From IMG/VR virus record IMGVR_UViG_3300050016_000128, positions 1-48,476 of that record: a DNA stretch of 48,476 nucleotides; one strand, written 5' to 3'. The notes beneath the pieces were generated by a model. It searched no databases. It saw only the letters and a program-made list of their open reading frames with translations, and was not told the origin of the DNA. A program made the translations under genes and the position numbers. The stretch is from a virus. Position 1 is the stretch's first letter. Each line of letters starts with the position of its first letter. This document shows positions 1 through 48,476 of the stretch, in pieces.

Positions 1-1
1 G

Positions 2-3000
2 GCACTCTACAAAGACGATGGTACCCACTGTACCGAATGGATCAAGCAGGTACCCCCGGCACCAACGGTTACCCTGAACACCGCAGGAACCTACTCAGTC
101 ATCACCGGAGCCACGGCTCTTACCGTACTGGAAGGCACCAACACACTTACACTCGGAACGAATACCTGTATAGGGGATGCGACTACTGGCCGTAGCACGT
201 TGTTGTTTAAGAGTACCATTAACCTCGGTACGGCTGCGGATGGGGCGGTTATCGGGACGAACGGGATCATCTATACCCAGGTGGGGTTCTCCGACCCGCA
301 GAATATCTATCGGGTGTCGGTGGATTTCTCTACGGACCCGATCACGATTGGGACAACTACGACTCACCCGGTAACCATTACTGGGACGACTACTACCACA
401 GGAACAGCTTATGCCTTTGCAATTACCACCGGATTCCAAAACTTCTGGCATGGAGAGTACCTGCCTAACATCGGGCGAAGTATTATCCCCAGTTACCCTT
501 CCGCGGATACCATTACCGGAGCTGCTCAGCAAAATGGACTTGGAACAGCTATATCCAACGCTCAAGTCTCTCAGGTCCAATCCCTTATCAACGCAGACCA
601 ACAGCTCACCCAGCTCAACATAACCTTCGCTGGCAACACGCCATCCTCGGTTGCGATCCCCGTGGCGAACTTTAACTTCGTCGGTACCTGGACCGCCTCG
701 GGTTCCCACACCGATGCATGGCAAGCACTGACCGCCTGTCGTGTTACCGCAGAGTCCTACGTCCCCACACAGACTACACTCCTCTGTGGTGTGTATGAAC
801 AAGGTGATGCGAACTTCTGCCTGACCGATATGAACCAGGGGTACACCTACTACCAAACCTGGGCGGAGATCGATGCGAACGGGAACTTCCTCGGGGAGTC
901 TGCATGTTCCCCATCCGTAGGTCCGTTCAAGTGTGTCAATGGGAACTTCACGGTAGTAACCACTGGTACCACCACCGGCTCCGCGGCTGGTATTACTAAC
1001 ATTGTTACCTATCGACAGGGAGGTTACTGCCAGACTCCGTACGCAGTGGGCACCACAGCCTACGGTACATCCACGCTGACCGATACCACTGGTGACATCC
1101 AGGCTCTCCTCGATGACATCCCAATGGTCATCAACGTTCGTGGTCGCAACTACCCCGGTGGGTTCGGCTACTGGAACGTCATGGCAAGCGAGGCATTCTT
1201 CGACCGGATCTATCTCGCCAATACGAATACCTTGATGTGGTCTGAGATCGGACGGCCTGATCAGTTTATTATTACCAACACTGCTCTTGTTACTCCTGAT
1301 CCAGGGGATGCTATCGCCGGACTCGTTGTTTGGCCGCCGGGACTGATCATCGTCAACTGGCGATCAGTGTACGAGATGACCGGTACGGTATTCGAAGGCC
1401 CTACCGCGGACTTCGTAATCATGAAGGCTGCACCAAAACGTGGGTCCACTGCACCAGGGACAATCATCAAAACCCCTCACGGTATCCCACTAATTGCTTC
1501 GGATGGTATCACCATGTACATCCCCGGCTCCGGTGTGGACATACAGGTCCCATGGATCAATGAACAAATAGGGGATGCATTCCGGGGAGCGGGGAATTAT
1601 GAACCTGCTGCGTTGATGGGAAGTCGTGTACCTGCGATCAATGGGTACCTCTACAACGCTTCGGCTTGCTACGCGGAGGGGAAGCTATACCTTACCTGTG
1701 CGACCGGTGCAAGCTCAGTTAACAACACCGTATTCGTAATGGACTTCCTATCCCAGAAGTGCTGGTGGTATACATACCAAACCCCGGCGTATGGAGTACA
1801 ACAGATCAACAGTCTTGTATGGGACTTCGAGAACAACTACATCTTCGCAGGCGGTGTGGATGGGTTGTATCAGTTGGAGACGTTTGTAACCGAAGGTACC
1901 CAACCGAACTTCATCCCATGGAACTTCCAGACCCGTGAGTGGTCTGTGGATAATGATACGCTAGTGGAGAACTTGGCGGTGGAGTTCATCGGTGGGCCTA
2001 TTCAGGTTACCGCGGTATACGATGCTACCGCGACGATTACGTTGGGTACGTGTAGTAGTCAGGTAAAGCAGTGGCAGCATCTACCGCTGAACGGCCTCGT
2101 AACTAACAGCCTATCCTTCCAGCTCAACCAGCTCACGGGTACCAACACGGGAACCTATTCCTCCTACGGTGCCCACACAGCCGTGTACAACATGATGTGG
2201 GATTCCATCGAGCAGCCCCAGAAGGTACACTTCTTCCAGACGGATTATAATGACAACCAGTATCCTGGGGATAAACTGTGGGACGTGGAGTTCTTTGATG
2301 TAGGATTCCTCCAGGCCAATGAACCCGTCAATCAGGCTACCGGCACAGCTACGAACACTACCACTACCACCGGTACTGCAACTACGACTGTCGTTGGGAC
2401 AGCAACCATCTCTGCGACCGGCACGGTTACAGCGGTAACGTTTGTTGATGGCGTCGCCGTGATGACAAACACCATGGTCGGTACTGGCACACCGTCAGCG
2501 GGAAGGAACATCTTTACCTTCTCCTTCCCGGCAGAGACCTACGGGGAAATCGCATATACTACGATGACCACCTCCATCGCCACGGGGACGGATACGTCTA
2601 CCACGATGGGGTTGTTCAAGCTATGGGATCATCGGTACCAGGCGAGGAACGAACCTCCGAAGACGACCACGTGGCGTACCACGATTGAGTCCCTCGACGA
2701 AGCCATCTGTGATGCGTTCGATACGGACATCAACCCGAACGGTACTGTACTTGCTACCGCGTTCGTAGACAACAAGCCGCTGATGACCGCGACGATTACC
2801 TCTACCGCCGGAGGCGAACAGTACAACCGACAGTCATACACGAACAAACTCCCCGTGGAAGTCTACGGACGTACCCTCTACGTTCTCTACAACGGTTCCG
2901 GGGGGAATTGGTTCAAACACTACAACACTATGTTCCATCGTCGGCCTGAACCCGACCGATGGACCAACTACGTATCTGATCGCAGAACAGGAGAGGAACA

Positions 3001-3955
3001 ACATTTCGATGCTCATGAGGTTGATGTTAACCCTTTGGGAAACACCGTATCTGGTACTGCTCTTATCGACGGGACAGCTTATGGTACTTTTACTTACACT
3101 GGTAGTCTCCGAGAAAGGTTCGTCAACGCCTTCCCAGCGAACACTTATGGAAAGACTCAGTGGACTCAGTTCTCGGTTAGTACCGCAACGGATACCACGC
3201 TCAACCCCCGAGGAGGACGGTTCAAGTACTTCGCCGACCACTTCATCGGAACGGTCGAGCCGGATCGACTGACGTTCGTACAGAAGATCCTTCCACCGTT
3301 TCCGTCGGAGCATTACATCAAGACTTGGATCGCTGAGTTGAATCCGCTCGGCACCTGCACAGGTATCCTAATGGCAGACGGAACCGCAGTAACCACCAAC
3401 ACGTTTACGGGGACCATCCGTGAAACTTACAACGTCGGGCTTGAGTTACTTACAGGAGCCGCACAGTCTTTACTGGGTACTGCTACAGCGATTGAGATAC
3501 GTTACAACGGGACGTTGTTTAAACACTACAAGACCGACATCGAATCCGATCCAAAGCCGTTCGGCAAGCTTACCTGGGGACGAGCATACGAAAAGTCTGG
3601 AGGAATCTCCCAGATAGATATGGCTCGATTCTGGGCGGTGGATGTGGAACTACCACCAGGGAACACTACCACATTGATGACCTCCATCTGGGATATCGAT
3701 GGGATACCTGGGTTCTCGACCAATACGATGACCCTTACCGGTTCCGGTCGGGTCTACATCGACCGCATCCCCTTCCCTCCCGGTGGTCGTGGCCGTCTCT
3801 TCCAACAGAAGATTACCTTCTCATCCGTGGCGAAGGTATGGCGCAGCACCCTCGACGAAGAACAGATCGGCGCGAAGGGAGTCACCCGCAAGACTATCGA
3901 AGCAACCCCTGTTGAATCCTACTACGCTAAGTCGCAATATTCGAGTAATCTGTAA
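2..3955 (+). CDS. Large virion protein, beta-propeller plus tandem repeats (5' partial)
   Basis: The frame is open from the first bases, so the N-terminus lies outside the window; 1,317 residues are visible. The stretch at about nt 1,110-1,760 resembles the beta-propeller of phage tail-hub and DNA-stabilisation proteins: RIYLANTNTLMWSEIGRPD, then GLVVWPPGLIIVNWRSVYEM, then APKRGSTAPGT and IASDGITMYIPGSG. The C-terminal half holds four repeats of about 100 residues starting near nt 2,408, 2,731, 3,029 and 3,341. Each has an NP(N/L)G-like start, a DG turn, a TYG-like motif and, in most copies, an FK(H/Y/L) element; copies 2 and 3 end in PEPDR/VEPDR. Thr/Gly-rich low-complexity runs separate the parts. 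It is probably a structural protein of the tail or head-tail connector, assigned from pattern only. The stop overlaps the next start (TAATG). Confidence 0.85.
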   Translation, partial: ALYKDDGTHCTEWIKQVPPAPTVTLNTAGTYSVITGATALTVLEGTNTLTLGTNTCIGDATTGRSTLLFKSTINLGTAADGAVIGTNGIIYTQVGFSDPQNIYRVSVDFSTDPITIGTTTTHPVTITGTTTTTGTAYAFAITTGFQNFWHGEYLPNIGRSIIPSYPSADTITGAAQQNGLGTAISNAQVSQVQSLINADQQLTQLNITFAGNTPSSVAIPVANFNFVGTWTASGSHTDAWQALTACRVTAESYVPTQTTLLCGVYEQGDANFCLTDMNQGYTYYQTWAEIDANGNFLGESACSPSVGPFKCVNGNFTVVTTGTTTGSAAGITNIVTYRQGGYCQTPYAVGTTAYGTSTLTDTTGDIQALLDDIPMVINVRGRNYPGGFGYWNVMASEAFFDRIYLANTNTLMWSEIGRPDQFIITNTALVTPDPGDAIAGLVVWPPGLIIVNWRSVYEMTGTVFEGPTADFVIMKAAPKRGSTAPGTIIKTPHGIPLIASDGITMYIPGSGVDIQVPWINEQIGDAFRGAGNYEPAALMGSRVPAINGYLYNASACYAEGKLYLTCATGASSVNNTVFVMDFLSQKCWWYTYQTPAYGVQQINSLVWDFENNYIFAGGVDGLYQLETFVTEGTQPNFIPWNFQTREWSVDNDTLVENLAVEFIGGPIQVTAVYDATATITLGTCSSQVKQWQHLPLNGLVTNSLSFQLNQLTGTNTGTYSSYGAHTAVYNMMWDSIEQPQKVHFFQTDYNDNQYPGDKLWDVEFFDVGFLQANEPVNQATGTATNTTTTTGTATTTVVGTATISATGTVTAVTFVDGVAVMTNTMVGTGTPSAGRNIFTFSFPAETYGEIAYTTMTTSIATGTDTSTTMGLFKLWDHRYQARNEPPKTTTWRTTIESLDEAICDAFDTDINPNGTVLATAFVDNKPLMTATITSTAGGEQYNRQSYTNKLPVEVYGRTLYVLYNGSGGNWFKHYNTMFHRRPEPDRWTNYVSDRRTGEEQHFDAHEVDVNPLGNTVSGTALIDGTAYGTFTYTGSLRERFVNAFPANTYGKTQWTQFSVSTATDTTLNPRGGRFKYFADHFIGTVEPDRLTFVQKILPPFPSEHYIKTWIAELNPLGTCTGILMADGTAVTTNTFTGTIRETYNVGLELLTGAAQSLLGTATAIEIRYNGTLFKHYKTDIESDPKPFGKLTWGRAYEKSGGISQIDMARFWAVDVELPPGNTTTLMTSIWDIDGIPGFSTNTMTLTGSGRVYIDRIPFPPGGRGRLFQQKITFSSVAKVWRSTLDEEQIGAKGVTRKTIEATPVESYYAKSQYSSNL

Positions 3956-4557
3956 TGGCTAGATATGCCCCACTGATGGTTCCGGGTGGAGACCCAGGAC
4001 AGACCAGTAAGCAAATTACGACTGCGCTGAACAGTCTCGGTCAGAAGATATCCCAGTCCGATAACCGTACCGCTAACATGAACATGGGTGGTAACCGGGT
4101 AACAGCGGTAGCTGATCCGGGGAACCCTACCGATGCGGTGAACCTGCGGTACCTGAAGAAGAAGCTGGATGACATTGGGAATACTCAGCAGTTCCGGCAG
4201 AAGCGGGTACCATACTCAATTGTATTCTCCAACCTCGGGGCGCTCGTAGCTGCCCAGCTATCCGCACCGTATATCATCATGCCGGGGAAGGCTGGGTCTC
4301 CGAACTACGTAGTGGCTGCTACGATACCCATCGGTACTGGAGCCAACCCCTGCCAACTTCAGATCGCACAGAACGGTGTGAATATCCTCGCTGGAGATCT
4401 AATCATCCCTGCGAATGCAACAGGACCAATTACGGTATCAAACTTCAACCAGGGGATCATATTCAAAGTAGGTGACCTAATCACCCCGGTGGTCAACAAC
4501 GCAGGTGGGTTCTCATACGTCACTATCCAGGTGGAGGTAATGCCCAGTGGCTCTTAG
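3955..4557 (+). CDS. Tail-fibre-like structural protein
   Basis: A protein of 200 residues whose ATG overlaps the stop of the preceding virion gene (TAATG). Residues ~40-70 carry NMNMGGNRVTAVADPGNPTD followed by AVNLRYLKK. This 'GG-N-I/V-T-x-V-xxP-x-xx-DAVN-x-x-YL' pattern is typical of the collar/shaft segments of phage tail fibres. The C-terminal half is predicted beta-rich (QLQIAQNGVNILAGDL, repeated Gly/Asn turns) with no enzyme motif. Position between the hub-like protein and two other adsorption-type proteins supports a role in the tail tip or fibre. The receptor cannot be inferred. Confidence 0.8.
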   Translation: MARYAPLMVPGGDPGQTSKQITTALNSLGQKISQSDNRTANMNMGGNRVTAVADPGNPTDAVNLRYLKKKLDDIGNTQQFRQKRVPYSIVFSNLGALVAAQLSAPYIIMPGKAGSPNYVVAATIPIGTGANPCQLQIAQNGVNILAGDLIIPANATGPITVSNFNQGIIFKVGDLITPVVNNAGGFSYVTIQVEVMPSGS

Positions 4558-5605
4558 GTTTATAGATTCCGCAGCACACGAAGGTACAGGAGTTTTAGTA
4601 CCATACCGTAAATGGACACTTGCTGCCGCAGGTATAGTAATATCCGGAGGGCGACGTAACGCCGACTACTGGTCAATTACCGGAGGTGGAGGACTACTAA
4701 AGACGCTTACTCACGCTAATTGCTACATCCAAGGTGCTGCAATACAAATGGTACCTGGTGCGTCGAGTCTTGGAGGAGCAATACTTGGTTTATATAACAA
4801 CGGTACAGCTCTCGTATCCTGTCTCATGAATGCAGATGCTACAATATCATTAGCAATAGGAGCTACTAATACTGGATTATCCGCTATCCCCGTAGCCGAT
4901 CCTACCTCATGGCATTACTATGAGATGTGGGGGATCGTTGGGCAGTCTGGTGGGAATATTACCGGAACAGCCACAGTGGTTGTGGATGGTAATGTAATCC
5001 TTACCGGGTCCGGGGTGTGTAGTATAAGTACTTCTGGATTGGTTAGTCAATCCGCCACAGCGAATCAAGTTGGTGTTTCGAACGCAGGTGGTAAGAACTT
5101 CATGGACTACTACTGCCTCGATACGTCTACTACGGATATCAATGGTATTACCGGTAGTACGAATACAGGATTTCTTGGTGATGTCGCCATCGAAGCTCTG
5201 TTCCCTGCTGCGGATATCACTACTCAATGGGGTACGGTTGGTGGGGATGGCACCCATGCATACTCCTGTGTAAATGAAATCGCGCCAGATGATGATACCA
5301 GTTATGTGTATACATCCTCCGCAGGAAAGACTGAAGCGTTTACCTACCAACCTATCACTGGTTTTACCGGTACCCTTCTCGGCGCACAGTATCTTGCTTG
5401 CTGTCGCAAGGATGCGGAGGGATCTCGGGTATTCTCTATGCAGGCAGGAGGCAGCAACTGTAAGACTAACGAGTTCCTCGCGGTTAACCAATACCTATCT
5501 GACTACTATGTCTACTACATCGCTCCACTTGATACTCTCTTCGGTACTGCGTGGACAACCAGTGTGTATAACACCACGACCTTCCAGGTAGAACTCATTA
5601 GTTAA
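4547..5605 (+). CDS. Putative tail/adsorption structural protein
   Basis: A protein of 352 residues starting at GTG with a strong Shine-Dalgarno (GGAGG) about nine bases upstream, inside the end of the preceding gene. It has no recognised catalytic motif. It is rich in Gly, Ser and Thr with evenly spaced hydrophobic strands (ATATVVVDGNVILTGSG type), as in laminin-G-like or jelly-roll domains of phage fibre and baseplate proteins. The next gene begins with the same kind of layout (sheet-rich domain, W-H-Y-x-M/W-Q segment), so the two may be distant relatives. It overlaps the following start by one base (TAATG). Function is inferred from position. Confidence 0.75.
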   Translation: MALRFIDSAAHEGTGVLVPYRKWTLAAAGIVISGGRRNADYWSITGGGGLLKTLTHANCYIQGAAIQMVPGASSLGGAILGLYNNGTALVSCLMNADATISLAIGATNTGLSAIPVADPTSWHYYEMWGIVGQSGGNITGTATVVVDGNVILTGSGVCSISTSGLVSQSATANQVGVSNAGGKNFMDYYCLDTSTTDINGITGSTNTGFLGDVAIEALFPAADITTQWGTVGGDGTHAYSCVNEIAPDDDTSYVYTSSAGKTEAFTYQPITGFTGTLLGAQYLACCRKDAEGSRVFSMQAGGSNCKTNEFLAVNQYLSDYYVYYIAPLDTLFGTAWTTSVYNTTTFQVELIS

Positions 5606-6543
5606 TGCCAGCCCTCTTCAGCGATACATTCTCCGGATACTCTCCAGGAGCCAGTCCATTCGATGGTTGGAGTAACATCAATGGTGGCGGCGGGGTAATT
5701 GTAGACTTCTCTACATATGCCGGAGGACACTTCGCCGGACAGACTGGCCACGGTTGTAACATCTACGGTGGGGAAATCCTCTGGGGCGGTCCAGCAGAAA
5801 CTTCTGTAATTCCTAACAGTACCGTAGTATGGTCTGGGTTAGGTCACAATCAAGGACAGTCAATTCTTGGGCCATCGATGTACATCGGTATTACTACAGA
5901 TACTACCCAGGGTTTTCAAATCGCTGGGTTGGTAATTGAACCGGATGAAACGATATCTCTGTACGCCGGTGCTCCATTCGTCGGGACATTCGCCTCGTTT
6001 GCTAACACCGTTACCCAACTCTACCACCCCGATACCTGGCAGACATGGCAGGTAGCGTGGCAGGCATCAAGTGCTCAAGTCATTACCGGTACCGGGTCCG
6101 GTGCGGGGACAAACTATTTCATTGCTGTTACTGCTTCGGTGTGGTTGGAAGGTACGTTGATTATCAACGGAGCGTACACAGTAACCAATGTACAGATTGG
6201 TACCAGTACCGGTATGGCTCCCTCCGCTGGAATAAATGAGTACTTCTTTACTTCTTACATTGGTGGCCAGCAGTATCTCTCAGAGATCTGGGCTACGGAT
6301 TCTGCACTTGGTACCGCAACGTTCCCATTCTTGGGAACTGGTACCAGTACCTCGAATATTCGAATGACCCAGGAGGTCATAGAGTACGCCCGAACAGCAC
6401 CACCAAGGAATGTACGGATGACCCAAGGTGCGGTAGAGATGATTCAATACCCTGCTACCCGTAACATCTACATGACCCAAGGGGTAGTCGAGATTATCAA
6501 GAAAGGCGGCCTACCCTCTGGTTGGGTAGTTCAGGAGGTATAG
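5605..6543 (+). CDS. Putative tail protein with C-terminal (R/Y)MTQ repeats
   Basis: A protein of 312 residues starting in a TAATG overlap. The first ~240 residues form a beta-rich domain resembling concanavalin-like folds of phage structural proteins (ILWGGPAETSVIPNSTVVW, then a WQTWQVAW strand). The C-terminus has three short tandem repeats: IRMTQEVIEYA, VRMTQGAVEMI and IYMTQGVVEII, each about 22 residues apart. Similar '(R/Y)-x-TQ-x-V-E' repeats are known from structural proteins of many siphophages and podophages, where their role is not established. Neighbours on both sides are virion genes. Function is inferred. Confidence 0.75.
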   Translation: MPALFSDTFSGYSPGASPFDGWSNINGGGGVIVDFSTYAGGHFAGQTGHGCNIYGGEILWGGPAETSVIPNSTVVWSGLGHNQGQSILGPSMYIGITTDTTQGFQIAGLVIEPDETISLYAGAPFVGTFASFANTVTQLYHPDTWQTWQVAWQASSAQVITGTGSGAGTNYFIAVTASVWLEGTLIINGAYTVTNVQIGTSTGMAPSAGINEYFFTSYIGGQQYLSEIWATDSALGTATFPFLGTGTSTSNIRMTQEVIEYARTAPPRNVRMTQGAVEMIQYPATRNIYMTQGVVEIIKKGGLPSGWVVQEV

Positions 6544-6545
6544 TT

Positions 6546-7001
6546 ATGCCCTTTGCATTAGCATTTAAGATCGCGTCGAAGACTGGATCGTTATGGTCCG
6601 AGTTCATCGCCAAGGCTACCCACGGCCCCTACTCCCACGTGGAGTGTTGGATACAAGGTCCCGTGGATGCCGCGGTGTGCTATTCCTCCCGTGAGGGTAC
6701 TGGGGTTCAGCGGGCCACTATTGACCTTACCACCCCGATGTGGAAGATCTTTCCGATCCCTACCACCGTTGCTCAGGACGACGCCATCATCTGGTTCTGT
6801 CGAGGGGCCGAGGGTAAGGCGTACGATTACCTAGACTTAATCGTCGCCGAAGGTGGTCGTGGTATTCACAAAGCCTGGGCACGAATCTGTTCCGAGTTCT
6901 GCACCGAGGTCGTACAACAGTGCATCGGGTTGATAGGCTCCGAAGAGTCCTGGGCGGTATCCCCCAACCGGCTCGCCGTGATCCTAAACGTACCGTCGTA
7001 A
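6546..7001 (+). CDS. NlpC/P60-superfamily (YiiX/YebB-like) cysteine hydrolase
   Basis: A protein of 151 residues. The start at 6546 is chosen because GGAGG lies six bases upstream; an in-frame ATG at 6522 lacks such a site. The pattern fits permuted papain-fold hydrolases: an N-terminal YSHVECW segment supplies the His, and the ICSEFCTEV segment near residue 115 supplies the likely nucleophilic Cys, reversed from the usual Cys-His order. Such proteins cleave peptide or ester bonds, often in peptidoglycan. Being among tail genes, it may open the cell wall during DNA injection or serve as the lysis enzyme, since no other endolysin is visible. The exact substrate is unknown. Confidence 0.7.
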   Translation: MPFALAFKIASKTGSLWSEFIAKATHGPYSHVECWIQGPVDAAVCYSSREGTGVQRATIDLTTPMWKIFPIPTTVAQDDAIIWFCRGAEGKAYDYLDLIVAEGGRGIHKAWARICSEFCTEVVQQCIGLIGSEESWAVSPNRLAVILNVPS

Positions 7002-7060
7002 GTTATTGAATCTATGGTAAACTAAGATGTACACTCTCAGGATGAAGGACCGTTAATCGT

Positions 7061-7666
7061 ATGAAAATAATCGAAGGCCGGGACGTGGATCTCATCACCC
7101 CGTTCCCAGCTAAAGAACTCCACCGCATCTTTGGATGGATGCGATGCTACCGAACTATCACCGAGACCACCGCGTTTCCCAAGACCGAGGGGGAACTCGC
7201 TACCCGACTTGGTACCATGACGAACCTACAAACGTTTGGGATTATCGATAAGAACAACTTCCTCGGTGTACGACATGAAGTTCCTTTAATCGGAATCTAC
7301 ATGTTCGATCAGGATACTGTGGTGAACGGTAACGCTCATGTGGCGTCCACCCGAAAGGCTTGGGGTAGTCGGCTCGTCGATCAAGCAGGACAGGTATTGA
7401 TCAAACATATCTTTGGTACGATGCCGACGCTTACACGACTAACCGTATCCGTCCTCCACAGCAACTCTCCTGCGAAGGCTCTAGCCAAACGACTTGGGTT
7501 TCGTTACGAAGGCTGCCTGCGAGATGCCATCACCGTGAACAACATCCCCGCGGCCATGGCCCTCTTCGGTCTCACCCGTCGAGACTGGGATGAGTTCAAA
7601 CTAGGTGACGAGATAATCGAACCGGTCGCTATCGGTAAACCAGAACTGGAGTTGGTGCATGGGTAA
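7061..7666 (+). CDS. GNAT-family N-acetyltransferase
   Basis: A protein of 201 residues with the RimJ/RimL-like GNAT layout: a beta4-like HVASTRKAWGSRLVDQAGQV segment (acetyl-CoA loop region), then TRLTVSVLHSNSPAKALAKR and LGFRYEGCLRD, the classic 'N-x-x-A-x-x-L-x-x-x-G-F-x-x-E-G' C-terminal motif. It would transfer an acetyl group from acetyl-CoA to an amine, perhaps on a host or virion protein. It follows a 59-base gap and has a weak AAGGA site. GNAT genes are common among structural genes of podophages; the target is unknown. Confidence 0.8.
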   Translation: MKIIEGRDVDLITPFPAKELHRIFGWMRCYRTITETTAFPKTEGELATRLGTMTNLQTFGIIDKNNFLGVRHEVPLIGIYMFDQDTVVNGNAHVASTRKAWGSRLVDQAGQVLIKHIFGTMPTLTRLTVSVLHSNSPAKALAKRLGFRYEGCLRDAITVNNIPAAMALFGLTRRDWDEFKLGDEIIEPVAIGKPELELVHG

Positions 7667-7961
7667 TCCTTTTAGCAGTTCCGGAGCGAGTGCAGGATCA
7701 TCCCTGTCAGGAATAGGTCAAGCTTTGAATCCACAGGGGAAACAAGGTGGTAGTGGAGGAGCCAGTACAGCTCAAAGTTCACCAGGTCTTATGAGTCTTT
7801 GGAATAGTATATCTAACCAAGGAGCAACTAAAGGTCCTGGACTATATACTCCTCCTGGAGTTTTAAGCCAAAGTCAAATCGCTACTGCACCCGGACAATC
7901 AGAACAAATGGATGAAATGCAACCTCCGACATGGAATCCAGCCTGGGGTCAACCCTCATAG
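7659..7961 (+). CDS. Small Gly/Ser-rich protein, likely virion-associated
   Basis: A protein of 100 residues overlapping the end of the acetyltransferase gene by eight bases. It begins MGNPFSSSGASAGSS, almost the same as the next protein (MGNPFQSTAGSGGSS), so the pair may come from a duplication that has diverged after the N-terminus. The rest is Gly, Ser, Gln and Pro rich with no fold signature. Neighbours suggest a minor virion or assembly protein. No function is recognised. Confidence 0.65.
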   Translation: MGNPFSSSGASAGSSLSGIGQALNPQGKQGGSGGASTAQSSPGLMSLWNSISNQGATKGPGLYTPPGVLSQSQIATAPGQSEQMDEMQPPTWNPAWGQPS

Positions 7962-7973
7962 TAAAGGAATCAT

Positions 7974-8576
7974 ATGGGTAATCCATTTCAAAGTACCGCA
8001 GGTAGTGGTGGTTCAAGCGAATCTCTCCAGCAGATGCTTAGTCAGTTTTCGAATGGCGGGTCGTCTACTACCACTCCGAACCAGAACCCGATCTTCCAGC
8101 AGTTTCAACAGTCGTTACTCCCGGCTATCTCCTCACAGTACGCAGCGGCACAGGCTCCGGTATATGGTCAGCAGCAGGTAGGTGAGGTTGCACAACAGGG
8201 AGATCAGGCTACGAAGGCTGCTACGGATGCTAACACCGCTCGGGCGGCGCGTAGTGGAACGTTAAATTCTGGGAACACCGCGGCGACGAATGCCACGGCG
8301 CAGCAGGCGAACACTGCTAACACTACCGGTTTTGAACAACAGATCCCGATGTTGAACCAACAGGCGAAGTTCAACAACACCCAATCCCTACTTGGTCTTG
8401 CTACAGGTTTCCTCGGTCAGTCCCCAATCGGACAGACTACGACCTCCGCGAACCAAGGTTCCAACGCTTCTACACAGACTGGTACGAATACACAGACTGG
8501 TTCACAGTTTGGTAATCCATCAATTATGTCTGACATCGGTGCGGGTGCTAGTGCAGCCGGAGCTGCGTTTGCTTAA
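7974..8576 (+). CDS. Gln/Thr/Asn-rich protein, likely virion-associated
   Basis: A protein of 200 residues with the MGNPF start shared with the preceding gene and a likely AAAGGA ribosome site just upstream. It has long Gln/Ala/Thr/Asn-rich helical stretches (AATNATAQQANTANTTGF) and a Gly/Ala-rich C-terminus (DIGAGASAAGAAFA). Similar low-complexity proteins sit upstream of the internal virion proteins in many podophages and may be ejected with DNA. That role is an inference from composition and position. Confidence 0.65.
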   Translation: MGNPFQSTAGSGGSSESLQQMLSQFSNGGSSTTTPNQNPIFQQFQQSLLPAISSQYAAAQAPVYGQQQVGEVAQQGDQATKAATDANTARAARSGTLNSGNTAATNATAQQANTANTTGFEQQIPMLNQQAKFNNTQSLLGLATGFLGQSPIGQTTTSANQGSNASTQTGTNTQTGSQFGNPSIMSDIGAGASAAGAAFA

Positions 8577-8585
8577 AGGATAACC

Positions 8586-10373
8586 ATGAGTAGCCCTTAC
8601 GATCTTTTAACTGGTACTCGTTCCAATCCTGTTGGAGATGATACCGATCCGAATGAGCAGAAGTTTCTTCAGCAGACACCTATATCTTTAAGTACAGATG
8701 AGGATGCTACAAACCAGGAATCTGGCTGGCAGAAGGTTGGAGGAGTGTTTAAACATATCCTAGCCGGAGCTGCTGCGTTAGACCCAAATGGTGGTAGCGG
8801 TGGTCGAGTCGGTGGTCGTCAGTCTGCTGCGGCTCTACTCCTCAAACGCCAAGAGGACGCTCAAAAGCAGGCAGACTGGGAACAGAACTATACTCTAAAG
8901 CAGCAAGAAGGCCAACAAAAATCCAGGGAGTCTGCATCACGTCTCAACTCTCTTCAGGGGGCCCGGGATGATGCTCAAAAGGATCGGGAGTTCGCTCAGG
9001 CTGGAGCAGGAATGAAAGATTTCTACACTGGTGAAGCTGTAGCTGCTCCAATGCCGAATCTATTTACCGGAGCCGAGACAGACACTGGTGGGAATCAGAA
9101 GTTTGTAAACTCTCCCGGCTCGATCGATCCCGATACCGAAGGTCGTCCTACTCGTATGGCTGGTGGGGTTCAAATGATTCCACGAAGCCCAGAGGAGGCT
9201 CAACAGCTTAAAGGAAAAGTGCAGGACATCGCAGATCAACAGTTTCAAAAACATCTAAATGATTTCAAAGCTCAACCAGAAAATGCTGCATGGTCAAAAG
9301 AAAATGACGATGCTCTTAAAGCAACTGAAGCAGAACATCTATTTGGATTCAAACCCGATCCAGCAAAACTAGACAACCTTGCTGCAAGTTTATACAAGAA
9401 ATACACAGACACAAAAGATCCTGATGCATTAGCAATGGCGGATCATATCCAGGCCTCGAAGCATCCTCCAAAAGATTCTACAGACAAAGGAGATCAACTT
9501 TCCCCCGCGGCAGTAAAACTGTATTCCGATCTCGCCTATCAAGAAGGTGGTAACATTCAATCCTTTGGTATGGGTGGAACGAAACCAAAGGTACAGATTG
9601 CTAATCAATTAGGTTTGGATCATCCGGGTGATTCACTCGTGGGACAGAAGGTAGCTTTCGATGCCAACCGTAGATCTATGCAGAAGTTGGTAGGAAACTA
9701 CGATCAGCTTAATACGTTTGAAAATGTAGCTACAAAGAATATCAACCTTGTTCTACAACAAGCTGAAGCTTTAAAAGGTGCAGGACTTGATTCTGGCTCT
9801 CCAGTTATGAACACACCTATTCGGCTACTGGATGAAAAGGTAGCTGGGCATAATACAGTAACGAAACTTCGAGCTGCATTACAGATTGCTAACAACGAGA
9901 TCGCCCGTGTGACCGCCTTACGAGGTGGTGCAGGTGTACTTACTGATAGTGCTCGACATGAAGTAATGAGTATCAATCCTGAAAATGCTACGATGAATCA
10001 GTTGATAGGTGCGTTTAAGGTTGAGAAGCAGGATATGGTAAACAGTCGTAGCGGTTACGAGGATCAGATCGCACGGAACGCCGGACGTTATGGTGGGATA
10101 GATACTCTTCGTAAGCTAAAAAATCTCGACGAGGAAAATCCGGATAATATTGAAGACACGCAGTCCGGACGAATAGGAGTAACTACACCTAAGAGTTCTA
10201 CAGGTCCTGGTAGTATTCCAAACGCCCCTCCAGTTCGAGCTGGAACTACCTTTAAGTTTCCAAACAATACAACCAAGCTATACGATAACGAACGGGATAA
10301 AGATTTGATTGCACATCTACGTACAAAGAAAGAAATCAAAGAGCTTAACCCGGATGGGTCTATTAAACAGTAA
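8586..10373 (+). CDS. Putative internal virion / structural protein (595 aa)
   Basis: A large, mostly helical protein. Residues ~90-140 are Gln/Lys/Glu rich and probably coiled (QKQADWEQNYTLKQQEGQQK), and the region around 330-500 contains regularly spaced hydrophobic residues and a conserved-looking NNEIARVTALRGGAGVLTD segment. No lysozyme or transglycosylase motif was seen. Such long helical proteins between tail and lysis genes are usually internal core or ejection proteins in podophages. It ends in a TAATG overlap with the next gene. The base composition is noticeably more A+T-rich here than in the tail genes. Assignment rests on position. Confidence 0.65.
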   Translation: MSSPYDLLTGTRSNPVGDDTDPNEQKFLQQTPISLSTDEDATNQESGWQKVGGVFKHILAGAAALDPNGGSGGRVGGRQSAAALLLKRQEDAQKQADWEQNYTLKQQEGQQKSRESASRLNSLQGARDDAQKDREFAQAGAGMKDFYTGEAVAAPMPNLFTGAETDTGGNQKFVNSPGSIDPDTEGRPTRMAGGVQMIPRSPEEAQQLKGKVQDIADQQFQKHLNDFKAQPENAAWSKENDDALKATEAEHLFGFKPDPAKLDNLAASLYKKYTDTKDPDALAMADHIQASKHPPKDSTDKGDQLSPAAVKLYSDLAYQEGGNIQSFGMGGTKPKVQIANQLGLDHPGDSLVGQKVAFDANRRSMQKLVGNYDQLNTFENVATKNINLVLQQAEALKGAGLDSGSPVMNTPIRLLDEKVAGHNTVTKLRAALQIANNEIARVTALRGGAGVLTDSARHEVMSINPENATMNQLIGAFKVEKQDMVNSRSGYEDQIARNAGRYGGIDTLRKLKNLDEENPDNIEDTQSGRIGVTTPKSSTGPGSIPNAPPVRAGTTFKFPNNTTKLYDNERDKDLIAHLRTKKEIKELNPDGSIKQ

Positions 10374-12079
10374 TGCCTGATCAACCGATGGGTCCAGAGG
10401 ATTACGAGAAGCAGTTTGCTGCTTCTGGTGGTGGTGGGCCGGAAGATTACGAAAAGGAATTTGCTAATGGTGGGGGGAAGATTCCTCCACCTACCCCAGC
10501 TCCACGTCCAGGTGCTGCTTGGAACTCGAAGAATCCTTGGTACGAGAACGTCCAGGATCAGATGGAGGATATTCTTCCATCGATAACTCGTAATGTTGGT
10601 GGAATGATTACCGGAGCTGCTCAGGGAGTAGGAAATTTTCTTACTGAACAATTAACTCGTCCACCTGTAACTCCGGCGAGTATTGCTCAAGATAATGCTC
10701 AGTTAACAAAACCATTAAAGGAACAACTTCATGATCTTCCAGTAGTTGGACCCGCGATGGAAGGTCGATATGGACAAGCTGTAGGTGATGTTGCTACCGG
10801 TGCATTAATGGGAAAGATAGGGATGCCTGGCGAAGCGGATACTACATCAAGTCTACCAAAACTTCTTAATGTTCGCTCTGTAGCTGAAAAGAACTTTCTC
10901 GACTCTTCTAAACCACTCGCAGAAGTTATCAACTCCCCTAAAGGTGCCGGACGATTTCAAGATGAGACTCTTCGTGACGTAATGCCAATCGTCGCAAAGG
11001 AGGCTAAGAGTTATGGTGATGTAGGAAAGATTGATAGTTATGATAAGTTAAAAGCTGTGGTAGACTCTGCTTATGATAAACATGTTGCTCAGTATCATCA
11101 ATATCTCGATCCTGCAATAGCCCGAGGAGCAGTAATCGATCGTGGAGCAGAAGGTATCCCCAATGCAATGATTCAAGCGATACCTAAGAATATTCAACTC
11201 GATGCACCAGCAATGTATCAGGATCTTGTAGAAGAAGCTCGTAGCCATGGAACACCAGTTAAGGTTGGGGATCTTGATCAGGTTCGTCAAGAAAACAATG
11301 CGATGCTTAGAAAGTTTGAGAATGCTACAGGTACAGATAAAGCATCCATAATGAAATCTCAAGCGTCCACAGCAATGCTTAAAGCTGAACAGGCAGCATC
11401 GAAAGATGCATTGTATCGTAAGATTGATCCAGAGACGGGAGGAAAGAACGTAGGTGAGGTAAACCGGCGGTTGGGTAGTTTGATTGAAACTCGTAATGGA
11501 TTAACAGATCTTAACGATCGTATGATTCGTCAAAGTGATCCTACTGGAATACAAAAAATGGGTCAGAATATTAGAGATCTTTTACATATCGGAGCAGATC
11601 CTACTAGTGGACTTACCTCGGTAGCGTTGAAACGGTTGATGGCTGAACCGGATGTGAATGGAAAGATTGCGAAGGCATTTAGTAATTACAAAGGTGCAGA
11701 TCTACCTGATGTTCCAACACCAAGTTGGGATTTGGTATCACCAGATGAACGGCAGAGCATTATACGACAACAAGGTATAAACGAACAGCAACTTCCAAAG
11801 AGCCGGATGGATACTGACTTTCGCCAGCAGTACAAGGATCTTCCGGTGCATCAACTTATGTTGAAAGGTTCGGAGCCGGAAGTACCATACCCAACGCAGC
11901 GTCCGTTGTATAAGGAAGGTATCGTCAACCCCGCGCAACCTAAACTCCCCTATGGCCCCCGACCTGGTGACCTAGGTAAACCTCTGACTCCACCCCTGCG
12001 TACGCGGCCCGGACCCGCGGTGGGGCCTGTTCGTAGCGGCTTACACTGGAACGGAACACACTTCGTAGAGGATGATTAG
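10373..12079 (+). CDS. Putative internal virion / structural protein (568 aa)
   Basis: Starts in a TAATG overlap. The N-terminus holds two copies of a GPEDYEK(Q/E)FA motif separated by a Gly-rich linker, a repeat type found at the start of many phage virion proteins. It is followed by a Pro-rich linker and a Gly/Ala-rich amphipathic stretch (VGGMITGAAQGVGNFL) that could touch membrane. The remainder is helical, and the last ~50 residues are Pro/Arg rich. It may work with the preceding protein in genome ejection. There is no catalytic motif. Confidence 0.65.
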   Translation: MPDQPMGPEDYEKQFAASGGGGPEDYEKEFANGGGKIPPPTPAPRPGAAWNSKNPWYENVQDQMEDILPSITRNVGGMITGAAQGVGNFLTEQLTRPPVTPASIAQDNAQLTKPLKEQLHDLPVVGPAMEGRYGQAVGDVATGALMGKIGMPGEADTTSSLPKLLNVRSVAEKNFLDSSKPLAEVINSPKGAGRFQDETLRDVMPIVAKEAKSYGDVGKIDSYDKLKAVVDSAYDKHVAQYHQYLDPAIARGAVIDRGAEGIPNAMIQAIPKNIQLDAPAMYQDLVEEARSHGTPVKVGDLDQVRQENNAMLRKFENATGTDKASIMKSQASTAMLKAEQAASKDALYRKIDPETGGKNVGEVNRRLGSLIETRNGLTDLNDRMIRQSDPTGIQKMGQNIRDLLHIGADPTSGLTSVALKRLMAEPDVNGKIAKAFSNYKGADLPDVPTPSWDLVSPDERQSIIRQQGINEQQLPKSRMDTDFRQQYKDLPVHQLMLKGSEPEVPYPTQRPLYKEGIVNPAQPKLPYGPRPGDLGKPLTPPLRTRPGPAVGPVRSGLHWNGTHFVEDD

Positions 12080-12177
12080 AGGAGCCGCTTGAAAACCCAG
12101 ATGACCACACACACACCGATCAACGGTACGCATAGCATGATCGTAAGATTCCCTACCACTTCGAAGACTTGGAACAT
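12076..12177 (-). CDS. Possible 33-residue membrane peptide on the minus strand
   Basis: Reading leftwards from an ATG at 12177, preceded by AGAGG, a 33-residue frame ends in TAA at 12076. It would encode a single membrane helix (LTIMLCVPLIGVCVVIWVF) followed by KRLL. It lies against the direction of the flanking genes, which weakens the case. On the plus strand, a TTG at 12089 with GAGGAG just upstream opens an alternative 36-residue polar frame to 12199. One of the two may be real; the hydrophobic one looks more protein-like. Confidence 0.3.
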   Translation of the reverse strand: MFQVFEVVGNLTIMLCVPLIGVCVVIWVFKRLL

Positions 12178-12220
12178 TCTATTTACCTCTTCCTCTTAAC
12201 TAGACTGGAACATAAACAAC

Positions 12221-12514
12221 ATGGTTGACCTTATCCCACCAATAAGTGCATTACCGAACCGAGACGTTCGGATACCGCTTGTGTGGCTGATCTACGCGAT
12301 CATTCTCGTGGCTTCGCTGTCTGTGGGGTATGGAGGGTTCCGTGCTGGGTACTCTTCCCAAGCTAGCGATACCGCAGAGGCGAAGCTTCAAATCGTAAGT
12401 CTCCACGTGGATATCAACAACCTTCAAGTGGAGCTTGGCCGTCTCAAACAATCCGTGGATGATCTTCGGGATGTCATCGATATAAACAAAGTTGAAGCTA
12501 ATCGAAGGAAGTAA
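12221..12514 (+). CDS. Single-span membrane protein with coiled coil, possible holin/spanin
   Basis: A protein of 97 residues: a short cytoplasmic N-terminus, one membrane helix at about residues 20-42 (VWLIYAIILVASLSVGYGGF), then a coiled coil with heptad spacing (IVSLHVDINNLQVELGRLKQ) to the C-terminus. This topology fits inner-membrane spanins or accessory holins. It lies at the end of the virion genes, four bases before a second small membrane protein, a usual lysis-cassette position. No lipoprotein partner was found. The assignment is inference from topology and place. Confidence 0.65.
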   Translation: MVDLIPPISALPNRDVRIPLVWLIYAIILVASLSVGYGGFRAGYSSQASDTAEAKLQIVSLHVDINNLQVELGRLKQSVDDLRDVIDINKVEANRRK

Positions 12515-12517
12515 CCT

Positions 12518-12778
12518 ATGCAACCTACTGGCATAACAGTATTCTATGCTCTGCTCTCCGGTATCGCTCTCATGGCGATACCACTTATCACTTGTATTCT
12601 TACTTTACTAGTTCTTCGACGAGCGGATGTAATTGCCGCTACGCTTACTGAAGTAGGTAAAGCTGTGGATGGTAGGCTAGAACTATTGATCGTCGCAAAG
12701 GAAGCTATCGCACGAGCCGAAGGTAAAGCTGATGAACGTGAAACTGCTGCACATGCTAAGTCCCAGTCGAAACAATAA
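12518..12778 (+). CDS. Small membrane protein, possible holin
   Basis: A protein of 86 residues with one strong membrane helix at about residues 8-33 (ALLSGIALMAIPLITCILTL) and a charged amphipathic C-terminal tail (EAIARAEGKADERETAAHAK). It follows the preceding membrane gene by three bases. Its 3' end overlaps the end of the convergent minus-strand JAB gene by 23 bases. Size and layout fit a class III-like holin or lysis accessory protein, but sequence alone does not prove this. Confidence 0.6.
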   Translation: MQPTGITVFYALLSGIALMAIPLITCILTLLVLRRADVIAATLTEVGKAVDGRLELLIVAKEAIARAEGKADERETAAHAKSQSKQ

Positions 12779-13172
12779 CCTCCGGCGAGCCAGAATACCA
12801 ATCGAGACTCGTTGATAACCGCTTCCCGTCCTTCTTCTTCCAGAACGAATAGATCGCAAACACCACGTCCCCATCCGTAGCTTGAGAGGTCATATCCTCC
12901 CGCGATAATCCCGGCTCCCGTTCCGGGTGACTGTGTATCGTCCCGATCGCATTCGGGATACACCGGAACTCCTCCGGGTAGTAGTTCACACAATCCGCGG
13001 AGACATCGATGTGTTTCGGATACACGATTCCCTCCACGTAGATCTTCCCCCGTACCCGTCCTACCAACACTCCTAGTATCTCGTGCCCTCCGGTTTTCAA
13101 CGCCTTGCGTTTAAACGCAGTGATTGCTTCTTGGTTTTCGATAACAACATCGATAGGTTGGTAGGGGGTCAT
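12756..13172 (-). CDS. JAB/MPN-domain metallo-hydrolase
   Basis: A protein of 138 residues. The start at 13172 overlaps the stop of the upstream gene (TAATG). It shows the JAMM signature: HEILGVLVG with the upstream Glu, then IGTIHSHPEREPGLSREDM, i.e. H-x-H-P-x6-S-x-x-D, the zinc ligands and catalytic Ser of JAB isopeptidases. Such enzymes cleave isopeptide or peptide bonds. In phages they are often tail assembly proteases (lambda K N-domain), but this one is last in the minus-strand nucleotide/replication block. Prokaryotic JAB proteins are also linked to amide-ligase pathways, which is relevant to the cassette at 26.6-35.3 kb. Substrate unknown. Confidence 0.8.
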   Translation of the reverse strand: MTPYQPIDVVIENQEAITAFKRKALKTGGHEILGVLVGRVRGKIYVEGIVYPKHIDVSADCVNYYPEEFRCIPNAIGTIHSHPEREPGLSREDMTSQATDGDVVFAIYSFWKKKDGKRLSTSLDWYSGSPEVIVSTGT

Positions 13173-13765
13173 TAGTTTACCATCACCGGTAACTTCGGAT
13201 ACTCTTTCACCACCTCTTCCATCGGGGATACCACCGACACTCCCGCACTTCCGTACAGGGTCATTCCTGGGGTGGTTAGGAAGCGTCGTATGGTATCCCA
13301 ATCCTTGGCCGTCGGTAGCACGTTCGCCGCGGCTATCGAGGCTGGCATGTCGGAGGGGACGAGAACACCGGCGGTCCCACAGCTTGCCACATGGCCAGGA
13401 TCGTCATCGAAGTGAACACAACACCCAAGAGCGTCCACAATAAGGCTTTTGTCCATTCGTCCATCGGGTTCCTCCGTGACTTTCTGATACGTCCATGGGT
13501 GGGTGATTACCCCCGCAATGGTGTCCATCTCCAGGCCGTGCATGAAGTGGAGCCACGCACGGAGTCCGAGGTTAGCCTCGGGGTGAGCGCGTGTAGAGAT
13601 CACATAGATGTCATAGAAGATCGAGAGGTACTGTAGACTCGGTACCACCTCCGCATTCAATGGGTTCTTTTTGATGTAGTACTTATTCGTGCGGTCCTCA
13701 CGGGGCACCCATCCGCCCTCCGCGATTACTCCGTCACAGTCAAACGAGATCTTCTTACGTTCCAT
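13172..13765 (-). CDS. HAD-superfamily phosphatase
   Basis: A protein of 197 residues with HAD motif I near the N-terminus (ISFDCDGVIAEGG; D-x-D-G-V), motif II in VISTRAHPEANLG (Ser/Thr), and an acidic motif IV-like VHFDDDPGHVA. It should hydrolyse a phosphate monoester; the short cap suggests a small substrate such as a nucleotide. It overlaps the MazZ-like gene upstream by 11 bases, so the pair may dephosphorylate dNTP-derived products. A ribosome site AAGGAG lies about 11 bases upstream. Confidence 0.8.
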   Translation of the reverse strand: MERKKISFDCDGVIAEGGWVPREDRTNKYYIKKNPLNAEVVPSLQYLSIFYDIYVISTRAHPEANLGLRAWLHFMHGLEMDTIAGVITHPWTYQKVTEEPDGRMDKSLIVDALGCCVHFDDDPGHVASCGTAGVLVPSDMPASIAAANVLPTAKDWDTIRRFLTTPGMTLYGSAGVSVVSPMEEVVKEYPKLPVMVN

Positions 13766-14039
13766 CAGCTTCGATCTCCTTCTGTAGCAGGGCTAACGCA
13801 CGCCACGCGACCTTCGCGGAGTGCCGAACCCCATCTGTATCGATGGTTCCTCGTTGGATGAAGTGTCGTAGCAGCGCATCCGCTTCATCCTTCGACTTAC
13901 TCCGGTCCCAATGCAACGGCTGGCCGGGGTTATGTTGTTCGTTACCGATGAACGACACTCGGGATACCGCCATGATCGCATCGGGGAAGTAGTCGAGCAC
14001 GCCAGTAGCTACCGGATATTCTTTACGGTTAATTGTCAT
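13755..14039 (-). CDS. MazZ-like dATP/dGTP diphosphohydrolase domain protein
   Basis: A protein of 94 residues of the DUF5664 / 'dATP/dGTP diphosphohydrolase N-terminal' type. Recognisable blocks are YFPDAIMAVSRVSFIGNEQH, NPGQPLHWDRSKSKDEADAL and GVRHSAKVAWRALALLQ, with conserved HNPGQ, LLRH and H-x-A-K-x-A-W. Relatives hydrolyse dATP/dGTP to the monophosphate and pyrophosphate and occur in many phages, including those that replace A by 2-aminoadenine. The start overlaps the upstream stop (ATGA). The partner gene is a HAD phosphatase. No PurZ or DatZ is visible here, so 2-aminoadenine use is not supported. Confidence 0.75.
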   Translation of the reverse strand: MTINRKEYPVATGVLDYFPDAIMAVSRVSFIGNEQHNPGQPLHWDRSKSKDEADALLRHFIQRGTIDTDGVRHSAKVAWRALALLQKEIEADGT

Positions 14040-14308
14040 TCTTTTCCTGTAGGTGTATATACACTTGATTCAACTCTACGACCAGAAACATCAAAGGTTT
14101 GCATTTTATGTTTTTCTACCACACCTTGTTTAACCATTAAGTTTAGTCGTGCTCTAGCGGCTTTAGCTGTTGTAGATCCTACTCTTTGTACATACTCTTC
14201 TACTGTAAAACTTCCTTCGGGTGTTGGTGTTACTTCTTGACCAAGCCAGAATTTTTCTAATCGATCCAACGCCTCATTAGACTTCTTACTTAAAGCGGTA
14301 GCCGCCAT
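14036..14308 (-). CDS. Small winged-helix-like protein
   Basis: A protein of 90 residues starting after a strong AAGGAGG site. The central part (FTVEEYVQRVGSTTAKAARA, then RLNLMVKQGVVEKHKM) looks like a small winged helix: helix, recognition helix with SxTAKAA, and a wing leading to S-S-V-Y-T. It may bind DNA as a regulator. The gene is richer in A+T than its neighbours, hinting at separate acquisition. It overlaps both neighbours. Confidence 0.55.
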   Translation of the reverse strand: MAATALSKKSNEALDRLEKFWLGQEVTPTPEGSFTVEEYVQRVGSTTAKAARARLNLMVKQGVVEKHKMQTFDVSGRRVESSVYTPTGKE

Positions 14309-15021
14309 TTCCCCTCCTTGTTACGTTGCTCCAGACGGACGATGGTTTCGTTGTCGGAGTATTCCCCCCACGCGAATCCCTGTGACCACTGAGAAGTACC
14401 GCGGCGGTTCGATGCGTACTTGAACTTACTTACATCCCCGAGGAATCCTACACAGTACCCGGTAGGCTTATCGCTACGGCGTCCAGGTGCCGACTGCACA
14501 CGATGCAGATGGGCAATCACACACTTACCAAACTGTTCCGCATGGTCCCGAACGCCGTTCTCGTTATACATGAACCCATGGAGGAACTTTGTATCCCCGA
14601 GTTGTACAAACGATGTCTCAATATTATACGTATCGACAAACAAACACTTCTTCGGTACCGCCTCTCGAATATCATCAATCAACGACTGCGCGCATTCTGC
14701 GATGATCGCGTTGTGGTGGCCCGCAGCGTTCCAGAGTCGGATGTCGTGGTTACCGTTCAGAAGGATATCTGGTTGGTAGTCCGTGAGGAAGTCCACTCCC
14801 ATCTTCATATCCAACCGAAGGTCTGTGTTTTCATCGTTGGTACCCTTGGCACCCGCTCGAAACGATGTGGTATCCACGTAGTCTCCGAGATGGATCGCCG
14901 TGTGGGGTTTCCATCGCTGTTTAAATTCCAATACCGCTTCCAGCGCAGTAGGATCTGCCCAGTAACCGTGATTACACCCCACAGCCATGAACCGCTTCCA
15001 CTGCTTGTTTACGTTAGCCAT
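14290..15021 (-). CDS. Calcineurin-like metallophosphoesterase
   Basis: A protein of 243 residues. The ATG at 15021 is preceded by AAGGAG at good spacing; a TTG one codon earlier is less likely. Dimetal motifs are visible: GCNHGYW (a GCNH variant of the usual D-x-H start), HLGDYVD, LLNGNHDIRLW and, near the C-terminus, FLHGF and IAHLHRVQ. It should cleave phosphomono- or diesters. Being between the DUF3987-like ATPase and nucleotide genes suggests a role in DNA or nucleotide processing. The substrate is unknown. The first motif departs from the family consensus, so metal coordination may differ. Confidence 0.8.
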   Translation of the reverse strand: MANVNKQWKRFMAVGCNHGYWADPTALEAVLEFKQRWKPHTAIHLGDYVDTTSFRAGAKGTNDENTDLRLDMKMGVDFLTDYQPDILLNGNHDIRLWNAAGHHNAIIAECAQSLIDDIREAVPKKCLFVDTYNIETSFVQLGDTKFLHGFMYNENGVRDHAEQFGKCVIAHLHRVQSAPGRRSDKPTGYCVGFLGDVSKFKYASNRRGTSQWSQGFAWGEYSDNETIVRLEQRNKEGKWRLPL

Positions 15022-16162
15022 CAATCTCCTTGTTATAAACTACATGATCTCGAACTTCAATCTGGTTAGTACTAGTTAAATATAACACCGCGTCGGACAC
15101 ATCCCGACGACCATACTTCGGTGCAAAGTTACGCAGGATCACCGGGTAGGTCGCCGGGAGGAACCGAAGGATCTCATTCGCACAGGCGATCTCGGGTTTC
15201 ACCGGGATCACGGCTTGCTCCAGCCGGGTCGCGCCGTGGATCAGGAAGGCGGATGAAAACTGGTAATCCGATATCTCCACCCATCGATGCTCTCGGGATA
15301 ACGCCATCAACATAGCGATCTTCCGCATGAGGTTCCCTGAACGCTCTGCGTATGCTTCGAGGGTCGGGGAGAAGTACTTGTGACGGTTCGCGTACCAGTT
15401 TGTGAAGTATTGTTCACCATCGAGGTCCTCTGTGAACGGAGCCGGGGTAGCTTGTAGTACTTGTCTCAACTCGGTAATCTTCGCCTGGAACTCGACCTTC
15501 GCCCCTTCGATGCGGATCTTTTCCGCGATGGATTCGTAACGACCGGGATTGGGAACAAATTTTTCTTTTGCTCCCATTTCAACGGCGACAATAAACCGTG
15601 GTAGAAAACCGGAGTCCATGATACCATCAATCTTCTGAAGCCAGGTAATCGTAGATCCAGTAAACATCGTGAGGGTTGGATTGATAATGAATCTGGGGCG
15701 GCCCTCCGTAAGATCCTTCTTCGTGGTAATATCGACTCGTTCATTGTTGGAAAGTATATTCGTGATCCCTTCTAAGATTCCGGATTGGTAATCCTTCGCT
15801 CCGAGGAAGTCTTTGAGTTCTCCTGCGAAGATGTACCCAACGGCTGGATCTCCGATGTTATATAACGATAAGTGTACTGATTCCATTGTCTTTCCAGCAA
15901 CATAGGGTACTCCAGCATTAGCAAGTACATTCGTTGCTGGTGCATTGATTGTGTCTTTTCCCTTGCCTGAGCCTCCGACAAGGAGGACGGATGTGTTGGG
16001 CCAGATCGTCCCTGCGTTACCATAAGGATACCATATATTCCTTCCACAGGCTGCACCGATCACGGCTAGTCCGGTGGCAATCCTCCACGATCGATAGACC
16101 TCTGAGTTGTCCCACGAGGCGAGCCAGGAGTTCAGGATGGAGTCCGCGGGGAGAGGGATCAA
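15014..16162 (-). CDS. DUF3987-like ATPase, possible replication helicase
   Basis: A protein of 382 residues starting at TTG, which overlaps the stop of a tiny upstream gene. The opening PLPADSILNSWLASWDNSE and RIATGLAVIGAACGRNIWYP match the start of DUF3987/YfjI-type proteins. A Walker A-like loop is present (LLVGGSGKGKDT), followed by YIFAGELKDFLGAK, with the acidic Walker B-like part, and a sensor-like NPTLTMFTGST. Such proteins are often fused to or placed beside phage primases. It probably acts as the replicative helicase or loader beside the polymerase, but activity is inferred. Confidence 0.7.
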   Translation of the reverse strand: MIPLPADSILNSWLASWDNSEVYRSWRIATGLAVIGAACGRNIWYPYGNAGTIWPNTSVLLVGGSGKGKDTINAPATNVLANAGVPYVAGKTMESVHLSLYNIGDPAVGYIFAGELKDFLGAKDYQSGILEGITNILSNNERVDITTKKDLTEGRPRFIINPTLTMFTGSTITWLQKIDGIMDSGFLPRFIVAVEMGAKEKFVPNPGRYESIAEKIRIEGAKVEFQAKITELRQVLQATPAPFTEDLDGEQYFTNWYANRHKYFSPTLEAYAERSGNLMRKIAMLMALSREHRWVEISDYQFSSAFLIHGATRLEQAVIPVKPEIACANEILRFLPATYPVILRNFAPKYGRRDVSDAVLYLTSTNQIEVRDHVVYNKEIDG

Positions 16163-16248
16163 TCGATCATCCTATTCACAATAGCTATGAGTCCAAGAAT
16201 AGCTAGTAGTACTACCGTTGCTACTCCGATGTATGCAAAGTAGATCAT
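16159..16248 (-). CDS. Tiny membrane protein (29 aa)
   Basis: Found between the polymerase and DUF3987-like genes. It starts at an ATG overlapping the upstream stop (ATGA) and ends in TGA overlapping the TTG start of the next gene. It is almost wholly one hydrophobic helix (YIGVATVVLLAILGLIAIV) followed by NRMID. The double overlap makes it likely to be translated. Function unknown. Confidence 0.55.
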   Translation of the reverse strand: MIYFAYIGVATVVLLAILGLIAIVNRMID

Positions 16249-16391
16249 TTCTTCGGTTCCTTTACCTTCCTCGGCGGCTTCTCTCCACCCTTCATGTTCT
16301 GCCCTGCTACTGCACCTACAGTACCAAAACAAATCAGTCCTTTATGCTCCTTTTCAGTCTTCCCGCAGAAGTGACAGATTGGGGGTTTCAT
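16245..16391 (-). CDS. Tiny zinc-finger-like protein (48 aa)
   Basis: Coupled by ATGA overlaps on both sides. It begins MKPPICHFCGKTEKEHKG and continues LICFGTVG; the C-x-x-C and later H/C could bind zinc. The C-terminus is very basic (GGEKPPRKVKEPKK), so nucleic-acid binding is possible. It may assist the polymerase encoded two genes upstream. Function not recognised. Confidence 0.6.
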   Translation of the reverse strand: MKPPICHFCGKTEKEHKGLICFGTVGAVAGQNMKGGEKPPRKVKEPKK

Positions 16392-16567
16392 TCCCCATTC
16401 TCCAACACATCCGTCGCCCGTTCGATAGCCTCAAGAAGATCCTCGGGGATTTGGATCAACCCATCGTGGGATTCCATCTCGCATCCATCCGGTCCTTGGT
16501 CGAAGAACTCTAGTAGATCCCGTAGAACCAATTCGAGTTCGATTACTCGATCTTCTGCTGTTTTCAT
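16388..16567 (-). CDS. Small acidic protein (59 aa)
   Basis: Starts at an ATG overlapping the polymerase stop (ATGA) and ends overlapping the next start. It is acidic and helical, with an N-terminal amphipathic helix (RVIELELVLRDLLEFF) and a C-terminal one (IPEDLLEAIERATDVLEN). No family is recognised. Its coupling to the polymerase gene suggests co-expression with it. Confidence 0.6.
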   Translation of the reverse strand: MKTAEDRVIELELVLRDLLEFFDQGPDGCEMESHDGLIQIPEDLLEAIERATDVLENGE

Positions 16568-19212
16568 ATATGTAACACCTTACTATCCCCCCAACTTTCT
16601 GTAGAGTACTTTGACTCCACGCGGAATGAAAACCCATCCAGCTCCTGCCACTTCATAGTCATGATCGCCCGCGATCGCTGTGCCTGCTCCAGGTGGGTTT
16701 CATCCGGCCCGATGCATACGATATCATCGTGTACCTGGAGGGCCATCCGCCAATCAGGGCAGAAGTCCGCCACTACTGCAAGTTGCAGCGCCATGATCTC
16801 GGTCCCGAATCTCGATGGGTAGTGCCCAATCATCATGCGAAGCACCATATCCGCAAGGGTAGAGGCTGGTAAGAACGCTAAAGCCTTTGTAGCGAAATCG
16901 CGGCCTTGGAACTGGCGACGACGACCGAAGGGGTTCTCCAGGTACGACTGCTTCTGCGCCGTGTTTATCGTCTCCTGTTGCCATGCTGCGGTGCGGGCGT
17001 TTTCCTTTTTCCATATCTGCATCATCTCACGAATGTCACTGATAGAGAAATTAAATCCTTCAGCGGCAAGATAGTCTTGTGTCTTGCGCTCTCCAAGACC
17101 ATAGTTTCGTCCGTGATTGATAACCTTACCGGGTTTTCGTAAAGGATCGTCTGGCCCGACATGTTGGTTAAAAAACCTCGATGCCATATATGAATGTTCA
17201 TCGAAGCCGGGGGTATTAAGTCGTTCCCATCTCGGCCAATCTTTTGCGAGCCACGCCGTAAGCATGTTCTCGCCTTGCACGATGTCATGTGAAAGAATAC
17301 CATACCCCTCCTTGTCGGGAATGAAGATCTTTCGGATAGCCTTGGGCTGATTCTGGAGGTTCAGGTTCGCCGGGTATTGCCCTGAGCAGCTAAGACGACC
17401 TTCAGACGTTCCAGTAACTGCAAGGCGGAATTTAACCCACTCGATGTTTTGAAGAGCTTCTTTTGCAAACGAATTTTTCTGTGTAGATAGTTTCTTAAGT
17501 ACATCAACAATCGTAAATTCGGTATGCTCTCGTCCCCAAATACGTCTAGCTCGCTTATCGCCGCTAGAATTTCCTGTCTTCGCATGTGACACTTCTTTAA
17601 GGTCAAGAGATTTAGCATATGCGATTACCTGAGCCGTGGAGTTCCACGGGACGATACGTTTCGTACCAGCAACTTTGATACGCTTGAAGGTAGAAAGCTT
17701 CTCACATATGATTGGCAATCCGCATATGTTGCAGGATTGTGTTCCGGGAGTAGTAAATACAATCTCATTACCATCATGGCGGCCCACCGCGCGGCTTCCT
17801 CGACACTTACGTGTTTTAGGCTTGTATGTATTCTCCGGTGCCACAATGGTTTTCGTGATCGGTTTGTCATACGGTTTCAATCCTTCCGGAAGGCGTAACT
17901 CAGTTTCCGCAAGCTCTCTTTGGAGTACCTCACGGATCGCAACGACTCGGGTGGAATCAATCCGAAGACCTGTTCGGTTGATGTCCCGGCAGATGTAGGC
18001 GGCAGGGACGGAGACGTTTCGGTAGACGGATTCGAGCCGGTAGTCTCGGAGGGTTCGAAAGATAGGAGCTTCAGCTTGTAACGTCCCGTCGGTGTCTCTA
18101 GCGTTATACAATCTCCAGGCTTCATCAGCCGAGTGACATCCCCCATAACCTCCGTACTCTCGGGGTATTGCACCGTCCGGTGAATCCCAGGTTTTCCACT
18201 GCGCTCCAGTAGGTAAGATGTTACCATCCTCGTCCTCACTTTCCTCCCCGCTACCTTTCCAAAATACCTTTCCTGTAAATACTGATCCCACGAAGCCAAG
18301 TCCATGACGCATATCGGGTTGGATGAGATGCTGTGCCAACATTGTGTCGTGGAGTTCAGCAGTAACGTTCCATCCGAGTTGATTGAAGTAGTAGGTATCC
18401 GCATCGACGATGTTGTGTCCGATCAGGACTTCGGCAGCTTCGAAGATCCTCTTTAGTTCCGGGATGAACTCACCCGTAAATGGTACGCAAATGCTATGAT
18501 ACCAGCGAGAACTAAGTCCACACATAGTAATCGTTCCGTGGTTGTCCCACTCAAAATCAAACGAAAAAGTACGATCAGTAAAATTACGTACAGTAGTAAT
18601 GCTGGGATAAAGGTCATATTCCTCCGGGGGTAGTTCTAACGTCCGACGCAGATCATGCACCGCGATGGAGAACATCGTCGGCATCCGCATGAGGAACGCG
18701 GGGTGAAGGGTCCCCACCACCCGAGGCCCTTCGTTCGGTCGCCCTTTAAGTGGTAGAGGCGAACCCCGCCATTGAAGTATCCCTGACCTATTGGTCACGG
18801 CCTTCAGTGCTTCATTTCCTAACGCGACAATTCGGGACGGCTGGAGTTGGGTCAACGCGGGTTCGAGATGGTGTAAGCGGCAATATTCCACCGCACTCCG
18901 GGCAGTGGATCTCTCTGTCCAAACCCACTTTGCGGAACCCGGATAAATGTTCTCTGGCGGTTGACAACCAATCGTATTGATTATGTTCAGACCCGATCTC
19001 GGTATACGTGCAGCTCGTAGCATTGAGTTTAACCACGATCCCGCACCGCCGACAAACGGCTTCCCACTCGTGGCCTCGTCGCTTCCCGCTGCTTCCCCTA
19101 TCCATAACTCCCTCCCAGTACCACGTTCCAACGGCACGTACCCATGTGTAACATGATTGATTGGGCACCCCGAGCAGAAGTCCGGTTTTGGTGCGTACTT
19201 GATTTCCTTCAT
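16564..19212 (-). CDS. Uracil-DNA glycosylase / DNA polymerase A fusion with 3'-5' exonuclease
   Basis: A protein of 882 residues. Residues ~10-190 are a family 4-type uracil-DNA glycosylase: C-x-x-C near residue 13, GEAAGSDEATSGKPFVGGAG, later single Cys residues in NTIGCQP and VEYCRL that could complete a 4Fe-4S site, and GTLHPAFLMR. Next comes a DEDD exonuclease: FSFDFEWD, IGHNIVDAD and LYNARDTD. The polymerase palm has motif A SHDIVQGEN (D-x-x-Q-x-E), motif B LRKPGKVINHGRNYGLG and motif C LQVHDDIV. All catalytic acids are present. Motif B has His where E. coli Pol I has Phe762. A Cys pair (TQSCNICGLPIIC) interrupts the thumb region. The start overlaps the upstream stop (ATGA). This is the phage replicase. 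Confidence 0.92.
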   Translation of the reverse strand: MKEIKYAPKPDFCSGCPINHVTHGYVPLERGTGRELWIGEAAGSDEATSGKPFVGGAGSWLNSMLRAARIPRSGLNIINTIGCQPPENIYPGSAKWVWTERSTARSAVEYCRLHHLEPALTQLQPSRIVALGNEALKAVTNRSGILQWRGSPLPLKGRPNEGPRVVGTLHPAFLMRMPTMFSIAVHDLRRTLELPPEEYDLYPSITTVRNFTDRTFSFDFEWDNHGTITMCGLSSRWYHSICVPFTGEFIPELKRIFEAAEVLIGHNIVDADTYYFNQLGWNVTAELHDTMLAQHLIQPDMRHGLGFVGSVFTGKVFWKGSGEESEDEDGNILPTGAQWKTWDSPDGAIPREYGGYGGCHSADEAWRLYNARDTDGTLQAEAPIFRTLRDYRLESVYRNVSVPAAYICRDINRTGLRIDSTRVVAIREVLQRELAETELRLPEGLKPYDKPITKTIVAPENTYKPKTRKCRGSRAVGRHDGNEIVFTTPGTQSCNICGLPIICEKLSTFKRIKVAGTKRIVPWNSTAQVIAYAKSLDLKEVSHAKTGNSSGDKRARRIWGREHTEFTIVDVLKKLSTQKNSFAKEALQNIEWVKFRLAVTGTSEGRLSCSGQYPANLNLQNQPKAIRKIFIPDKEGYGILSHDIVQGENMLTAWLAKDWPRWERLNTPGFDEHSYMASRFFNQHVGPDDPLRKPGKVINHGRNYGLGERKTQDYLAAEGFNFSISDIREMMQIWKKENARTAAWQQETINTAQKQSYLENPFGRRRQFQGRDFATKALAFLPASTLADMVLRMMIGHYPSRFGTEIMALQLAVVADFCPDWRMALQVHDDIVCIGPDETHLEQAQRSRAIMTMKWQELDGFSFRVESKYSTESWGDSKVLHI

Positions 19213-19364
19213 TCGAGACACCAATCGTAGTTGTCTATGAAAATATACCGTTTCGCGTATGACTTTGGTTTCCGCCCATACATTCGTTCACGATAAGTAT
19301 TCCCGTGACTACATACGGGGCATGTAGTAATATGAAACCGTATCCAATACTTACGTTTCTTCAT
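19209..19364 (-). CDS. Small zinc-binding protein (51 aa)
   Basis: Starts at an ATG in a TAATG overlap with the upstream gene and ends in an ATGA overlap with the polymerase. It carries TTCPVCSHGNTYRERMYGRK and a C-terminal YDWCLE, the pattern of very common small phage zinc-finger proteins with C-P-x-C and a late Cys. It may bind nucleic acid or accompany the polymerase. The role of the family is unknown. Confidence 0.7.
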   Translation of the reverse strand: MKKRKYWIRFHITTCPVCSHGNTYRERMYGRKPKSYAKRYIFIDNYDWCLE

Positions 19365-19858
19365 TAGTTTGTCCCCGGTGTAGGGTTCATATATACTACT
19401 ATCCAATTCGCACCGGTTGGTAACGATCCATATGCCACAGTCCCCGGAGGAACCACCGTCAGTGGTTGAAACGTATACGAGTAATCGAACAACATCGTAT
19501 CCCCCGGAGCAGCAGGCGTAGTGAGATGAACCGTGTAACCGCTACGCCCGTACTGTACATCCGGGGTCAGCCGGGTACCGTTGTGATACACTGCGAGGTT
19601 GTAGTAGTAACACAACGGATCTCGACACCAGGCGAGGTTAAACGTACTTCGTGCTGTAGTGGTAACCTGAATCTCATTAGTTATCGTTACCGGAAACGGC
19701 CCGCCCCAGTAGATGCTGTTCAACCCGAATACAGGGTTTGGACAGGCGTAAGCGTTCGTGTAGACCTGCGGTGGACACGGCGGAGCCTGCGCGAAGATCA
19801 TTGTCTCGAAGGCTGCCGCGAGTGCGAAGAGGATCGCTTTACTAGATCTGGTAAGCAT
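19364..19858 (-). CDS. Secreted protein with signal peptide
   Basis: A protein of 164 residues. The N-terminus is a typical Sec signal peptide: MLTRSSK, a hydrophobic core AILFALAAAFETMIF and a cleavage site after AQA. The mature part is beta-rich (IQVTTTARSTFNLAWC, GYTVHLTTPAAPGDTM) with an even number of Cys residues (PPCPP, YACPN, AWCRDPLC) that could form disulfides outside the cytoplasm. A secreted protein is out of place among replication genes. It might block superinfection or alter the envelope. The start has no clear ribosome site. Function unknown. Confidence 0.65.
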   Translation of the reverse strand: MLTRSSKAILFALAAAFETMIFAQAPPCPPQVYTNAYACPNPVFGLNSIYWGGPFPVTITNEIQVTTTARSTFNLAWCRDPLCYYYNLAVYHNGTRLTPDVQYGRSGYTVHLTTPAAPGDTMLFDYSYTFQPLTVVPPGTVAYGSLPTGANWIVVYMNPTPGTN

Positions 19859-20017
19859 AAAATTTTAAGTTGGTCCGGTGCTGGAACATAAGCCCCTAAA
19901 GCTGCCCCGCCGCGGTATTCCTTACTATTCCCGCGGAGACCAAGCTAGGCAATTAAACTGGTTCCTAGCCTACCTTGCCTGGATTTTTCTGTCTCCAGGT
20001 TACTTCCCATTTAGTCA
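19859..20017 (-). other. Short intergenic region with hairpins and a broken small frame
   Basis: This 159-base gap contains an ATG overlapping the upstream stop that opens only 17 codons (MTKWEVTWRQKNPGKVG) before TAG at 19965. The peptide looks like the start of a larger small phage protein, so the frame may be broken. CTAGG/CCTAG and CCTGG/CCAGG short inverted repeats are present. There is no clear promoter or terminator. Confidence 0.35.
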
Positions 20018-20548
20018 TTAGTCAGAAGGCTGGACGCCACTTTTGTAATTAATGGTCGTCTTCTTCCCCGGAGTCCCATCAGGTTTCTGGTGATACGGAT
20101 CAGGATACGTCTCCCCAGACCCATCCGCCAACTTGCGATACTTCATCGCATCGACCGTTTCGACTTTCAACTTCAAAGTAGCTCCGACCGATCCAAGTTC
20201 CTTCAACCATTCCTCAAAGGTCAGTGGACCCTGCTGCACGCCGGTAGCATCCATGATCCTCCGGAACACCGCGAGGTTGAAGTTGTTGATGAACATGTTT
20301 TCGGGAAACACCTTGCGTCCCGTAAATGTCGGGTGATCGATTACCGTGTAGATAAACTTCACCGACGCGCCAGCTTTGCCGCCCTTGGCCGTGTTGTCGT
20401 ATGACTTCTTCTCCGCCGAGGAGATTTTCAGGTTGTAAAAATCATCCGGAATCGCAGTGAACGTTGGATCGATATCCTCCAAATGGATATCATTCCAATC
20501 CTCCACGACCGGATGAGGTGCTACTGCTTCTAGTGTTGCTGTGGACAA
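20018..20548 (-). CDS. DUF669-like protein, possible single-strand-DNA-binding role
   Basis: A protein of 176 residues starting at TTG, supported by AAGGAGG seven bases upstream. The layout FTAIPDDFYNLKISSAEKKS, VKFIYTVIDHPTFTGRKVF and INNFNLAVFRRIMDATGV resembles DUF669-type phage proteins, which often sit beside Sak4-like recombinases and are thought to act as or with ssDNA-binding proteins. It lies two genes downstream of the Sak4-like ATPase. The binding role is inferred from context. Confidence 0.65.
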   Translation of the reverse strand: MSTATLEAVAPHPVVEDWNDIHLEDIDPTFTAIPDDFYNLKISSAEKKSYDNTAKGGKAGASVKFIYTVIDHPTFTGRKVFPENMFINNFNLAVFRRIMDATGVQQGPLTFEEWLKELGSVGATLKLKVETVDAMKYRKLADGSGETYPDPYHQKPDGTPGKKTTINYKSGVQPSD

Positions 20549-20736
20549 TGATTGTCCTCCTTTGTTTGATTGTTGACTACGATTCTACACTGTGGGCAGA
20601 TAAGCCCACCGAGCTTTTGAATTAGTTTTGAGTATCTATCAGCACCTCCATATAGTTTACGGTATTCGACGGGGATCATTCCACCGTCGAGATAATATTC
20701 ACATTGTTGACAGTAGTAGTATCCGTATTGGATCAT
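20530..20736 (-). CDS. Small zinc-ribbon-like protein (68 aa)
   Basis: Begins in an ATGA overlap with the Sak4-like gene and runs 19 bases into the next gene. Two Cys pairs, YYCQQCEYY near residue 10 and LICPQCRIVV near residue 48, are spaced as in a zinc ribbon. It is probably a nucleic-acid-binding accessory of the recombination/replication block. Family not recognised. Confidence 0.65.
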   Translation of the reverse strand: MIQYGYYYCQQCEYYLDGGMIPVEYRKLYGGADRYSKLIQKLGGLICPQCRIVVNNQTKEDNHCPQQH

Positions 20737-21599
20737 ACCCCCACCTTCTGTTTCTCAAAGTACGGTAGCCAGTACGTTTCGTAGATCGCTCGGAAGTCTA
20801 AGGGCGCTCCGTCTGGGATGAGTCGGGTTCGGTCTCCGATGATACGTTTGTTTGCTTCAGTCGCATCTGTGACGAGAGTACGTCGTGTAACACGGCGAGT
20901 AGTTCCTGGCTTTCCTGGATCAGGCTCAACGCATGTTCGAAGCTCGATGCATCCGACAGTTTGGAACATAGCTGTTGCAACACTTGACATCGCCCCTGGT
21001 AAGTCGGGCTGGATCGCCACCAGTTCTTTTCCATCACGGGTTAGTTTCTCCTTCTCCAGTGCAGTAACGAGTAGATGCTTACGGATGTTTAGGTCCGGAT
21101 GTGTGGTGAGGTTGATTAGTTTGTTGAAGTCGATCCGAGCCTGCTCGCCCATTGTTTGGTAATCTCCCTGCTCAGGGACTCCAGCGTTTCGTGTAAGAGA
21201 AGGAGTTCCTTTTGTGTAAGGGAATTTAAGGGCGTACGGTTTAAGAAACCGCGTGACATACTCAGTTGCACTATCGACAACAACACCTCCATATCGGGTG
21301 TCTCCTGCCAATGCAGCGACGATTTTATTGAACTCTTCGATGTTGGTCGGTGTGACATAATCTACCCCATACTCCTGGATGCTCATGGTACCACCGCCTT
21401 CCGCGGGTTCCATGGCGATGATTAGGGTGGGCTTCCCTCCGTACTTCTTGGTAAACCCATCCATCGTTGCCGCGAAGGTAGTCTTACCCCGCTTCGCTGG
21501 GGCATAGATGAGCATGCAAAACTTCGATGCTTCGGTAAGCAGATTTCGGGTGTTTCGTACTGCCACCCCACCTAGCGGGGCGATTGCGGTTACTGACAT
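20733..21599 (-). CDS. Sak4-like / AAA_24 RecA-fold ATPase
   Basis: A protein of 288 residues with a Walker A-type loop IYAPAKRGKTTFAATM (first Gly replaced by Ala), a Walker B strand YGGVVVDSATEYVTRF and an intervening TLIIAMEPAEGGGTMS. This matches the phage nucleotide-binding family that includes Sak4, RecA-like proteins that pair or anneal single strands with a partner SSB. The DUF669-like and PD-(D/E)XK genes nearby complete a likely recombination module. Its AGGAGC ribosome site lies inside the end of the upstream HNH gene. Confidence 0.8.
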   Translation of the reverse strand: MSVTAIAPLGGVAVRNTRNLLTEASKFCMLIYAPAKRGKTTFAATMDGFTKKYGGKPTLIIAMEPAEGGGTMSIQEYGVDYVTPTNIEEFNKIVAALAGDTRYGGVVVDSATEYVTRFLKPYALKFPYTKGTPSLTRNAGVPEQGDYQTMGEQARIDFNKLINLTTHPDLNIRKHLLVTALEKEKLTRDGKELVAIQPDLPGAMSSVATAMFQTVGCIELRTCVEPDPGKPGTTRRVTRRTLVTDATEANKRIIGDRTRLIPDGAPLDFRAIYETYWLPYFEKQKVGV

Positions 21600-21919
21600 T
21601 TAGCTCCTAGAAATTCCTCATGTGTTCGAGTAAATTTCTTCATGTTTACAGTTTTATCAACCCAATGAAGGTTAGTTATTATATCTAAACCTTTACGCGA
21701 TCGTGGAATCTTATGATCTATAGAAGCATTTATTCCTGGTATTAAATGAACACCTGTATATGCACAAGATGCTTTCTGATTAAACCAAAGCTCCTCTAGT
21801 TTTACCCAAGCAGCAGTTGTACCTAGAGCAGTTGCTGCTTCAAGTTTTAGCCAACAGACCCAACAGCGACTTGTCTGCATAAACTTTGGGACAGGTTCTT
21901 TCAAACAGATATAACACAA
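21590..21919 (-). CDS. HNH endonuclease, homing type (apparently 5'-broken)
   Basis: From a TTG at 21919 this frame gives 109 residues with an HNH core: YICLKEP and RCWVCW Cys pairs, SCAYTGVHLIPGINASIDHK, then PRSRKG and TNLHWVDKTVNMKKF (His, Asn, His/Lys pattern). The region is markedly A+T-rich compared with both neighbours, as is usual for homing endonucleases. The protein-like frame continues upstream to an ATG at 22063 that overlaps the upstream stop, but TAA at codon 11 (22031-22033) breaks it. The TTG start is therefore only one possibility, and the gene may be a recent pseudogene. Confidence 0.75.
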   Translation of the reverse strand: MCYICLKEPVPKFMQTSRCWVCWLKLEAATALGTTAAWVKLEELWFNQKASCAYTGVHLIPGINASIDHKIPRSRKGLDIITNLHWVDKTVNMKKFTRTHEEFLGAKCQ

Positions 21920-22063
21920 GCCTAAAGACTTGGCCTGTTCACTTTTAATTTGTCTGTAGGCTTCCGTGGTTTGCCCCCAAATCTGCTCTACCCTTTTATT
22001 GTACCATCTGGTCGCGCTCGGCGCAACTTTTTAACGTGTTCTTAATGATTTACGGATGTTCAT
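21920..22063 (-). pseudogene. Upstream part of the HNH gene carrying an in-frame stop
   Basis: The ATG at 22063 sits in an ATGA overlap with the phosphoesterase stop, the normal start layout in this genome. It reads MNIRKSLRTR, then TAA, then continues in the same frame as KVAPSATRWYNKRVEQ, IWGQTTEAYRQ and IKSEQAKSLG straight into the HNH domain. A single TTA-to-TAA change would explain it. Other genes here end in TAA, so code change is unlikely. A sequencing error cannot be excluded. Confidence 0.6.
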
Positions 22064-22629
22064 GAAATCTTGTTAACCTCGCCCCGCCGTGCCCGATCCA
22101 GCACATGCCGCAGGGTTACCGGTTCGTAGTTCCACAGCTCCACGGACATGTTGATGTTGAACGCCGGGATGTCCACGATTTCACCTTTCGCTACGTGTCG
22201 TGCTCGGTGTTCGGGGAGGGAGTTGTGTATGTGCCCGTGTAACACGTATGTTACACCTGGTACCGGTTCCACCGGCATCGGTCGATGATGAAGAAATAGT
22301 AACGTCTGATGATACTGCACCGTCATCGACTCGCAAGCGAAGTCGAATCCGAACTCCATCATACGCTCTGCGGATTTGTCGTGGTTGCCGAGGATGAGGA
22401 TCTTCTTACCGGGGAGACCGGTGATGAACTTTCGTAGTTCCTCGTCAGTCTTTCGTGAGGTAAGCATCACATCTCCGAGGTGGTATACGATATCCTCTGG
22501 GGCCACGCGCGTCCACCATCGTTCGTACATCACCCGATCCATGTGGGCAGCGTCTCGGAACGGACGGTTACAGTACTTGATAATATTCGCGTGCCCGAAA
22601 TGTGTATCGGAGATCACCCAGGTGTTCAT
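22060..22629 (-). CDS. Calcineurin-like metallophosphoesterase
   Basis: A protein of 189 residues with the complete set of motifs: WVISDTHFGHANI, YHLGDVMLT, LILGNHDKSAERM, LLFLHHRP and VLHGHIHNSLPE. The 'calcineurin-like, cyclic-phosphodiesterase/YfcE' type found in many phages fits; it cleaves phosphodiester or phosphomonoester bonds in the cytoplasm. It has ATGA overlaps on both sides. It is distinct from the phosphoesterase at 14.3-15.0 kb, whose first motif is atypical. The physiological substrate is unknown. Confidence 0.85.
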   Translation of the reverse strand: MNTWVISDTHFGHANIIKYCNRPFRDAAHMDRVMYERWWTRVAPEDIVYHLGDVMLTSRKTDEELRKFITGLPGKKILILGNHDKSAERMMEFGFDFACESMTVQYHQTLLFLHHRPMPVEPVPGVTYVLHGHIHNSLPEHRARHVAKGEIVDIPAFNINMSVELWNYEPVTLRHVLDRARRGEVNKIS

Positions 22630-22775
22630 GAAGTTAGTTTAATACTCCTCCACATATCCACGATCGCTCTCCATAACACCAACGCGGCCCAGATGAAAAG
22701 TTCCACCCCGAACAGCCCCAGCATCACAAACCCTACCATCTGCATGATGTTAAGCGTGGCGTTTTGTAAGATCAT
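22626..22775 (-). CDS. Small membrane protein (49 aa)
   Basis: A frame with ATGA overlaps on both ends, between the phosphoesterase and a small zinc protein. It starts MILQNATLNIMQ and has one long hydrophobic helix (MVGFVMLGLFGVELFIWAAL) followed by WRAIVDMWRSIKL. It is likely an inner-membrane peptide. Function unknown. Confidence 0.6.
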   Translation of the reverse strand: MILQNATLNIMQMVGFVMLGLFGVELFIWAALVLWRAIVDMWRSIKLTS

Positions 22776-23017
22776 ACAGCCTCCATAAAAGAACGATCAA
22801 GATTTAATATGAAGTAGTTTACTCCAGCATTTGTAAAATCTTCTGGACGTAACTTTCTTCCTAATCGTTTTACCACACATGCAAGATGAAGAAATCCACC
22901 AGGAGTTCCTCCCGCTTCTAGCCATATGGATTTCTTTAACATATACCAATCCTCTCCGTTAGGCTGTTGGCAGTGGTTACAAATATCAATTCGATAATCT
23001 CGTGTGCAGCAACTCAT
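22772..23017 (-). CDS. Small zinc-binding protein (81 aa)
   Basis: The pattern CCTRDYR, ICNHCQQPNGEDWYMLK, then GGFLHLACVVKRLGRKLRPE followed by DF is typical of a widespread group of small phage proteins with C-x-x-C, H-x-x-C and a G-R-x-L-x-x-x-D-F ending. Zinc binding is likely; the function of the group is unknown. It overlaps the upstream gene by 32 bases and is A+T-rich. Confidence 0.7.
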   Translation of the reverse strand: MSCCTRDYRIDICNHCQQPNGEDWYMLKKSIWLEAGGTPGGFLHLACVVKRLGRKLRPEDFTNAGVNYFILNLDRSFMEAV

Positions 23018-23177
23018 ATTCCTGTTGTTTCGATTCTACCCACGCTTCCCATGATTGTGTATCAAACGTACCATCCGCAAGAACAAATTCCTCATGGAGA
23101 CCTGTCTCTGCGAAGTCGTAGGCGTAGTTCTCCGTGAACCACTTCCAGAACTCTGGGTCCTCACGCCGTAGCAGCAT
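22986..23177 (-). CDS. Small acidic aromatic protein (63 aa)
   Basis: An ORF of 63 codons overlapping both neighbours (17 bases upstream, 32 downstream). It is rich in Glu, Trp and Phe (DPEFWKWFTENYAYDFAETG, SWEAWVESKQQEYE). It has no known motif. Overlaps and strand agree with the rest of the block. Confidence 0.55.
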   Translation of the reverse strand: MLLRREDPEFWKWFTENYAYDFAETGLHEEFVLADGTFDTQSWEAWVESKQQEYELLHTRLSN

Positions 23178-23364
23178 CTACCAACTCCGCGTGCATCGCG
23201 CACGAGACATCCCAGCCGTAGGATAACCCACCGCTGTATTTGTTGAGAGCCTTCTTCCCACAGCACTGACACTGCCATACCTTACCCGATGGTGCATCCT
23301 GCTCGGGGGGACCCCAGTGGGAACCGTCATTTTCAAGTGGATCGAGGTTACCTGTAGCTGACAT
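23161..23364 (-). CDS. Small zinc-binding protein (67 aa)
   Basis: An ORF with a polar N-terminus and a central WQCQCCGKKALNKYSGG, then VSCAMHAELVD. The C-x-C-C and C-x-x-H arrangement suggests a small zinc site. It overlaps its neighbours. Function unknown. Confidence 0.6.
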   Translation of the reverse strand: MSATGNLDPLENDGSHWGPPEQDAPSGKVWQCQCCGKKALNKYSGGLSYGWDVSCAMHAELVDAATA

Positions 23365-23548
23365 TTATTGAGTATCCTTCATAATCATCTCGTCCTGAGT
23401 TCACCAAAATCGCCCGTGCATCTTCCACTAGAAGATTACTCGACGATCGCATGGTCGGTTCGATGGTAAGATTCTTCCAATGATTGTTGGTATACGGGCG
23501 TTCCTGGCGACACCAACAGTTTCCTTTACAATGTTTATGATTCTTCAT
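23348..23548 (-). CDS. Small protein with N-terminal Cys/His cluster (66 aa)
   Basis: Begins MKNHKHCKGNCWCRQE, a Cys/His cluster, then a neutral segment (VEDARAILVNSGRDDYEGYS). The start overlaps the nuclease stop (ATGA). Its place behind the nuclease gene suggests co-expression. No family recognised. Confidence 0.6.
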   Translation of the reverse strand: MKNHKHCKGNCWCRQERPYTNNHWKNLTIEPTMRSSSNLLVEDARAILVNSGRDDYEGYSINVSYR

Positions 23549-24687
23549 GTGATATCCACCAACCCTCGATACTTCGTCGCATCTACCTTCTCATACCTCG
23601 CATCGGTTGCTGTGGTACCACCATACGTATGAGGCTCCATGTATGCACACTGCCTTCGGTAAACGTTATTCACACACGCATCCCGGTTCGGCTGCTCGAC
23701 TTCCATTCCCTCCATCCGCATACGGTCCATACGGATCGCTACTGCGGTGATTTCTCTCTTAGCAACAGACAACTGTTCACTATTCCTCGTAGTTGTGACT
23801 CGGAAATATTCGGGTATCTTGGGAACCTTTGGAATATACGGCGACAGCTCTTGCACCGTATCACATGCTGGACAAGCGAATCCGTGTTCCATAGGGCGGT
23901 AGAGTTGTAGATCATAATCACCTCGACACTTCGCACACTTTCGTTTCGGAACGTACTCGTGGGGTTTCTCCAGGACACAGATGAGGATACCCTGTGGAGT
24001 CATATTCATATCATAACCATGAGCATAACGAGCAAGTTTAGGAGCATCCGCACTCTCAAGGAGATGTTTTAAGGCGAGGATCTGAAAATCCGCTTGTCGT
24101 TTCGTCTGCCATTCCTTGATCCACTCCGCACGGTTACGACCGTGGGCTTTTGTCTTGTACTCTTTACCCCACCATCCGCGGCTCAGTGTCAGTGTGTACC
24201 CATCCAGTCCGGATTCGATCGTGGTATCCTCGGGGACATAGAAGTACCCGTCAAGCTTGGCGAGACCAAAAAGAGCATTACATGGATTAGGAGTATTTCC
24301 TGGAATATCTCCTGCATCATAACCACATTTAGAACAATTTGGTCCTTGAGAATAATCACAACAAGATAACGGAAACTTCAACGGCTGTTCCGCTCGCTCC
24401 GTCGGCCAGTATTCCTTCGGATATTTCCTGAGATACCCAACCACAAGAACCTCAGCCATAGCCATTGTGTCTGGTGTAGGGTTATTTTCCCGTATCGTAT
24501 CCTCATCCACAAAGGGCTTGCCGGTCTTAGCAAAATTATCGAGAGCGTTATGGACCAACGATCCAAGACAAAGAGGGTCACTGCGCTGCCCCACATACCG
24601 GAGCTGCATTTGATTTTCATAATTCTCATACCAAGCCCATGGGCAGAACAGGAACTTACTGTAACTCGAATAATCTACGATCGACAT
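23545..24687 (-). CDS. PD-(D/E)XK nuclease (Cas4/RecB-like)
   Basis: A protein of 380 residues. It opens with YSSYSKFLFCPWAWYENYEN, the S-x-x-x-x-x-x-C-P-x-x-W/Y start of PDDEXK_1 nucleases, has LGSLVHNALDNFAKTG (motif with the metal-binding His), and LAKLDGYFYV ... WWGKEYKTKA, the D and E-x-K residues. A zinc-ribbon insertion (KRKCAKCRGDYD, ACPACDTVQE) and a late Cys in RRQCAYM could hold zinc or an iron-sulfur cluster as in Cas4. It probably works as an exonuclease with the Sak4-like protein in recombination. Confidence 0.82.
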   Translation of the reverse strand: MSIVDYSSYSKFLFCPWAWYENYENQMQLRYVGQRSDPLCLGSLVHNALDNFAKTGKPFVDEDTIRENNPTPDTMAMAEVLVVGYLRKYPKEYWPTERAEQPLKFPLSCCDYSQGPNCSKCGYDAGDIPGNTPNPCNALFGLAKLDGYFYVPEDTTIESGLDGYTLTLSRGWWGKEYKTKAHGRNRAEWIKEWQTKRQADFQILALKHLLESADAPKLARYAHGYDMNMTPQGILICVLEKPHEYVPKRKCAKCRGDYDLQLYRPMEHGFACPACDTVQELSPYIPKVPKIPEYFRVTTTRNSEQLSVAKREITAVAIRMDRMRMEGMEVEQPNRDACVNNVYRRQCAYMEPHTYGGTTATDARYEKVDATKYRGLVDIT

Positions 24688-25214
24688 ACTGATGCAATCT
24701 CCTGTAGTACTTCCTCAGTCTCCACATCTACTACTACCTCTGGTGTCGTCTCATCCGAATCTCCTGCGGTGTACACTTCCACCTGAATCCCCATATCCGC
24801 CAGTACCCGCCCTTCATGAAACAACCACGCCCACTCCTGCATATCCTCGGACCATGGTATATCATCTATAGGGATAACCACCCCGATCGAATCAATCTTC
24901 CCGGTATTCTTTGCAATCTGTAAACACTTTTCCACCCCGCTCATGAACTCCCCAAACGTCATCGTAGCCGCCACCGGAAAGTTTATCACCCATCGCCCCG
25001 CCCAGTCATCCTCCTGACAGTAGTACACGAACGGTTGTCCAACAACCAGAACATGATTCTGAATCATCTCAAAATGTCTCCGGGTGTACCCCGATTCTAG
25101 CAGGCAGACGAGCTTTTCATGCAGGCTACCCTCCAGGATCTCTTCATCCGCCCTCGTAGGGCAGATCACCACGTCGCAGTCGGAATCGATGATGGATTGA
25201 TAACGGTAGATCAT
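24675..25214 (-). CDS. Divergent macro-domain-like protein
   Basis: A protein of 179 residues. The order of elements resembles macro domains of the DarG/TARG1 type: an N-terminal IIDSDCDVVICPTRADEE strand in place of the usual 'VNAAN', a central RWVINFPVAATMTFGEFMSG (compare 'IINFPTK-x-W-x-x-x-S'), IDSIGVVIPIDDIPWSEDMQ (compare 'SIAIPPLGCGxGGLxW') and a final strand IQVEVYTAG. The Gly-rich ADP-ribose loop is degraded, so binding or hydrolysis may be lost or changed. The C-terminal acidic tail is unusual. This is a fold guess from pattern. If correct, it may handle ADP-ribose on DNA or protein. Confidence 0.45.
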   Translation of the reverse strand: MIYRYQSIIDSDCDVVICPTRADEEILEGSLHEKLVCLLESGYTRRHFEMIQNHVLVVGQPFVYYCQEDDWAGRWVINFPVAATMTFGEFMSGVEKCLQIAKNTGKIDSIGVVIPIDDIPWSEDMQEWAWLFHEGRVLADMGIQVEVYTAGDSDETTPEVVVDVETEEVLQEIASVCRS

Positions 25215-25504
25215 TTGTCCTTCCTACACTCCTTACACATCCAATACCACCCGGAGGGTTCTCGGTTGTCCTTGTGGAAACATGAAACTTCCTTCACCTG
25301 TTGGCACTTTGGACATATCTTGTGCTGTTCAGCCGGATTCGCCCGGATCTCGTTCATTTCTACCGCAGCGAACTCCCGGATTAACGGACGTTCATAATCT
25401 TGGCAATCTTTCAACTTTGGCTGGAAAAATCTTGGCCGCCGGTTCCTGCGGAGCCTTCTTTGCCGTAACTCACGAGCAGCATTGGGTTTACGCGGTTTAG
25501 ACAT
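25211..25504 (-). CDS. Basic zinc-binding protein (97 aa)
   Basis: Arg/Lys-rich N-terminus (KPNAARELRQRRLRRNRRP) and a C-terminal zinc module ICPKCQQVKEVSCFHKDNRE followed by WMCKECRKDK (two C-x-x-C pairs). This module is common at the front of endonuclease VII-like and HNH proteins; here it stands alone. It is the first gene after the promoter-like region at 25.5-25.66 kb. It is probably a nucleic-acid-binding protein. Confidence 0.7.
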   Translation of the reverse strand: MSKPRKPNAARELRQRRLRRNRRPRFFQPKLKDCQDYERPLIREFAAVEMNEIRANPAEQHKICPKCQQVKEVSCFHKDNREPSGWYWMCKECRKDK

Positions 25505-25658
25505 TTTGTCGGTTGCTTTGATGACCCCTTATATACTCGCGGAAAAATGTGAAAATGTGAAAATGATTATCAACAACTTACAGTCTTTCCTCGCTTCTCT
25601 AAGCTCGAAATATATCTCTATATACTATAGATAGTAAAGTACTTATTTTACTTATATA
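25505..25658 (-). promoter_or_regulatory. A+T-rich intergenic region upstream of the replication block
   Basis: A 154-base gap, strongly A+T-rich, before the first gene of the leftward replication block. It holds the promoter-like element described at 25624-25643, a direct repeat of TTTTCACA (twice, 8 bases apart) and several TA-rich palindromic bits (CTATAG, AGTACT). It may be a promoter region or an origin of replication. The low melting stability is clear; the function is inferred. Confidence 0.5.
25624..25643 (-). promoter_or_regulatory. Promoter-like element AGTACTTTA-N5-TATAGT
   Basis: On the minus strand AGTACTTTA (25643-25635), five bases, then TATAGT (25629-25624). The same AGTACTTTA-N5-TATAAT arrangement occurs at 40592-40573, also facing leftwards before a gene block. 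No TTGACA-like -35 is seen at normal spacing, so an activator or phage sigma factor could be involved. Confidence 0.45.
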
Positions 25659-25826
25659 TTAGGCCTCATCAAAGAGACCGACAAACTTCCCAGTTACGCA
25701 ATCGCATGATTCGCCTACCCAAATCGCGCAGTCTGAGGCGTGGGGCCAAGGTTCTACATCCTTGGTATCCCGTAGAGACCCTGTAGGACGCACAGCGCGC
25801 CCCGTGGTGCAATCGGCGGCGCTCAT
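25659..25826 (-). CDS. Small Cys-containing phage protein (55 aa)
   Basis: Starts at an ATG overlapping the upstream stop (ATGA). The C-terminal half, PWPHASDCAIWVGESCDCVT, matches the pattern H-A-x-x-C-A-x-x-x-x-x-x-C-D-C of a widespread family of tiny phage proteins thought to bind a metal. It ends just before the A+T-rich regulatory region. The family's function is unknown. Confidence 0.65.
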   Translation of the reverse strand: MSAADCTTGRAVRPTGSLRDTKDVEPWPHASDCAIWVGESCDCVTGKFVGLFDEA

Positions 25827-26284
25827 TGGACTACTTCCACCCGACCGGGCATTTCGATCACCCTGCCGCTCGCGGGGGCGTCCCCTACCCAGGCTTTACA
25901 CCCTCCGACGTGGATTCGTCCCGGCTTATGCGACCACAACACCTCCGCATACTCGCGGTCTATCGGTTCGGTTCCACGGGTGGTAGCATTCCCACACTTC
26001 TCCTCTTTGGCAAAGTTGTAGATTTTACATCCGATACCACATTGGGTCGCTGCGGCTTTGATGTCCTGCGGAGCGAGCCGGGTGTTGTTGATTATAATAC
26101 CTTTACATAACTTACACACGACGATTTGGTCGGAGTAGTTGTTGTTGGAGTACCTCCGATAAAAACACCAATCCGATTCGATGTCGCGGAGGATTGCGTG
26201 GAACAGGAGGATTTTACGAGGATCTCCGTGTAGTTTTACCTGGATGTGGAAGCGGCCTGGTGCGGATTGGTATTGTGTGCTCAT
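25823..26284 (-). CDS. Hypothetical protein with Cys pairs (153 aa)
   Basis: No family is recognised. The N-terminal third looks like an alpha/beta domain (RFHIQVKLHGDPRKILLFHA). The middle has VVCKLCKGIIINN and CGIGCKIYNF, likely a zinc site, and a Cys in VGGCKAW. The start overlaps the upstream stop (ATGA). It may belong to the same leftward transcript as the amidotransferase. Confidence 0.6.
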   Translation of the reverse strand: MSTQYQSAPGRFHIQVKLHGDPRKILLFHAILRDIESDWCFYRRYSNNNYSDQIVVCKLCKGIIINNTRLAPQDIKAAATQCGIGCKIYNFAKEEKCGNATTRGTEPIDREYAEVLWSHKPGRIHVGGCKAWVGDAPASGRVIEMPGRVEVVQ

Positions 26285-26601
26285 GACTTTCCTTTCTGTA
26301 TCTCTTGCATAATCTGTTCCGGGGTACGGGTCTCGGGAGCCTCGTCCGGTTTCATCTTGATCGTGTTCCGAGCGGTGGATTCGATGGCGTCGGTGTGGAC
26401 TTTGGCGACTTTACTGTACACATCCGTAATCTCCGACAGCTCACGAGTGTTGATTCCTTGAAGATCTTCGTCCATCTGTTTCAATCTCTTCGCCGCCAGC
26501 TTCATAAGCATTGCACCGATTTTACTATTTTCCTTCGCACCTGCCTGTGCGACGATCGCTTGTCCTCGGAGGATGGTGGTAATTACCTCTTGGATCTTCA
26601 T
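26281..26601 (-). CDS. Hypothetical helical protein (106 aa)
   Basis: Almost entirely helical and charged (KIGAMLMKLAAKRLKQMDED, DVYSKVAKVHTDAIESTARN), probably coiled, with a Pro-containing tail. No family recognised. It is coupled to the amidotransferase gene by an ATGA overlap, so it may be part of the amide cassette's transcript. Confidence 0.6.
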   Translation of the reverse strand: MKIQEVITTILRGQAIVAQAGAKENSKIGAMLMKLAAKRLKQMDEDLQGINTRELSEITDVYSKVAKVHTDAIESTARNTIKMKPDEAPETRTPEQIMQEIQKGKS

Positions 26602-27548
26602 ACCCCCACCCCTACGAGTTCTTTGATAAACTTATCCATATGCTTCTGACAGACTAACGCACGACGCCGGTTCGGTTCGACCTTCTCTGTACAACTCGAC
26701 ACCCCACAGATGTTGTTTCCACGATCCGTAGCGTTCAATTGATCCAAAGTTGGGTATACTGGTCGATAAGAGCTTTGAGAACCTTGGGATGATCTATGAT
26801 GGCCTGTCTGCCAAAAGGAAGTAAAATCCGCCGAGCCACCTCCATAGCTGCGATTACCAAAAGGCATCTTTCCAATCTTCCAAAGACAATCCTGAGTCGG
26901 ATCTGTCTCATCCAGACGAATATCATACTCCATGTCTTCGTCTGTGGTGTAGAAAGTTCGTACAGCCCCACCTGCCATCGACGCCGCTTGCTCTACGATA
27001 CCTCGTGTGGAGCAGAATACGATCTCTCCGGATTCAAGAGCAGCAATGTTAAGATTATCTCCGTTGAACCGTGCAAGGTGTAATCGGGGTTCGGGATTCT
27101 CTGCGGTCATTTCGTACCATGCTAGGTTACCGTAGCCTTGTAGCTCCTGGGTGGGAGAGTTCCCTACGATTGCTTCGAAGATATGCGGGGAGTCGCATTC
27201 GTAGGTACGGTTGTATTTTTTGTTTAACGCATCATAGTTGAGGATAACACCATTGTGGATGCCGATGATTACTTTGGTATCCTTCGTTGTGATAAACGGA
27301 TGCTGGTTCTTGATGGAAACCGCTCCGGTGGATGCTGCACGGGTGTGGAAGATCCCCGTGGACCAGATAGACCACTTGGGTACGGATTCCGCCCAGGTTT
27401 TATGAATCGGCCCGAGATGTTTGATGATCTCTGCTCCATTCGTAGCTCCCCAGGAGTCGCGTCCACGACCCTCCATTTCCAGTGCTAGGAACGGAGCCAT
27501 ACGGCGGGTAGTGTCGGTGATTCGGGAAAATCCGAAGATGCCACACAT
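26598..27548 (-). CDS. Class II glutamine amidotransferase
   Basis: A protein of 316 residues beginning MCGIFGFSRI: Cys2 would be the N-terminal nucleophile after Met removal. Other GATase II marks are the RGRDSWGATN segment, IFHTRAASTGAVSIKNQHPF (oxyanion/glutamine site) and GIHNGVILNYDAL (H-N-G). It would release ammonia from glutamine. There is no attached synthetase domain, so ammonia must go to a partner. The last ~35 residues carry a likely zinc site (ICGVSSCTEK ... LVCQKHMDK). It lies four bases after an Amidoligase_2 gene and closes the amide-forming cassette, so it may feed that chemistry. A GAGAGGAAG ribosome site precedes it. Confidence 0.88.
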   Translation of the reverse strand: MCGIFGFSRITDTTRRMAPFLALEMEGRGRDSWGATNGAEIIKHLGPIHKTWAESVPKWSIWSTGIFHTRAASTGAVSIKNQHPFITTKDTKVIIGIHNGVILNYDALNKKYNRTYECDSPHIFEAIVGNSPTQELQGYGNLAWYEMTAENPEPRLHLARFNGDNLNIAALESGEIVFCSTRGIVEQAASMAGGAVRTFYTTDEDMEYDIRLDETDPTQDCLWKIGKMPFGNRSYGGGSADFTSFWQTGHHRSSQGSQSSYRPVYPTLDQLNATDRGNNICGVSSCTEKVEPNRRRALVCQKHMDKFIKELVGVGV

Positions 27549-27552
27549 GTTG

Positions 27553-28839
27553 TTATTCTTCCTCTCTTGTTGGGTTTGGTGTTATTACTGGGTTCCAGCG
27601 TAGTGTTGTGTTGGTTATCGTTCCTGTCCAACCACGTCGAGGCCTTGCTGTTATTGTATCGCCTGTTCTACCTTCCATAGGTCCCGCAGCCATTATCGGT
27701 TTCACCTGAGTACAGATCTTCTTCTGCACCCAGTCGGTAATCCATCGCGGCATGAACTCATCCGTGAACTTCAACAACGAAAACGATTCTCGCATCGTAC
27801 GCCGTTCCTGTATCCGCGTACAGGCTTGTACGAACCATCCGCACCACAACGGCCATGCGGTAAGATCTTCCAGATCCGTGGAAGCTTCTTTCATACGGAA
27901 CTCCAACGTCCCTCGGTACATCCATGCGTGGAGGTTCAACCCCACGTACCTCGACCATTCGTATCGGCCATTCTTACGGGTCTGCAACCACGTTGCTGCA
28001 TCCCGCGGACGCTGCCCTTCCATCGGTCCATAGAGCATGTTGATAATACCTTGCTTTAACTCGGAGGTATTTTTTGCATTATTCAACCACTCGATTGTAT
28101 CCCGAAGCGGAATCAACGCCTTGCGCTGCCGGGGATATTGCTGATCATACCGGGTACACCGTTCACACTTTACATGCTTCTTTGTCAACATCTGACAGTA
28201 GTGCGTAACCTCCGGAACATCCCGGCGATGTGGTAGAATAAGATGATCGTATATCTCGCCTTCCAACATCTCGTAGATACGAAGTATCTTTCGTAGGTCC
28301 CAATATGATAGATCCGAACTCCCTACGTGTACGTGATACGCACAGGTTTGGTTGACGGTCGCATCGGTACGATACAACTGCTCAGCCAACTCTGCCATCG
28401 CCCGTAGGAACTCATCTCCACGAAGTGGATGGATTACCATCTCCTGTCCGGAAGGTTGCACCGACCAATCGCGGACAGGTTCGTACTCCAGGTGATTAAA
28501 CGTTCCTTCGTTGCGTAATTTTCCCCAATCAGACAGCTCCAGTTCCAATCCGAGTGTACGTTGGAGAGTATTTATGTGATACGTATCCGGAACTCGTGGT
28601 AGTCGTAACGGGGTATACTGTGCCATGTGACGGCAGGCACAGCAGGACTTACAGGTACAACAGTGGGCGCAGTACCGGGATGGACGTTTTGGGACCTTCT
28701 TTTGACATTTATGACAGTGGGTGCACATGCATCCACAGCCGGAACATCGACGGCAGACGAGGCAATATGCTACACGTGGTTTTTCATGGTAGGCTCGTTG
28801 TTGTTTCGCACACCACGCACAGAAGATAGTAGGTTTCAT
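27553..28839 (-). CDS. Amidoligase_2-family COOH-NH2 ligase with Cys-rich N-terminus
   Basis: A protein of 428 residues starting in a TAATG overlap. The core fits the glutamine-synthetase/GCS-like Amidoligase_2 family: LGLELELSDWGKL (E-x-E, metal/ATP), DWSVQPSGQEMVIHPLRG, TCAYHVHVGSSDLSYWD and YRGTLEFRMKEASTD. Such enzymes join a carboxylate to an amine using ATP. Residues 1-75 contain about seventeen Cys in short C-x-C/C-x-x-C groups (CSGCGCMCTHCHKCQK), suggesting several zinc ions or an RNA/protein-binding module. It pairs with the following GATase II gene, the classic neighbourhood for this family. The substrate is unknown. Confidence 0.82.
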   Translation of the reverse strand: MKPTIFCAWCAKQQRAYHEKPRVAYCLVCRRCSGCGCMCTHCHKCQKKVPKRPSRYCAHCCTCKSCCACRHMAQYTPLRLPRVPDTYHINTLQRTLGLELELSDWGKLRNEGTFNHLEYEPVRDWSVQPSGQEMVIHPLRGDEFLRAMAELAEQLYRTDATVNQTCAYHVHVGSSDLSYWDLRKILRIYEMLEGEIYDHLILPHRRDVPEVTHYCQMLTKKHVKCERCTRYDQQYPRQRKALIPLRDTIEWLNNAKNTSELKQGIINMLYGPMEGQRPRDAATWLQTRKNGRYEWSRYVGLNLHAWMYRGTLEFRMKEASTDLEDLTAWPLWCGWFVQACTRIQERRTMRESFSLLKFTDEFMPRWITDWVQKKICTQVKPIMAAGPMEGRTGDTITARPRRGWTGTITNTTLRWNPVITPNPTREEE

Positions 28840-29522
28840 TATGCTTCCTTCCCCGTCCCGAGGTACCGTTGTAACCACGACGTGGATACTCGACGGTCCT
28901 GGGCTATAACCGCAAGCCATGGGGATAGTTGAGACAGAAATGGAACCATATCCTTCAAAGCTTCCTGGAGACGAGTAAACCGAGAATGGCAAATTGCATG
29001 CCTAACATTGTTGTACAACGCAGTGTTTTGTGTCATCGTGTAGGAAGTTATGTTCGCCCCAGATATTGCATTGAGAAATTGGTTAAACAGCGCCGGGTTA
29101 GGTTTTTGCCCAACCCGCCGTTCCGGATGTCGCCGATCGAGGGTCACAGCGAGGTTTTGAAGGGTTGTCCGAGGGAGCTGTTTAACCATCGAGGAGATAA
29201 ACTTCTTAGAGAATCCGAAGATGATCCCGTCATCCACGTAGAGTATAGCTATCTCTCGATTTGTATCGTAAAGGTGAGACATTACTGTTCCCTCTTGTGC
29301 AGATGTGGGATAATTTGACTGAACCGTAATCCACAAACATAGTTCAAGTTGTTTGAGGTACTCTCGAATAAGTTCAGAATTTAAAGCAGGCACCCCATCA
29401 TCCTCGGGATGATACAACTTTGTAAGCATGTAATCCGTCCATCCGAGGTAGTTAAGCACCGACGAGGCTTCGGCTTGGGAGACGTATAGGAATGTTACAG
29501 TTTTATCTACCAAGGATATCAT
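28839..29522 (-). CDS. Hypothetical protein in the amide cassette (227 aa)
   Basis: The ATG at 29522 sits in an ATGA overlap with the upstream gene, and the stop overlaps the amidoligase start, so it belongs to that operon. It is an alpha/beta protein with no recognised motif (KTVTFLYVSQAEASSVLNYL; REIAILYVDDGIIFGFSKKF). It could be a dedicated partner of the amidoligase or its substrate carrier. This is inference from coupling only. Confidence 0.65.
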   Translation of the reverse strand: MISLVDKTVTFLYVSQAEASSVLNYLGWTDYMLTKLYHPEDDGVPALNSELIREYLKQLELCLWITVQSNYPTSAQEGTVMSHLYDTNREIAILYVDDGIIFGFSKKFISSMVKQLPRTTLQNLAVTLDRRHPERRVGQKPNPALFNQFLNAISGANITSYTMTQNTALYNNVRHAICHSRFTRLQEALKDMVPFLSQLSPWLAVIAQDRRVSTSWLQRYLGTGKEA

Positions 29523-29875
29523 AACGCACCCCAACTGGTACTGTTAGAAAAATACCGCACTTGTTCTCCTATTCGAAGGGCAACTACACGAACAAGAGAT
29601 ACATCACAGTAAGAACATGCAACTACTCGACAACGAAGATTGTTGTTTTTCGTGGGGTATTTTTCTTTAAACCCTTCAGAGATCCGTACGGGATAAGTTA
29701 CCAATACTAACGTCCTCCGGCCACATTCCGGACATTGGTGTCTGTTTGACTCCACGCAAGCGGCAGCGATACGACCGAGGCTACGGGATACGGGGATGTA
29801 AGGACGAGGACGTACTATTGAAGCATTATCAGTTACTGCCACCTCGTCGTTAATAATTGTAATTGTAATTGTCAT
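29519..29875 (-). CDS. Zinc-ribbon protein (118 aa)
   Basis: The start is an ATG 3' of the 554-base gap. The N-terminus repeats Thr-Ile (MTITITII). HQCPECGRRTLVLVTYPV and LRCRVVACSYCDVSLVRV give two Cys pairs, a zinc ribbon. It is the first gene of the amidoligase/GATase sub-block and may regulate or assist it. Family not recognised. Confidence 0.65.
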   Translation of the reverse strand: MTITITIINDEVAVTDNASIVRPRPYIPVSRSLGRIAAACVESNRHQCPECGRRTLVLVTYPVRISEGFKEKYPTKNNNLRCRVVACSYCDVSLVRVVALRIGEQVRYFSNSTSWGAL

Positions 29876-30429
29876 ATCGTATTACCTATCCATCCTTCGT
29901 TGCTGAGGTTTCGTGTGGACGGAAAATACTTTCATCGCCGCAGCGACTACTTGATTTGGTTCCACTGATACACCTCTACCTCGTACGGTACTTTAGCTGA
30001 ACCGATGGCTCTCCAGGTCTCCCCGAGATAAGCCGGTCGCCCGACTATCTATCCACTCGGATCACAGTTGGCTGGTACTACTACCAAGCAGTTCTACCCC
30101 ATTCGTGAAAAGGTATTTCAACGAAGGATGGAAGATCGAAGGGACCTAGACGAGTTGAACGCCCATATCCAATTTGGTAATTGGATTCACCGGTATTGGT
30201 CCCATAAAATTGTAGGGCGAGGTCACCTCCCCGCCCCGTACCCTCGCTTACGCCCAGTGCCAAGTTTCTATGACCACACCAGGGCTATCTCGTCCAACGG
30301 CACCACTGTGGTTACTTTACAACGTAGCGGGTATTCGCCACTATCATTGCGTTCACCTACCCTATCGTGTGTACGTCGCGTCGGTTGCCCACGACGATCA
30401 TCCGCAGAGGTGATACCTGTTGGCCGATA
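29876..30429 (-). other. 554-base stretch without a convincing gene
   Basis: The only long gap in the minus block. Leftward frames are short and lack ribosome sites; a rightward open frame (30068-30439) starts at TTG against the direction of the operon and is not convincing. Visible structure: a 13-base inverted repeat CCATCCTTCGTTG (29890-29902) / CAACGAAGGATGG (30119-30131); an 8-bp, 4-base-loop hairpin at 30167-30186; and a fold at 30141-30203. It may hold a leader RNA or regulatory RNA for the downstream zinc-ribbon/amidoligase genes. Confidence 0.5.
30141..30203 (-). ncRNA. Possible structured RNA (three-way-junction-like)
   Basis: Read leftwards: GGGACC pairs with GGTCCC as a closing stem; inside are ATCCAATT/AATTGGAT with an ACCA loop and GGGCG/CGTCT (with two G-U pairs) with a 7-base loop TTCAACT that resembles a tRNA T-loop. 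A D-arm and a normal anticodon arm are missing, so this is not a standard tRNA. It could be chance. Confidence 0.3.
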
Positions 30430-30555
30430 CTATTCGTAAGGAGGTTGTCCATCGGCCTTGTGGCATTTGAGGATACGTGAGCCTTCCTGACGTGGTAGCA
30501 CGTTCAGGGCATCCACCGAGGGAGTAGTCGTTTCGTGTTTGTTAAATATTGACAT
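30430..30555 (-). CDS. 41-residue peptide inside the amide cassette, candidate precursor
   Basis: An ATG at 30555, overlapping the end of the GNAT gene by 14 bases, opens 41 codons ending in TAG at 30430. An AGGA lies about ten bases upstream. The sequence has a polar N-terminal half (MSIFNKHETTTPSVDALNVL) and a C-terminal PRQEGSRILKCHKADGQPPY with a single Cys and final Glu. Its position among ATP-grasp and amidoligase genes makes it a candidate substrate or tag peptide. It is also compatible with an ordinary small phage protein. Not recognised. Confidence 0.5.
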   Translation of the reverse strand: MSIFNKHETTTPSVDALNVLPRQEGSRILKCHKADGQPPYE

Positions 30556-31081
30556 TTGGATAACGTCCTACCCGATCGTATTCCTCCGATCGCAGCCGTA
30601 ACTCCCACATGGTAATAATCTCATTCGTGTTTGGGTTACGAAAGGTCCCCGTGGGTTTCCACCCGGAACGTTCGAGTAGTTTTATCCCTGCTACCTGAGA
30701 GGAAATCGTTGCAGCGATAAGAAGTCCTCCGAAGGTGTATTTTTCTGATAGGCTTCGCATCGCTTCACATACGATAGGGAATAAAAATCCTCCGAAGCCG
30801 TGGCGGGTATTTTCGTGCGCTACGGACGTATACCTCGGCGTTATAAATACCTCATGGACTATACTGATCCCACAACATCCAAGATACGTCCCATAAGGGA
30901 CTACAAAGGATACTGGGGCACCTTTGTAGATGAATTTAAACGTCAAATGAACACAGCTAGCTGCAGTATATATCGGATCTGGTATTCGATCCACCACTAC
31001 CCGCTCCATCCCCAACTTTTTCATCGCGGAGATGTTTTTCTTTGAGGATAATATTTTTGTTATTGTTTCTGTAATCGTCAT
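30542..31081 (-). CDS. GNAT-like acyltransferase
   Basis: A protein of 179 residues. A long central beta-sheet leads to IVHEVFITPRYTSVAHENTR, HGFGGFLFPIVCEAMRSLSE (the acetyl-CoA pyrophosphate loop region in the form R-H-G-F-G-G) and IAATISSQVAGIKLLERSGW (C-terminal 'A-x-K-L-x-x-x-x-G-W' helix). It would acylate an amine, and GNAT-fold enzymes also act as aminoacyl-transfer peptide ligases. Sitting three bases after the COOH-NH2 ligase, it probably modifies or extends that product. Confidence 0.72.
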   Translation of the reverse strand: MTITETITKILSSKKNISAMKKLGMERVVVDRIPDPIYTAASCVHLTFKFIYKGAPVSFVVPYGTYLGCCGISIVHEVFITPRYTSVAHENTRHGFGGFLFPIVCEAMRSLSEKYTFGGLLIAATISSQVAGIKLLERSGWKPTGTFRNPNTNEIITMWELRLRSEEYDRVGRYPNVNI

Positions 31082-31084
31082 AAC

Positions 31085-32401
31085 TTATACCTTTACACTT
31101 CCATCTCCATACGCTTTCAATCGGCACACTCCGCTCCAGATATGCCGCTCTGAGGAGTTATGATTATGCCCGAGCCACGTATCATCCAACCGCCAGTTCT
31201 TTACAAGATCCGTAGGATCGGCTACAGCATAACCAATCCCTTCGTAAATCGTAGCAAGGGTGGGGGTAACAGCTAATCCGCCGCGCCACCGTCTCGCAAT
31301 AATCTTCCGCAACATCGGCTCGTTACGTTTCAATATCTTCTGTGCTACACCCACATCCAGCTTGTTGATCGCGTGGCGTACCTCGTCGTCCTCGGCGTCC
31401 CAGAGGAACTCGAACCCATGCAGCCCAAGCCATAACGCCTGCCGCGCAAGCTCCCAACAGAGATTCCACGTAGCCGGATGCGCTCCTAGGAGAACCTCGG
31501 GTACGCGGTATTCGAGAGTGTTACCGTAACGGTACTCTCCAGCTCGTCCGTACAACGTACGCCGTTCCGGGTAACGATACTCCTGCCCAAGGGATACCAT
31601 CGCAACCCCAACGATACGATCCAACATACGGATCGCGGGGGGGATGAGGTGGTCGGGGACGGGGGTGTAGGCCGTCATCGAAGTCTTCAACCCAAAATGC
31701 ATATGCCATCCCGCAGAGCGGAAGGGCAGGCTAACCGGATCTTCCACCCGTAGTGGTTCCTCTCCGTAGACATTCAACGATGGGGAACACCCGAGTTGAA
31801 AATGTTCCGGATCGTATTGCGTCCGCATGGCTTCGGGGATGGGTACCACGGATGCTATGGAAAGTGTCGCCTTCGGATCGCGGGCTTTCGCTGCGAGCCA
31901 TACCTGCCGCATACCTTCGCGCACCCGATCGATGTGGAGACTGAGGCATTGTGGGTTTACTGTAGATACCTTCGTCGTCCACTCAGCCTGAAAACCATCG
32001 TAAAAATGTGTGCCGGTACCGTGATCCACCGCGGCTTCCTTGCGGGGTAGGAATGTAAACGCCGGGATAACCTCACCGTGTTCGTCGAGGGCAAATATCT
32101 CCGGATCGGAACCGATGGAGGTATAGGTCTTGGAGGCACCAAGAATTTCATAGTTGTGTGTCGAATCCAACACCACTTTAGTCCACATCTTTGTTCCACG
32201 ACGGGTGGTTACCGATGCGATGGATGGTTTTGTTAGTAACTGTATGCTGCCATCCAGTTTTACGATCTGTACCATAGGCTCGGGGAGATTTTTAAGATTA
32301 AGCTTTTGCACCAGCCCGAGGGTACCGTTGGTGGTTACCACGACATGACGGCCAGGTTCAAGAGCGGCGAGTTCGGGAACGGGTTTTGGTGTGGGTGTCA
32401 T
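31085..32401 (-). CDS. phiEco32-type COOH-NH2 ligase (amidoligase type 2)
   Basis: A protein of 438 residues. The ATG at 32401 is chosen because GGAGGAAG lies nine bases upstream; an in-frame ATG at 32449 lacks a site. The core is the phage 'COOH-NH2 ligase type 2' family first noted in phiEco32: TSIGSDPEIFALDEHGEVIP (S-D-P-E), FYDGFQAEW (D-G-x-x-x-E), FQLGCSPSLNVYGEEP, RSAGWHMHFGL and LEYRVPEVLLG. It belongs to the glutamine-synthetase-like ligase fold and should form an amide bond with ATP. The first ~110 residues form a separate beta-rich domain. Its partners here are two ATP-grasp ligases and a dipeptidase. Confidence 0.82.
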   Translation of the reverse strand: MTPTPKPVPELAALEPGRHVVVTTNGTLGLVQKLNLKNLPEPMVQIVKLDGSIQLLTKPSIASVTTRRGTKMWTKVVLDSTHNYEILGASKTYTSIGSDPEIFALDEHGEVIPAFTFLPRKEAAVDHGTGTHFYDGFQAEWTTKVSTVNPQCLSLHIDRVREGMRQVWLAAKARDPKATLSIASVVPIPEAMRTQYDPEHFQLGCSPSLNVYGEEPLRVEDPVSLPFRSAGWHMHFGLKTSMTAYTPVPDHLIPPAIRMLDRIVGVAMVSLGQEYRYPERRTLYGRAGEYRYGNTLEYRVPEVLLGAHPATWNLCWELARQALWLGLHGFEFLWDAEDDEVRHAINKLDVGVAQKILKRNEPMLRKIIARRWRGGLAVTPTLATIYEGIGYAVADPTDLVKNWRLDDTWLGHNHNSSERHIWSGVCRLKAYGDGSVKV

Positions 32402-32509
32402 CGAACGTACTTCCTCCATAAACACCACAACCCCGTCAAGCGATGCCATGTTACGGCACCACCCACGGGGTGTGATAGTTTTGACGGTAGCGCCGTCTTC
32501 GCTGTGGTC

Positions 32510-32875
32510 CTATTGGACCTCTTCGATCGTCCGTACCGCAATCGGTACCGGAAGGTTCGATGCAAACGTGTTCACATTACCATCCGCGGTCAGCCAGAAC
32601 TCTCCAGCCACTGCGGGACGCATATCGCCGGTTTCGACGAATACCACCCGACGGATCTTACGATCTTCGATGATCAAACGCGGCCCGCCGAACTTATGAT
32701 CCGTGGTGGTATCATGCGTTTTGATGCGTCCATCCAAGGTGAGGAACTTCACCGGTTGCGCGGGCAGCATATCAAACGATGTGAACTCCTGCCGACCTGT
32801 CAACAGGACCTTCAAATCATCCAACAGCTTCCCATACACCTGCTCGATTGTTACTTCTTTCGCTGTGTTAAGCAT
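32510..32875 (-). CDS. Hypothetical protein in the amide cassette (121 aa)
   Basis: The ATG at 32875 follows AAAGGAGT at eight bases, so it is preferred over the longer frame starting at 32923. The protein is beta-rich after an N-terminal helix (EVTIEQVYGKLLDDLKVLLT; PVKFLTLDGRIKTHDTTT; RRVVFVETGDMRPAVAGEFW). No family is recognised. A 108-base gap containing the next gene's ribosome site follows. It is probably a specific accessory of the pathway. Confidence 0.65.
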   Translation of the reverse strand: MLNTAKEVTIEQVYGKLLDDLKVLLTGRQEFTSFDMLPAQPVKFLTLDGRIKTHDTTTDHKFGGPRLIIEDRKIRRVVFVETGDMRPAVAGEFWLTADGNVNTFASNLPVPIAVRTIEEVQ

Positions 32876-32919
32876 TAGTTGTACTCCTTTCTTTAGTATT
32901 TTACTCCGTATACGAACTT

Positions 32920-33759
32920 TCATAAACCGAGAACTCGTTGGGCGTTACTGCCAGCGATGGCCCGAATGTCTTCGAATGAATATCCTCGTGAGACGAGAAT
33001 ATTGATAACGATGTCTCGCCAACCATCAGCCTCCACAATCGTATCCGCACCATCGATATCCGAACCGATGGCTACGTGACGGACACCGATGAGCTGCGCT
33101 ACGTGATCGATATGGTCCGCGACGCTACCCAACGCGGTCCCGACGAACTTCTTTACGAACGGGATTCCGATTATACCATCGCTTTTACCAATAGAACGTA
33201 TTAACCTATCAGATAGATTCCGTGGATGATCGACTAACGCACGACACCCAGAATGTGAAGCAATAACTGGACTGTTACGGATTCCTTCACCACATTCCAA
33301 GATTCCGTAGGCTGTATAGTCACTGACGTGGGAGATATCTGGAAGGATTCCAAGTCGATGTAATTGATCTACAAACTGTATTCCTTTAACTGTTAACCCT
33401 TCCCGTGGTATATCCGTAGCGGAATCCCCGAGATCGTTGTTACGGTTGTGGGTGATGGTGACATACTTCACCCCAGCATCAGCTAGCCGCTCTAAATCCA
33501 TCCCCTCCACAAGCCGACCATTCTCCACACCGAACTGATGTACACCTTCCGCATGCCCCCAGGTAATCTGGTCCCGTACGACTTGCTGCCGTAGTTCCAG
33601 GGTTATCGTATCCTGTATGGCATCTGATAGATACACAGCAAACACGGGGTAATCGATGTGTTTATACGTATGGTTATTAATCCCATACTTCCACCACTTC
33701 CACGGTGCATCCACGTGGAGATCTACCGTAACAATGCGGGATGGATCAGATCTTTCCAT
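32920..33759 (-). CDS. M19-family dipeptidase (renal dipeptidase-like)
   Basis: A protein of 279 residues of the metallo-dependent hydrolase barrel, peptidase family M19: TVDLHVDAPWKWW (H-x-D zinc ligands), YVTITHNRNNDLGDSA, LPDISHVSD, VIASHSGCRALVDHPRNLSD (His ligand and substrate loop) and VAIGSDIDGAD. These enzymes cleave dipeptides, including those with a C-terminal D-residue, using two zinc ions. There is no signal peptide, so it acts inside the cell. GGAGG lies six bases upstream. It follows the ATP-grasp genes with a 37-base overlap, so peptide making and peptide cleaving are coupled. It may edit or recycle dipeptides in the pathway. M19 enzymes are unusual in phages. Confidence 0.88.
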   Translation of the reverse strand: MERSDPSRIVTVDLHVDAPWKWWKYGINNHTYKHIDYPVFAVYLSDAIQDTITLELRQQVVRDQITWGHAEGVHQFGVENGRLVEGMDLERLADAGVKYVTITHNRNNDLGDSATDIPREGLTVKGIQFVDQLHRLGILPDISHVSDYTAYGILECGEGIRNSPVIASHSGCRALVDHPRNLSDRLIRSIGKSDGIIGIPFVKKFVGTALGSVADHIDHVAQLIGVRHVAIGSDIDGADTIVEADGWRDIVINILVSRGYSFEDIRAIAGSNAQRVLGL

Positions 33760-34562
33760 GTTGGCCTCCGTGCGGTAACTGTTGCAAATGTCATTGTTGT
33801 TCCTGCGTTATTCCTCAACCAATCAAACACCTTCGCAAGTCGTTTCACCGTGTATTGCTTCGATACCCCCGGTGCGGTATTACCTTCGAAGATGTAGACT
33901 CCCTCCGCGGTACATCCCAAATCCACCGCGACGAAATCCAGCCCGAGCTTCGTGGCACCTTGCATAGCGGCTACACACACCTTGATCGGCCATTCCTCGC
34001 GTACCACATGTTCCGCTTTACCACCCTGAGCGAAGTTCCACATTAATAGTTCTCCACCCTCATCTGCTGTAGGGGCGAACTTCTGGGTTACCGCGACCAC
34101 GCGGTTCTGTAGCACGAACACTCGATACTCGTTAGTCTTATCGATAATCTCCGATGCGTACCATCCTGCACCCGTACAACCTATCGCTCTGAGTGCCTCA
34201 GCACGATTTCGACATACGAAGAAATTGTTACCACCAAAGTGATGCTTTGGACGGATGATACACGGGAAAAATAAATCCACCGTTCGTGTAACAGTTCGTG
34301 GTGCTAAATCTTCGAGAATCAATCTCGTGACAGCTTTATTATCCACCTGTACTACCGCTGCACGAGTATTCACCTCTTGCAGGCCGGTCGTTATCCGTTT
34401 CGAGTTCCACCGCACCACGATGGTGTCTCCAGGTGGCAAGAACTCCGTATCCTGAACAATTTCGATAACTCCTGGACTGTTTCCAATCTTTCCAATCTCA
34501 CTTGCTAAGTGCCGTACGATTCCCCGACAGTTCGGAGAGTGATAGAGAAATGTTAGTCTCAT
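33723..34562 (-). CDS. ATP-grasp ligase, second of a pair (279 aa)
   Basis: The ATG at 34562 overlaps the stop of the first ATP-grasp gene (ATGA). ATP-grasp features: FPCIIRPKHHFGGNNFFVCR (Lys and Gly-rich loop), GWYASEIIDKTNEYRVFVLQ (E-x-x-x-x-x-x-E-Y-R) and LDFVAVDLGCTAEGVYIFEG followed by NTAPGV, the metal-binding E-x-N. It should activate a carboxylate as acyl phosphate and join it to an amine or thiol. It resembles the neighbouring ATP-grasp protein around the E-Y-R and N-T-A-P-G-V motifs, so the two probably arose by duplication and may add different building blocks. Confidence 0.85.
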   Translation of the reverse strand: MRLTFLYHSPNCRGIVRHLASEIGKIGNSPGVIEIVQDTEFLPPGDTIVVRWNSKRITTGLQEVNTRAAVVQVDNKAVTRLILEDLAPRTVTRTVDLFFPCIIRPKHHFGGNNFFVCRNRAEALRAIGCTGAGWYASEIIDKTNEYRVFVLQNRVVAVTQKFAPTADEGGELLMWNFAQGGKAEHVVREEWPIKVCVAAMQGATKLGLDFVAVDLGCTAEGVYIFEGNTAPGVSKQYTVKRLAKVFDWLRNNAGTTMTFATVTARRPTWKDLIHPALLR

Positions 34563-35287
34563 GACGTACGCCGTACCCATGCCACCATTCGATCAGCCAG
34601 TATCCCGAGTGTAGGCTCCGCATGGCTAGCCAGTACACCGGGAGCCGTGTTAACCTCTAGGACATACTCCTGCTCGTCCATCCCTACGAGAATATCCACG
34701 GCTCCAAAATCCAACCCTATTGCGCGTAGTGCCATAGCTCCAAGGTACCGAATAGAATTGATATTCCCCACTGGTTGAAACTCAAATCCGTTACGGAAGT
34801 TTCGCCCAATGTACTTGAAGTCTGCGGGACGCCGCATAACCTTCTCATACGTACCAATACATTCATCTTGGAATACCCACACCCGATACTCCGTCCGTAC
34901 GGGGACGTACTCCGAAAACCAATCCCACCCTGCCGCGATACGCCATGGTAGCTCTTCCGGTTGGAACACCGGAACAATATCTGTACCACCGAAGCCGTGA
35001 GTCTTTCGAGCCAGCAGTGGAAAGGATACTGTACGATTAGTCCAATTATCCTTCGAAAACCACGGTACCGTTTGCACTCCATGTGCCTGCATCGCATGCA
35101 TCCGGGTTATCTTATCCGTAATGCACTGTTGGTTTAATATATTCTCGGCTCGACCTATCAACCCACCGTAACAGATACCATGAGTATAAGAACGCCCGAT
35201 GGTAACTCCCCGGTCTGTTAAGTATTGTTGCAGCAACGCCCCGGTTTCCTTGGACGACGCTGCGATGGATAATTGTACTGTTGGCAT
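34559..35287 (-). CDS. ATP-grasp ligase, first of a pair (242 aa)
   Basis: Starts in a TAATG overlap. ATP-grasp features: FPLLARKTHGFGGTDIVPVF, FSEYVPVRTEYRVWVFQDEC and LDFGAVDILVGMDEQEYVLE followed by VNTAPGV (E-x-N metal site). The N-terminal ~70 residues form the pre-ATP-grasp part (SYTHGICYGG). Related proteins (RimK-like) ligate amino acids onto a carboxylate. It is the first enzyme of the 35.3-26.6 kb cassette, followed by a similar second ligase and an M19 dipeptidase. The substrate is unknown. Confidence 0.85.
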   Translation of the reverse strand: MPTVQLSIAASSKETGALLQQYLTDRGVTIGRSYTHGICYGGLIGRAENILNQQCITDKITRMHAMQAHGVQTVPWFSKDNWTNRTVSFPLLARKTHGFGGTDIVPVFQPEELPWRIAAGWDWFSEYVPVRTEYRVWVFQDECIGTYEKVMRRPADFKYIGRNFRNGFEFQPVGNINSIRYLGAMALRAIGLDFGAVDILVGMDEQEYVLEVNTAPGVLASHAEPTLGILADRMVAWVRRTS

Positions 35288-35628
35288 TATTCAGTCTCCC
35301 ATTTGTCTATATAATCCGCATACAGCTCACAAATAGCATCTACTGTAGTAGCAACAGTAGCAAATTCGGTGTAGTTCGTAATGATCGCGGCCATCGCTTG
35401 CTTCATCGCCTCATACGCGGCGTCCTGCTTAGCCTTATACTGATCCCACCGCGCCTGATAATCTCTATACTCTTGTTGACTCTTCGTTGGTGGACCAGGG
35501 ATAGGACTGGATAACCCAGTCTCAACCCCATTATCATACTTTTGTACAGCTATAACAACATGGGGTCCATGACTATACTCCCGAATATCACCTACCTGCA
35601 CGATGGTTCCTCCAAACTGATGGGCCAC
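35287..35628 (-). CDS. Hypothetical protein (113 aa)
   Basis: Overlaps the preceding gene by 41 bases and the ATP-grasp start by one (TAATG), so it is probably translated with the cassette. The N-terminal half is beta-like (IVQVGDIREYSHGPHVVIAV), followed by a Pro-rich turn and a charged coiled segment (YRDYQARWDQYKAKQDAAYE). No family recognised. Confidence 0.6.
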   Translation of the reverse strand: MAHQFGGTIVQVGDIREYSHGPHVVIAVQKYDNGVETGLSSPIPGPPTKSQQEYRDYQARWDQYKAKQDAAYEAMKQAMAAIITNYTEFATVATTVDAICELYADYIDKWETE

Positions 35629-35998
35629 GTAACAGGATGATTACGAAGATTATAAACAACGTAACCCATACCAGGCTCGATTCCGGAGTTACCACACTCG
35701 GTGGTGGTACATACGGTGGCACGACGATTGTAGTTCCTGGTGGAGTAATTACAGGAGGAATTACCACTGGGGGAATCACCACAGCTATATACGCAGGCGG
35801 TTCCCAGGTGCTTGCCTTCGGTGCACACCACTGTATAGCCGGATTCAGCACCGAGTTCTCACAGAGAATATCATTCTTTCCACCATACCCTGGAAAGTAC
35901 ACCACCGTGGTCCACGCATCCTGTTGGATGGTGGTTATGAGATCCTGGTAGGTGAACGCACCGTTACCGGAACCCATTGGTTGTTGGATGATACTCAT
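35588..35998 (-). CDS. Proline-rich membrane-anchored protein (136 aa)
   Basis: The N-terminal ~70 residues form a small domain with two Cys (DILCENSVLN, IQWCAPKA). Then comes a repetitive Pro/Val/Ile linker (IPPVVIPPVITPPG, VVPPYVPPPS), a C-terminal membrane helix (SLVWVTLFIIFVIILL) and a basic tail RNHRAGR. This looks like an inner-membrane anchor with a rigid stalk. It may link the amide cassette to the envelope, but that is inference. Confidence 0.6.
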   Translation of the reverse strand: MSIIQQPMGSGNGAFTYQDLITTIQQDAWTTVVYFPGYGGKNDILCENSVLNPAIQWCAPKASTWEPPAYIAVVIPPVVIPPVITPPGTTIVVPPYVPPPSVVTPESSLVWVTLFIIFVIILLRGPSVWRNHRAGR

Positions 35999-36004
35999 GA
36001 TGTT

Positions 36005-36187
36005 TTACTCATTGTTTCTTGAACGGATTTGTAGCCACGATTGCAAGTAAATATTTTTCTTCCGTAACTCCTCAATATCTCGATGGTACGTATTGATAAT
36101 CGTATGCAGCCGAGCGTTCTCGTCTTGGAGTTTTTGGAACTTATTGCGATGGCGTTCTGTCATGAACTCAATAGCTCGATCGCTCAT
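36005..36187 (-). CDS. Small coiled-coil protein, paralogue 3 of 3 (60 aa)
   Basis: Shares the block KLQDENARLHTIINTYHRDI with the next upstream gene (ELRDENIRLHTIINTYRGDL), so the two are paralogues. It is wholly coiled coil (EELRKKNIYLQSWLQIRSRN). ATGA overlap. It may oligomerise with its relatives. Function unknown. Confidence 0.6.
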   Translation of the reverse strand: MSDRAIEFMTERHRNKFQKLQDENARLHTIINTYHRDIEELRKKNIYLQSWLQIRSRNNE

Positions 36188-36393
36188 TTCGTCTCCATTC
36201 CTTTTGAAGTTACATAAGATCCTAGTAGCTTTTGTATCAGAATATGTTGTCGGTAGTTCTCTTGACGTAGCTGCTCCAAGTCTCCACGATACGTGTTGAT
36301 AATCGTATGCAACCGGATGTTCTCGTCCCGTAGTTCTTGAACCTTACTCAACCGGGGGTTCGCCTCACCAGTCATAGGATCTTGTCTATTCAT
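36184..36393 (-). CDS. Small coiled-coil protein, paralogue 2 of 3 (69 aa)
   Basis: Carries the shared coiled-coil block (ELRDENIRLHTIINTYRGDL, then EQLRQEN) after a polar N-terminus (MNRQDPMTGEANPRLS). Starts and ends in ATGA overlaps with its paralogues. Function unknown. Confidence 0.6.
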   Translation of the reverse strand: MNRQDPMTGEANPRLSKVQELRDENIRLHTIINTYRGDLEQLRQENYRQHILIQKLLGSYVTSKGMETK

Positions 36394-36557
36394 ATTGGCA
36401 CCACCTTAGTTCCATAGATTCGTCGAAGCCGTTCCAGCTCCCCACGATAGTAATTGATCTGAAGTACCATCCGATCATACTCCAGTTTCATATGGTCGTA
36501 AGTAGCTCTCAAATCGTTATGTTGCTTCTTGAGGTAATCGTAATCTGTATACTTCAT
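36390..36557 (-). CDS. Small coiled-coil protein, paralogue 1 of 3 (55 aa)
   Basis: MKYTDYDYLKKQHNDLRATY is followed by MVLQINYYRGELERLRRIYG, which aligns with the INTYRGDLEQLR part of the next two genes. ATGA overlaps on both ends support translation. It forms a tandem family of three. Function unknown. Confidence 0.55.
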   Translation of the reverse strand: MKYTDYDYLKKQHNDLRATYDHMKLEYDRMVLQINYYRGELERLRRIYGTKVVPI

Positions 36558-36715
36558 TTCGTCACCACCACTCCTCGCAGTTGCCCCACCACGTACGATC
36601 CTGCATTACGAGATACTTCCAGGATCGTCTTACGATCTACCTTCGCTTCGATGAGGCGTCCCGCAACCAGCCCTTCGACCAGTGCGCGTAGTTCATTTCG
36701 TTGTGCGTCGCTCAT
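36554..36715 (-). CDS. Small protein (53 aa)
   Basis: An ORF from ATG at 36715 ending in an ATGA overlap. Two helices (AQRNELRALVEGLVAGRLIE; VDRKTILEVSRNAGSYVVGQ) give a small helix-turn-helix-like pattern. There is no known family. It is probably translated, given its strand and coupling. Confidence 0.5.
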   Translation of the reverse strand: MSDAQRNELRALVEGLVAGRLIEAKVDRKTILEVSRNAGSYVVGQLRGVVVTK

Positions 36716-36718
36716 GGC

Positions 36719-36901
36719 CTAACCTCCCAGTACATCATCACTTGCAATATTCACCGGCCGCTCGTACCCGTTGTCGCTGAGTAGCTGCATCACCCCGCGA
36801 CGGGTCACGATCGCGCAGGCTTCGAGGCTTGCATTGTTAAGCCGCTCAATCATCGGGCCACCTGCACGCTGTTCGACCTGATACTGTGTTGTTTTTTCCA
36901 C
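36719..36901 (-). CDS. Small protein (60 aa)
   Basis: Starts at GTG, supported by AAGGAG six bases upstream. The sequence contains MIERLNNASLEACAIVTRRG and VMQLLSDNGYERPVNIAS. It has no known motif. It sits three bases from the next gene. Confidence 0.55.
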   Translation of the reverse strand: MEKTTQYQVEQRAGGPMIERLNNASLEACAIVTRRGVMQLLSDNGYERPVNIASDDVLGG

Positions 36902-36902
36902 G

Positions 36903-37031
36903 CTATCTCCTTGAAAAGAATGATCTTACTGCTACTACCACTTGCATCACCACCTGCGACGCGCACGGTCCCGCTTGCCATACCACACCATGCATAGGGC
37001 AGAACAGAAATTCAAACAGATTTGAGAGCAT
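36903..37031 (-). CDS. Tiny hydrophobic protein (42 aa)
   Basis: An ATG at 37031 preceded by AGGGG inside the end of the upstream gene. Hydrophobic with two Cys (NLFEFLFCPMHGVVWQAGPC, ASQVVMQVVVAVRSFF), possibly membrane-bound. The start is uncertain. Confidence 0.4.
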   Translation of the reverse strand: MLSNLFEFLFCPMHGVVWQAGPCASQVVMQVVVAVRSFFSRR

Positions 37032-37173
37032 CGATCTGCCCCTGAATGAGCTTAATCGAACCTCGTGTAGCATCCAAAGATAATTGAATACTAGCAATTC
37101 GATGAGTCAAAGCGAACTCATAATCCTTACGATCCTTCATCCGCTCTTGTAACTGTTCAATCGTTGGTTTCAT
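37012..37173 (-). CDS. Small coiled-coil protein (53 aa)
   Basis: The ATG at 37173 overlaps the upstream stop (ATGA) and has AAAGGAG close upstream. It forms one coiled coil (IEQLQERMKDRKDYEFALTH, SIKLIQGQIDALKSV). Function unknown. Confidence 0.55.
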   Translation of the reverse strand: MKPTIEQLQERMKDRKDYEFALTHRIASIQLSLDATRGSIKLIQGQIDALKSV

Positions 37174-37319
37174 TTGCTCCTTTGTGGATATGAGAATCCT
37201 AATGCTACCGGACCAAGAATAAATCCTACCACTGTATACCAATGAAATCCTGGGTGATAAAACAACATCATACCAGTATTGATAACGATGATATACGTGA
37301 GAATTGTCGATAGGTTCAT
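37170..37319 (-). CDS. Tiny membrane protein, two helices (49 aa)
   Basis: ATGA overlaps on both sides. It has two hydrophobic helices (TILTYIIVINTGMMLFY and WYTVVGFILGPVALGFS) joined by HPGFH, then PQRSK. It is probably an inner-membrane hairpin. Function unknown. Confidence 0.55.
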   Translation of the reverse strand: MNLSTILTYIIVINTGMMLFYHPGFHWYTVVGFILGPVALGFSYPQRSK

Positions 37320-37654
37320 TTGCTCTTGATTTCCTTTCGTAACGCATCCATCTCAGTATCACTCATAAGATACCCAATCTCCGCTACCGCCTGCTGTGTG
37401 CTCATCGCATCCTGCGCGGCATACCATCCCAACCGCAAGCAGATCGTACCCATGATTGCAAGTAGATCCGTAGGGGAATGCGTAGCCCCGTATATGATAT
37501 TCACCGATGCTGCAAGCCGCTGTACTCCTGGCCATCGAACTACTTCCTGAGCTTTTGCGACAATCGCAGTATGCTCAGGGCTATCAATCGCAGCGTTATG
37601 CCGTTCTAAGGAATCAGTCAGAGCCTGTTCGGTGATGGTATTGAATGGTATCAT
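37316..37654 (-). CDS. Hypothetical protein (112 aa)
   Basis: A helical protein with no recognised motif (QALTDSLERHNAAIDSPEHT; LAASVNIIYGATHSPTDLLA; TEMDALRKEIKSK). ATGA overlap with the tiny membrane gene downstream and a four-base overlap upstream. Confidence 0.6.
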   Translation of the reverse strand: MIPFNTITEQALTDSLERHNAAIDSPEHTAIVAKAQEVVRWPGVQRLAASVNIIYGATHSPTDLLAIMGTICLRLGWYAAQDAMSTQQAVAEIGYLMSDTEMDALRKEIKSK

Positions 37655-37815
37655 TCAAAATACCTCTTGAACCACAGCAAGGTATACACACTTGCCATGA
37701 TCGTCATTAGCCAAAGCAGTACTGTCATAGGTATCCCCCATGCTGGATTCACATCCCACCGTTTGGTACCACGTTGTCCATTAGGTAGGTGAACCACTTC
37801 ATGTAGTATAGTCAT
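37651..37815 (-). CDS. Small membrane protein (54 aa)
   Basis: The start at 37815 overlaps the upstream stop (ATGA), preferred to earlier in-frame starts. It begins MTILHEVVHLPNGQRGTKRW, then a membrane helix (IPMTVLLWLMTIMASVYTLL) and WFKRYFE. Probable inner-membrane peptide. Confidence 0.55.
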   Translation of the reverse strand: MTILHEVVHLPNGQRGTKRWDVNPAWGIPMTVLLWLMTIMASVYTLLWFKRYFE

Positions 37816-38036
37816 ATCGATTGTACCGCACCAATTACAATTACCACAATTGGCCCCGCGATCCATACCCATCGCATCACACGTGCAGACAGGGATAGAC
37901 TATCGATGAGAATTGTAAACATAGAAATTTGCTGGGCGAGCCTTCTTAACAGTGCAGAATCTAGAATGTACCTGCCTTTGCCGAGTACTCGCCCATACCG
38001 TGCCTCCGAGGTAGCGCACATCCCTAGGGAATACAT
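37812..38036 (-). CDS. Small membrane protein (74 aa, or 36 aa from an inner start)
   Basis: It ends in an ATGA overlap. The C-terminus is a membrane helix (MRWVWIAGPIVVIVIGAVQS). Starting at 38036 gives 74 residues; an inner ATG at 37922 gives 36. Neither has a good ribosome site. It would be the first gene after the terminator at 38.15 kb, so a promoter should lie in 38037-38149, but none is clear. Confidence 0.45.
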   Translation of the reverse strand: MYSLGMCATSEARYGRVLGKGRYILDSALLRRLAQQISMFTILIDSLSLSARVMRWVWIAGPIVVIVIGAVQSI

Positions 38037-38149
38037 ACGCGCTCGTCATACGGTATATCGTAAGAAACTGTTTCGCCGAAACTCAGACGATAGTAATTTT
38101 ATGGCCTCCCAGCGATTTGTTCGTATGGCCGCTCGAAGCGGGCATAAAC

Positions 38150-38196
38150 AAAAAAAGCCCCGATACCATGCAACGTCAATGCATGAATACCGGGGC
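38150..38196 (-). terminator. Rho-independent terminator for leftward transcripts
   Basis: On the minus strand GCCCCGGTAT...ATCGGGGC forms a GC-rich outer stem with an inner ATGCA/TGCAT stem, followed by seven Ts. It would stop transcripts from the gene at 38232-38663 and separate the early regulatory genes from the downstream block. Confidence 0.8.
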
Positions 38197-38231
38197 GAGT
38201 AATACGCTATCTGTTATGTTCTATGTATGAA

Positions 38232-38663
38232 TTATGCCGTGCCGAACATCCGCGCTGCTAGGCCCCCTGTCCCCAATGCTACATTCGTAATCGCTACTAC
38301 TCGCCTACGTTTCGCCGTGCGAGCAATCCCTATTGCTTTCCGTACGCGTATAGCGCGAAACGTGGAACCTGTAGGAGCAAAATAATGCGATTCGTACCCA
38401 TGCTTGCGATACGGTAGCGGAGTATTGTCCCGCATCCGCTTCTGGTAGCCCTTGAGACTTGTCTCCGGTCCCCCTGTAACCCGTTGCCACGATACTACCA
38501 CGCGAGGATCTCCCCATAGTGAGATCGGTGATGGCCGATCCGAGCGAACCTTAACCTGAGTGGTATTAAATCCCCGATCTGATTGGCTGTATCGATTAGC
38601 CTTATCAACACGTTTGGCGTACGCTTTCGCGTCCAATATCTCGAATGTAATCTTGCGTGCCAT
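38232..38663 (-). CDS. Basic hypothetical protein (143 aa)
   Basis: The inner ATG at 38663 (MARKITFEILDAKAYAKRVD) is chosen because the longer frame has no ribosome site and its extension is not protein-like. The protein is highly basic, with RPSPISLWGDPRVVVSWQRV and a C-terminal RKAIGIARTAKRRRVVAITN. It may bind nucleic acid. It ends just before the terminator. Confidence 0.55.
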   Translation of the reverse strand: MARKITFEILDAKAYAKRVDKANRYSQSDRGFNTTQVKVRSDRPSPISLWGDPRVVVSWQRVTGGPETSLKGYQKRMRDNTPLPYRKHGYESHYFAPTGSTFRAIRVRKAIGIARTAKRRRVVAITNVALGTGGLAARMFGTA

Positions 38664-38685
38664 AGGCTTGAAATGGGTTAAGCCC

Positions 38686-38709
38686 CAGTATAGGAACCTT
38701 CCCATACTG
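38686..38709. other. Short hairpin between two early genes
   Basis: CAGTAT-G-GGAA-GG-TTCC-T-ATACTG (minus strand) forms an imperfect stem of about ten pairs with one mismatch. There is no T-run, so it is not a typical terminator. It may stabilise or process the message. Confidence 0.4.
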
Positions 38710-38736
38710 AGGCGTATGTTACCGTTACTGAAGGAC

Positions 38737-39030
38737 TTACTTCAGTTTAAAATTGAGCCGCGATGCCAACGGGTATGTTACCATAACCCGCTCTTTCGGA
38801 TCACCGCCCGCAACCTGTTGAACGATATTCAACTCGATCGCGTCCCCCTTGAGAGCAATAAATACATTGCCTCCCGAGGTTTCACGCATCTTGGAAAAGT
38901 CCACCGTCTGGTCGAACGTGATGATAACCTTACCATCGTCGTAGGTGATCTCACACGGCACAGTGGCCGCACGAGTATCATCTGCCGCATCCGACCATAC
39001 AGACGCGAGACCTTTTTTTGCTTCAGTCAT
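38737..39030 (-). CDS. Hypothetical protein (97 aa)
   Basis: The ATG at 39030 has GGAGG seven bases upstream, preferred over the earlier frame start. The protein is beta-rich (VPCEITYDDGKVIITFDQTV; NVFIALKGDAIELNIVQQVA) and ends in RLNFKLK. It could be a small beta-barrel, perhaps DNA-binding. No family recognised. Confidence 0.6.
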   Translation of the reverse strand: MTEAKKGLASVWSDAADDTRAATVPCEITYDDGKVIITFDQTVDFSKMRETSGGNVFIALKGDAIELNIVQQVAGGDPKERVMVTYPLASRLNFKLK

Positions 39031-39224
39031 AGTATTACCTCCATCATACCCGAAAGATGTATGATGCAAGCAACTATGCTATGGTTGATACGCAACCATC
39101 TGACGCCGTGCTAGTCCAAGCGACTCACTCACCTGTTCCAGGTTTTTCCGTTTTTCGCTTGCACATGCTACTACCGACTCAAGTTGGGCAGTAGGCGTAA
39201 ACTGCTGATTCTAAACCACATATT
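39031..39224 (-). other. Intergenic region with a start-less protein-like frame
   Basis: Between the sigma-like gene and the gene at 38737-39030 the minus strand carries a 44-codon open frame (39079-39210) reading NQQFTPTAQLESVVACASEK and RKNLEQVSESLGLARRQMVA. It looks helical and protein-like but has no ATG, GTG or TTG near its beginning. It may be a remnant of a broken small gene. Confidence 0.35.
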
Positions 39225-39803
39225 CTACTTTGTTCGCCTTTTATTCCCCACCGTAGTAGCACCACTATCAACAGTAGTATTACTACTTCCGCTAGTCGTA
39301 CCACTACTTCTAATCTTGCTTGCTGCTTTGCCGATCATCGGTGCAACCTGCCGCATCTGCAAACCAGTCTGCGCGGCGATCCACCGAATGGACTTTCCCG
39401 CGATTTTCAGCGCCACTACGCGATTTTCCAGTGGGGTTAGGCAGTCGAGGTTCGGTTTTTCCTGGGAGACGGCGCGTGCGGGTCTAAAACCGCCTTTGCG
39501 TGAATTTGCCGATATTTCGGCATTTTCAATTTCCGCTGTAGCAATTCGGTCCAGTGCATCTGGTCTATGCTCTTCGTCACGCCATAGACTCAGGCGTACA
39601 CTCGCCAACGCATACGCGGCGAACGTTCCAATCGTACCATCGTAACGCTCCGCGAGAGCTACGCTTGATACCATTGCAGTGTTCACAGCATCTTGACTAT
39701 CATCCGGTCGAACACGACCGGCCCGCACCGCCTGGGACACAATACGCTCTATGTCATGCTGTAGAGCAAGTACTGCATCCCATGCTTGTACGGAGTTCAT
39801 CAT
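39225..39803 (-). CDS. RNA polymerase sigma-factor-like protein
   Basis: A protein of 192 residues. The C-terminal half has a sigma region 4-like helix-turn-helix: LTPLENRVVALKIAGKSIRW followed by IAAQTGLQMRQVAPMIGKAA. The N-terminal half (AVLALQHDIERIVSQAVRAG; VALAERYDGTIGTFAAYALA) resembles region 2 packing, with a 'F-x-x-Y-A-x-x-x-V' stretch. A low-complexity tail follows. It could direct host polymerase to phage promoters such as the AGTACTTTA-N5-TATAxT sites. It is one of the early genes next to the divergent control region. Confidence 0.65.
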   Translation of the reverse strand: MMNSVQAWDAVLALQHDIERIVSQAVRAGRVRPDDSQDAVNTAMVSSVALAERYDGTIGTFAAYALASVRLSLWRDEEHRPDALDRIATAEIENAEISANSRKGGFRPARAVSQEKPNLDCLTPLENRVVALKIAGKSIRWIAAQTGLQMRQVAPMIGKAASKIRSSGTTSGSSNTTVDSGATTVGNKRRTK

Positions 39804-39985
39804 GCTAGACTATACCCATGTTGCCCAGCTATCAAGCGTAGTATCAGCACGATACCATGCTCATAGTAATCCTGGGCGAGAACCGGATCGCTGAAGTACA
39901 CATCACACTGTTTGCGTACCAGATACCCCAGGATCTTGACTAGCGCGTTTGCGCCACTATCAGGCCAATAATCCCGTTCAATCAT
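39800..39985 (-). CDS. Hypothetical protein (61 aa)
   Basis: The ATG at 39985 has GGAAGGA eight to nine bases upstream and overlaps the previous stop region. MIERDYWPDSGANALVKILG continues with YLVRKQCDVYFSDP and a hydrophobic IVLILRLIAG. No family recognised. Confidence 0.5.
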   Translation of the reverse strand: MIERDYWPDSGANALVKILGYLVRKQCDVYFSDPVLAQDYYEHGIVLILRLIAGQHGYSLA

Positions 39986-40190
39986 TGGGTGTGTTCCTTC
40001 CATACCTCGCCTTGTACTTGGCGGTTAGCTCGTCCAGCCACGCCGTACGCTTAGGACAATCGCTACTATCAATAGCAATTGCTTTGGTATGTTCATGGGG
40101 GCCGGCTGCATGTTGTATCCTACCATCCGCTCCGTTCCACGTTCGCACCGTGCCCCGTCCAACTGCATTGTCAAAACTATCAATAGTCAT
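39978..40190 (-). CDS. Hypothetical protein (70 aa)
   Basis: Preceded by GAGG five bases upstream of ATG. It is a polar protein with Asp/His (MTIDSFDNAVGRGTVRTWNG; IQHAAGPHEHTKAIAIDSSD) and a basic WLDELTAKYKARYGR tail. ATGA overlap upstream. No family recognised. Confidence 0.55.
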   Translation of the reverse strand: MTIDSFDNAVGRGTVRTWNGADGRIQHAAGPHEHTKAIAIDSSDCPKRTAWLDELTAKYKARYGRNTPND

Positions 40191-40333
40191 ATTTTCCTCG
40201 TTTCTATTTCAATCACTTCATCCGCGCACGGTTCGCATAGGTGCTGTAAGTTCCAGCGTATATCCGCGCCGTGCGAGATGATAAACACTTCTTCGATTGT
40301 AAAGAGCCGAGTCCGACACCGAGCGCAAGTCAT
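40187..40333 (-). CDS. Small zinc-finger protein (48 aa)
   Basis: MTCARCRTRLFTIEEVFIIS is followed by HLCEPCADEVIEIETRK: two C-x-x-C pairs and a conserved His spaced as in a small zinc ribbon. ATGA overlaps on both sides. Early-gene position suggests a host-takeover or regulatory role. Confidence 0.6.
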   Translation of the reverse strand: MTCARCRTRLFTIEEVFIISHGADIRWNLQHLCEPCADEVIEIETRKI

Positions 40334-40488
40334 AACGGCCACCCGTTGGACTTTCGCTTGTTCCGTTCTAGCATAGTGTCCCGACTGGCTGCACCCAACC
40401 GGGTTACACTTAGCGTCAGAATGAATGCAGCAGCCGCGAGGACAACATGCCCAAACGTAGCAGCCGCGTTAACCATTGTCATGTGCAT
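40330..40488 (-). CDS. Small membrane protein, first gene of the leftward block (52 aa)
   Basis: The ATG at 40488 has AGGAG seven bases upstream; several nearby ATGs exist. One membrane helix (GHVVLAAAAFILTLSV) and a basic tail (RDTMLERNKRKSNGWPL). It is the first gene after the divergent control region at 40.49-40.87 kb. Function unknown. Confidence 0.55.
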   Translation of the reverse strand: MHMTMVNAAATFGHVVLAAAAFILTLSVTRLGAASRDTMLERNKRKSNGWPL

Positions 40489-40533
40489 ATACATACTCCT
40501 AGGTGGCCTACCATTGGCCACAACCAAGTATCA

Positions 40534-40719
40534 ATGATCCACATGATACATGCAATAGTAACTAAAGTACTGATTATAGTAACTAAAGTACTGATTATAG
40601 GCATGATAGCACTACTACTGACGAAGAAAACCGACCTCGCCCTCGACCGCCCCCGCGACCACCATTCCCCGATGCCGGGGGTGGGCCGAATCAGTGCGGC
40701 AACCGGGCCAGGGTGGTAA
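40534..40719 (+). CDS. Possible 61-residue membrane peptide spanning the repeats
   Basis: An open frame from ATG with no ribosome site. The 21-base repeat encodes the heptad IVTKVLI twice, forming a hydrophobic helix, followed by TKKTD and a G+C-driven tail. Because the repeat also looks like promoter DNA for the other strand, coding may be accidental. Confidence 0.25.
   Translation: MIHMIHAIVTKVLIIVTKVLIIGMIALLLTKKTDLALDRPRDHHSPMPGVGRISAATGPGW
40555..40596. repeat. Tandem 21-base repeat (two copies)
   Basis: Two perfect adjacent copies of a 21-base unit beginning ATAGTAACTAAAGTACTGATT (40555-40575 and 40576-40596), followed by ATAG. Read leftwards it gives TATAAT and AGTACTTTA elements. 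The 21-base spacing is two helical turns, as for paired protein sites. Confidence 0.9.
40573..40592 (-). promoter_or_regulatory. Promoter-like element AGTACTTTA-N5-TATAAT
   Basis: On the minus strand AGTACTTTA (40592-40584), GTTAC, then a perfect TATAAT (40578-40573). The second AGTACTTTA (40571-40563) is followed by TATTGC, and another TATAAT lies at 40599-40594. It would drive the early leftward genes starting at 40488. Confidence 0.5.
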
Positions 40720-40873
40720 GGGCGCTATCCGGCTGTGTAGAAACGACTTACGAGAAATATTTTTTTAAAAAATTCCCCATTTTTCCCCCGTATGTTGTTG
40801 ATTCCACGTGGCACGATTTTCCCCGTAACTGTAGATAACGGCCTCGCGGCGGTATTGTGTGCGATACTTAATC

Positions 40874-41311
40874 ATGGCGAAAACGTTCATGTGCAAGAAA
40901 TGCAAAGTGAGCTATCCCGAGGATGGTTTTGTGTACAAAGATGGTGGTTTCGGTAGTGAATGGGACGTTGTGCCACCGTGTCGAAAGTGTCGACGGAACA
41001 AGATCTACCGTGATCGATACGGTATTAGTCTCGTAGAGGTCGAAGCGAAGCTCGACCAGCAACATTTTCACTGTGGAATCTGCAACATGAAGCTCCCCAG
41101 CATCGAATCGGGCAACGTGGACATGGACCGCGGAGCGGGTGTACTACGTGGTATCCTCTGTGATGACTGTTCGTGGGTACTTCGGAGGTCCCGGTTCAAT
41201 GTGGACCTACTTCAACAGGCCGTGTTCTACTTAGATAACCACGCCATTACGGTAACTACGCAGCAGAATAGTGCTGCCGCTACGCGGCTTAATCAAGTCG
41301 TTGATAATTGA
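40874..41311 (+). CDS. Endonuclease VII-like protein with altered active site
   Basis: A protein of 145 residues; ATG at 40874 is preferred to an earlier GTG at 40859. Pattern of phage recombination endonuclease VII: MCKKCKVSYPEDGFVYKDGG and PPCRKCRRNKIYRDRYGISL, HFHCGICNMKLP, then VDMDRGAGVLRGILCDDCSW and a C-terminal VDLLQQAVFYL. The usual catalytic D-H-D-H before 'T-G-x-V-R-G-L-L-C' is D-M-D-R here, so the key His residues are missing. The zinc Cys are kept. It may bind junctions without cutting, or act by other residues. Confidence 0.72.
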   Translation: MAKTFMCKKCKVSYPEDGFVYKDGGFGSEWDVVPPCRKCRRNKIYRDRYGISLVEVEAKLDQQHFHCGICNMKLPSIESGNVDMDRGAGVLRGILCDDCSWVLRRSRFNVDLLQQAVFYLDNHAITVTTQQNSAAATRLNQVVDN

Positions 41312-41332
41312 AATTTCAAACCGGCCCCGAGG

Positions 41333-41361
41333 TTGACAAAAGTTCATTAAAATGGTACAAT
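41333..41361 (+). promoter_or_regulatory. Near-consensus sigma70-type promoter
   Basis: TTGACA (41333-41338), a 17-base spacer and TACAAT (41356-41361). Transcription would begin near 41368, just ahead of the gene at 41387-41854. It is the clearest host-type promoter in the window. Confidence 0.85.
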
Positions 41362-41386
41362 AGAACCAGATCAAATGGAGGCATCC

Positions 41387-41854
41387 TTGATTACAGAAGT
41401 AAACCCCGCGGAAGCGATGATTTCCGAAGGTGGACCGGTTCCGGCGGTCGTTTCAAATCCACCGGATACCCCGATCCTATTCCCCGAAGTCACCCAGATT
41501 CGACCCTGTACGGCACTATCCTGTCGGAACGGCCACCAATGGCAACCGTTGGTCGCGTTGGCGAAGTGTGGGCATGGTACCTCCCAGGGCTGGAATGGCT
41601 GCGGAAACCCTATCCTGGCCATCAAACTGGTCAATTGCCCGTTCTGCAACGAGCCAACCACCCACATAAAGTTCCGAATCGACGTAACCCCACCTACCCC
41701 GTATCCGGTTCCACTATGCGTACCAGGCTCGGTGAGCCATGCGGAGACGATATTCGTGGAAGTACCACTCAAGAAATGGAAAGAAACCGAGGAGGCTGAA
41801 CTCGCTAAGGCAGCCGAACAACTACAAAAGGAGCAGAATGTAGTTCAGAGTTAA
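41387..41854 (+). CDS. Cys-rich hypothetical protein (155 aa)
   Basis: The start is set at TTG 41387 because GGAGG lies five bases upstream; an in-frame ATG at 41375 would leave a leader of about seven bases and no ribosome site. The middle has RPCTALSCRNGHQW, LAKCGHGTSQGWNGCGNPIL and VNCPFCNEPTTHIKF, probably a zinc-binding domain. The C-terminus is a charged helix (KKWKETEEAELAKAAEQLQK). It has its own strong promoter. No family recognised. Confidence 0.65.
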   Translation: MITEVNPAEAMISEGGPVPAVVSNPPDTPILFPEVTQIRPCTALSCRNGHQWQPLVALAKCGHGTSQGWNGCGNPILAIKLVNCPFCNEPTTHIKFRIDVTPPTPYPVPLCVPGSVSHAETIFVEVPLKKWKETEEAELAKAAEQLQKEQNVVQS

Positions 41855-41860
41855 TGCCAT

Positions 41861-42022
41861 ATGCAAAAGTTGAGGATAGAGCAGCATGGTCTTGCAACAG
41901 GTAAACTTCGTCAAATGTTATGCTTCAAATGTAACTGTACCCTTGGACTTGTTGGTGATAGTACAACGGTTCTCCAAGAGATGATTAACTATCTAAACAA
42001 ACACAAGGAAAACAATGGCTAA
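41861..42022 (+). CDS. Small Cys-containing protein (53 aa)
   Basis: MQKLRIEQHGLATGKLRQML is followed by CFKCNCTLGLVGDS and a helical TTVLQEMINYLNKHKENN. The stop overlaps the next start by eight bases. An alternative ATG at 41854 gives a 16-codon frame (MPYAKVEDRAAWSCNR) that looks like the truncated start of another small protein. No ribosome site is clear. Confidence 0.5.
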   Translation: MQKLRIEQHGLATGKLRQMLCFKCNCTLGLVGDSTTVLQEMINYLNKHKENNG

Positions 42023-42314
42023 AGAATTTAAAAGTAACATCTCTAAACCAACGGATGCACAACTATTTGAGGCAACCAAAGGTAGGCCTTTTGGCGTTTG
42101 CAAGCAATGCGGGTTGGCGGTGGTGATGGATAAGGTACTTTGTCCGGAGTGTACCCGGTTGACTGAGGTTGGCTTTGGTCCGACACCGCGTTCACCACAT
42201 GCCCGGCCTGGGGATGTTGAGACTCCGGCGCAAACCTATGATGCTTTCAATCACAAGGGCTACTCGGATACGATCCCATCGGGGAAATTCGACCCGAAGA
42301 AGCAGAGGATGTAA
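42015..42314 (+). CDS. Zinc-ribbon protein (99 aa)
   Basis: VCKQCGLAVVMDKVLCPECT gives two C-x-x-C pairs; the rest is polar with Pro (GFGPTPRSPHARPGDVETPA). It ends in an overlap with the next ATG (TAATG). An AAGGAAAAC site precedes it. Function unknown. Confidence 0.6.
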   Translation: MAKEFKSNISKPTDAQLFEATKGRPFGVCKQCGLAVVMDKVLCPECTRLTEVGFGPTPRSPHARPGDVETPAQTYDAFNHKGYSDTIPSGKFDPKKQRM

Positions 42315-42544
42315 TGGATCAACCAGGAGTAAACGATGTTGCCTGGACATGCCGGTTTCATCCTACTGATGGGTGGCACGAAGTGGGTTGTCCTCATATG
42401 GATTGGACTAAGGATCAGTTACTGGGTGCTTTGGTTACTGCAAAGTATAGCCAACAAGTGGTTCATAAGAAGTTCATTGAGTCCTTTACTGGTTCTAACT
42501 CAGCGACTCAAGACCCTAACATGAAAGTTGAGGCTTATAACTAA
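42314..42544 (+). CDS. Hypothetical protein (76 aa)
   Basis: Starts in a TAATG overlap. N-terminal WTCRFHPTDGWHEVGCPHMD has two Cys and three His and may bind zinc; the rest is helical (TKDQLLGALVTAKYSQQVVH). It ends in a TAATG overlap. Function unknown. Confidence 0.6.
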   Translation: MDQPGVNDVAWTCRFHPTDGWHEVGCPHMDWTKDQLLGALVTAKYSQQVVHKKFIESFTGSNSATQDPNMKVEAYN

Positions 42545-42711
42545 TGCCCAAGTTTCTTGAAGATCAATTGAAAGCCAAGTACGGTGGGGACTCCGCAGTC
42601 CCCTACAAGATCATGAACTCCCTCGGGGTGATGAAAGGTTCCAAGGAAACCCCGAAGGGCAAGTCATGGGATAAGAAACATGCCGCGAAAGTAGCAAAAG
42701 GCGGCAAGTGA
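42544..42711 (+). CDS. Small conserved phage protein (55 aa)
   Basis: Starts in a TAATG overlap. MPKFLEDQLKAKYGGDSAVP continues with YKIMNSLGVMKGSKETPKG, a pattern (L-x-x-x-Y-G-x-x-x-x-x-x-Y-x-x-M-N-x-x-G-x-M-x-G-x-x-E-T-x-K-G) seen in many small phage proteins of unknown role. The stop overlaps the next GTG (GTGA). Confidence 0.65.
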   Translation: MPKFLEDQLKAKYGGDSAVPYKIMNSLGVMKGSKETPKGKSWDKKHAAKVAKGGK

Positions 42712-43472
42712 CCGACTGCTCCCAGGTAGATACCCGCTACGGCAAGATGTGGGTGTTCAATGAAGACAATGGATGTTCGTTTATGCTCAAGGAGTATGGG
42801 GAATACTCTCCGTTGGAGCTTGCCTTCATCAAAGCAGCTCTACCTCCGGACGGGACGTTCATAGATCTCGGCGCTCATATTGGTGCTATGACGATTCCGA
42901 TTGCTCGGGTATGTAAGAAAGTCTACGCGATAGAACCACAGGCGGAAGTGCGAGAAGTCCTACGGGATAACCTGGATCTCGCTGGAGTTACAAACGTTGA
43001 GGTGATCCCGTATGCGGTAGGTAGTGCCCAGGAACAACGGTTCTACAATCTTGAACCATCCCGGCGTGGATCAACAGAGATGGGGCCGGATGGGCAGGTG
43101 GAAGTCCAAGTTGTACCGCTAGACGACTTGGACCTGGCCCCAAACTTCATCAAGATCGACGTGGAAGGTATGGAGATTGATGTGCTTCTCGGGGCACAGA
43201 AGACGCTGAAGAGGTATCGACCCACATTGCTGCTGGAACGCCAACCAGCGAATACAAAGACCCTGAGGCAGTGTTTGACTTTACTTGGATACACGATCTA
43301 CACCGTGGATCTTCCAATGTTTGTTCCGAACAACTATAACAAAAACCCGACGAATCACTTCATCCACAAAGGTCACATGATGCTTGGAGCGGTTCCATAT
43401 CCGGAGCTACCGATCTACGAGTTGATACTGGAAACGAAGGAAGACGCGACGAGGCAGTTGACATGGCGATAA
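42708..43472 (+). CDS. FkbM-family SAM-dependent methyltransferase
   Basis: A protein of 254 residues starting at GTG in a GTGA overlap. Motifs: FIDLGAHIGAMTIPIARVCK (SAM-binding motif I), KVYAIEPQAEVREVLRDNLD (motif II with acidic end), VTNVEVIPYAVG, and VVPLDDLD followed by NFIKIDVEGMEIDVLLGAQK, the FkbM hallmark. It would O-methylate a sugar or similar hydroxyl. It opens the sugar/surface module, so a glycan is a likely substrate. Confidence 0.85.
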   Translation: MTDCSQVDTRYGKMWVFNEDNGCSFMLKEYGEYSPLELAFIKAALPPDGTFIDLGAHIGAMTIPIARVCKKVYAIEPQAEVREVLRDNLDLAGVTNVEVIPYAVGSAQEQRFYNLEPSRRGSTEMGPDGQVEVQVVPLDDLDLAPNFIKIDVEGMEIDVLLGAQKTLKRYRPTLLLERQPANTKTLRQCLTLLGYTIYTVDLPMFVPNNYNKNPTNHFIHKGHMMLGAVPYPELPIYELILETKEDATRQLTWR

Positions 43473-43687
43473 GAAGGAAGGTAGTAATTCCCGTGGACAC
43501 GCTCCTTAATTTGATTAAAGATTATACACGAGAGCGCCATGATATCCCCGATGATGCGGTACCGGTCAGTCTTCAGATCAAGCCGAGTGAGAAGGGTATG
43601 TTTGGTTTGATGATTCAATCAGCACACTTCACAGACGACTCCCCCATCCGGGTGAACTTTGACATCAAGAAAGTGTTTACGGCGTGA
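43463..43687 (+). CDS. Hypothetical protein, paralogue of the next gene (74 aa)
   Basis: Overlaps the methyltransferase end by ten bases. IPVDTLLNLIKDYTRERHDI aligns with IDANSILKLITHYTQDLKYP of the following protein, so the pair arose by duplication. The rest is beta-like. Function unknown. Confidence 0.6.
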   Translation: MAIRRKVVIPVDTLLNLIKDYTRERHDIPDDAVPVSLQIKPSEKGMFGLMIQSAHFTDDSPIRVNFDIKKVFTA

Positions 43688-44007
43688 TGATCCAGAAGCG
43701 GATTGAGATCGACGCGAATAGTATCCTGAAGTTGATCACCCACTATACCCAGGACCTCAAGTACCCGATGCCCCTGGACGCCGAGCTGGTCGCAGCCGGA
43801 ATCTCCCCCGTCCTCCACCGCTGGATCATGCTGGAAGTCTCCTCCGAGGAATGGGATCGCGCCGGGGTACCTATTAATCCCGACACCCACGAACCTGAGA
43901 TGTACCACGTCCGCTACGAAGGCTGCTCCGTCGGCTCCTGGATGTCCCAGGGCGGCGAGGATCAGAGCAAAATGGAATGGAAAGAATCTGTTGAGGCACC
44001 AAAGTAA
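43687..44007 (+). CDS. Hypothetical protein, paralogue of the preceding gene (106 aa)
   Basis: ATG at 43687 overlaps the preceding stop by one base. It shares the N-terminal helix with its neighbour, then has IMLEVSSEEWDRAGVPINPD and GSWMSQGGEDQSKMEW. No family recognised. It is the last gene before the structured RNA at 44.03 kb. Confidence 0.6.
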   Translation: MIQKRIEIDANSILKLITHYTQDLKYPMPLDAELVAAGISPVLHRWIMLEVSSEEWDRAGVPINPDTHEPEMYHVRYEGCSVGSWMSQGGEDQSKMEWKESVEAPK

Positions 44008-44027
44008 CTACGATGTTTGATTGACCT

Positions 44028-44089
44028 TCCCGCCCTCAACCAGCATCCCCTGTTGGTATGAGCTTGTTGCCTCCCAAGCGAGGGCGGGA
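44028..44089 (+). ncRNA. Structured RNA, three-way junction upstream of the glycosyltransferase
   Basis: A 62-base fold: closing stem TCCCGCCCTC (44028-44037) with GAGGGCGGGA (44080-44089), ten perfect pairs; hairpin ACCAGC/GTTGGT (44039-44057, one G-U, 7-base loop); hairpin GCTTG/CAAGC (44062-44079, 8-base loop). It fills most of the 99-base gap before the glycosyltransferase ATG. There is no T-run, so it is not a typical terminator. It may be a cis-regulatory or protein-binding RNA. Not a recognised class. Confidence 0.55.
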
Positions 44090-44106
44090 GAACTTCTAAA
44101 ACTACC

Positions 44107-45117
44107 ATGATCCTCCTCGTCTATAAAACCAACTCCCCACATACCGAAGGATACCGTCAAGGTCTCGGCGTTTCCGCCGCGAGTGTAGCAGAGGTTCTTC
44201 GGAACACCGGGAAGGATGTACGAGCGGTAGGGATGTTTGATGGGTTTGAGTTGGAGGAGTACCTACTTGCTACATCGGGTATCGAACACGTTGTCATCTA
44301 CGCCCCGTGGATTGATATCACGTTCCTTACAGGTCTTGTAGCCCGGTGGCCGGGGATTCAGTTTACCGTCAACATGCATTCGAACCTGGCGTTCCTACAG
44401 TCGGATGCCTTCGCGGTTAAGATCATCCGGCAGGGAACGGAACTATCGCGGCATGCAACCAATTTTACCATCTCTTCCAACAACCGAATCACGTCTGAGT
44501 TTATCGCTACGGCTTACGATGCTCAATGCCCCTACCTTCCCAATCTATACGTCGTTCGCCCTAACGAGCGATACGAATATCAAGGTATCCCCGACACACT
44601 CCACGTGGGACTATTCGGCGCTACCCGGCAACTAAAGAACATCATGACCGGTGTAGGTGCAGGGATTCTGATGGCGAAGTACTTCCGCCCGGTGCGGTTG
44701 TTCATCTCTGGGGGGCGTGTAGAAGGTGGCGAGGGTATCCTTCGGGCAGTTCATGAGCTTACCGAAAAGCACCAACACTTTCAATTAGAGACTGTTGATT
44801 GGATGGAATGGCATGAGTTTACACAGTTCGTAAAGACCATGACGGTGCAGTTGCAACCATCGTTCTCCGAGTCGTTTAACAACGTGGTGGCCGACGGAGC
44901 CGCACAGTACATCCCCGCCGCGGTAGGCCCTGCAATCATCTGGGCACCGGAGCGGTGGAAGGTGCAGAACCCGGATAACGTAGAGCAGGTAGCGATCAAG
45001 GCGACCGAGTTGGTCACCGATGCAATGTCCGGATTTGATGGGTACAACGCGCTCCAGGCACATGTACGTCGAGGGGTGCAGCTTTGGAAGGAGTGGATTG
45101 ATGGATCGACAGCCTAA
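44107..45117 (+). CDS. Glycosyltransferase (GT4-like)
   Basis: A protein of 336 residues of the GT-B type: an N-terminal half with SPHTEGYRQGLGVSAASVAE, HVVIYAPWIDITFLTGLVAR and FTVNMHSNLAFLQS, and a C-terminal half with DTLHVGLFGATRQLKNIMTG, VRLFISGGRVEGGEGI and QLQPSFSESFNNVVADGAAQ, which is the E-x7-E-like nucleotide-sugar site. It should transfer a sugar to an acceptor. Neighbours (PfkB kinase, nucleotidyltransferase, methyltransferases) could make and decorate that sugar. The start lacks a close ribosome site; the structured RNA upstream may matter. Confidence 0.82.
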   Translation: MILLVYKTNSPHTEGYRQGLGVSAASVAEVLRNTGKDVRAVGMFDGFELEEYLLATSGIEHVVIYAPWIDITFLTGLVARWPGIQFTVNMHSNLAFLQSDAFAVKIIRQGTELSRHATNFTISSNNRITSEFIATAYDAQCPYLPNLYVVRPNERYEYQGIPDTLHVGLFGATRQLKNIMTGVGAGILMAKYFRPVRLFISGGRVEGGEGILRAVHELTEKHQHFQLETVDWMEWHEFTQFVKTMTVQLQPSFSESFNNVVADGAAQYIPAAVGPAIIWAPERWKVQNPDNVEQVAIKATELVTDAMSGFDGYNALQAHVRRGVQLWKEWIDGSTA

Positions 45118-45907
45118 GGTACTTGTCGTTGGCGATGCGATGATGGATTACTACTACTTCGGAACTACCACCCGTATCTCTCCCGAAGCCCCAATACCAG
45201 TAGTGAAGATTACCGAAGTGAAAGCATTCGAGGGCGGGGCAGGAAATGTAGTAAAGAACCTCCAGGCTCTTGGAGCGGATGTTCGTTTAGTATCAGGAGG
45301 ACAGAATCGAAATAGTATTACTCCATGTCCGGCAAAGAATCGATTGATGGTAGGAGAGATTCAGCTTGCTCGGTGGGATGAAAATGATAGCCTGCCTCCT
45401 ATCAATATCGAATTTCTTAACGAGCAGACTTGCCGCTGGACCCCCGATGCGATTGTGGTGAGCGACTACGGCAAGGGGTCGGTGGATCAGGCGGTAATCA
45501 ATTGGTTGGAAGATCGGAGACACATACCTACTTTCATTGACACCAAACGTAACCCGGATGACTTTGGTTACTTCGAGCAAACGTTCTTTCCTAATCAGGT
45601 TGAGTACACCCAGTATAAAGAAGAATATACCCAACGATCTAATGTGATCTATAAGAAGGGTGCTCAAGGTATAGAGCGATTGCGTTTTGGTAAGGTCATC
45701 GAGTCATTTCGAGCCTATGCGAAACAAGTAGTATCAGTATGCGGAGCAGGAGATTCGATCTTGGCGAGCTACGTCTACTACAACTGCCCCCCTGGTCATC
45801 CTGATGCGTTGTTTCGGGCCTCGATAGCCGCAGCGGTGGTGGTGGAGAAACCGTGGACGGCAACGGCGTCGGTGGAGGAGATCGATGCGCGAATCAAGAA
45901 TCTATAG
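45101..45907 (+). CDS. PfkB-family sugar kinase, HldE/RfaE N-domain-like
   Basis: A protein of 268 residues; ATG at 45101 is preceded by GGAAGGAG at seven bases. The opening VLVVGDAMMDYYYFGTTTRI and SPEAPIPVVKI match the heptose-7-phosphate kinase domain of HldE; AFEGGAGNVVKNLQALGADV is PfkB signature 1 and VVSVCGAGDSILASYVYY carries the catalytic G-A-G-D. It is shorter than HldE kinase (about 315), mainly in the middle. It would phosphorylate C1 of heptose-7-phosphate or a similar sugar. The matching nucleotidyltransferase lies at 47.4-48.0 kb. Confidence 0.82.
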   Translation: MDRQPKVLVVGDAMMDYYYFGTTTRISPEAPIPVVKITEVKAFEGGAGNVVKNLQALGADVRLVSGGQNRNSITPCPAKNRLMVGEIQLARWDENDSLPPINIEFLNEQTCRWTPDAIVVSDYGKGSVDQAVINWLEDRRHIPTFIDTKRNPDDFGYFEQTFFPNQVEYTQYKEEYTQRSNVIYKKGAQGIERLRFGKVIESFRAYAKQVVSVCGAGDSILASYVYYNCPPGHPDALFRASIAAAVVVEKPWTATASVEEIDARIKNL

Positions 45908-46115
45908 TGTCGGTACTTGGAATCCGTGTTATGCTTACGAGAAGGTACTATTCGGAGGTCGCGTCCACATCCTTTGGGGTAAGCGGAAAGTAAAAGGAAT
46001 GGAGACCGCCGGGGAGTATGTAGAGTGGCGACAACGGATTGTGGCACGTAATACAAACTCAGAACCTCGGCTACGGCAGTTGTCACGTTGGTTTCGGGGG
46101 TGGTTAGTTCGATGA
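45885..46115 (+). CDS. Basic hypothetical protein (76 aa)
   Basis: Overlaps the kinase end by 23 bases and the next start (ATGA). RIYSVGTWNPCYAYEKVLFG continues with GRVHILWGKRKVKG and a basic tail (LRQLSRWFRGWLVR). The overlaps and strand support translation. No family recognised. Confidence 0.5.
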   Translation: MRESRIYSVGTWNPCYAYEKVLFGGRVHILWGKRKVKGMETAGEYVEWRQRIVARNTNSEPRLRQLSRWFRGWLVR

Positions 46116-46516
46116 GTGGATACGAAGAAGGTCTAGAAGAACGCACGCAAGTTGTCAAGCTCTGGGGCTGGGAAGAATGGCTCGTTAACAATGACCAATA
46201 CTGCGCGAAGCTACTCTGGATTACTCCAGGAGTTCAATGTTCACTTCATTACCACGACATCAAAAAGGAAACCTTCGTGGGTCTGGACGGTCATACCAGA
46301 GTCGAATACTACGTTGATGGTAAGAGGTTTGATACGATACTACTGGGCTGGCGTCGTGACGCTCTTACACTTCCTCCGAAGACGCCCCATAGATTTTGGA
46401 GCATGGGCAGCAATGGTAGTGTTCTGTTGGAAATATCGACCACGCACAGCGACGTAGATGTGACACGAATAGAACCGAGTAGAATTATAGGAGGAGGGGA
46501 TAAGCTTAATGATTAA
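46112..46516 (+). CDS. Cupin (phosphomannose-isomerase type II-like)
   Basis: A protein of 134 residues from the ATG in the ATGA overlap at 46112. It shows WGWEEWLVNNDQYCAKLLWI, PGVQCSLHYHDIKKETFVGL (H-x-H-x6-E metal motif) and LPPKTPHRFWSMGSNG (second His). This is the cupin fold of mannose-6-phosphate isomerase/GMP-type C-domains. It may isomerise or bind a sugar phosphate made with the upstream kinase. Function inferred from fold and place. Confidence 0.75.
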   Translation: MSGYEEGLEERTQVVKLWGWEEWLVNNDQYCAKLLWITPGVQCSLHYHDIKKETFVGLDGHTRVEYYVDGKRFDTILLGWRRDALTLPPKTPHRFWSMGSNGSVLLEISTTHSDVDVTRIEPSRIIGGGDKLND

Positions 46517-46622
46517 ATATTTGATAACAGCTCTGGTGAGTCTCGCCGTGGGGTTCTGCCTCGGTAGTTTTTACTACGGTGGTGGGTACCTGGTGGTGTC
46601 GTATCTCGCAAGTAAACTATGA
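46509..46622 (+). CDS. Tiny membrane protein (37 aa)
   Basis: Overlaps the cupin stop by eight bases and the terminase start (ATGA). One glycine-rich membrane helix (YLITALVSLAVGFCLGSFYY) followed by GGGYLVVSYLASKL. Probable inner-membrane peptide. Function unknown. Confidence 0.55.
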   Translation: MIKYLITALVSLAVGFCLGSFYYGGGYLVVSYLASKL

Positions 46623-47449
46623 TCGAACTGAACCAATCCACTCTCGACTACCTCGCCAAGTGCTCCGCTCGGGAACGCGACGCGGTGTACAAGGAAATCG
46701 GTCGTTCGGAGTGGGATCGGTGTCGGGATGATATGGTCTACTGGCTAGACGCCTCACAGCATCTAATCCCATACGTCTACACTCGTGACCCGATGCCGTT
46801 GTACGAGTGCAAGCGGTGTATGGATGGGGAAGGGCGGTCGTTTGATAAACTACACACCCACCTGGAAGCTTTCCACGACATCCACGAAGATAACGCGATG
46901 CCGTATTTCAATGAGTTACCTACAGATCGGGTGTGGACGTTGTTTCCCTACCACCGCCCAATCATCTTAACCTGGCTCCGGGAGAAGATATTCTTCATCG
47001 AGAAGTCCCGAGATATGATGACGACCTGGCTAACCGTAGCGATGTACGCATGGGATACGTTGTTTCACAAGAACCGGGAGAACATCTTTCAAAGTGACGA
47101 TTCCACGAAAACTGCTGATCTGGTTGAGCGGGCTTATTTCATTTGGGATAATCAACCTTCTTTTCTCAAGTCCATTCATCCAGCTACATACGCTGCGGGA
47201 CAGACTCGTTCTGGTATTCTGCGTGTTCCTAGTCTCGTCAGTACAATCTTGGGTTTTCCTCAAGGCCCTGACCAGATACGACAGTATCATCCCTCCGGGA
47301 TTTTCGTGGATGAAGCTGCTTTCCAAACCGAAGCTGCGGCAGCATTTATGGCCGTTAAGCCTGCTATTCAAGCAGGGGGACGGTATACCGCGGTAAGCTC
47401 CGCAAACCCTGGATGGTTCATGCAGGCGTGCAGGGATATAACAACGTGA
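46619..47449 (+). CDS. Terminase large subunit, ATPase part only (276 aa)
   Basis: Starts in an ATGA overlap. Residues ~55-95 hold a zinc-finger-like YECKRCMDGEGRSFDKLHTH plus LEAFH. The ATPase core is typical: FPYHRPIILTWLREKIFFIE then KSRDMMTTWL (Walker A-like), SGIFVDEAAF (Walker B) and YTAVSSANPGWF (coupling motif). The protein ends twelve residues after the coupling motif. The rest of the ATPase domain and the whole nuclease domain are missing, and the stop overlaps the GTG start of a nucleotidyltransferase. It may be split, interrupted or truncated; the nuclease part could lie beyond the window. Confidence 0.75.
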   Translation: MIELNQSTLDYLAKCSARERDAVYKEIGRSEWDRCRDDMVYWLDASQHLIPYVYTRDPMPLYECKRCMDGEGRSFDKLHTHLEAFHDIHEDNAMPYFNELPTDRVWTLFPYHRPIILTWLREKIFFIEKSRDMMTTWLTVAMYAWDTLFHKNRENIFQSDDSTKTADLVERAYFIWDNQPSFLKSIHPATYAAGQTRSGILRVPSLVSTILGFPQGPDQIRQYHPSGIFVDEAAFQTEAAAAFMAVKPAIQAGGRYTAVSSANPGWFMQACRDITT

Positions 47450-47958
47450 AGCTTACTAGGCTCCCCTCCCGTATCCAGAACTACTACATCGCCCGAGAAC
47501 GGCAGGACGAGGAACTACCATGGGTCCGTCCGTCGGATCTTAGTACACTGGCCTTGCCTCGTCCGGTGGTGGTAGTAAACGGGGCTTTCGATCTACTCCA
47601 CGCAGGCCACATGAAGGTGATCTTCGCGGCACGTAAGCGGGCTGGTACAGTGATCGTCGCAATGGACAGCGATGAACGTGTAGCTCGTAAGGGAACTGGA
47701 CGACCGATACTTCGGTTCCCCGAGCGTGCCCGTGCGTTGGAGTTTATGCCGGTGGACTACATCGTGGAGATCGATAATGATAAAGATATGGCTCGGTTGT
47801 TGGCTGCTACGAAGTGTGATCTCCGGGTGCAGGGCTTTGAGTATCGCGGTCGCCCTACCAAGTTCCCCGACATCCCGAAGTGCTTCGTCCGAGTCGGGGC
47901 GATGAGTACTACCAAGATCGTGGATAGGATTCGTAAGAGTGTCAACCGAGGCAACTAA
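47446..47958 (+). CDS. Cytidylyltransferase-like protein, HldE/RfaE C-domain-like
   Basis: A protein of 170 residues starting at GTG in a GTGA overlap with the terminase fragment. VVVVNGAFDLLHAGHMKVIF is the N-x-x-F-D-x-x-H-x-G-H nucleotide site of the RfaE/TagD family; VIVAMDSDERVARKGTGRP and RFPERARALEFMPVDYIVEI follow as in ADP-heptose synthases. A ~40-residue N-terminal extension precedes it. It would join a sugar-1-phosphate to a nucleotide, matching the kinase at 45.1 kb. The final stretch AMSTTKIVDRIRKS matches the family C-terminus. Confidence 0.85.
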   Translation: MKLTRLPSRIQNYYIARERQDEELPWVRPSDLSTLALPRPVVVVNGAFDLLHAGHMKVIFAARKRAGTVIVAMDSDERVARKGTGRPILRFPERARALEFMPVDYIVEIDNDKDMARLLAATKCDLRVQGFEYRGRPTKFPDIPKCFVRVGAMSTTKIVDRIRKSVNRGN

Positions 47959-48476
47959 GCTCCGCGAACGGTGGCAGCGGGAGGGAATATGGGAGAAGTA
48001 TTTTGGAAAACCAGGTGAGAAGACCATCCTCGATATCGGTAGTGGGCCTGATCCCATTACACCAGAGGCAAGGGGTTGGGATATCGTTAACGGGGATGGG
48101 GATGGACAGAAGCTCGCAGGTGTTGATAATGATTCGTTTGATGTGATTTTCAGTAGCCACTTTGTGGAGCATCTTCCAGACCCCCTCGAAGGACTCCTCA
48201 ATCAGTGGCGTGTCCTCAAACCCGGCGGGTACCTGATCTTCCAACTCCCCGATGAGGATCTCTACGAACAAGGCATCTGGCCCTCGAAGTACAACGACGA
48301 CCACAAGCATACTTGGACGATTTCGAAAGCGGTTACGTGGTCTCCTGCCAGTCGGAACATCGTAGACTATCTAAAGTTCCTCCCGAACCATAAGGTAATC
48401 TCGATGAGGATCATCGATACCGGGTATGACTACAACCGCATCGAGATCATCGACCAGTCGAACGTACCGGGGGTGG
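47939..48476 (+). CDS. Class I SAM-dependent methyltransferase (3' partial)
   Basis: Begins at GTG 47939 inside the end of the preceding gene and runs off the window. Motifs: KTILDIGSGPDPITPEARGW (SAM-binding motif I), DSFDVIFSSHFVEHLPDPLE (motif II) and WRVLKPGGYLIFQLPDEDLY. This is a Methyltransf_11-type enzyme. In the sugar module it may methylate a glycan or small molecule. The C-terminus is not visible. Confidence 0.8.
   Translation, partial: MSTEATKLRERWQREGIWEKYFGKPGEKTILDIGSGPDPITPEARGWDIVNGDGDGQKLAGVDNDSFDVIFSSHFVEHLPDPLEGLLNQWRVLKPGGYLIFQLPDEDLYEQGIWPSKYNDDHKHTWTISKAVTWSPASRNIVDYLKFLPNHKVISMRIIDTGYDYNRIEIIDQSNVPGV

Follow-up and report, generated by a model that had tools for sequence, protein, structure and literature searches.

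A phage amidoligase gene run with an upstream block of two ATP-grasp ligases and an M19 dipeptidase

Background

What would a phage do with a run of seven enzyme genes that comprises two ATP-grasp ligases, an M19 dipeptidase, two amidoligases, a GNAT-fold protein and a class II glutamine amidotransferase (GATase), and how far does such a set depart from those already known? An earlier note on this DNA linked the genes to predicted amidoligase/ATP-grasp/GATase peptide systems, correctly as we find, and considered so complete a set to be rare in phages. The core set (COOH-NH2 ligase, Amidoligase_2, class II GATase and ATP-grasp) is a named and widespread phage cassette (PMC5498523, PMC11945000, PMC3890496). 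It is called the "peptidoglycan modification cassette" in the literature, with modification of host peptidoglycan as its presumed role. The amidoligase cassette of phiEco32, RIO-1, PA11 and LUZ24 goes back to Iyer 2009, as represented in papers that cite that work (PMC5498523, PMC11945000). No experiment that shows what such a cassette makes or acts upon was found in the literature.

Results

All seven enzyme genes are open on the minus strand between 26598 and 35287 of the 48,476-nt window (the whole stretch of DNA that was analysed), reading in one direction as originally described and with intact active-site residues. ATP-grasp ligase 2 (34559..35287, 242 aa) heads the run, followed by ATP-grasp ligase 1 (33723..34580, 285 aa) and the M19 dipeptidase (32920..33759, 279 aa). 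Next are the phiEco32-type COOH-NH2 ligase (31085..32449, 454 aa), the GNAT-fold protein (30542..31081, 179 aa), Amidoligase_2 with its Cys-rich N-terminal region (27553..28839, 428 aa) and the class II GATase with a C-terminal Cys cluster (26598..27548, 316 aa). The earlier gene list holds for these enzymes and missed three genes inside the run, to which no function is assigned: a 137-aa gene (32510..32923), a 118-aa Cys-containing ORF with weak zinc-finger-like matches (29519..29875) and a 231-aa gene (28839..29534). Judging by the sequence, Amidoligase_2 most likely starts at ATG 28839 rather than TTG 28992, because the ATG has a GGAAGG motif upstream and overlaps the stop of the 231-aa gene. 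Beyond the GATase, on the same strand, lie a 106-aa gene (26281..26601) and a 153-aa gene (25823..26284). The run had been described as mostly coupled; the genes are indeed tightly coupled between 35628 and 32510, and again between the 118-aa gene and 25823, but the GNAT and 118-aa genes lie 666 bp apart. No signal peptide or membrane segment is apparent in the cassette proteins. Replication and recombination genes surround the cassette, including a polymerase with a fused uracil-DNA glycosylase domain, and no structured RNA families were found in the window.

Profile searches against Pfam and PHROG bear out the family calls, with the GNAT placed through its relatives and predicted fold. ATP-grasp 1 matches PF08443 (9.4e-8) and PF14243 (2.9e-6), has RimK as its nearest solved family by profile comparison and retains D220, E232 and N234. 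ATP-grasp 2 matches PF08443 (1.5e-4) and PHROG 2599 (3e-19), and its D/E/N metal positions are likewise retained. The window thus has the RimK/R2K ATP-grasp of the phiEco32-type cassette in two copies, not one. In the ATP-grasp tree, copy 1 groups with both ATP-grasps of contig L035 and with those of L042 and L048 (98/93), and copy 2 belongs to a clade of 12 cassette ATP-grasps (99/98). These separate clades rule out a tandem duplication of the two genes, a point that the earlier note had missed.

The M19 protein matches PF01244 (4.8e-53) and retains all metal-ligand and catalytic positions (H15, D17, E79, H104, H144, H169, R180 and D234). Its nearest solved structures are the 3id7 dipeptidase and GliJ. 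Family and metal ligands are shared with GliJ and bacterial renal-dipeptidase-like M19 enzymes (PDB 5lwz, 3id7), whereas the phage copy has a shorter N-terminal third and is encoded among ligase genes. It shows no apparent signal peptide, with a maximum hydropathy of 0.85 over the first 60 aa.

Amidoligase_2 matches PF12224 (E=2.7e-19, 70.4 bits against a cut-off of 22) and phiEco32 gp84 (prob 95.8), with conserved E, D, H, R and Cys positions. The GATase matches PF13522 (9.9e-8), has the GlmS glutaminase domain as its nearest solved structure and retains the MCGIFG, HTR, HNG and D motifs, including the N-terminal Cys; C2, R70, N99, G100 and D119 are invariant in its family alignment. The COOH-NH2 ligase scores 19.8 bits against its Pfam family (PF14395), under the 25-bit cut-off; the protein matches PHROG 3815 at 1e-19 and, by profile comparison, phiEco32 gp86 (prob 99.6, E=3e-24), and the invariant residues of its family are present. 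A Foldseek search with its AlphaFold model, which has a glutamine-synthetase-like fold, gave glutamate-cysteine ligase and glutamine synthetases as best matches, at low TM-scores of 0.3-0.4. Direct searches with the window's GNAT protein gave no Pfam, PHROG or NCBIfam match. Six of the 12 members of its family match Acetyltransf_1 (PF00583; best 4e-6), and a Foldseek search with its model (pLDDT 85) listed 50 matches, all of them RimI-like or other GNAT-type acetyltransferases, which supports a predicted GNAT acetyltransferase fold, motif A included, for the 179-aa protein.

Besides about 30 IMG/VR contigs, ten named phages have the core genes together. Among these phages are phiEco32, HP1, RIO-1, TC6, Vp_R1, Alcaligenes, Rhizobium, Stenotrophomonas and crAss-like phages; in RIO-1, a glutaredoxin gene lies beside the cassette. 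One cassette of matching gene order sits in a contig binned as Thaumarchaeota. With the cassette of phiEco32, RIO-1, PA11 and LUZ24 the window shares the COOH-NH2 ligase, Amidoligase_2, class II GATase and RimK/R2K ATP-grasp, placement on one strand and adjacent replication genes. It differs in having, upstream, an M19 gene with two ATP-grasps that belong to separate lineages, in lacking gamma-glutamyl cyclotransferase (GGCT) and C26 hydrolase (common there, not universal), and in having a GNAT gene after the COOH-NH2 ligase in place of a conserved gene of about 200 aa. No homologue of that inter-ligase gene (~165-205 aa) was found among the GNAT, 231-aa and 137-aa proteins with hhalign. We treat it as non-essential, since in L002 and L057, which belong to the same branch as the window, the GNAT occupies that place. 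The GNAT recurs in an IMG/VR branch of the cassette and directly follows the COOH-NH2 ligase also in L002, L018, L032, L044 and L057.

In the close relative L002 (G001; IMGVR_UViG_3300046517_001864), gene order matches the window from the 137-aa to the 153-aa gene and on to the exonuclease, Sak4 and polymerase genes. It has no M19 gene, and its single ATP-grasp, also overlooked earlier, follows downstream of the 153-aa gene, a site that is without an ATP-grasp in the window. The L018 (G004) contig stops at Amidoligase_2; up to there it matches the window from the 137-aa gene onward, as well as in its terminase-side genes, and its record has no M19. Both L002 and L018 have the 137-aa gene immediately before their COOH-NH2 ligase gene (phmmer 9e-20 and 8e-23), and the 231-aa gene directly precedes Amidoligase_2 in L002 as well (L002:9202-9903, 3e-10). 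The 106-aa gene is syntenic in L002 (1e-4), and the 153-aa gene (3e-35 to L002) is kept between GATase and ATP-grasp in five cassette records (L002, L003, L016, L023 and L057).

The dipeptidase is the part of the set that is indeed rare, being present in two of 41 cassette records, namely the window and the 110-kb phage L035 (G018; IMGVR_UViG_3300031949_000008). In both it adjoins two tandem ATP-grasps; 32 other records have a single ATP-grasp. L035 is a different, larger phage with portal and primase-helicase genes. Like the window it has COOH-NH2 ligases and a GATase; its block order is M19, ATP-grasp, ATP-grasp, its ligase and GATase genes lie at the contig start, and its cassette is apparently cut at the contig end. 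No relative of the window's GNAT or PF12224 protein was found in it. The M19 tree is weak and does not demonstrate that the two phage M19 genes share a direct common origin. Single-protein scans of IMG/VR with the COOH-NH2 ligase, M19 and ATP-grasp 1 gave no relatives; alignment scans retrieved relatives of the two amidoligases and, with M19 and with ATP-grasp 1, one contig only, already identified. Among phage-collection M19 matches, an Acinetobacter 'phage' record contains a pqq operon of bacterial type, and profiles detected no cassette genes in the inspected Listeria and fecal records, themselves unverified. Of 40 other cassettes, 20 encode GGCT and 5 a C26 hydrolase; neither was found in the window or in L035, and none of the three hydrolases in the window's near relatives. 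Replacement of GGCT/C26 by M19 is not supported, because their absence from two M19 phages could be due to chance (Fisher p=0.20).

Discussion

Our best explanation, which we consider about as probable as its negation, is that these genes represent a variant form of the peptidoglycan modification (amidoligase) cassette of phages and make or alter a short gamma-glutamyl-type peptide in the cytoplasm. What we observe are the families, active-site residues, gene order and the differing ATP-grasp arrangement; reaction order, substrate, product and target we infer. The enzymes would be cytoplasmic and made together with the replication genes; the peptide that they build or alter could be free or borne by a cell-wall precursor, with the host wall as putative target. 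The GATase would release ammonia from glutamine, the two glutamine-synthetase-fold ligases would activate a carboxylate and couple it with ammonia or an amine, the ATP-grasps would add amino acids and the GNAT may acylate or transfer a residue. The usual single downstream ATP-grasp may have given way to the upstream block of two ATP-grasps of different lineages and M19, which could provide an extra ligation step and a dipeptide-cutting activity, freeing monomers or trimming the product. Counting against this explanation, murein would not be the general target if the Thaumarchaeota-binned virus truly infects archaea, and the Cys-rich regions of Amidoligase_2 and GATase are compatible with a macromolecular target too. 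The missing homologue of the inter-ligase gene also weighs against it.

Those Cys clusters could dock a macromolecule if the enzymes instead tag a protein. A protein of the host or the phage, for example a translation factor or ribosomal protein, would then receive amino acids or acyl groups from the RimK-like ATP-grasps and the GNAT, and the GATase and glutamine-synthetase-fold ligases would amidate or extend the tag. RimK is itself an S6-glutamate ligase, the GNAT model is close to RimI-like enzymes, and host proteins have been suggested as substrates of phage R2K ATP-grasps (PMC4431377, PMC7824862). However, RimK-like ATP-grasps of the LysX, CofF and MptN types make small molecules, the partner dipeptidase, GGCT and C26 hydrolase act on small peptides, and the cassettes show no shared protein substrate gene, so that we think protein tagging improbable. 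Those same hydrolases, GliJ as a close solved M19 relative, the glutamate-cysteine ligase match and the glutaredoxin gene adjoining the RIO-1 cassette would suit a metabolic role, in which soluble glutathione-like gamma-glutamyl peptides are made and recycled to draw on host glutamine and amino acids, with M19 salvaging dipeptides. A deep-sea phage with the same gene types was proposed to aid host nitrogen use, although the growth effect came from the whole phage, not the cassette (PMC10945688). A GATase with three or four ligases exceeds what a salvage route needs, and we regard this reading as rather unlikely.

The position of the cassette among replication and recombination genes and the glycosylase domain fused to the polymerase would be in keeping with DNA hypermodification, the ligases putting amino acids on a modified phage base. 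The proteins scanned (part of the ORFs) gave no match to thymidylate synthase/hydroxymethylase, base kinase or glycosyltransferase families, and to our knowledge hypermodified DNA does not occur in phiEco32-type phages; this role is very improbable. The M19/ATP-grasp block varies between phages, as it might in a chance run of unrelated metabolic genes, but the core set recurs in unrelated phages in similar order, and mere chance can hardly be credited.

The M19 and twin ATP-grasp block may be a distinct mobile pathway module. Its carriers would then produce a gamma-glutamyl-type peptide longer than that of phiEco32-type phages, or with a different cap, and the dipeptidase would edit or supply the chain. 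We offer this tentatively and think it somewhat doubtful.

Conclusions

The core cassette was already known, and our survey shows that sets of this kind are not rare in phages, contrary to what had been supposed; the unusual part is the block of two ATP-grasps and an M19 dipeptidase. The cassette is widespread in unrelated phages, yet we found no report identifying its product. Having two ATP-grasps for one, together with a dipeptidase, limits the possible chemistry and suggests that dipeptides serve as intermediates; carriers and non-carriers of the block offer a testable comparison.

Results

The cassette occupies the minus strand of an IMG/VR virus record of 48,476 bases that is linear and possibly incomplete. 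From 35287 down to 26598, its genes are ATP-grasp 2, ATP-grasp 1, M19 dipeptidase (PF01244), a 137-aa gene, COOH-NH2 ligase, GNAT, a 118-aa gene, a 231-aa gene, Amidoligase_2 and class II GATase; the first three have overlapping reading frames and lie upstream of the 137-aa gene. Of the seven enzyme families named in an earlier note, five were confirmed directly by Pfam and PHROG searches. The COOH-NH2 ligase gave a weak match in Pfam; PHROGs, a profile comparison with phiEco32 gp86 and its glutamine-synthetase-like fold identified it clearly. For the GNAT, the evidence comes from relatives and from an AlphaFold model. M19, the GATase and both ATP-grasps retain the expected catalytic residues, and both amidoligases the residues invariant in their families. 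Amidoligase_2 (27553-28839) is best read as starting at the ATG at 28839. Its N-terminus is Cys-rich (24 Cys, many invariant in three phages), as is the GATase C-terminus (26598-27548; C281, C286 and C300), and both regions are probably metal-binding. The GNAT (30542-31081) and its relatives have in common a 'GCCGI'-like motif with an almost invariant Cys, located before the CoA-binding motif. The run is otherwise tightly packed, but a gap of 666 bp (29876-30541) separating GNAT from the 118-aa gene holds no assigned gene and matched nothing in Rfam.

An alignment scan with the COOH-NH2 ligase yielded 32 IMG/VR loci, and the remaining cassette genes were located in most of them using iterated profiles. 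Two, L002 (IMGVR_UViG_3300046517_001864) and L018, match the window phage beyond the cassette as well and are thus its true relatives. L002 encodes, in order, the 137-aa gene, COOH-NH2 ligase, GNAT, 231-aa gene, Amidoligase_2, GATase, a 106-aa gene, a 153-aa gene and ATP-grasp, whereas in the window the 153-aa gene is followed by a 318-bp gap and no ATP-grasp. A further branch member, L057 (JAGWFS010000009.1), lies in a contig assigned by binning to a Thaumarchaeota genome and has the order COOH-NH2 ligase, GNAT, Amidoligase_2, GATase, 153-aa gene and ATP-grasp. In several members GNAT directly follows COOH-NH2 ligase, and it is therefore part of the branch's cassette.

In a tree of 36 cassette ATP-grasps, ATP-grasp 1 grouped with L042, L048 and both copies of L035 (98/93), and ATP-grasp 2 fell in a separate clade (99/98), which excludes tandem duplication. 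A third clade (100/98) holds the ATP-grasps of L002, L003, L016 and L023, and thus neither window copy is the branch's own ATP-grasp. This pattern suggests that the ATP-grasp/ATP-grasp/M19 block replaced an older downstream ATP-grasp.

M19 was sought in 41 whole cassette records (the window, 30 IMG/VR records and 10 named phages) and found in two, the window and G018 (IMGVR_UViG_3300031949_000008; locus L035), which is identified as a phage by matches to portal, virion and primase-helicase genes. The M19 gene of G018 lies next to a tandem ATP-grasp pair; a COOH-NH2 ligase is located upstream, and a GATase and two more COOH-NH2-type ligases lie at the contig start. Within the fetched stretches, a single ATP-grasp was counted in each of the ten named phages and in each of the 22 remaining IMG/VR loci that are not duplicates and show an ATP-grasp. 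With the window left out, M19 and two ATP-grasps coincided in one of 33, a coincidence that has a probability of about 1 in 33 by chance; the association is suggestive, not strong. Other M19 matches examined in the phage record collection apparently come from bacterial sequence or from unverified fragments that lack the cassette.

Of 40 cassette records, 20 had gamma-glutamyl cyclotransferase (GGCT) and 5 had a C26 gamma-glutamyl hydrolase; neither was found in the window or G018. Mutual exclusion between M19 and GGCT/C26 was not significant (p=0.20), and none of the three was found in the window's near relatives. It can be said that cassettes repeatedly combine ligases with small-peptide-cutting enzymes. 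Contigs of >430 kb bearing L025 and L030 carry two or three tandem COOH-NH2 ligase genes together with GGCT genes.

Elsewhere, plus-strand genes for an FkbM-type methyltransferase (42708-43469), a PfkB sugar kinase (45020-45904), a weakly matched cupin/sugar-isomerase-like protein (46088-46513) and an HldE-domain-II-like nucleotidyltransferase (47413-47955) look like a sugar-nucleotide set, partly kept in L018 and L023, that would suit a second function in modifying the host surface or glycans. A 276-aa plus-strand ORF (46619-47446) matched terminase large subunit families over an internal segment only (phrog_2 positions 243-414, 5.9e-8) and nothing in Pfam; among the window ORFs scanned, none encoded a full-length terminase. 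On the minus strand, the N-terminus of a family A DNA polymerase (16564-19224; PF00476, 4.9e-22) is fused to a uracil-DNA glycosylase domain (PF03167, 2.2e-17).

Discussion

The original prediction for such cassettes reportedly came from Iyer et al. 2009, as known through later citing papers. The earlier note held that a set this complete, with a dipeptidase, is rare in phages; this was borne out for the dipeptidase only, since the core (COOH-NH2 ligase, Amidoligase_2, class II GATase and RimK/R2K ATP-grasp) recurs in many phages and has already been named in papers. By tblastn and annotation tables, this core was found in phiEco32, Pseudoalteromonas HP1 and RIO-1, Pseudomonas TC6, Vibrio Vp_R1, Alcaligenes QDWS535, Rhizobium I3_11, Stenotrophomonas StenR_269, an oyster-associated Zobellviridae phage and a crAss-like phage, with not all four families visible in every record (StenR_269 showed no COOH-NH2 ligase within the stretch scanned). 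The core has been named a peptidoglycan modification cassette or module, with a suggested anti-superinfection role (PMC5498523; PMC11945000; PMC10580990), and the same gene types have been treated as nitrogen-metabolism genes (PMC10945688). No experimental proof of the peptidoglycan or superinfection role was found in the literature.

Our functional statements are all made by homology. The cassette's neighbours on the same strand include polymerase, primase, Sak4-type recombinase and exonuclease genes, which suggests that it is expressed together with replication genes. The chemistry probably takes place in the cytoplasm, as M19 shows no signal peptide in a crude hydropathy scan and membrane segments are not evident in any cassette protein. 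Most likely, the cassette would make or amidate a short gamma-glutamyl-type peptide, perhaps one attached to a cell-wall precursor, and the window's variant would add one ligation step and a dipeptide-cutting step. Bacterial M19 enzymes often accept L-D dipeptides, which would fit murein or gamma-glutamyl substrates. It is possible that the target is instead a protein, or that the product is a free metabolite. If L057 does come from an archaeal virus, the cassette must have a target besides murein.
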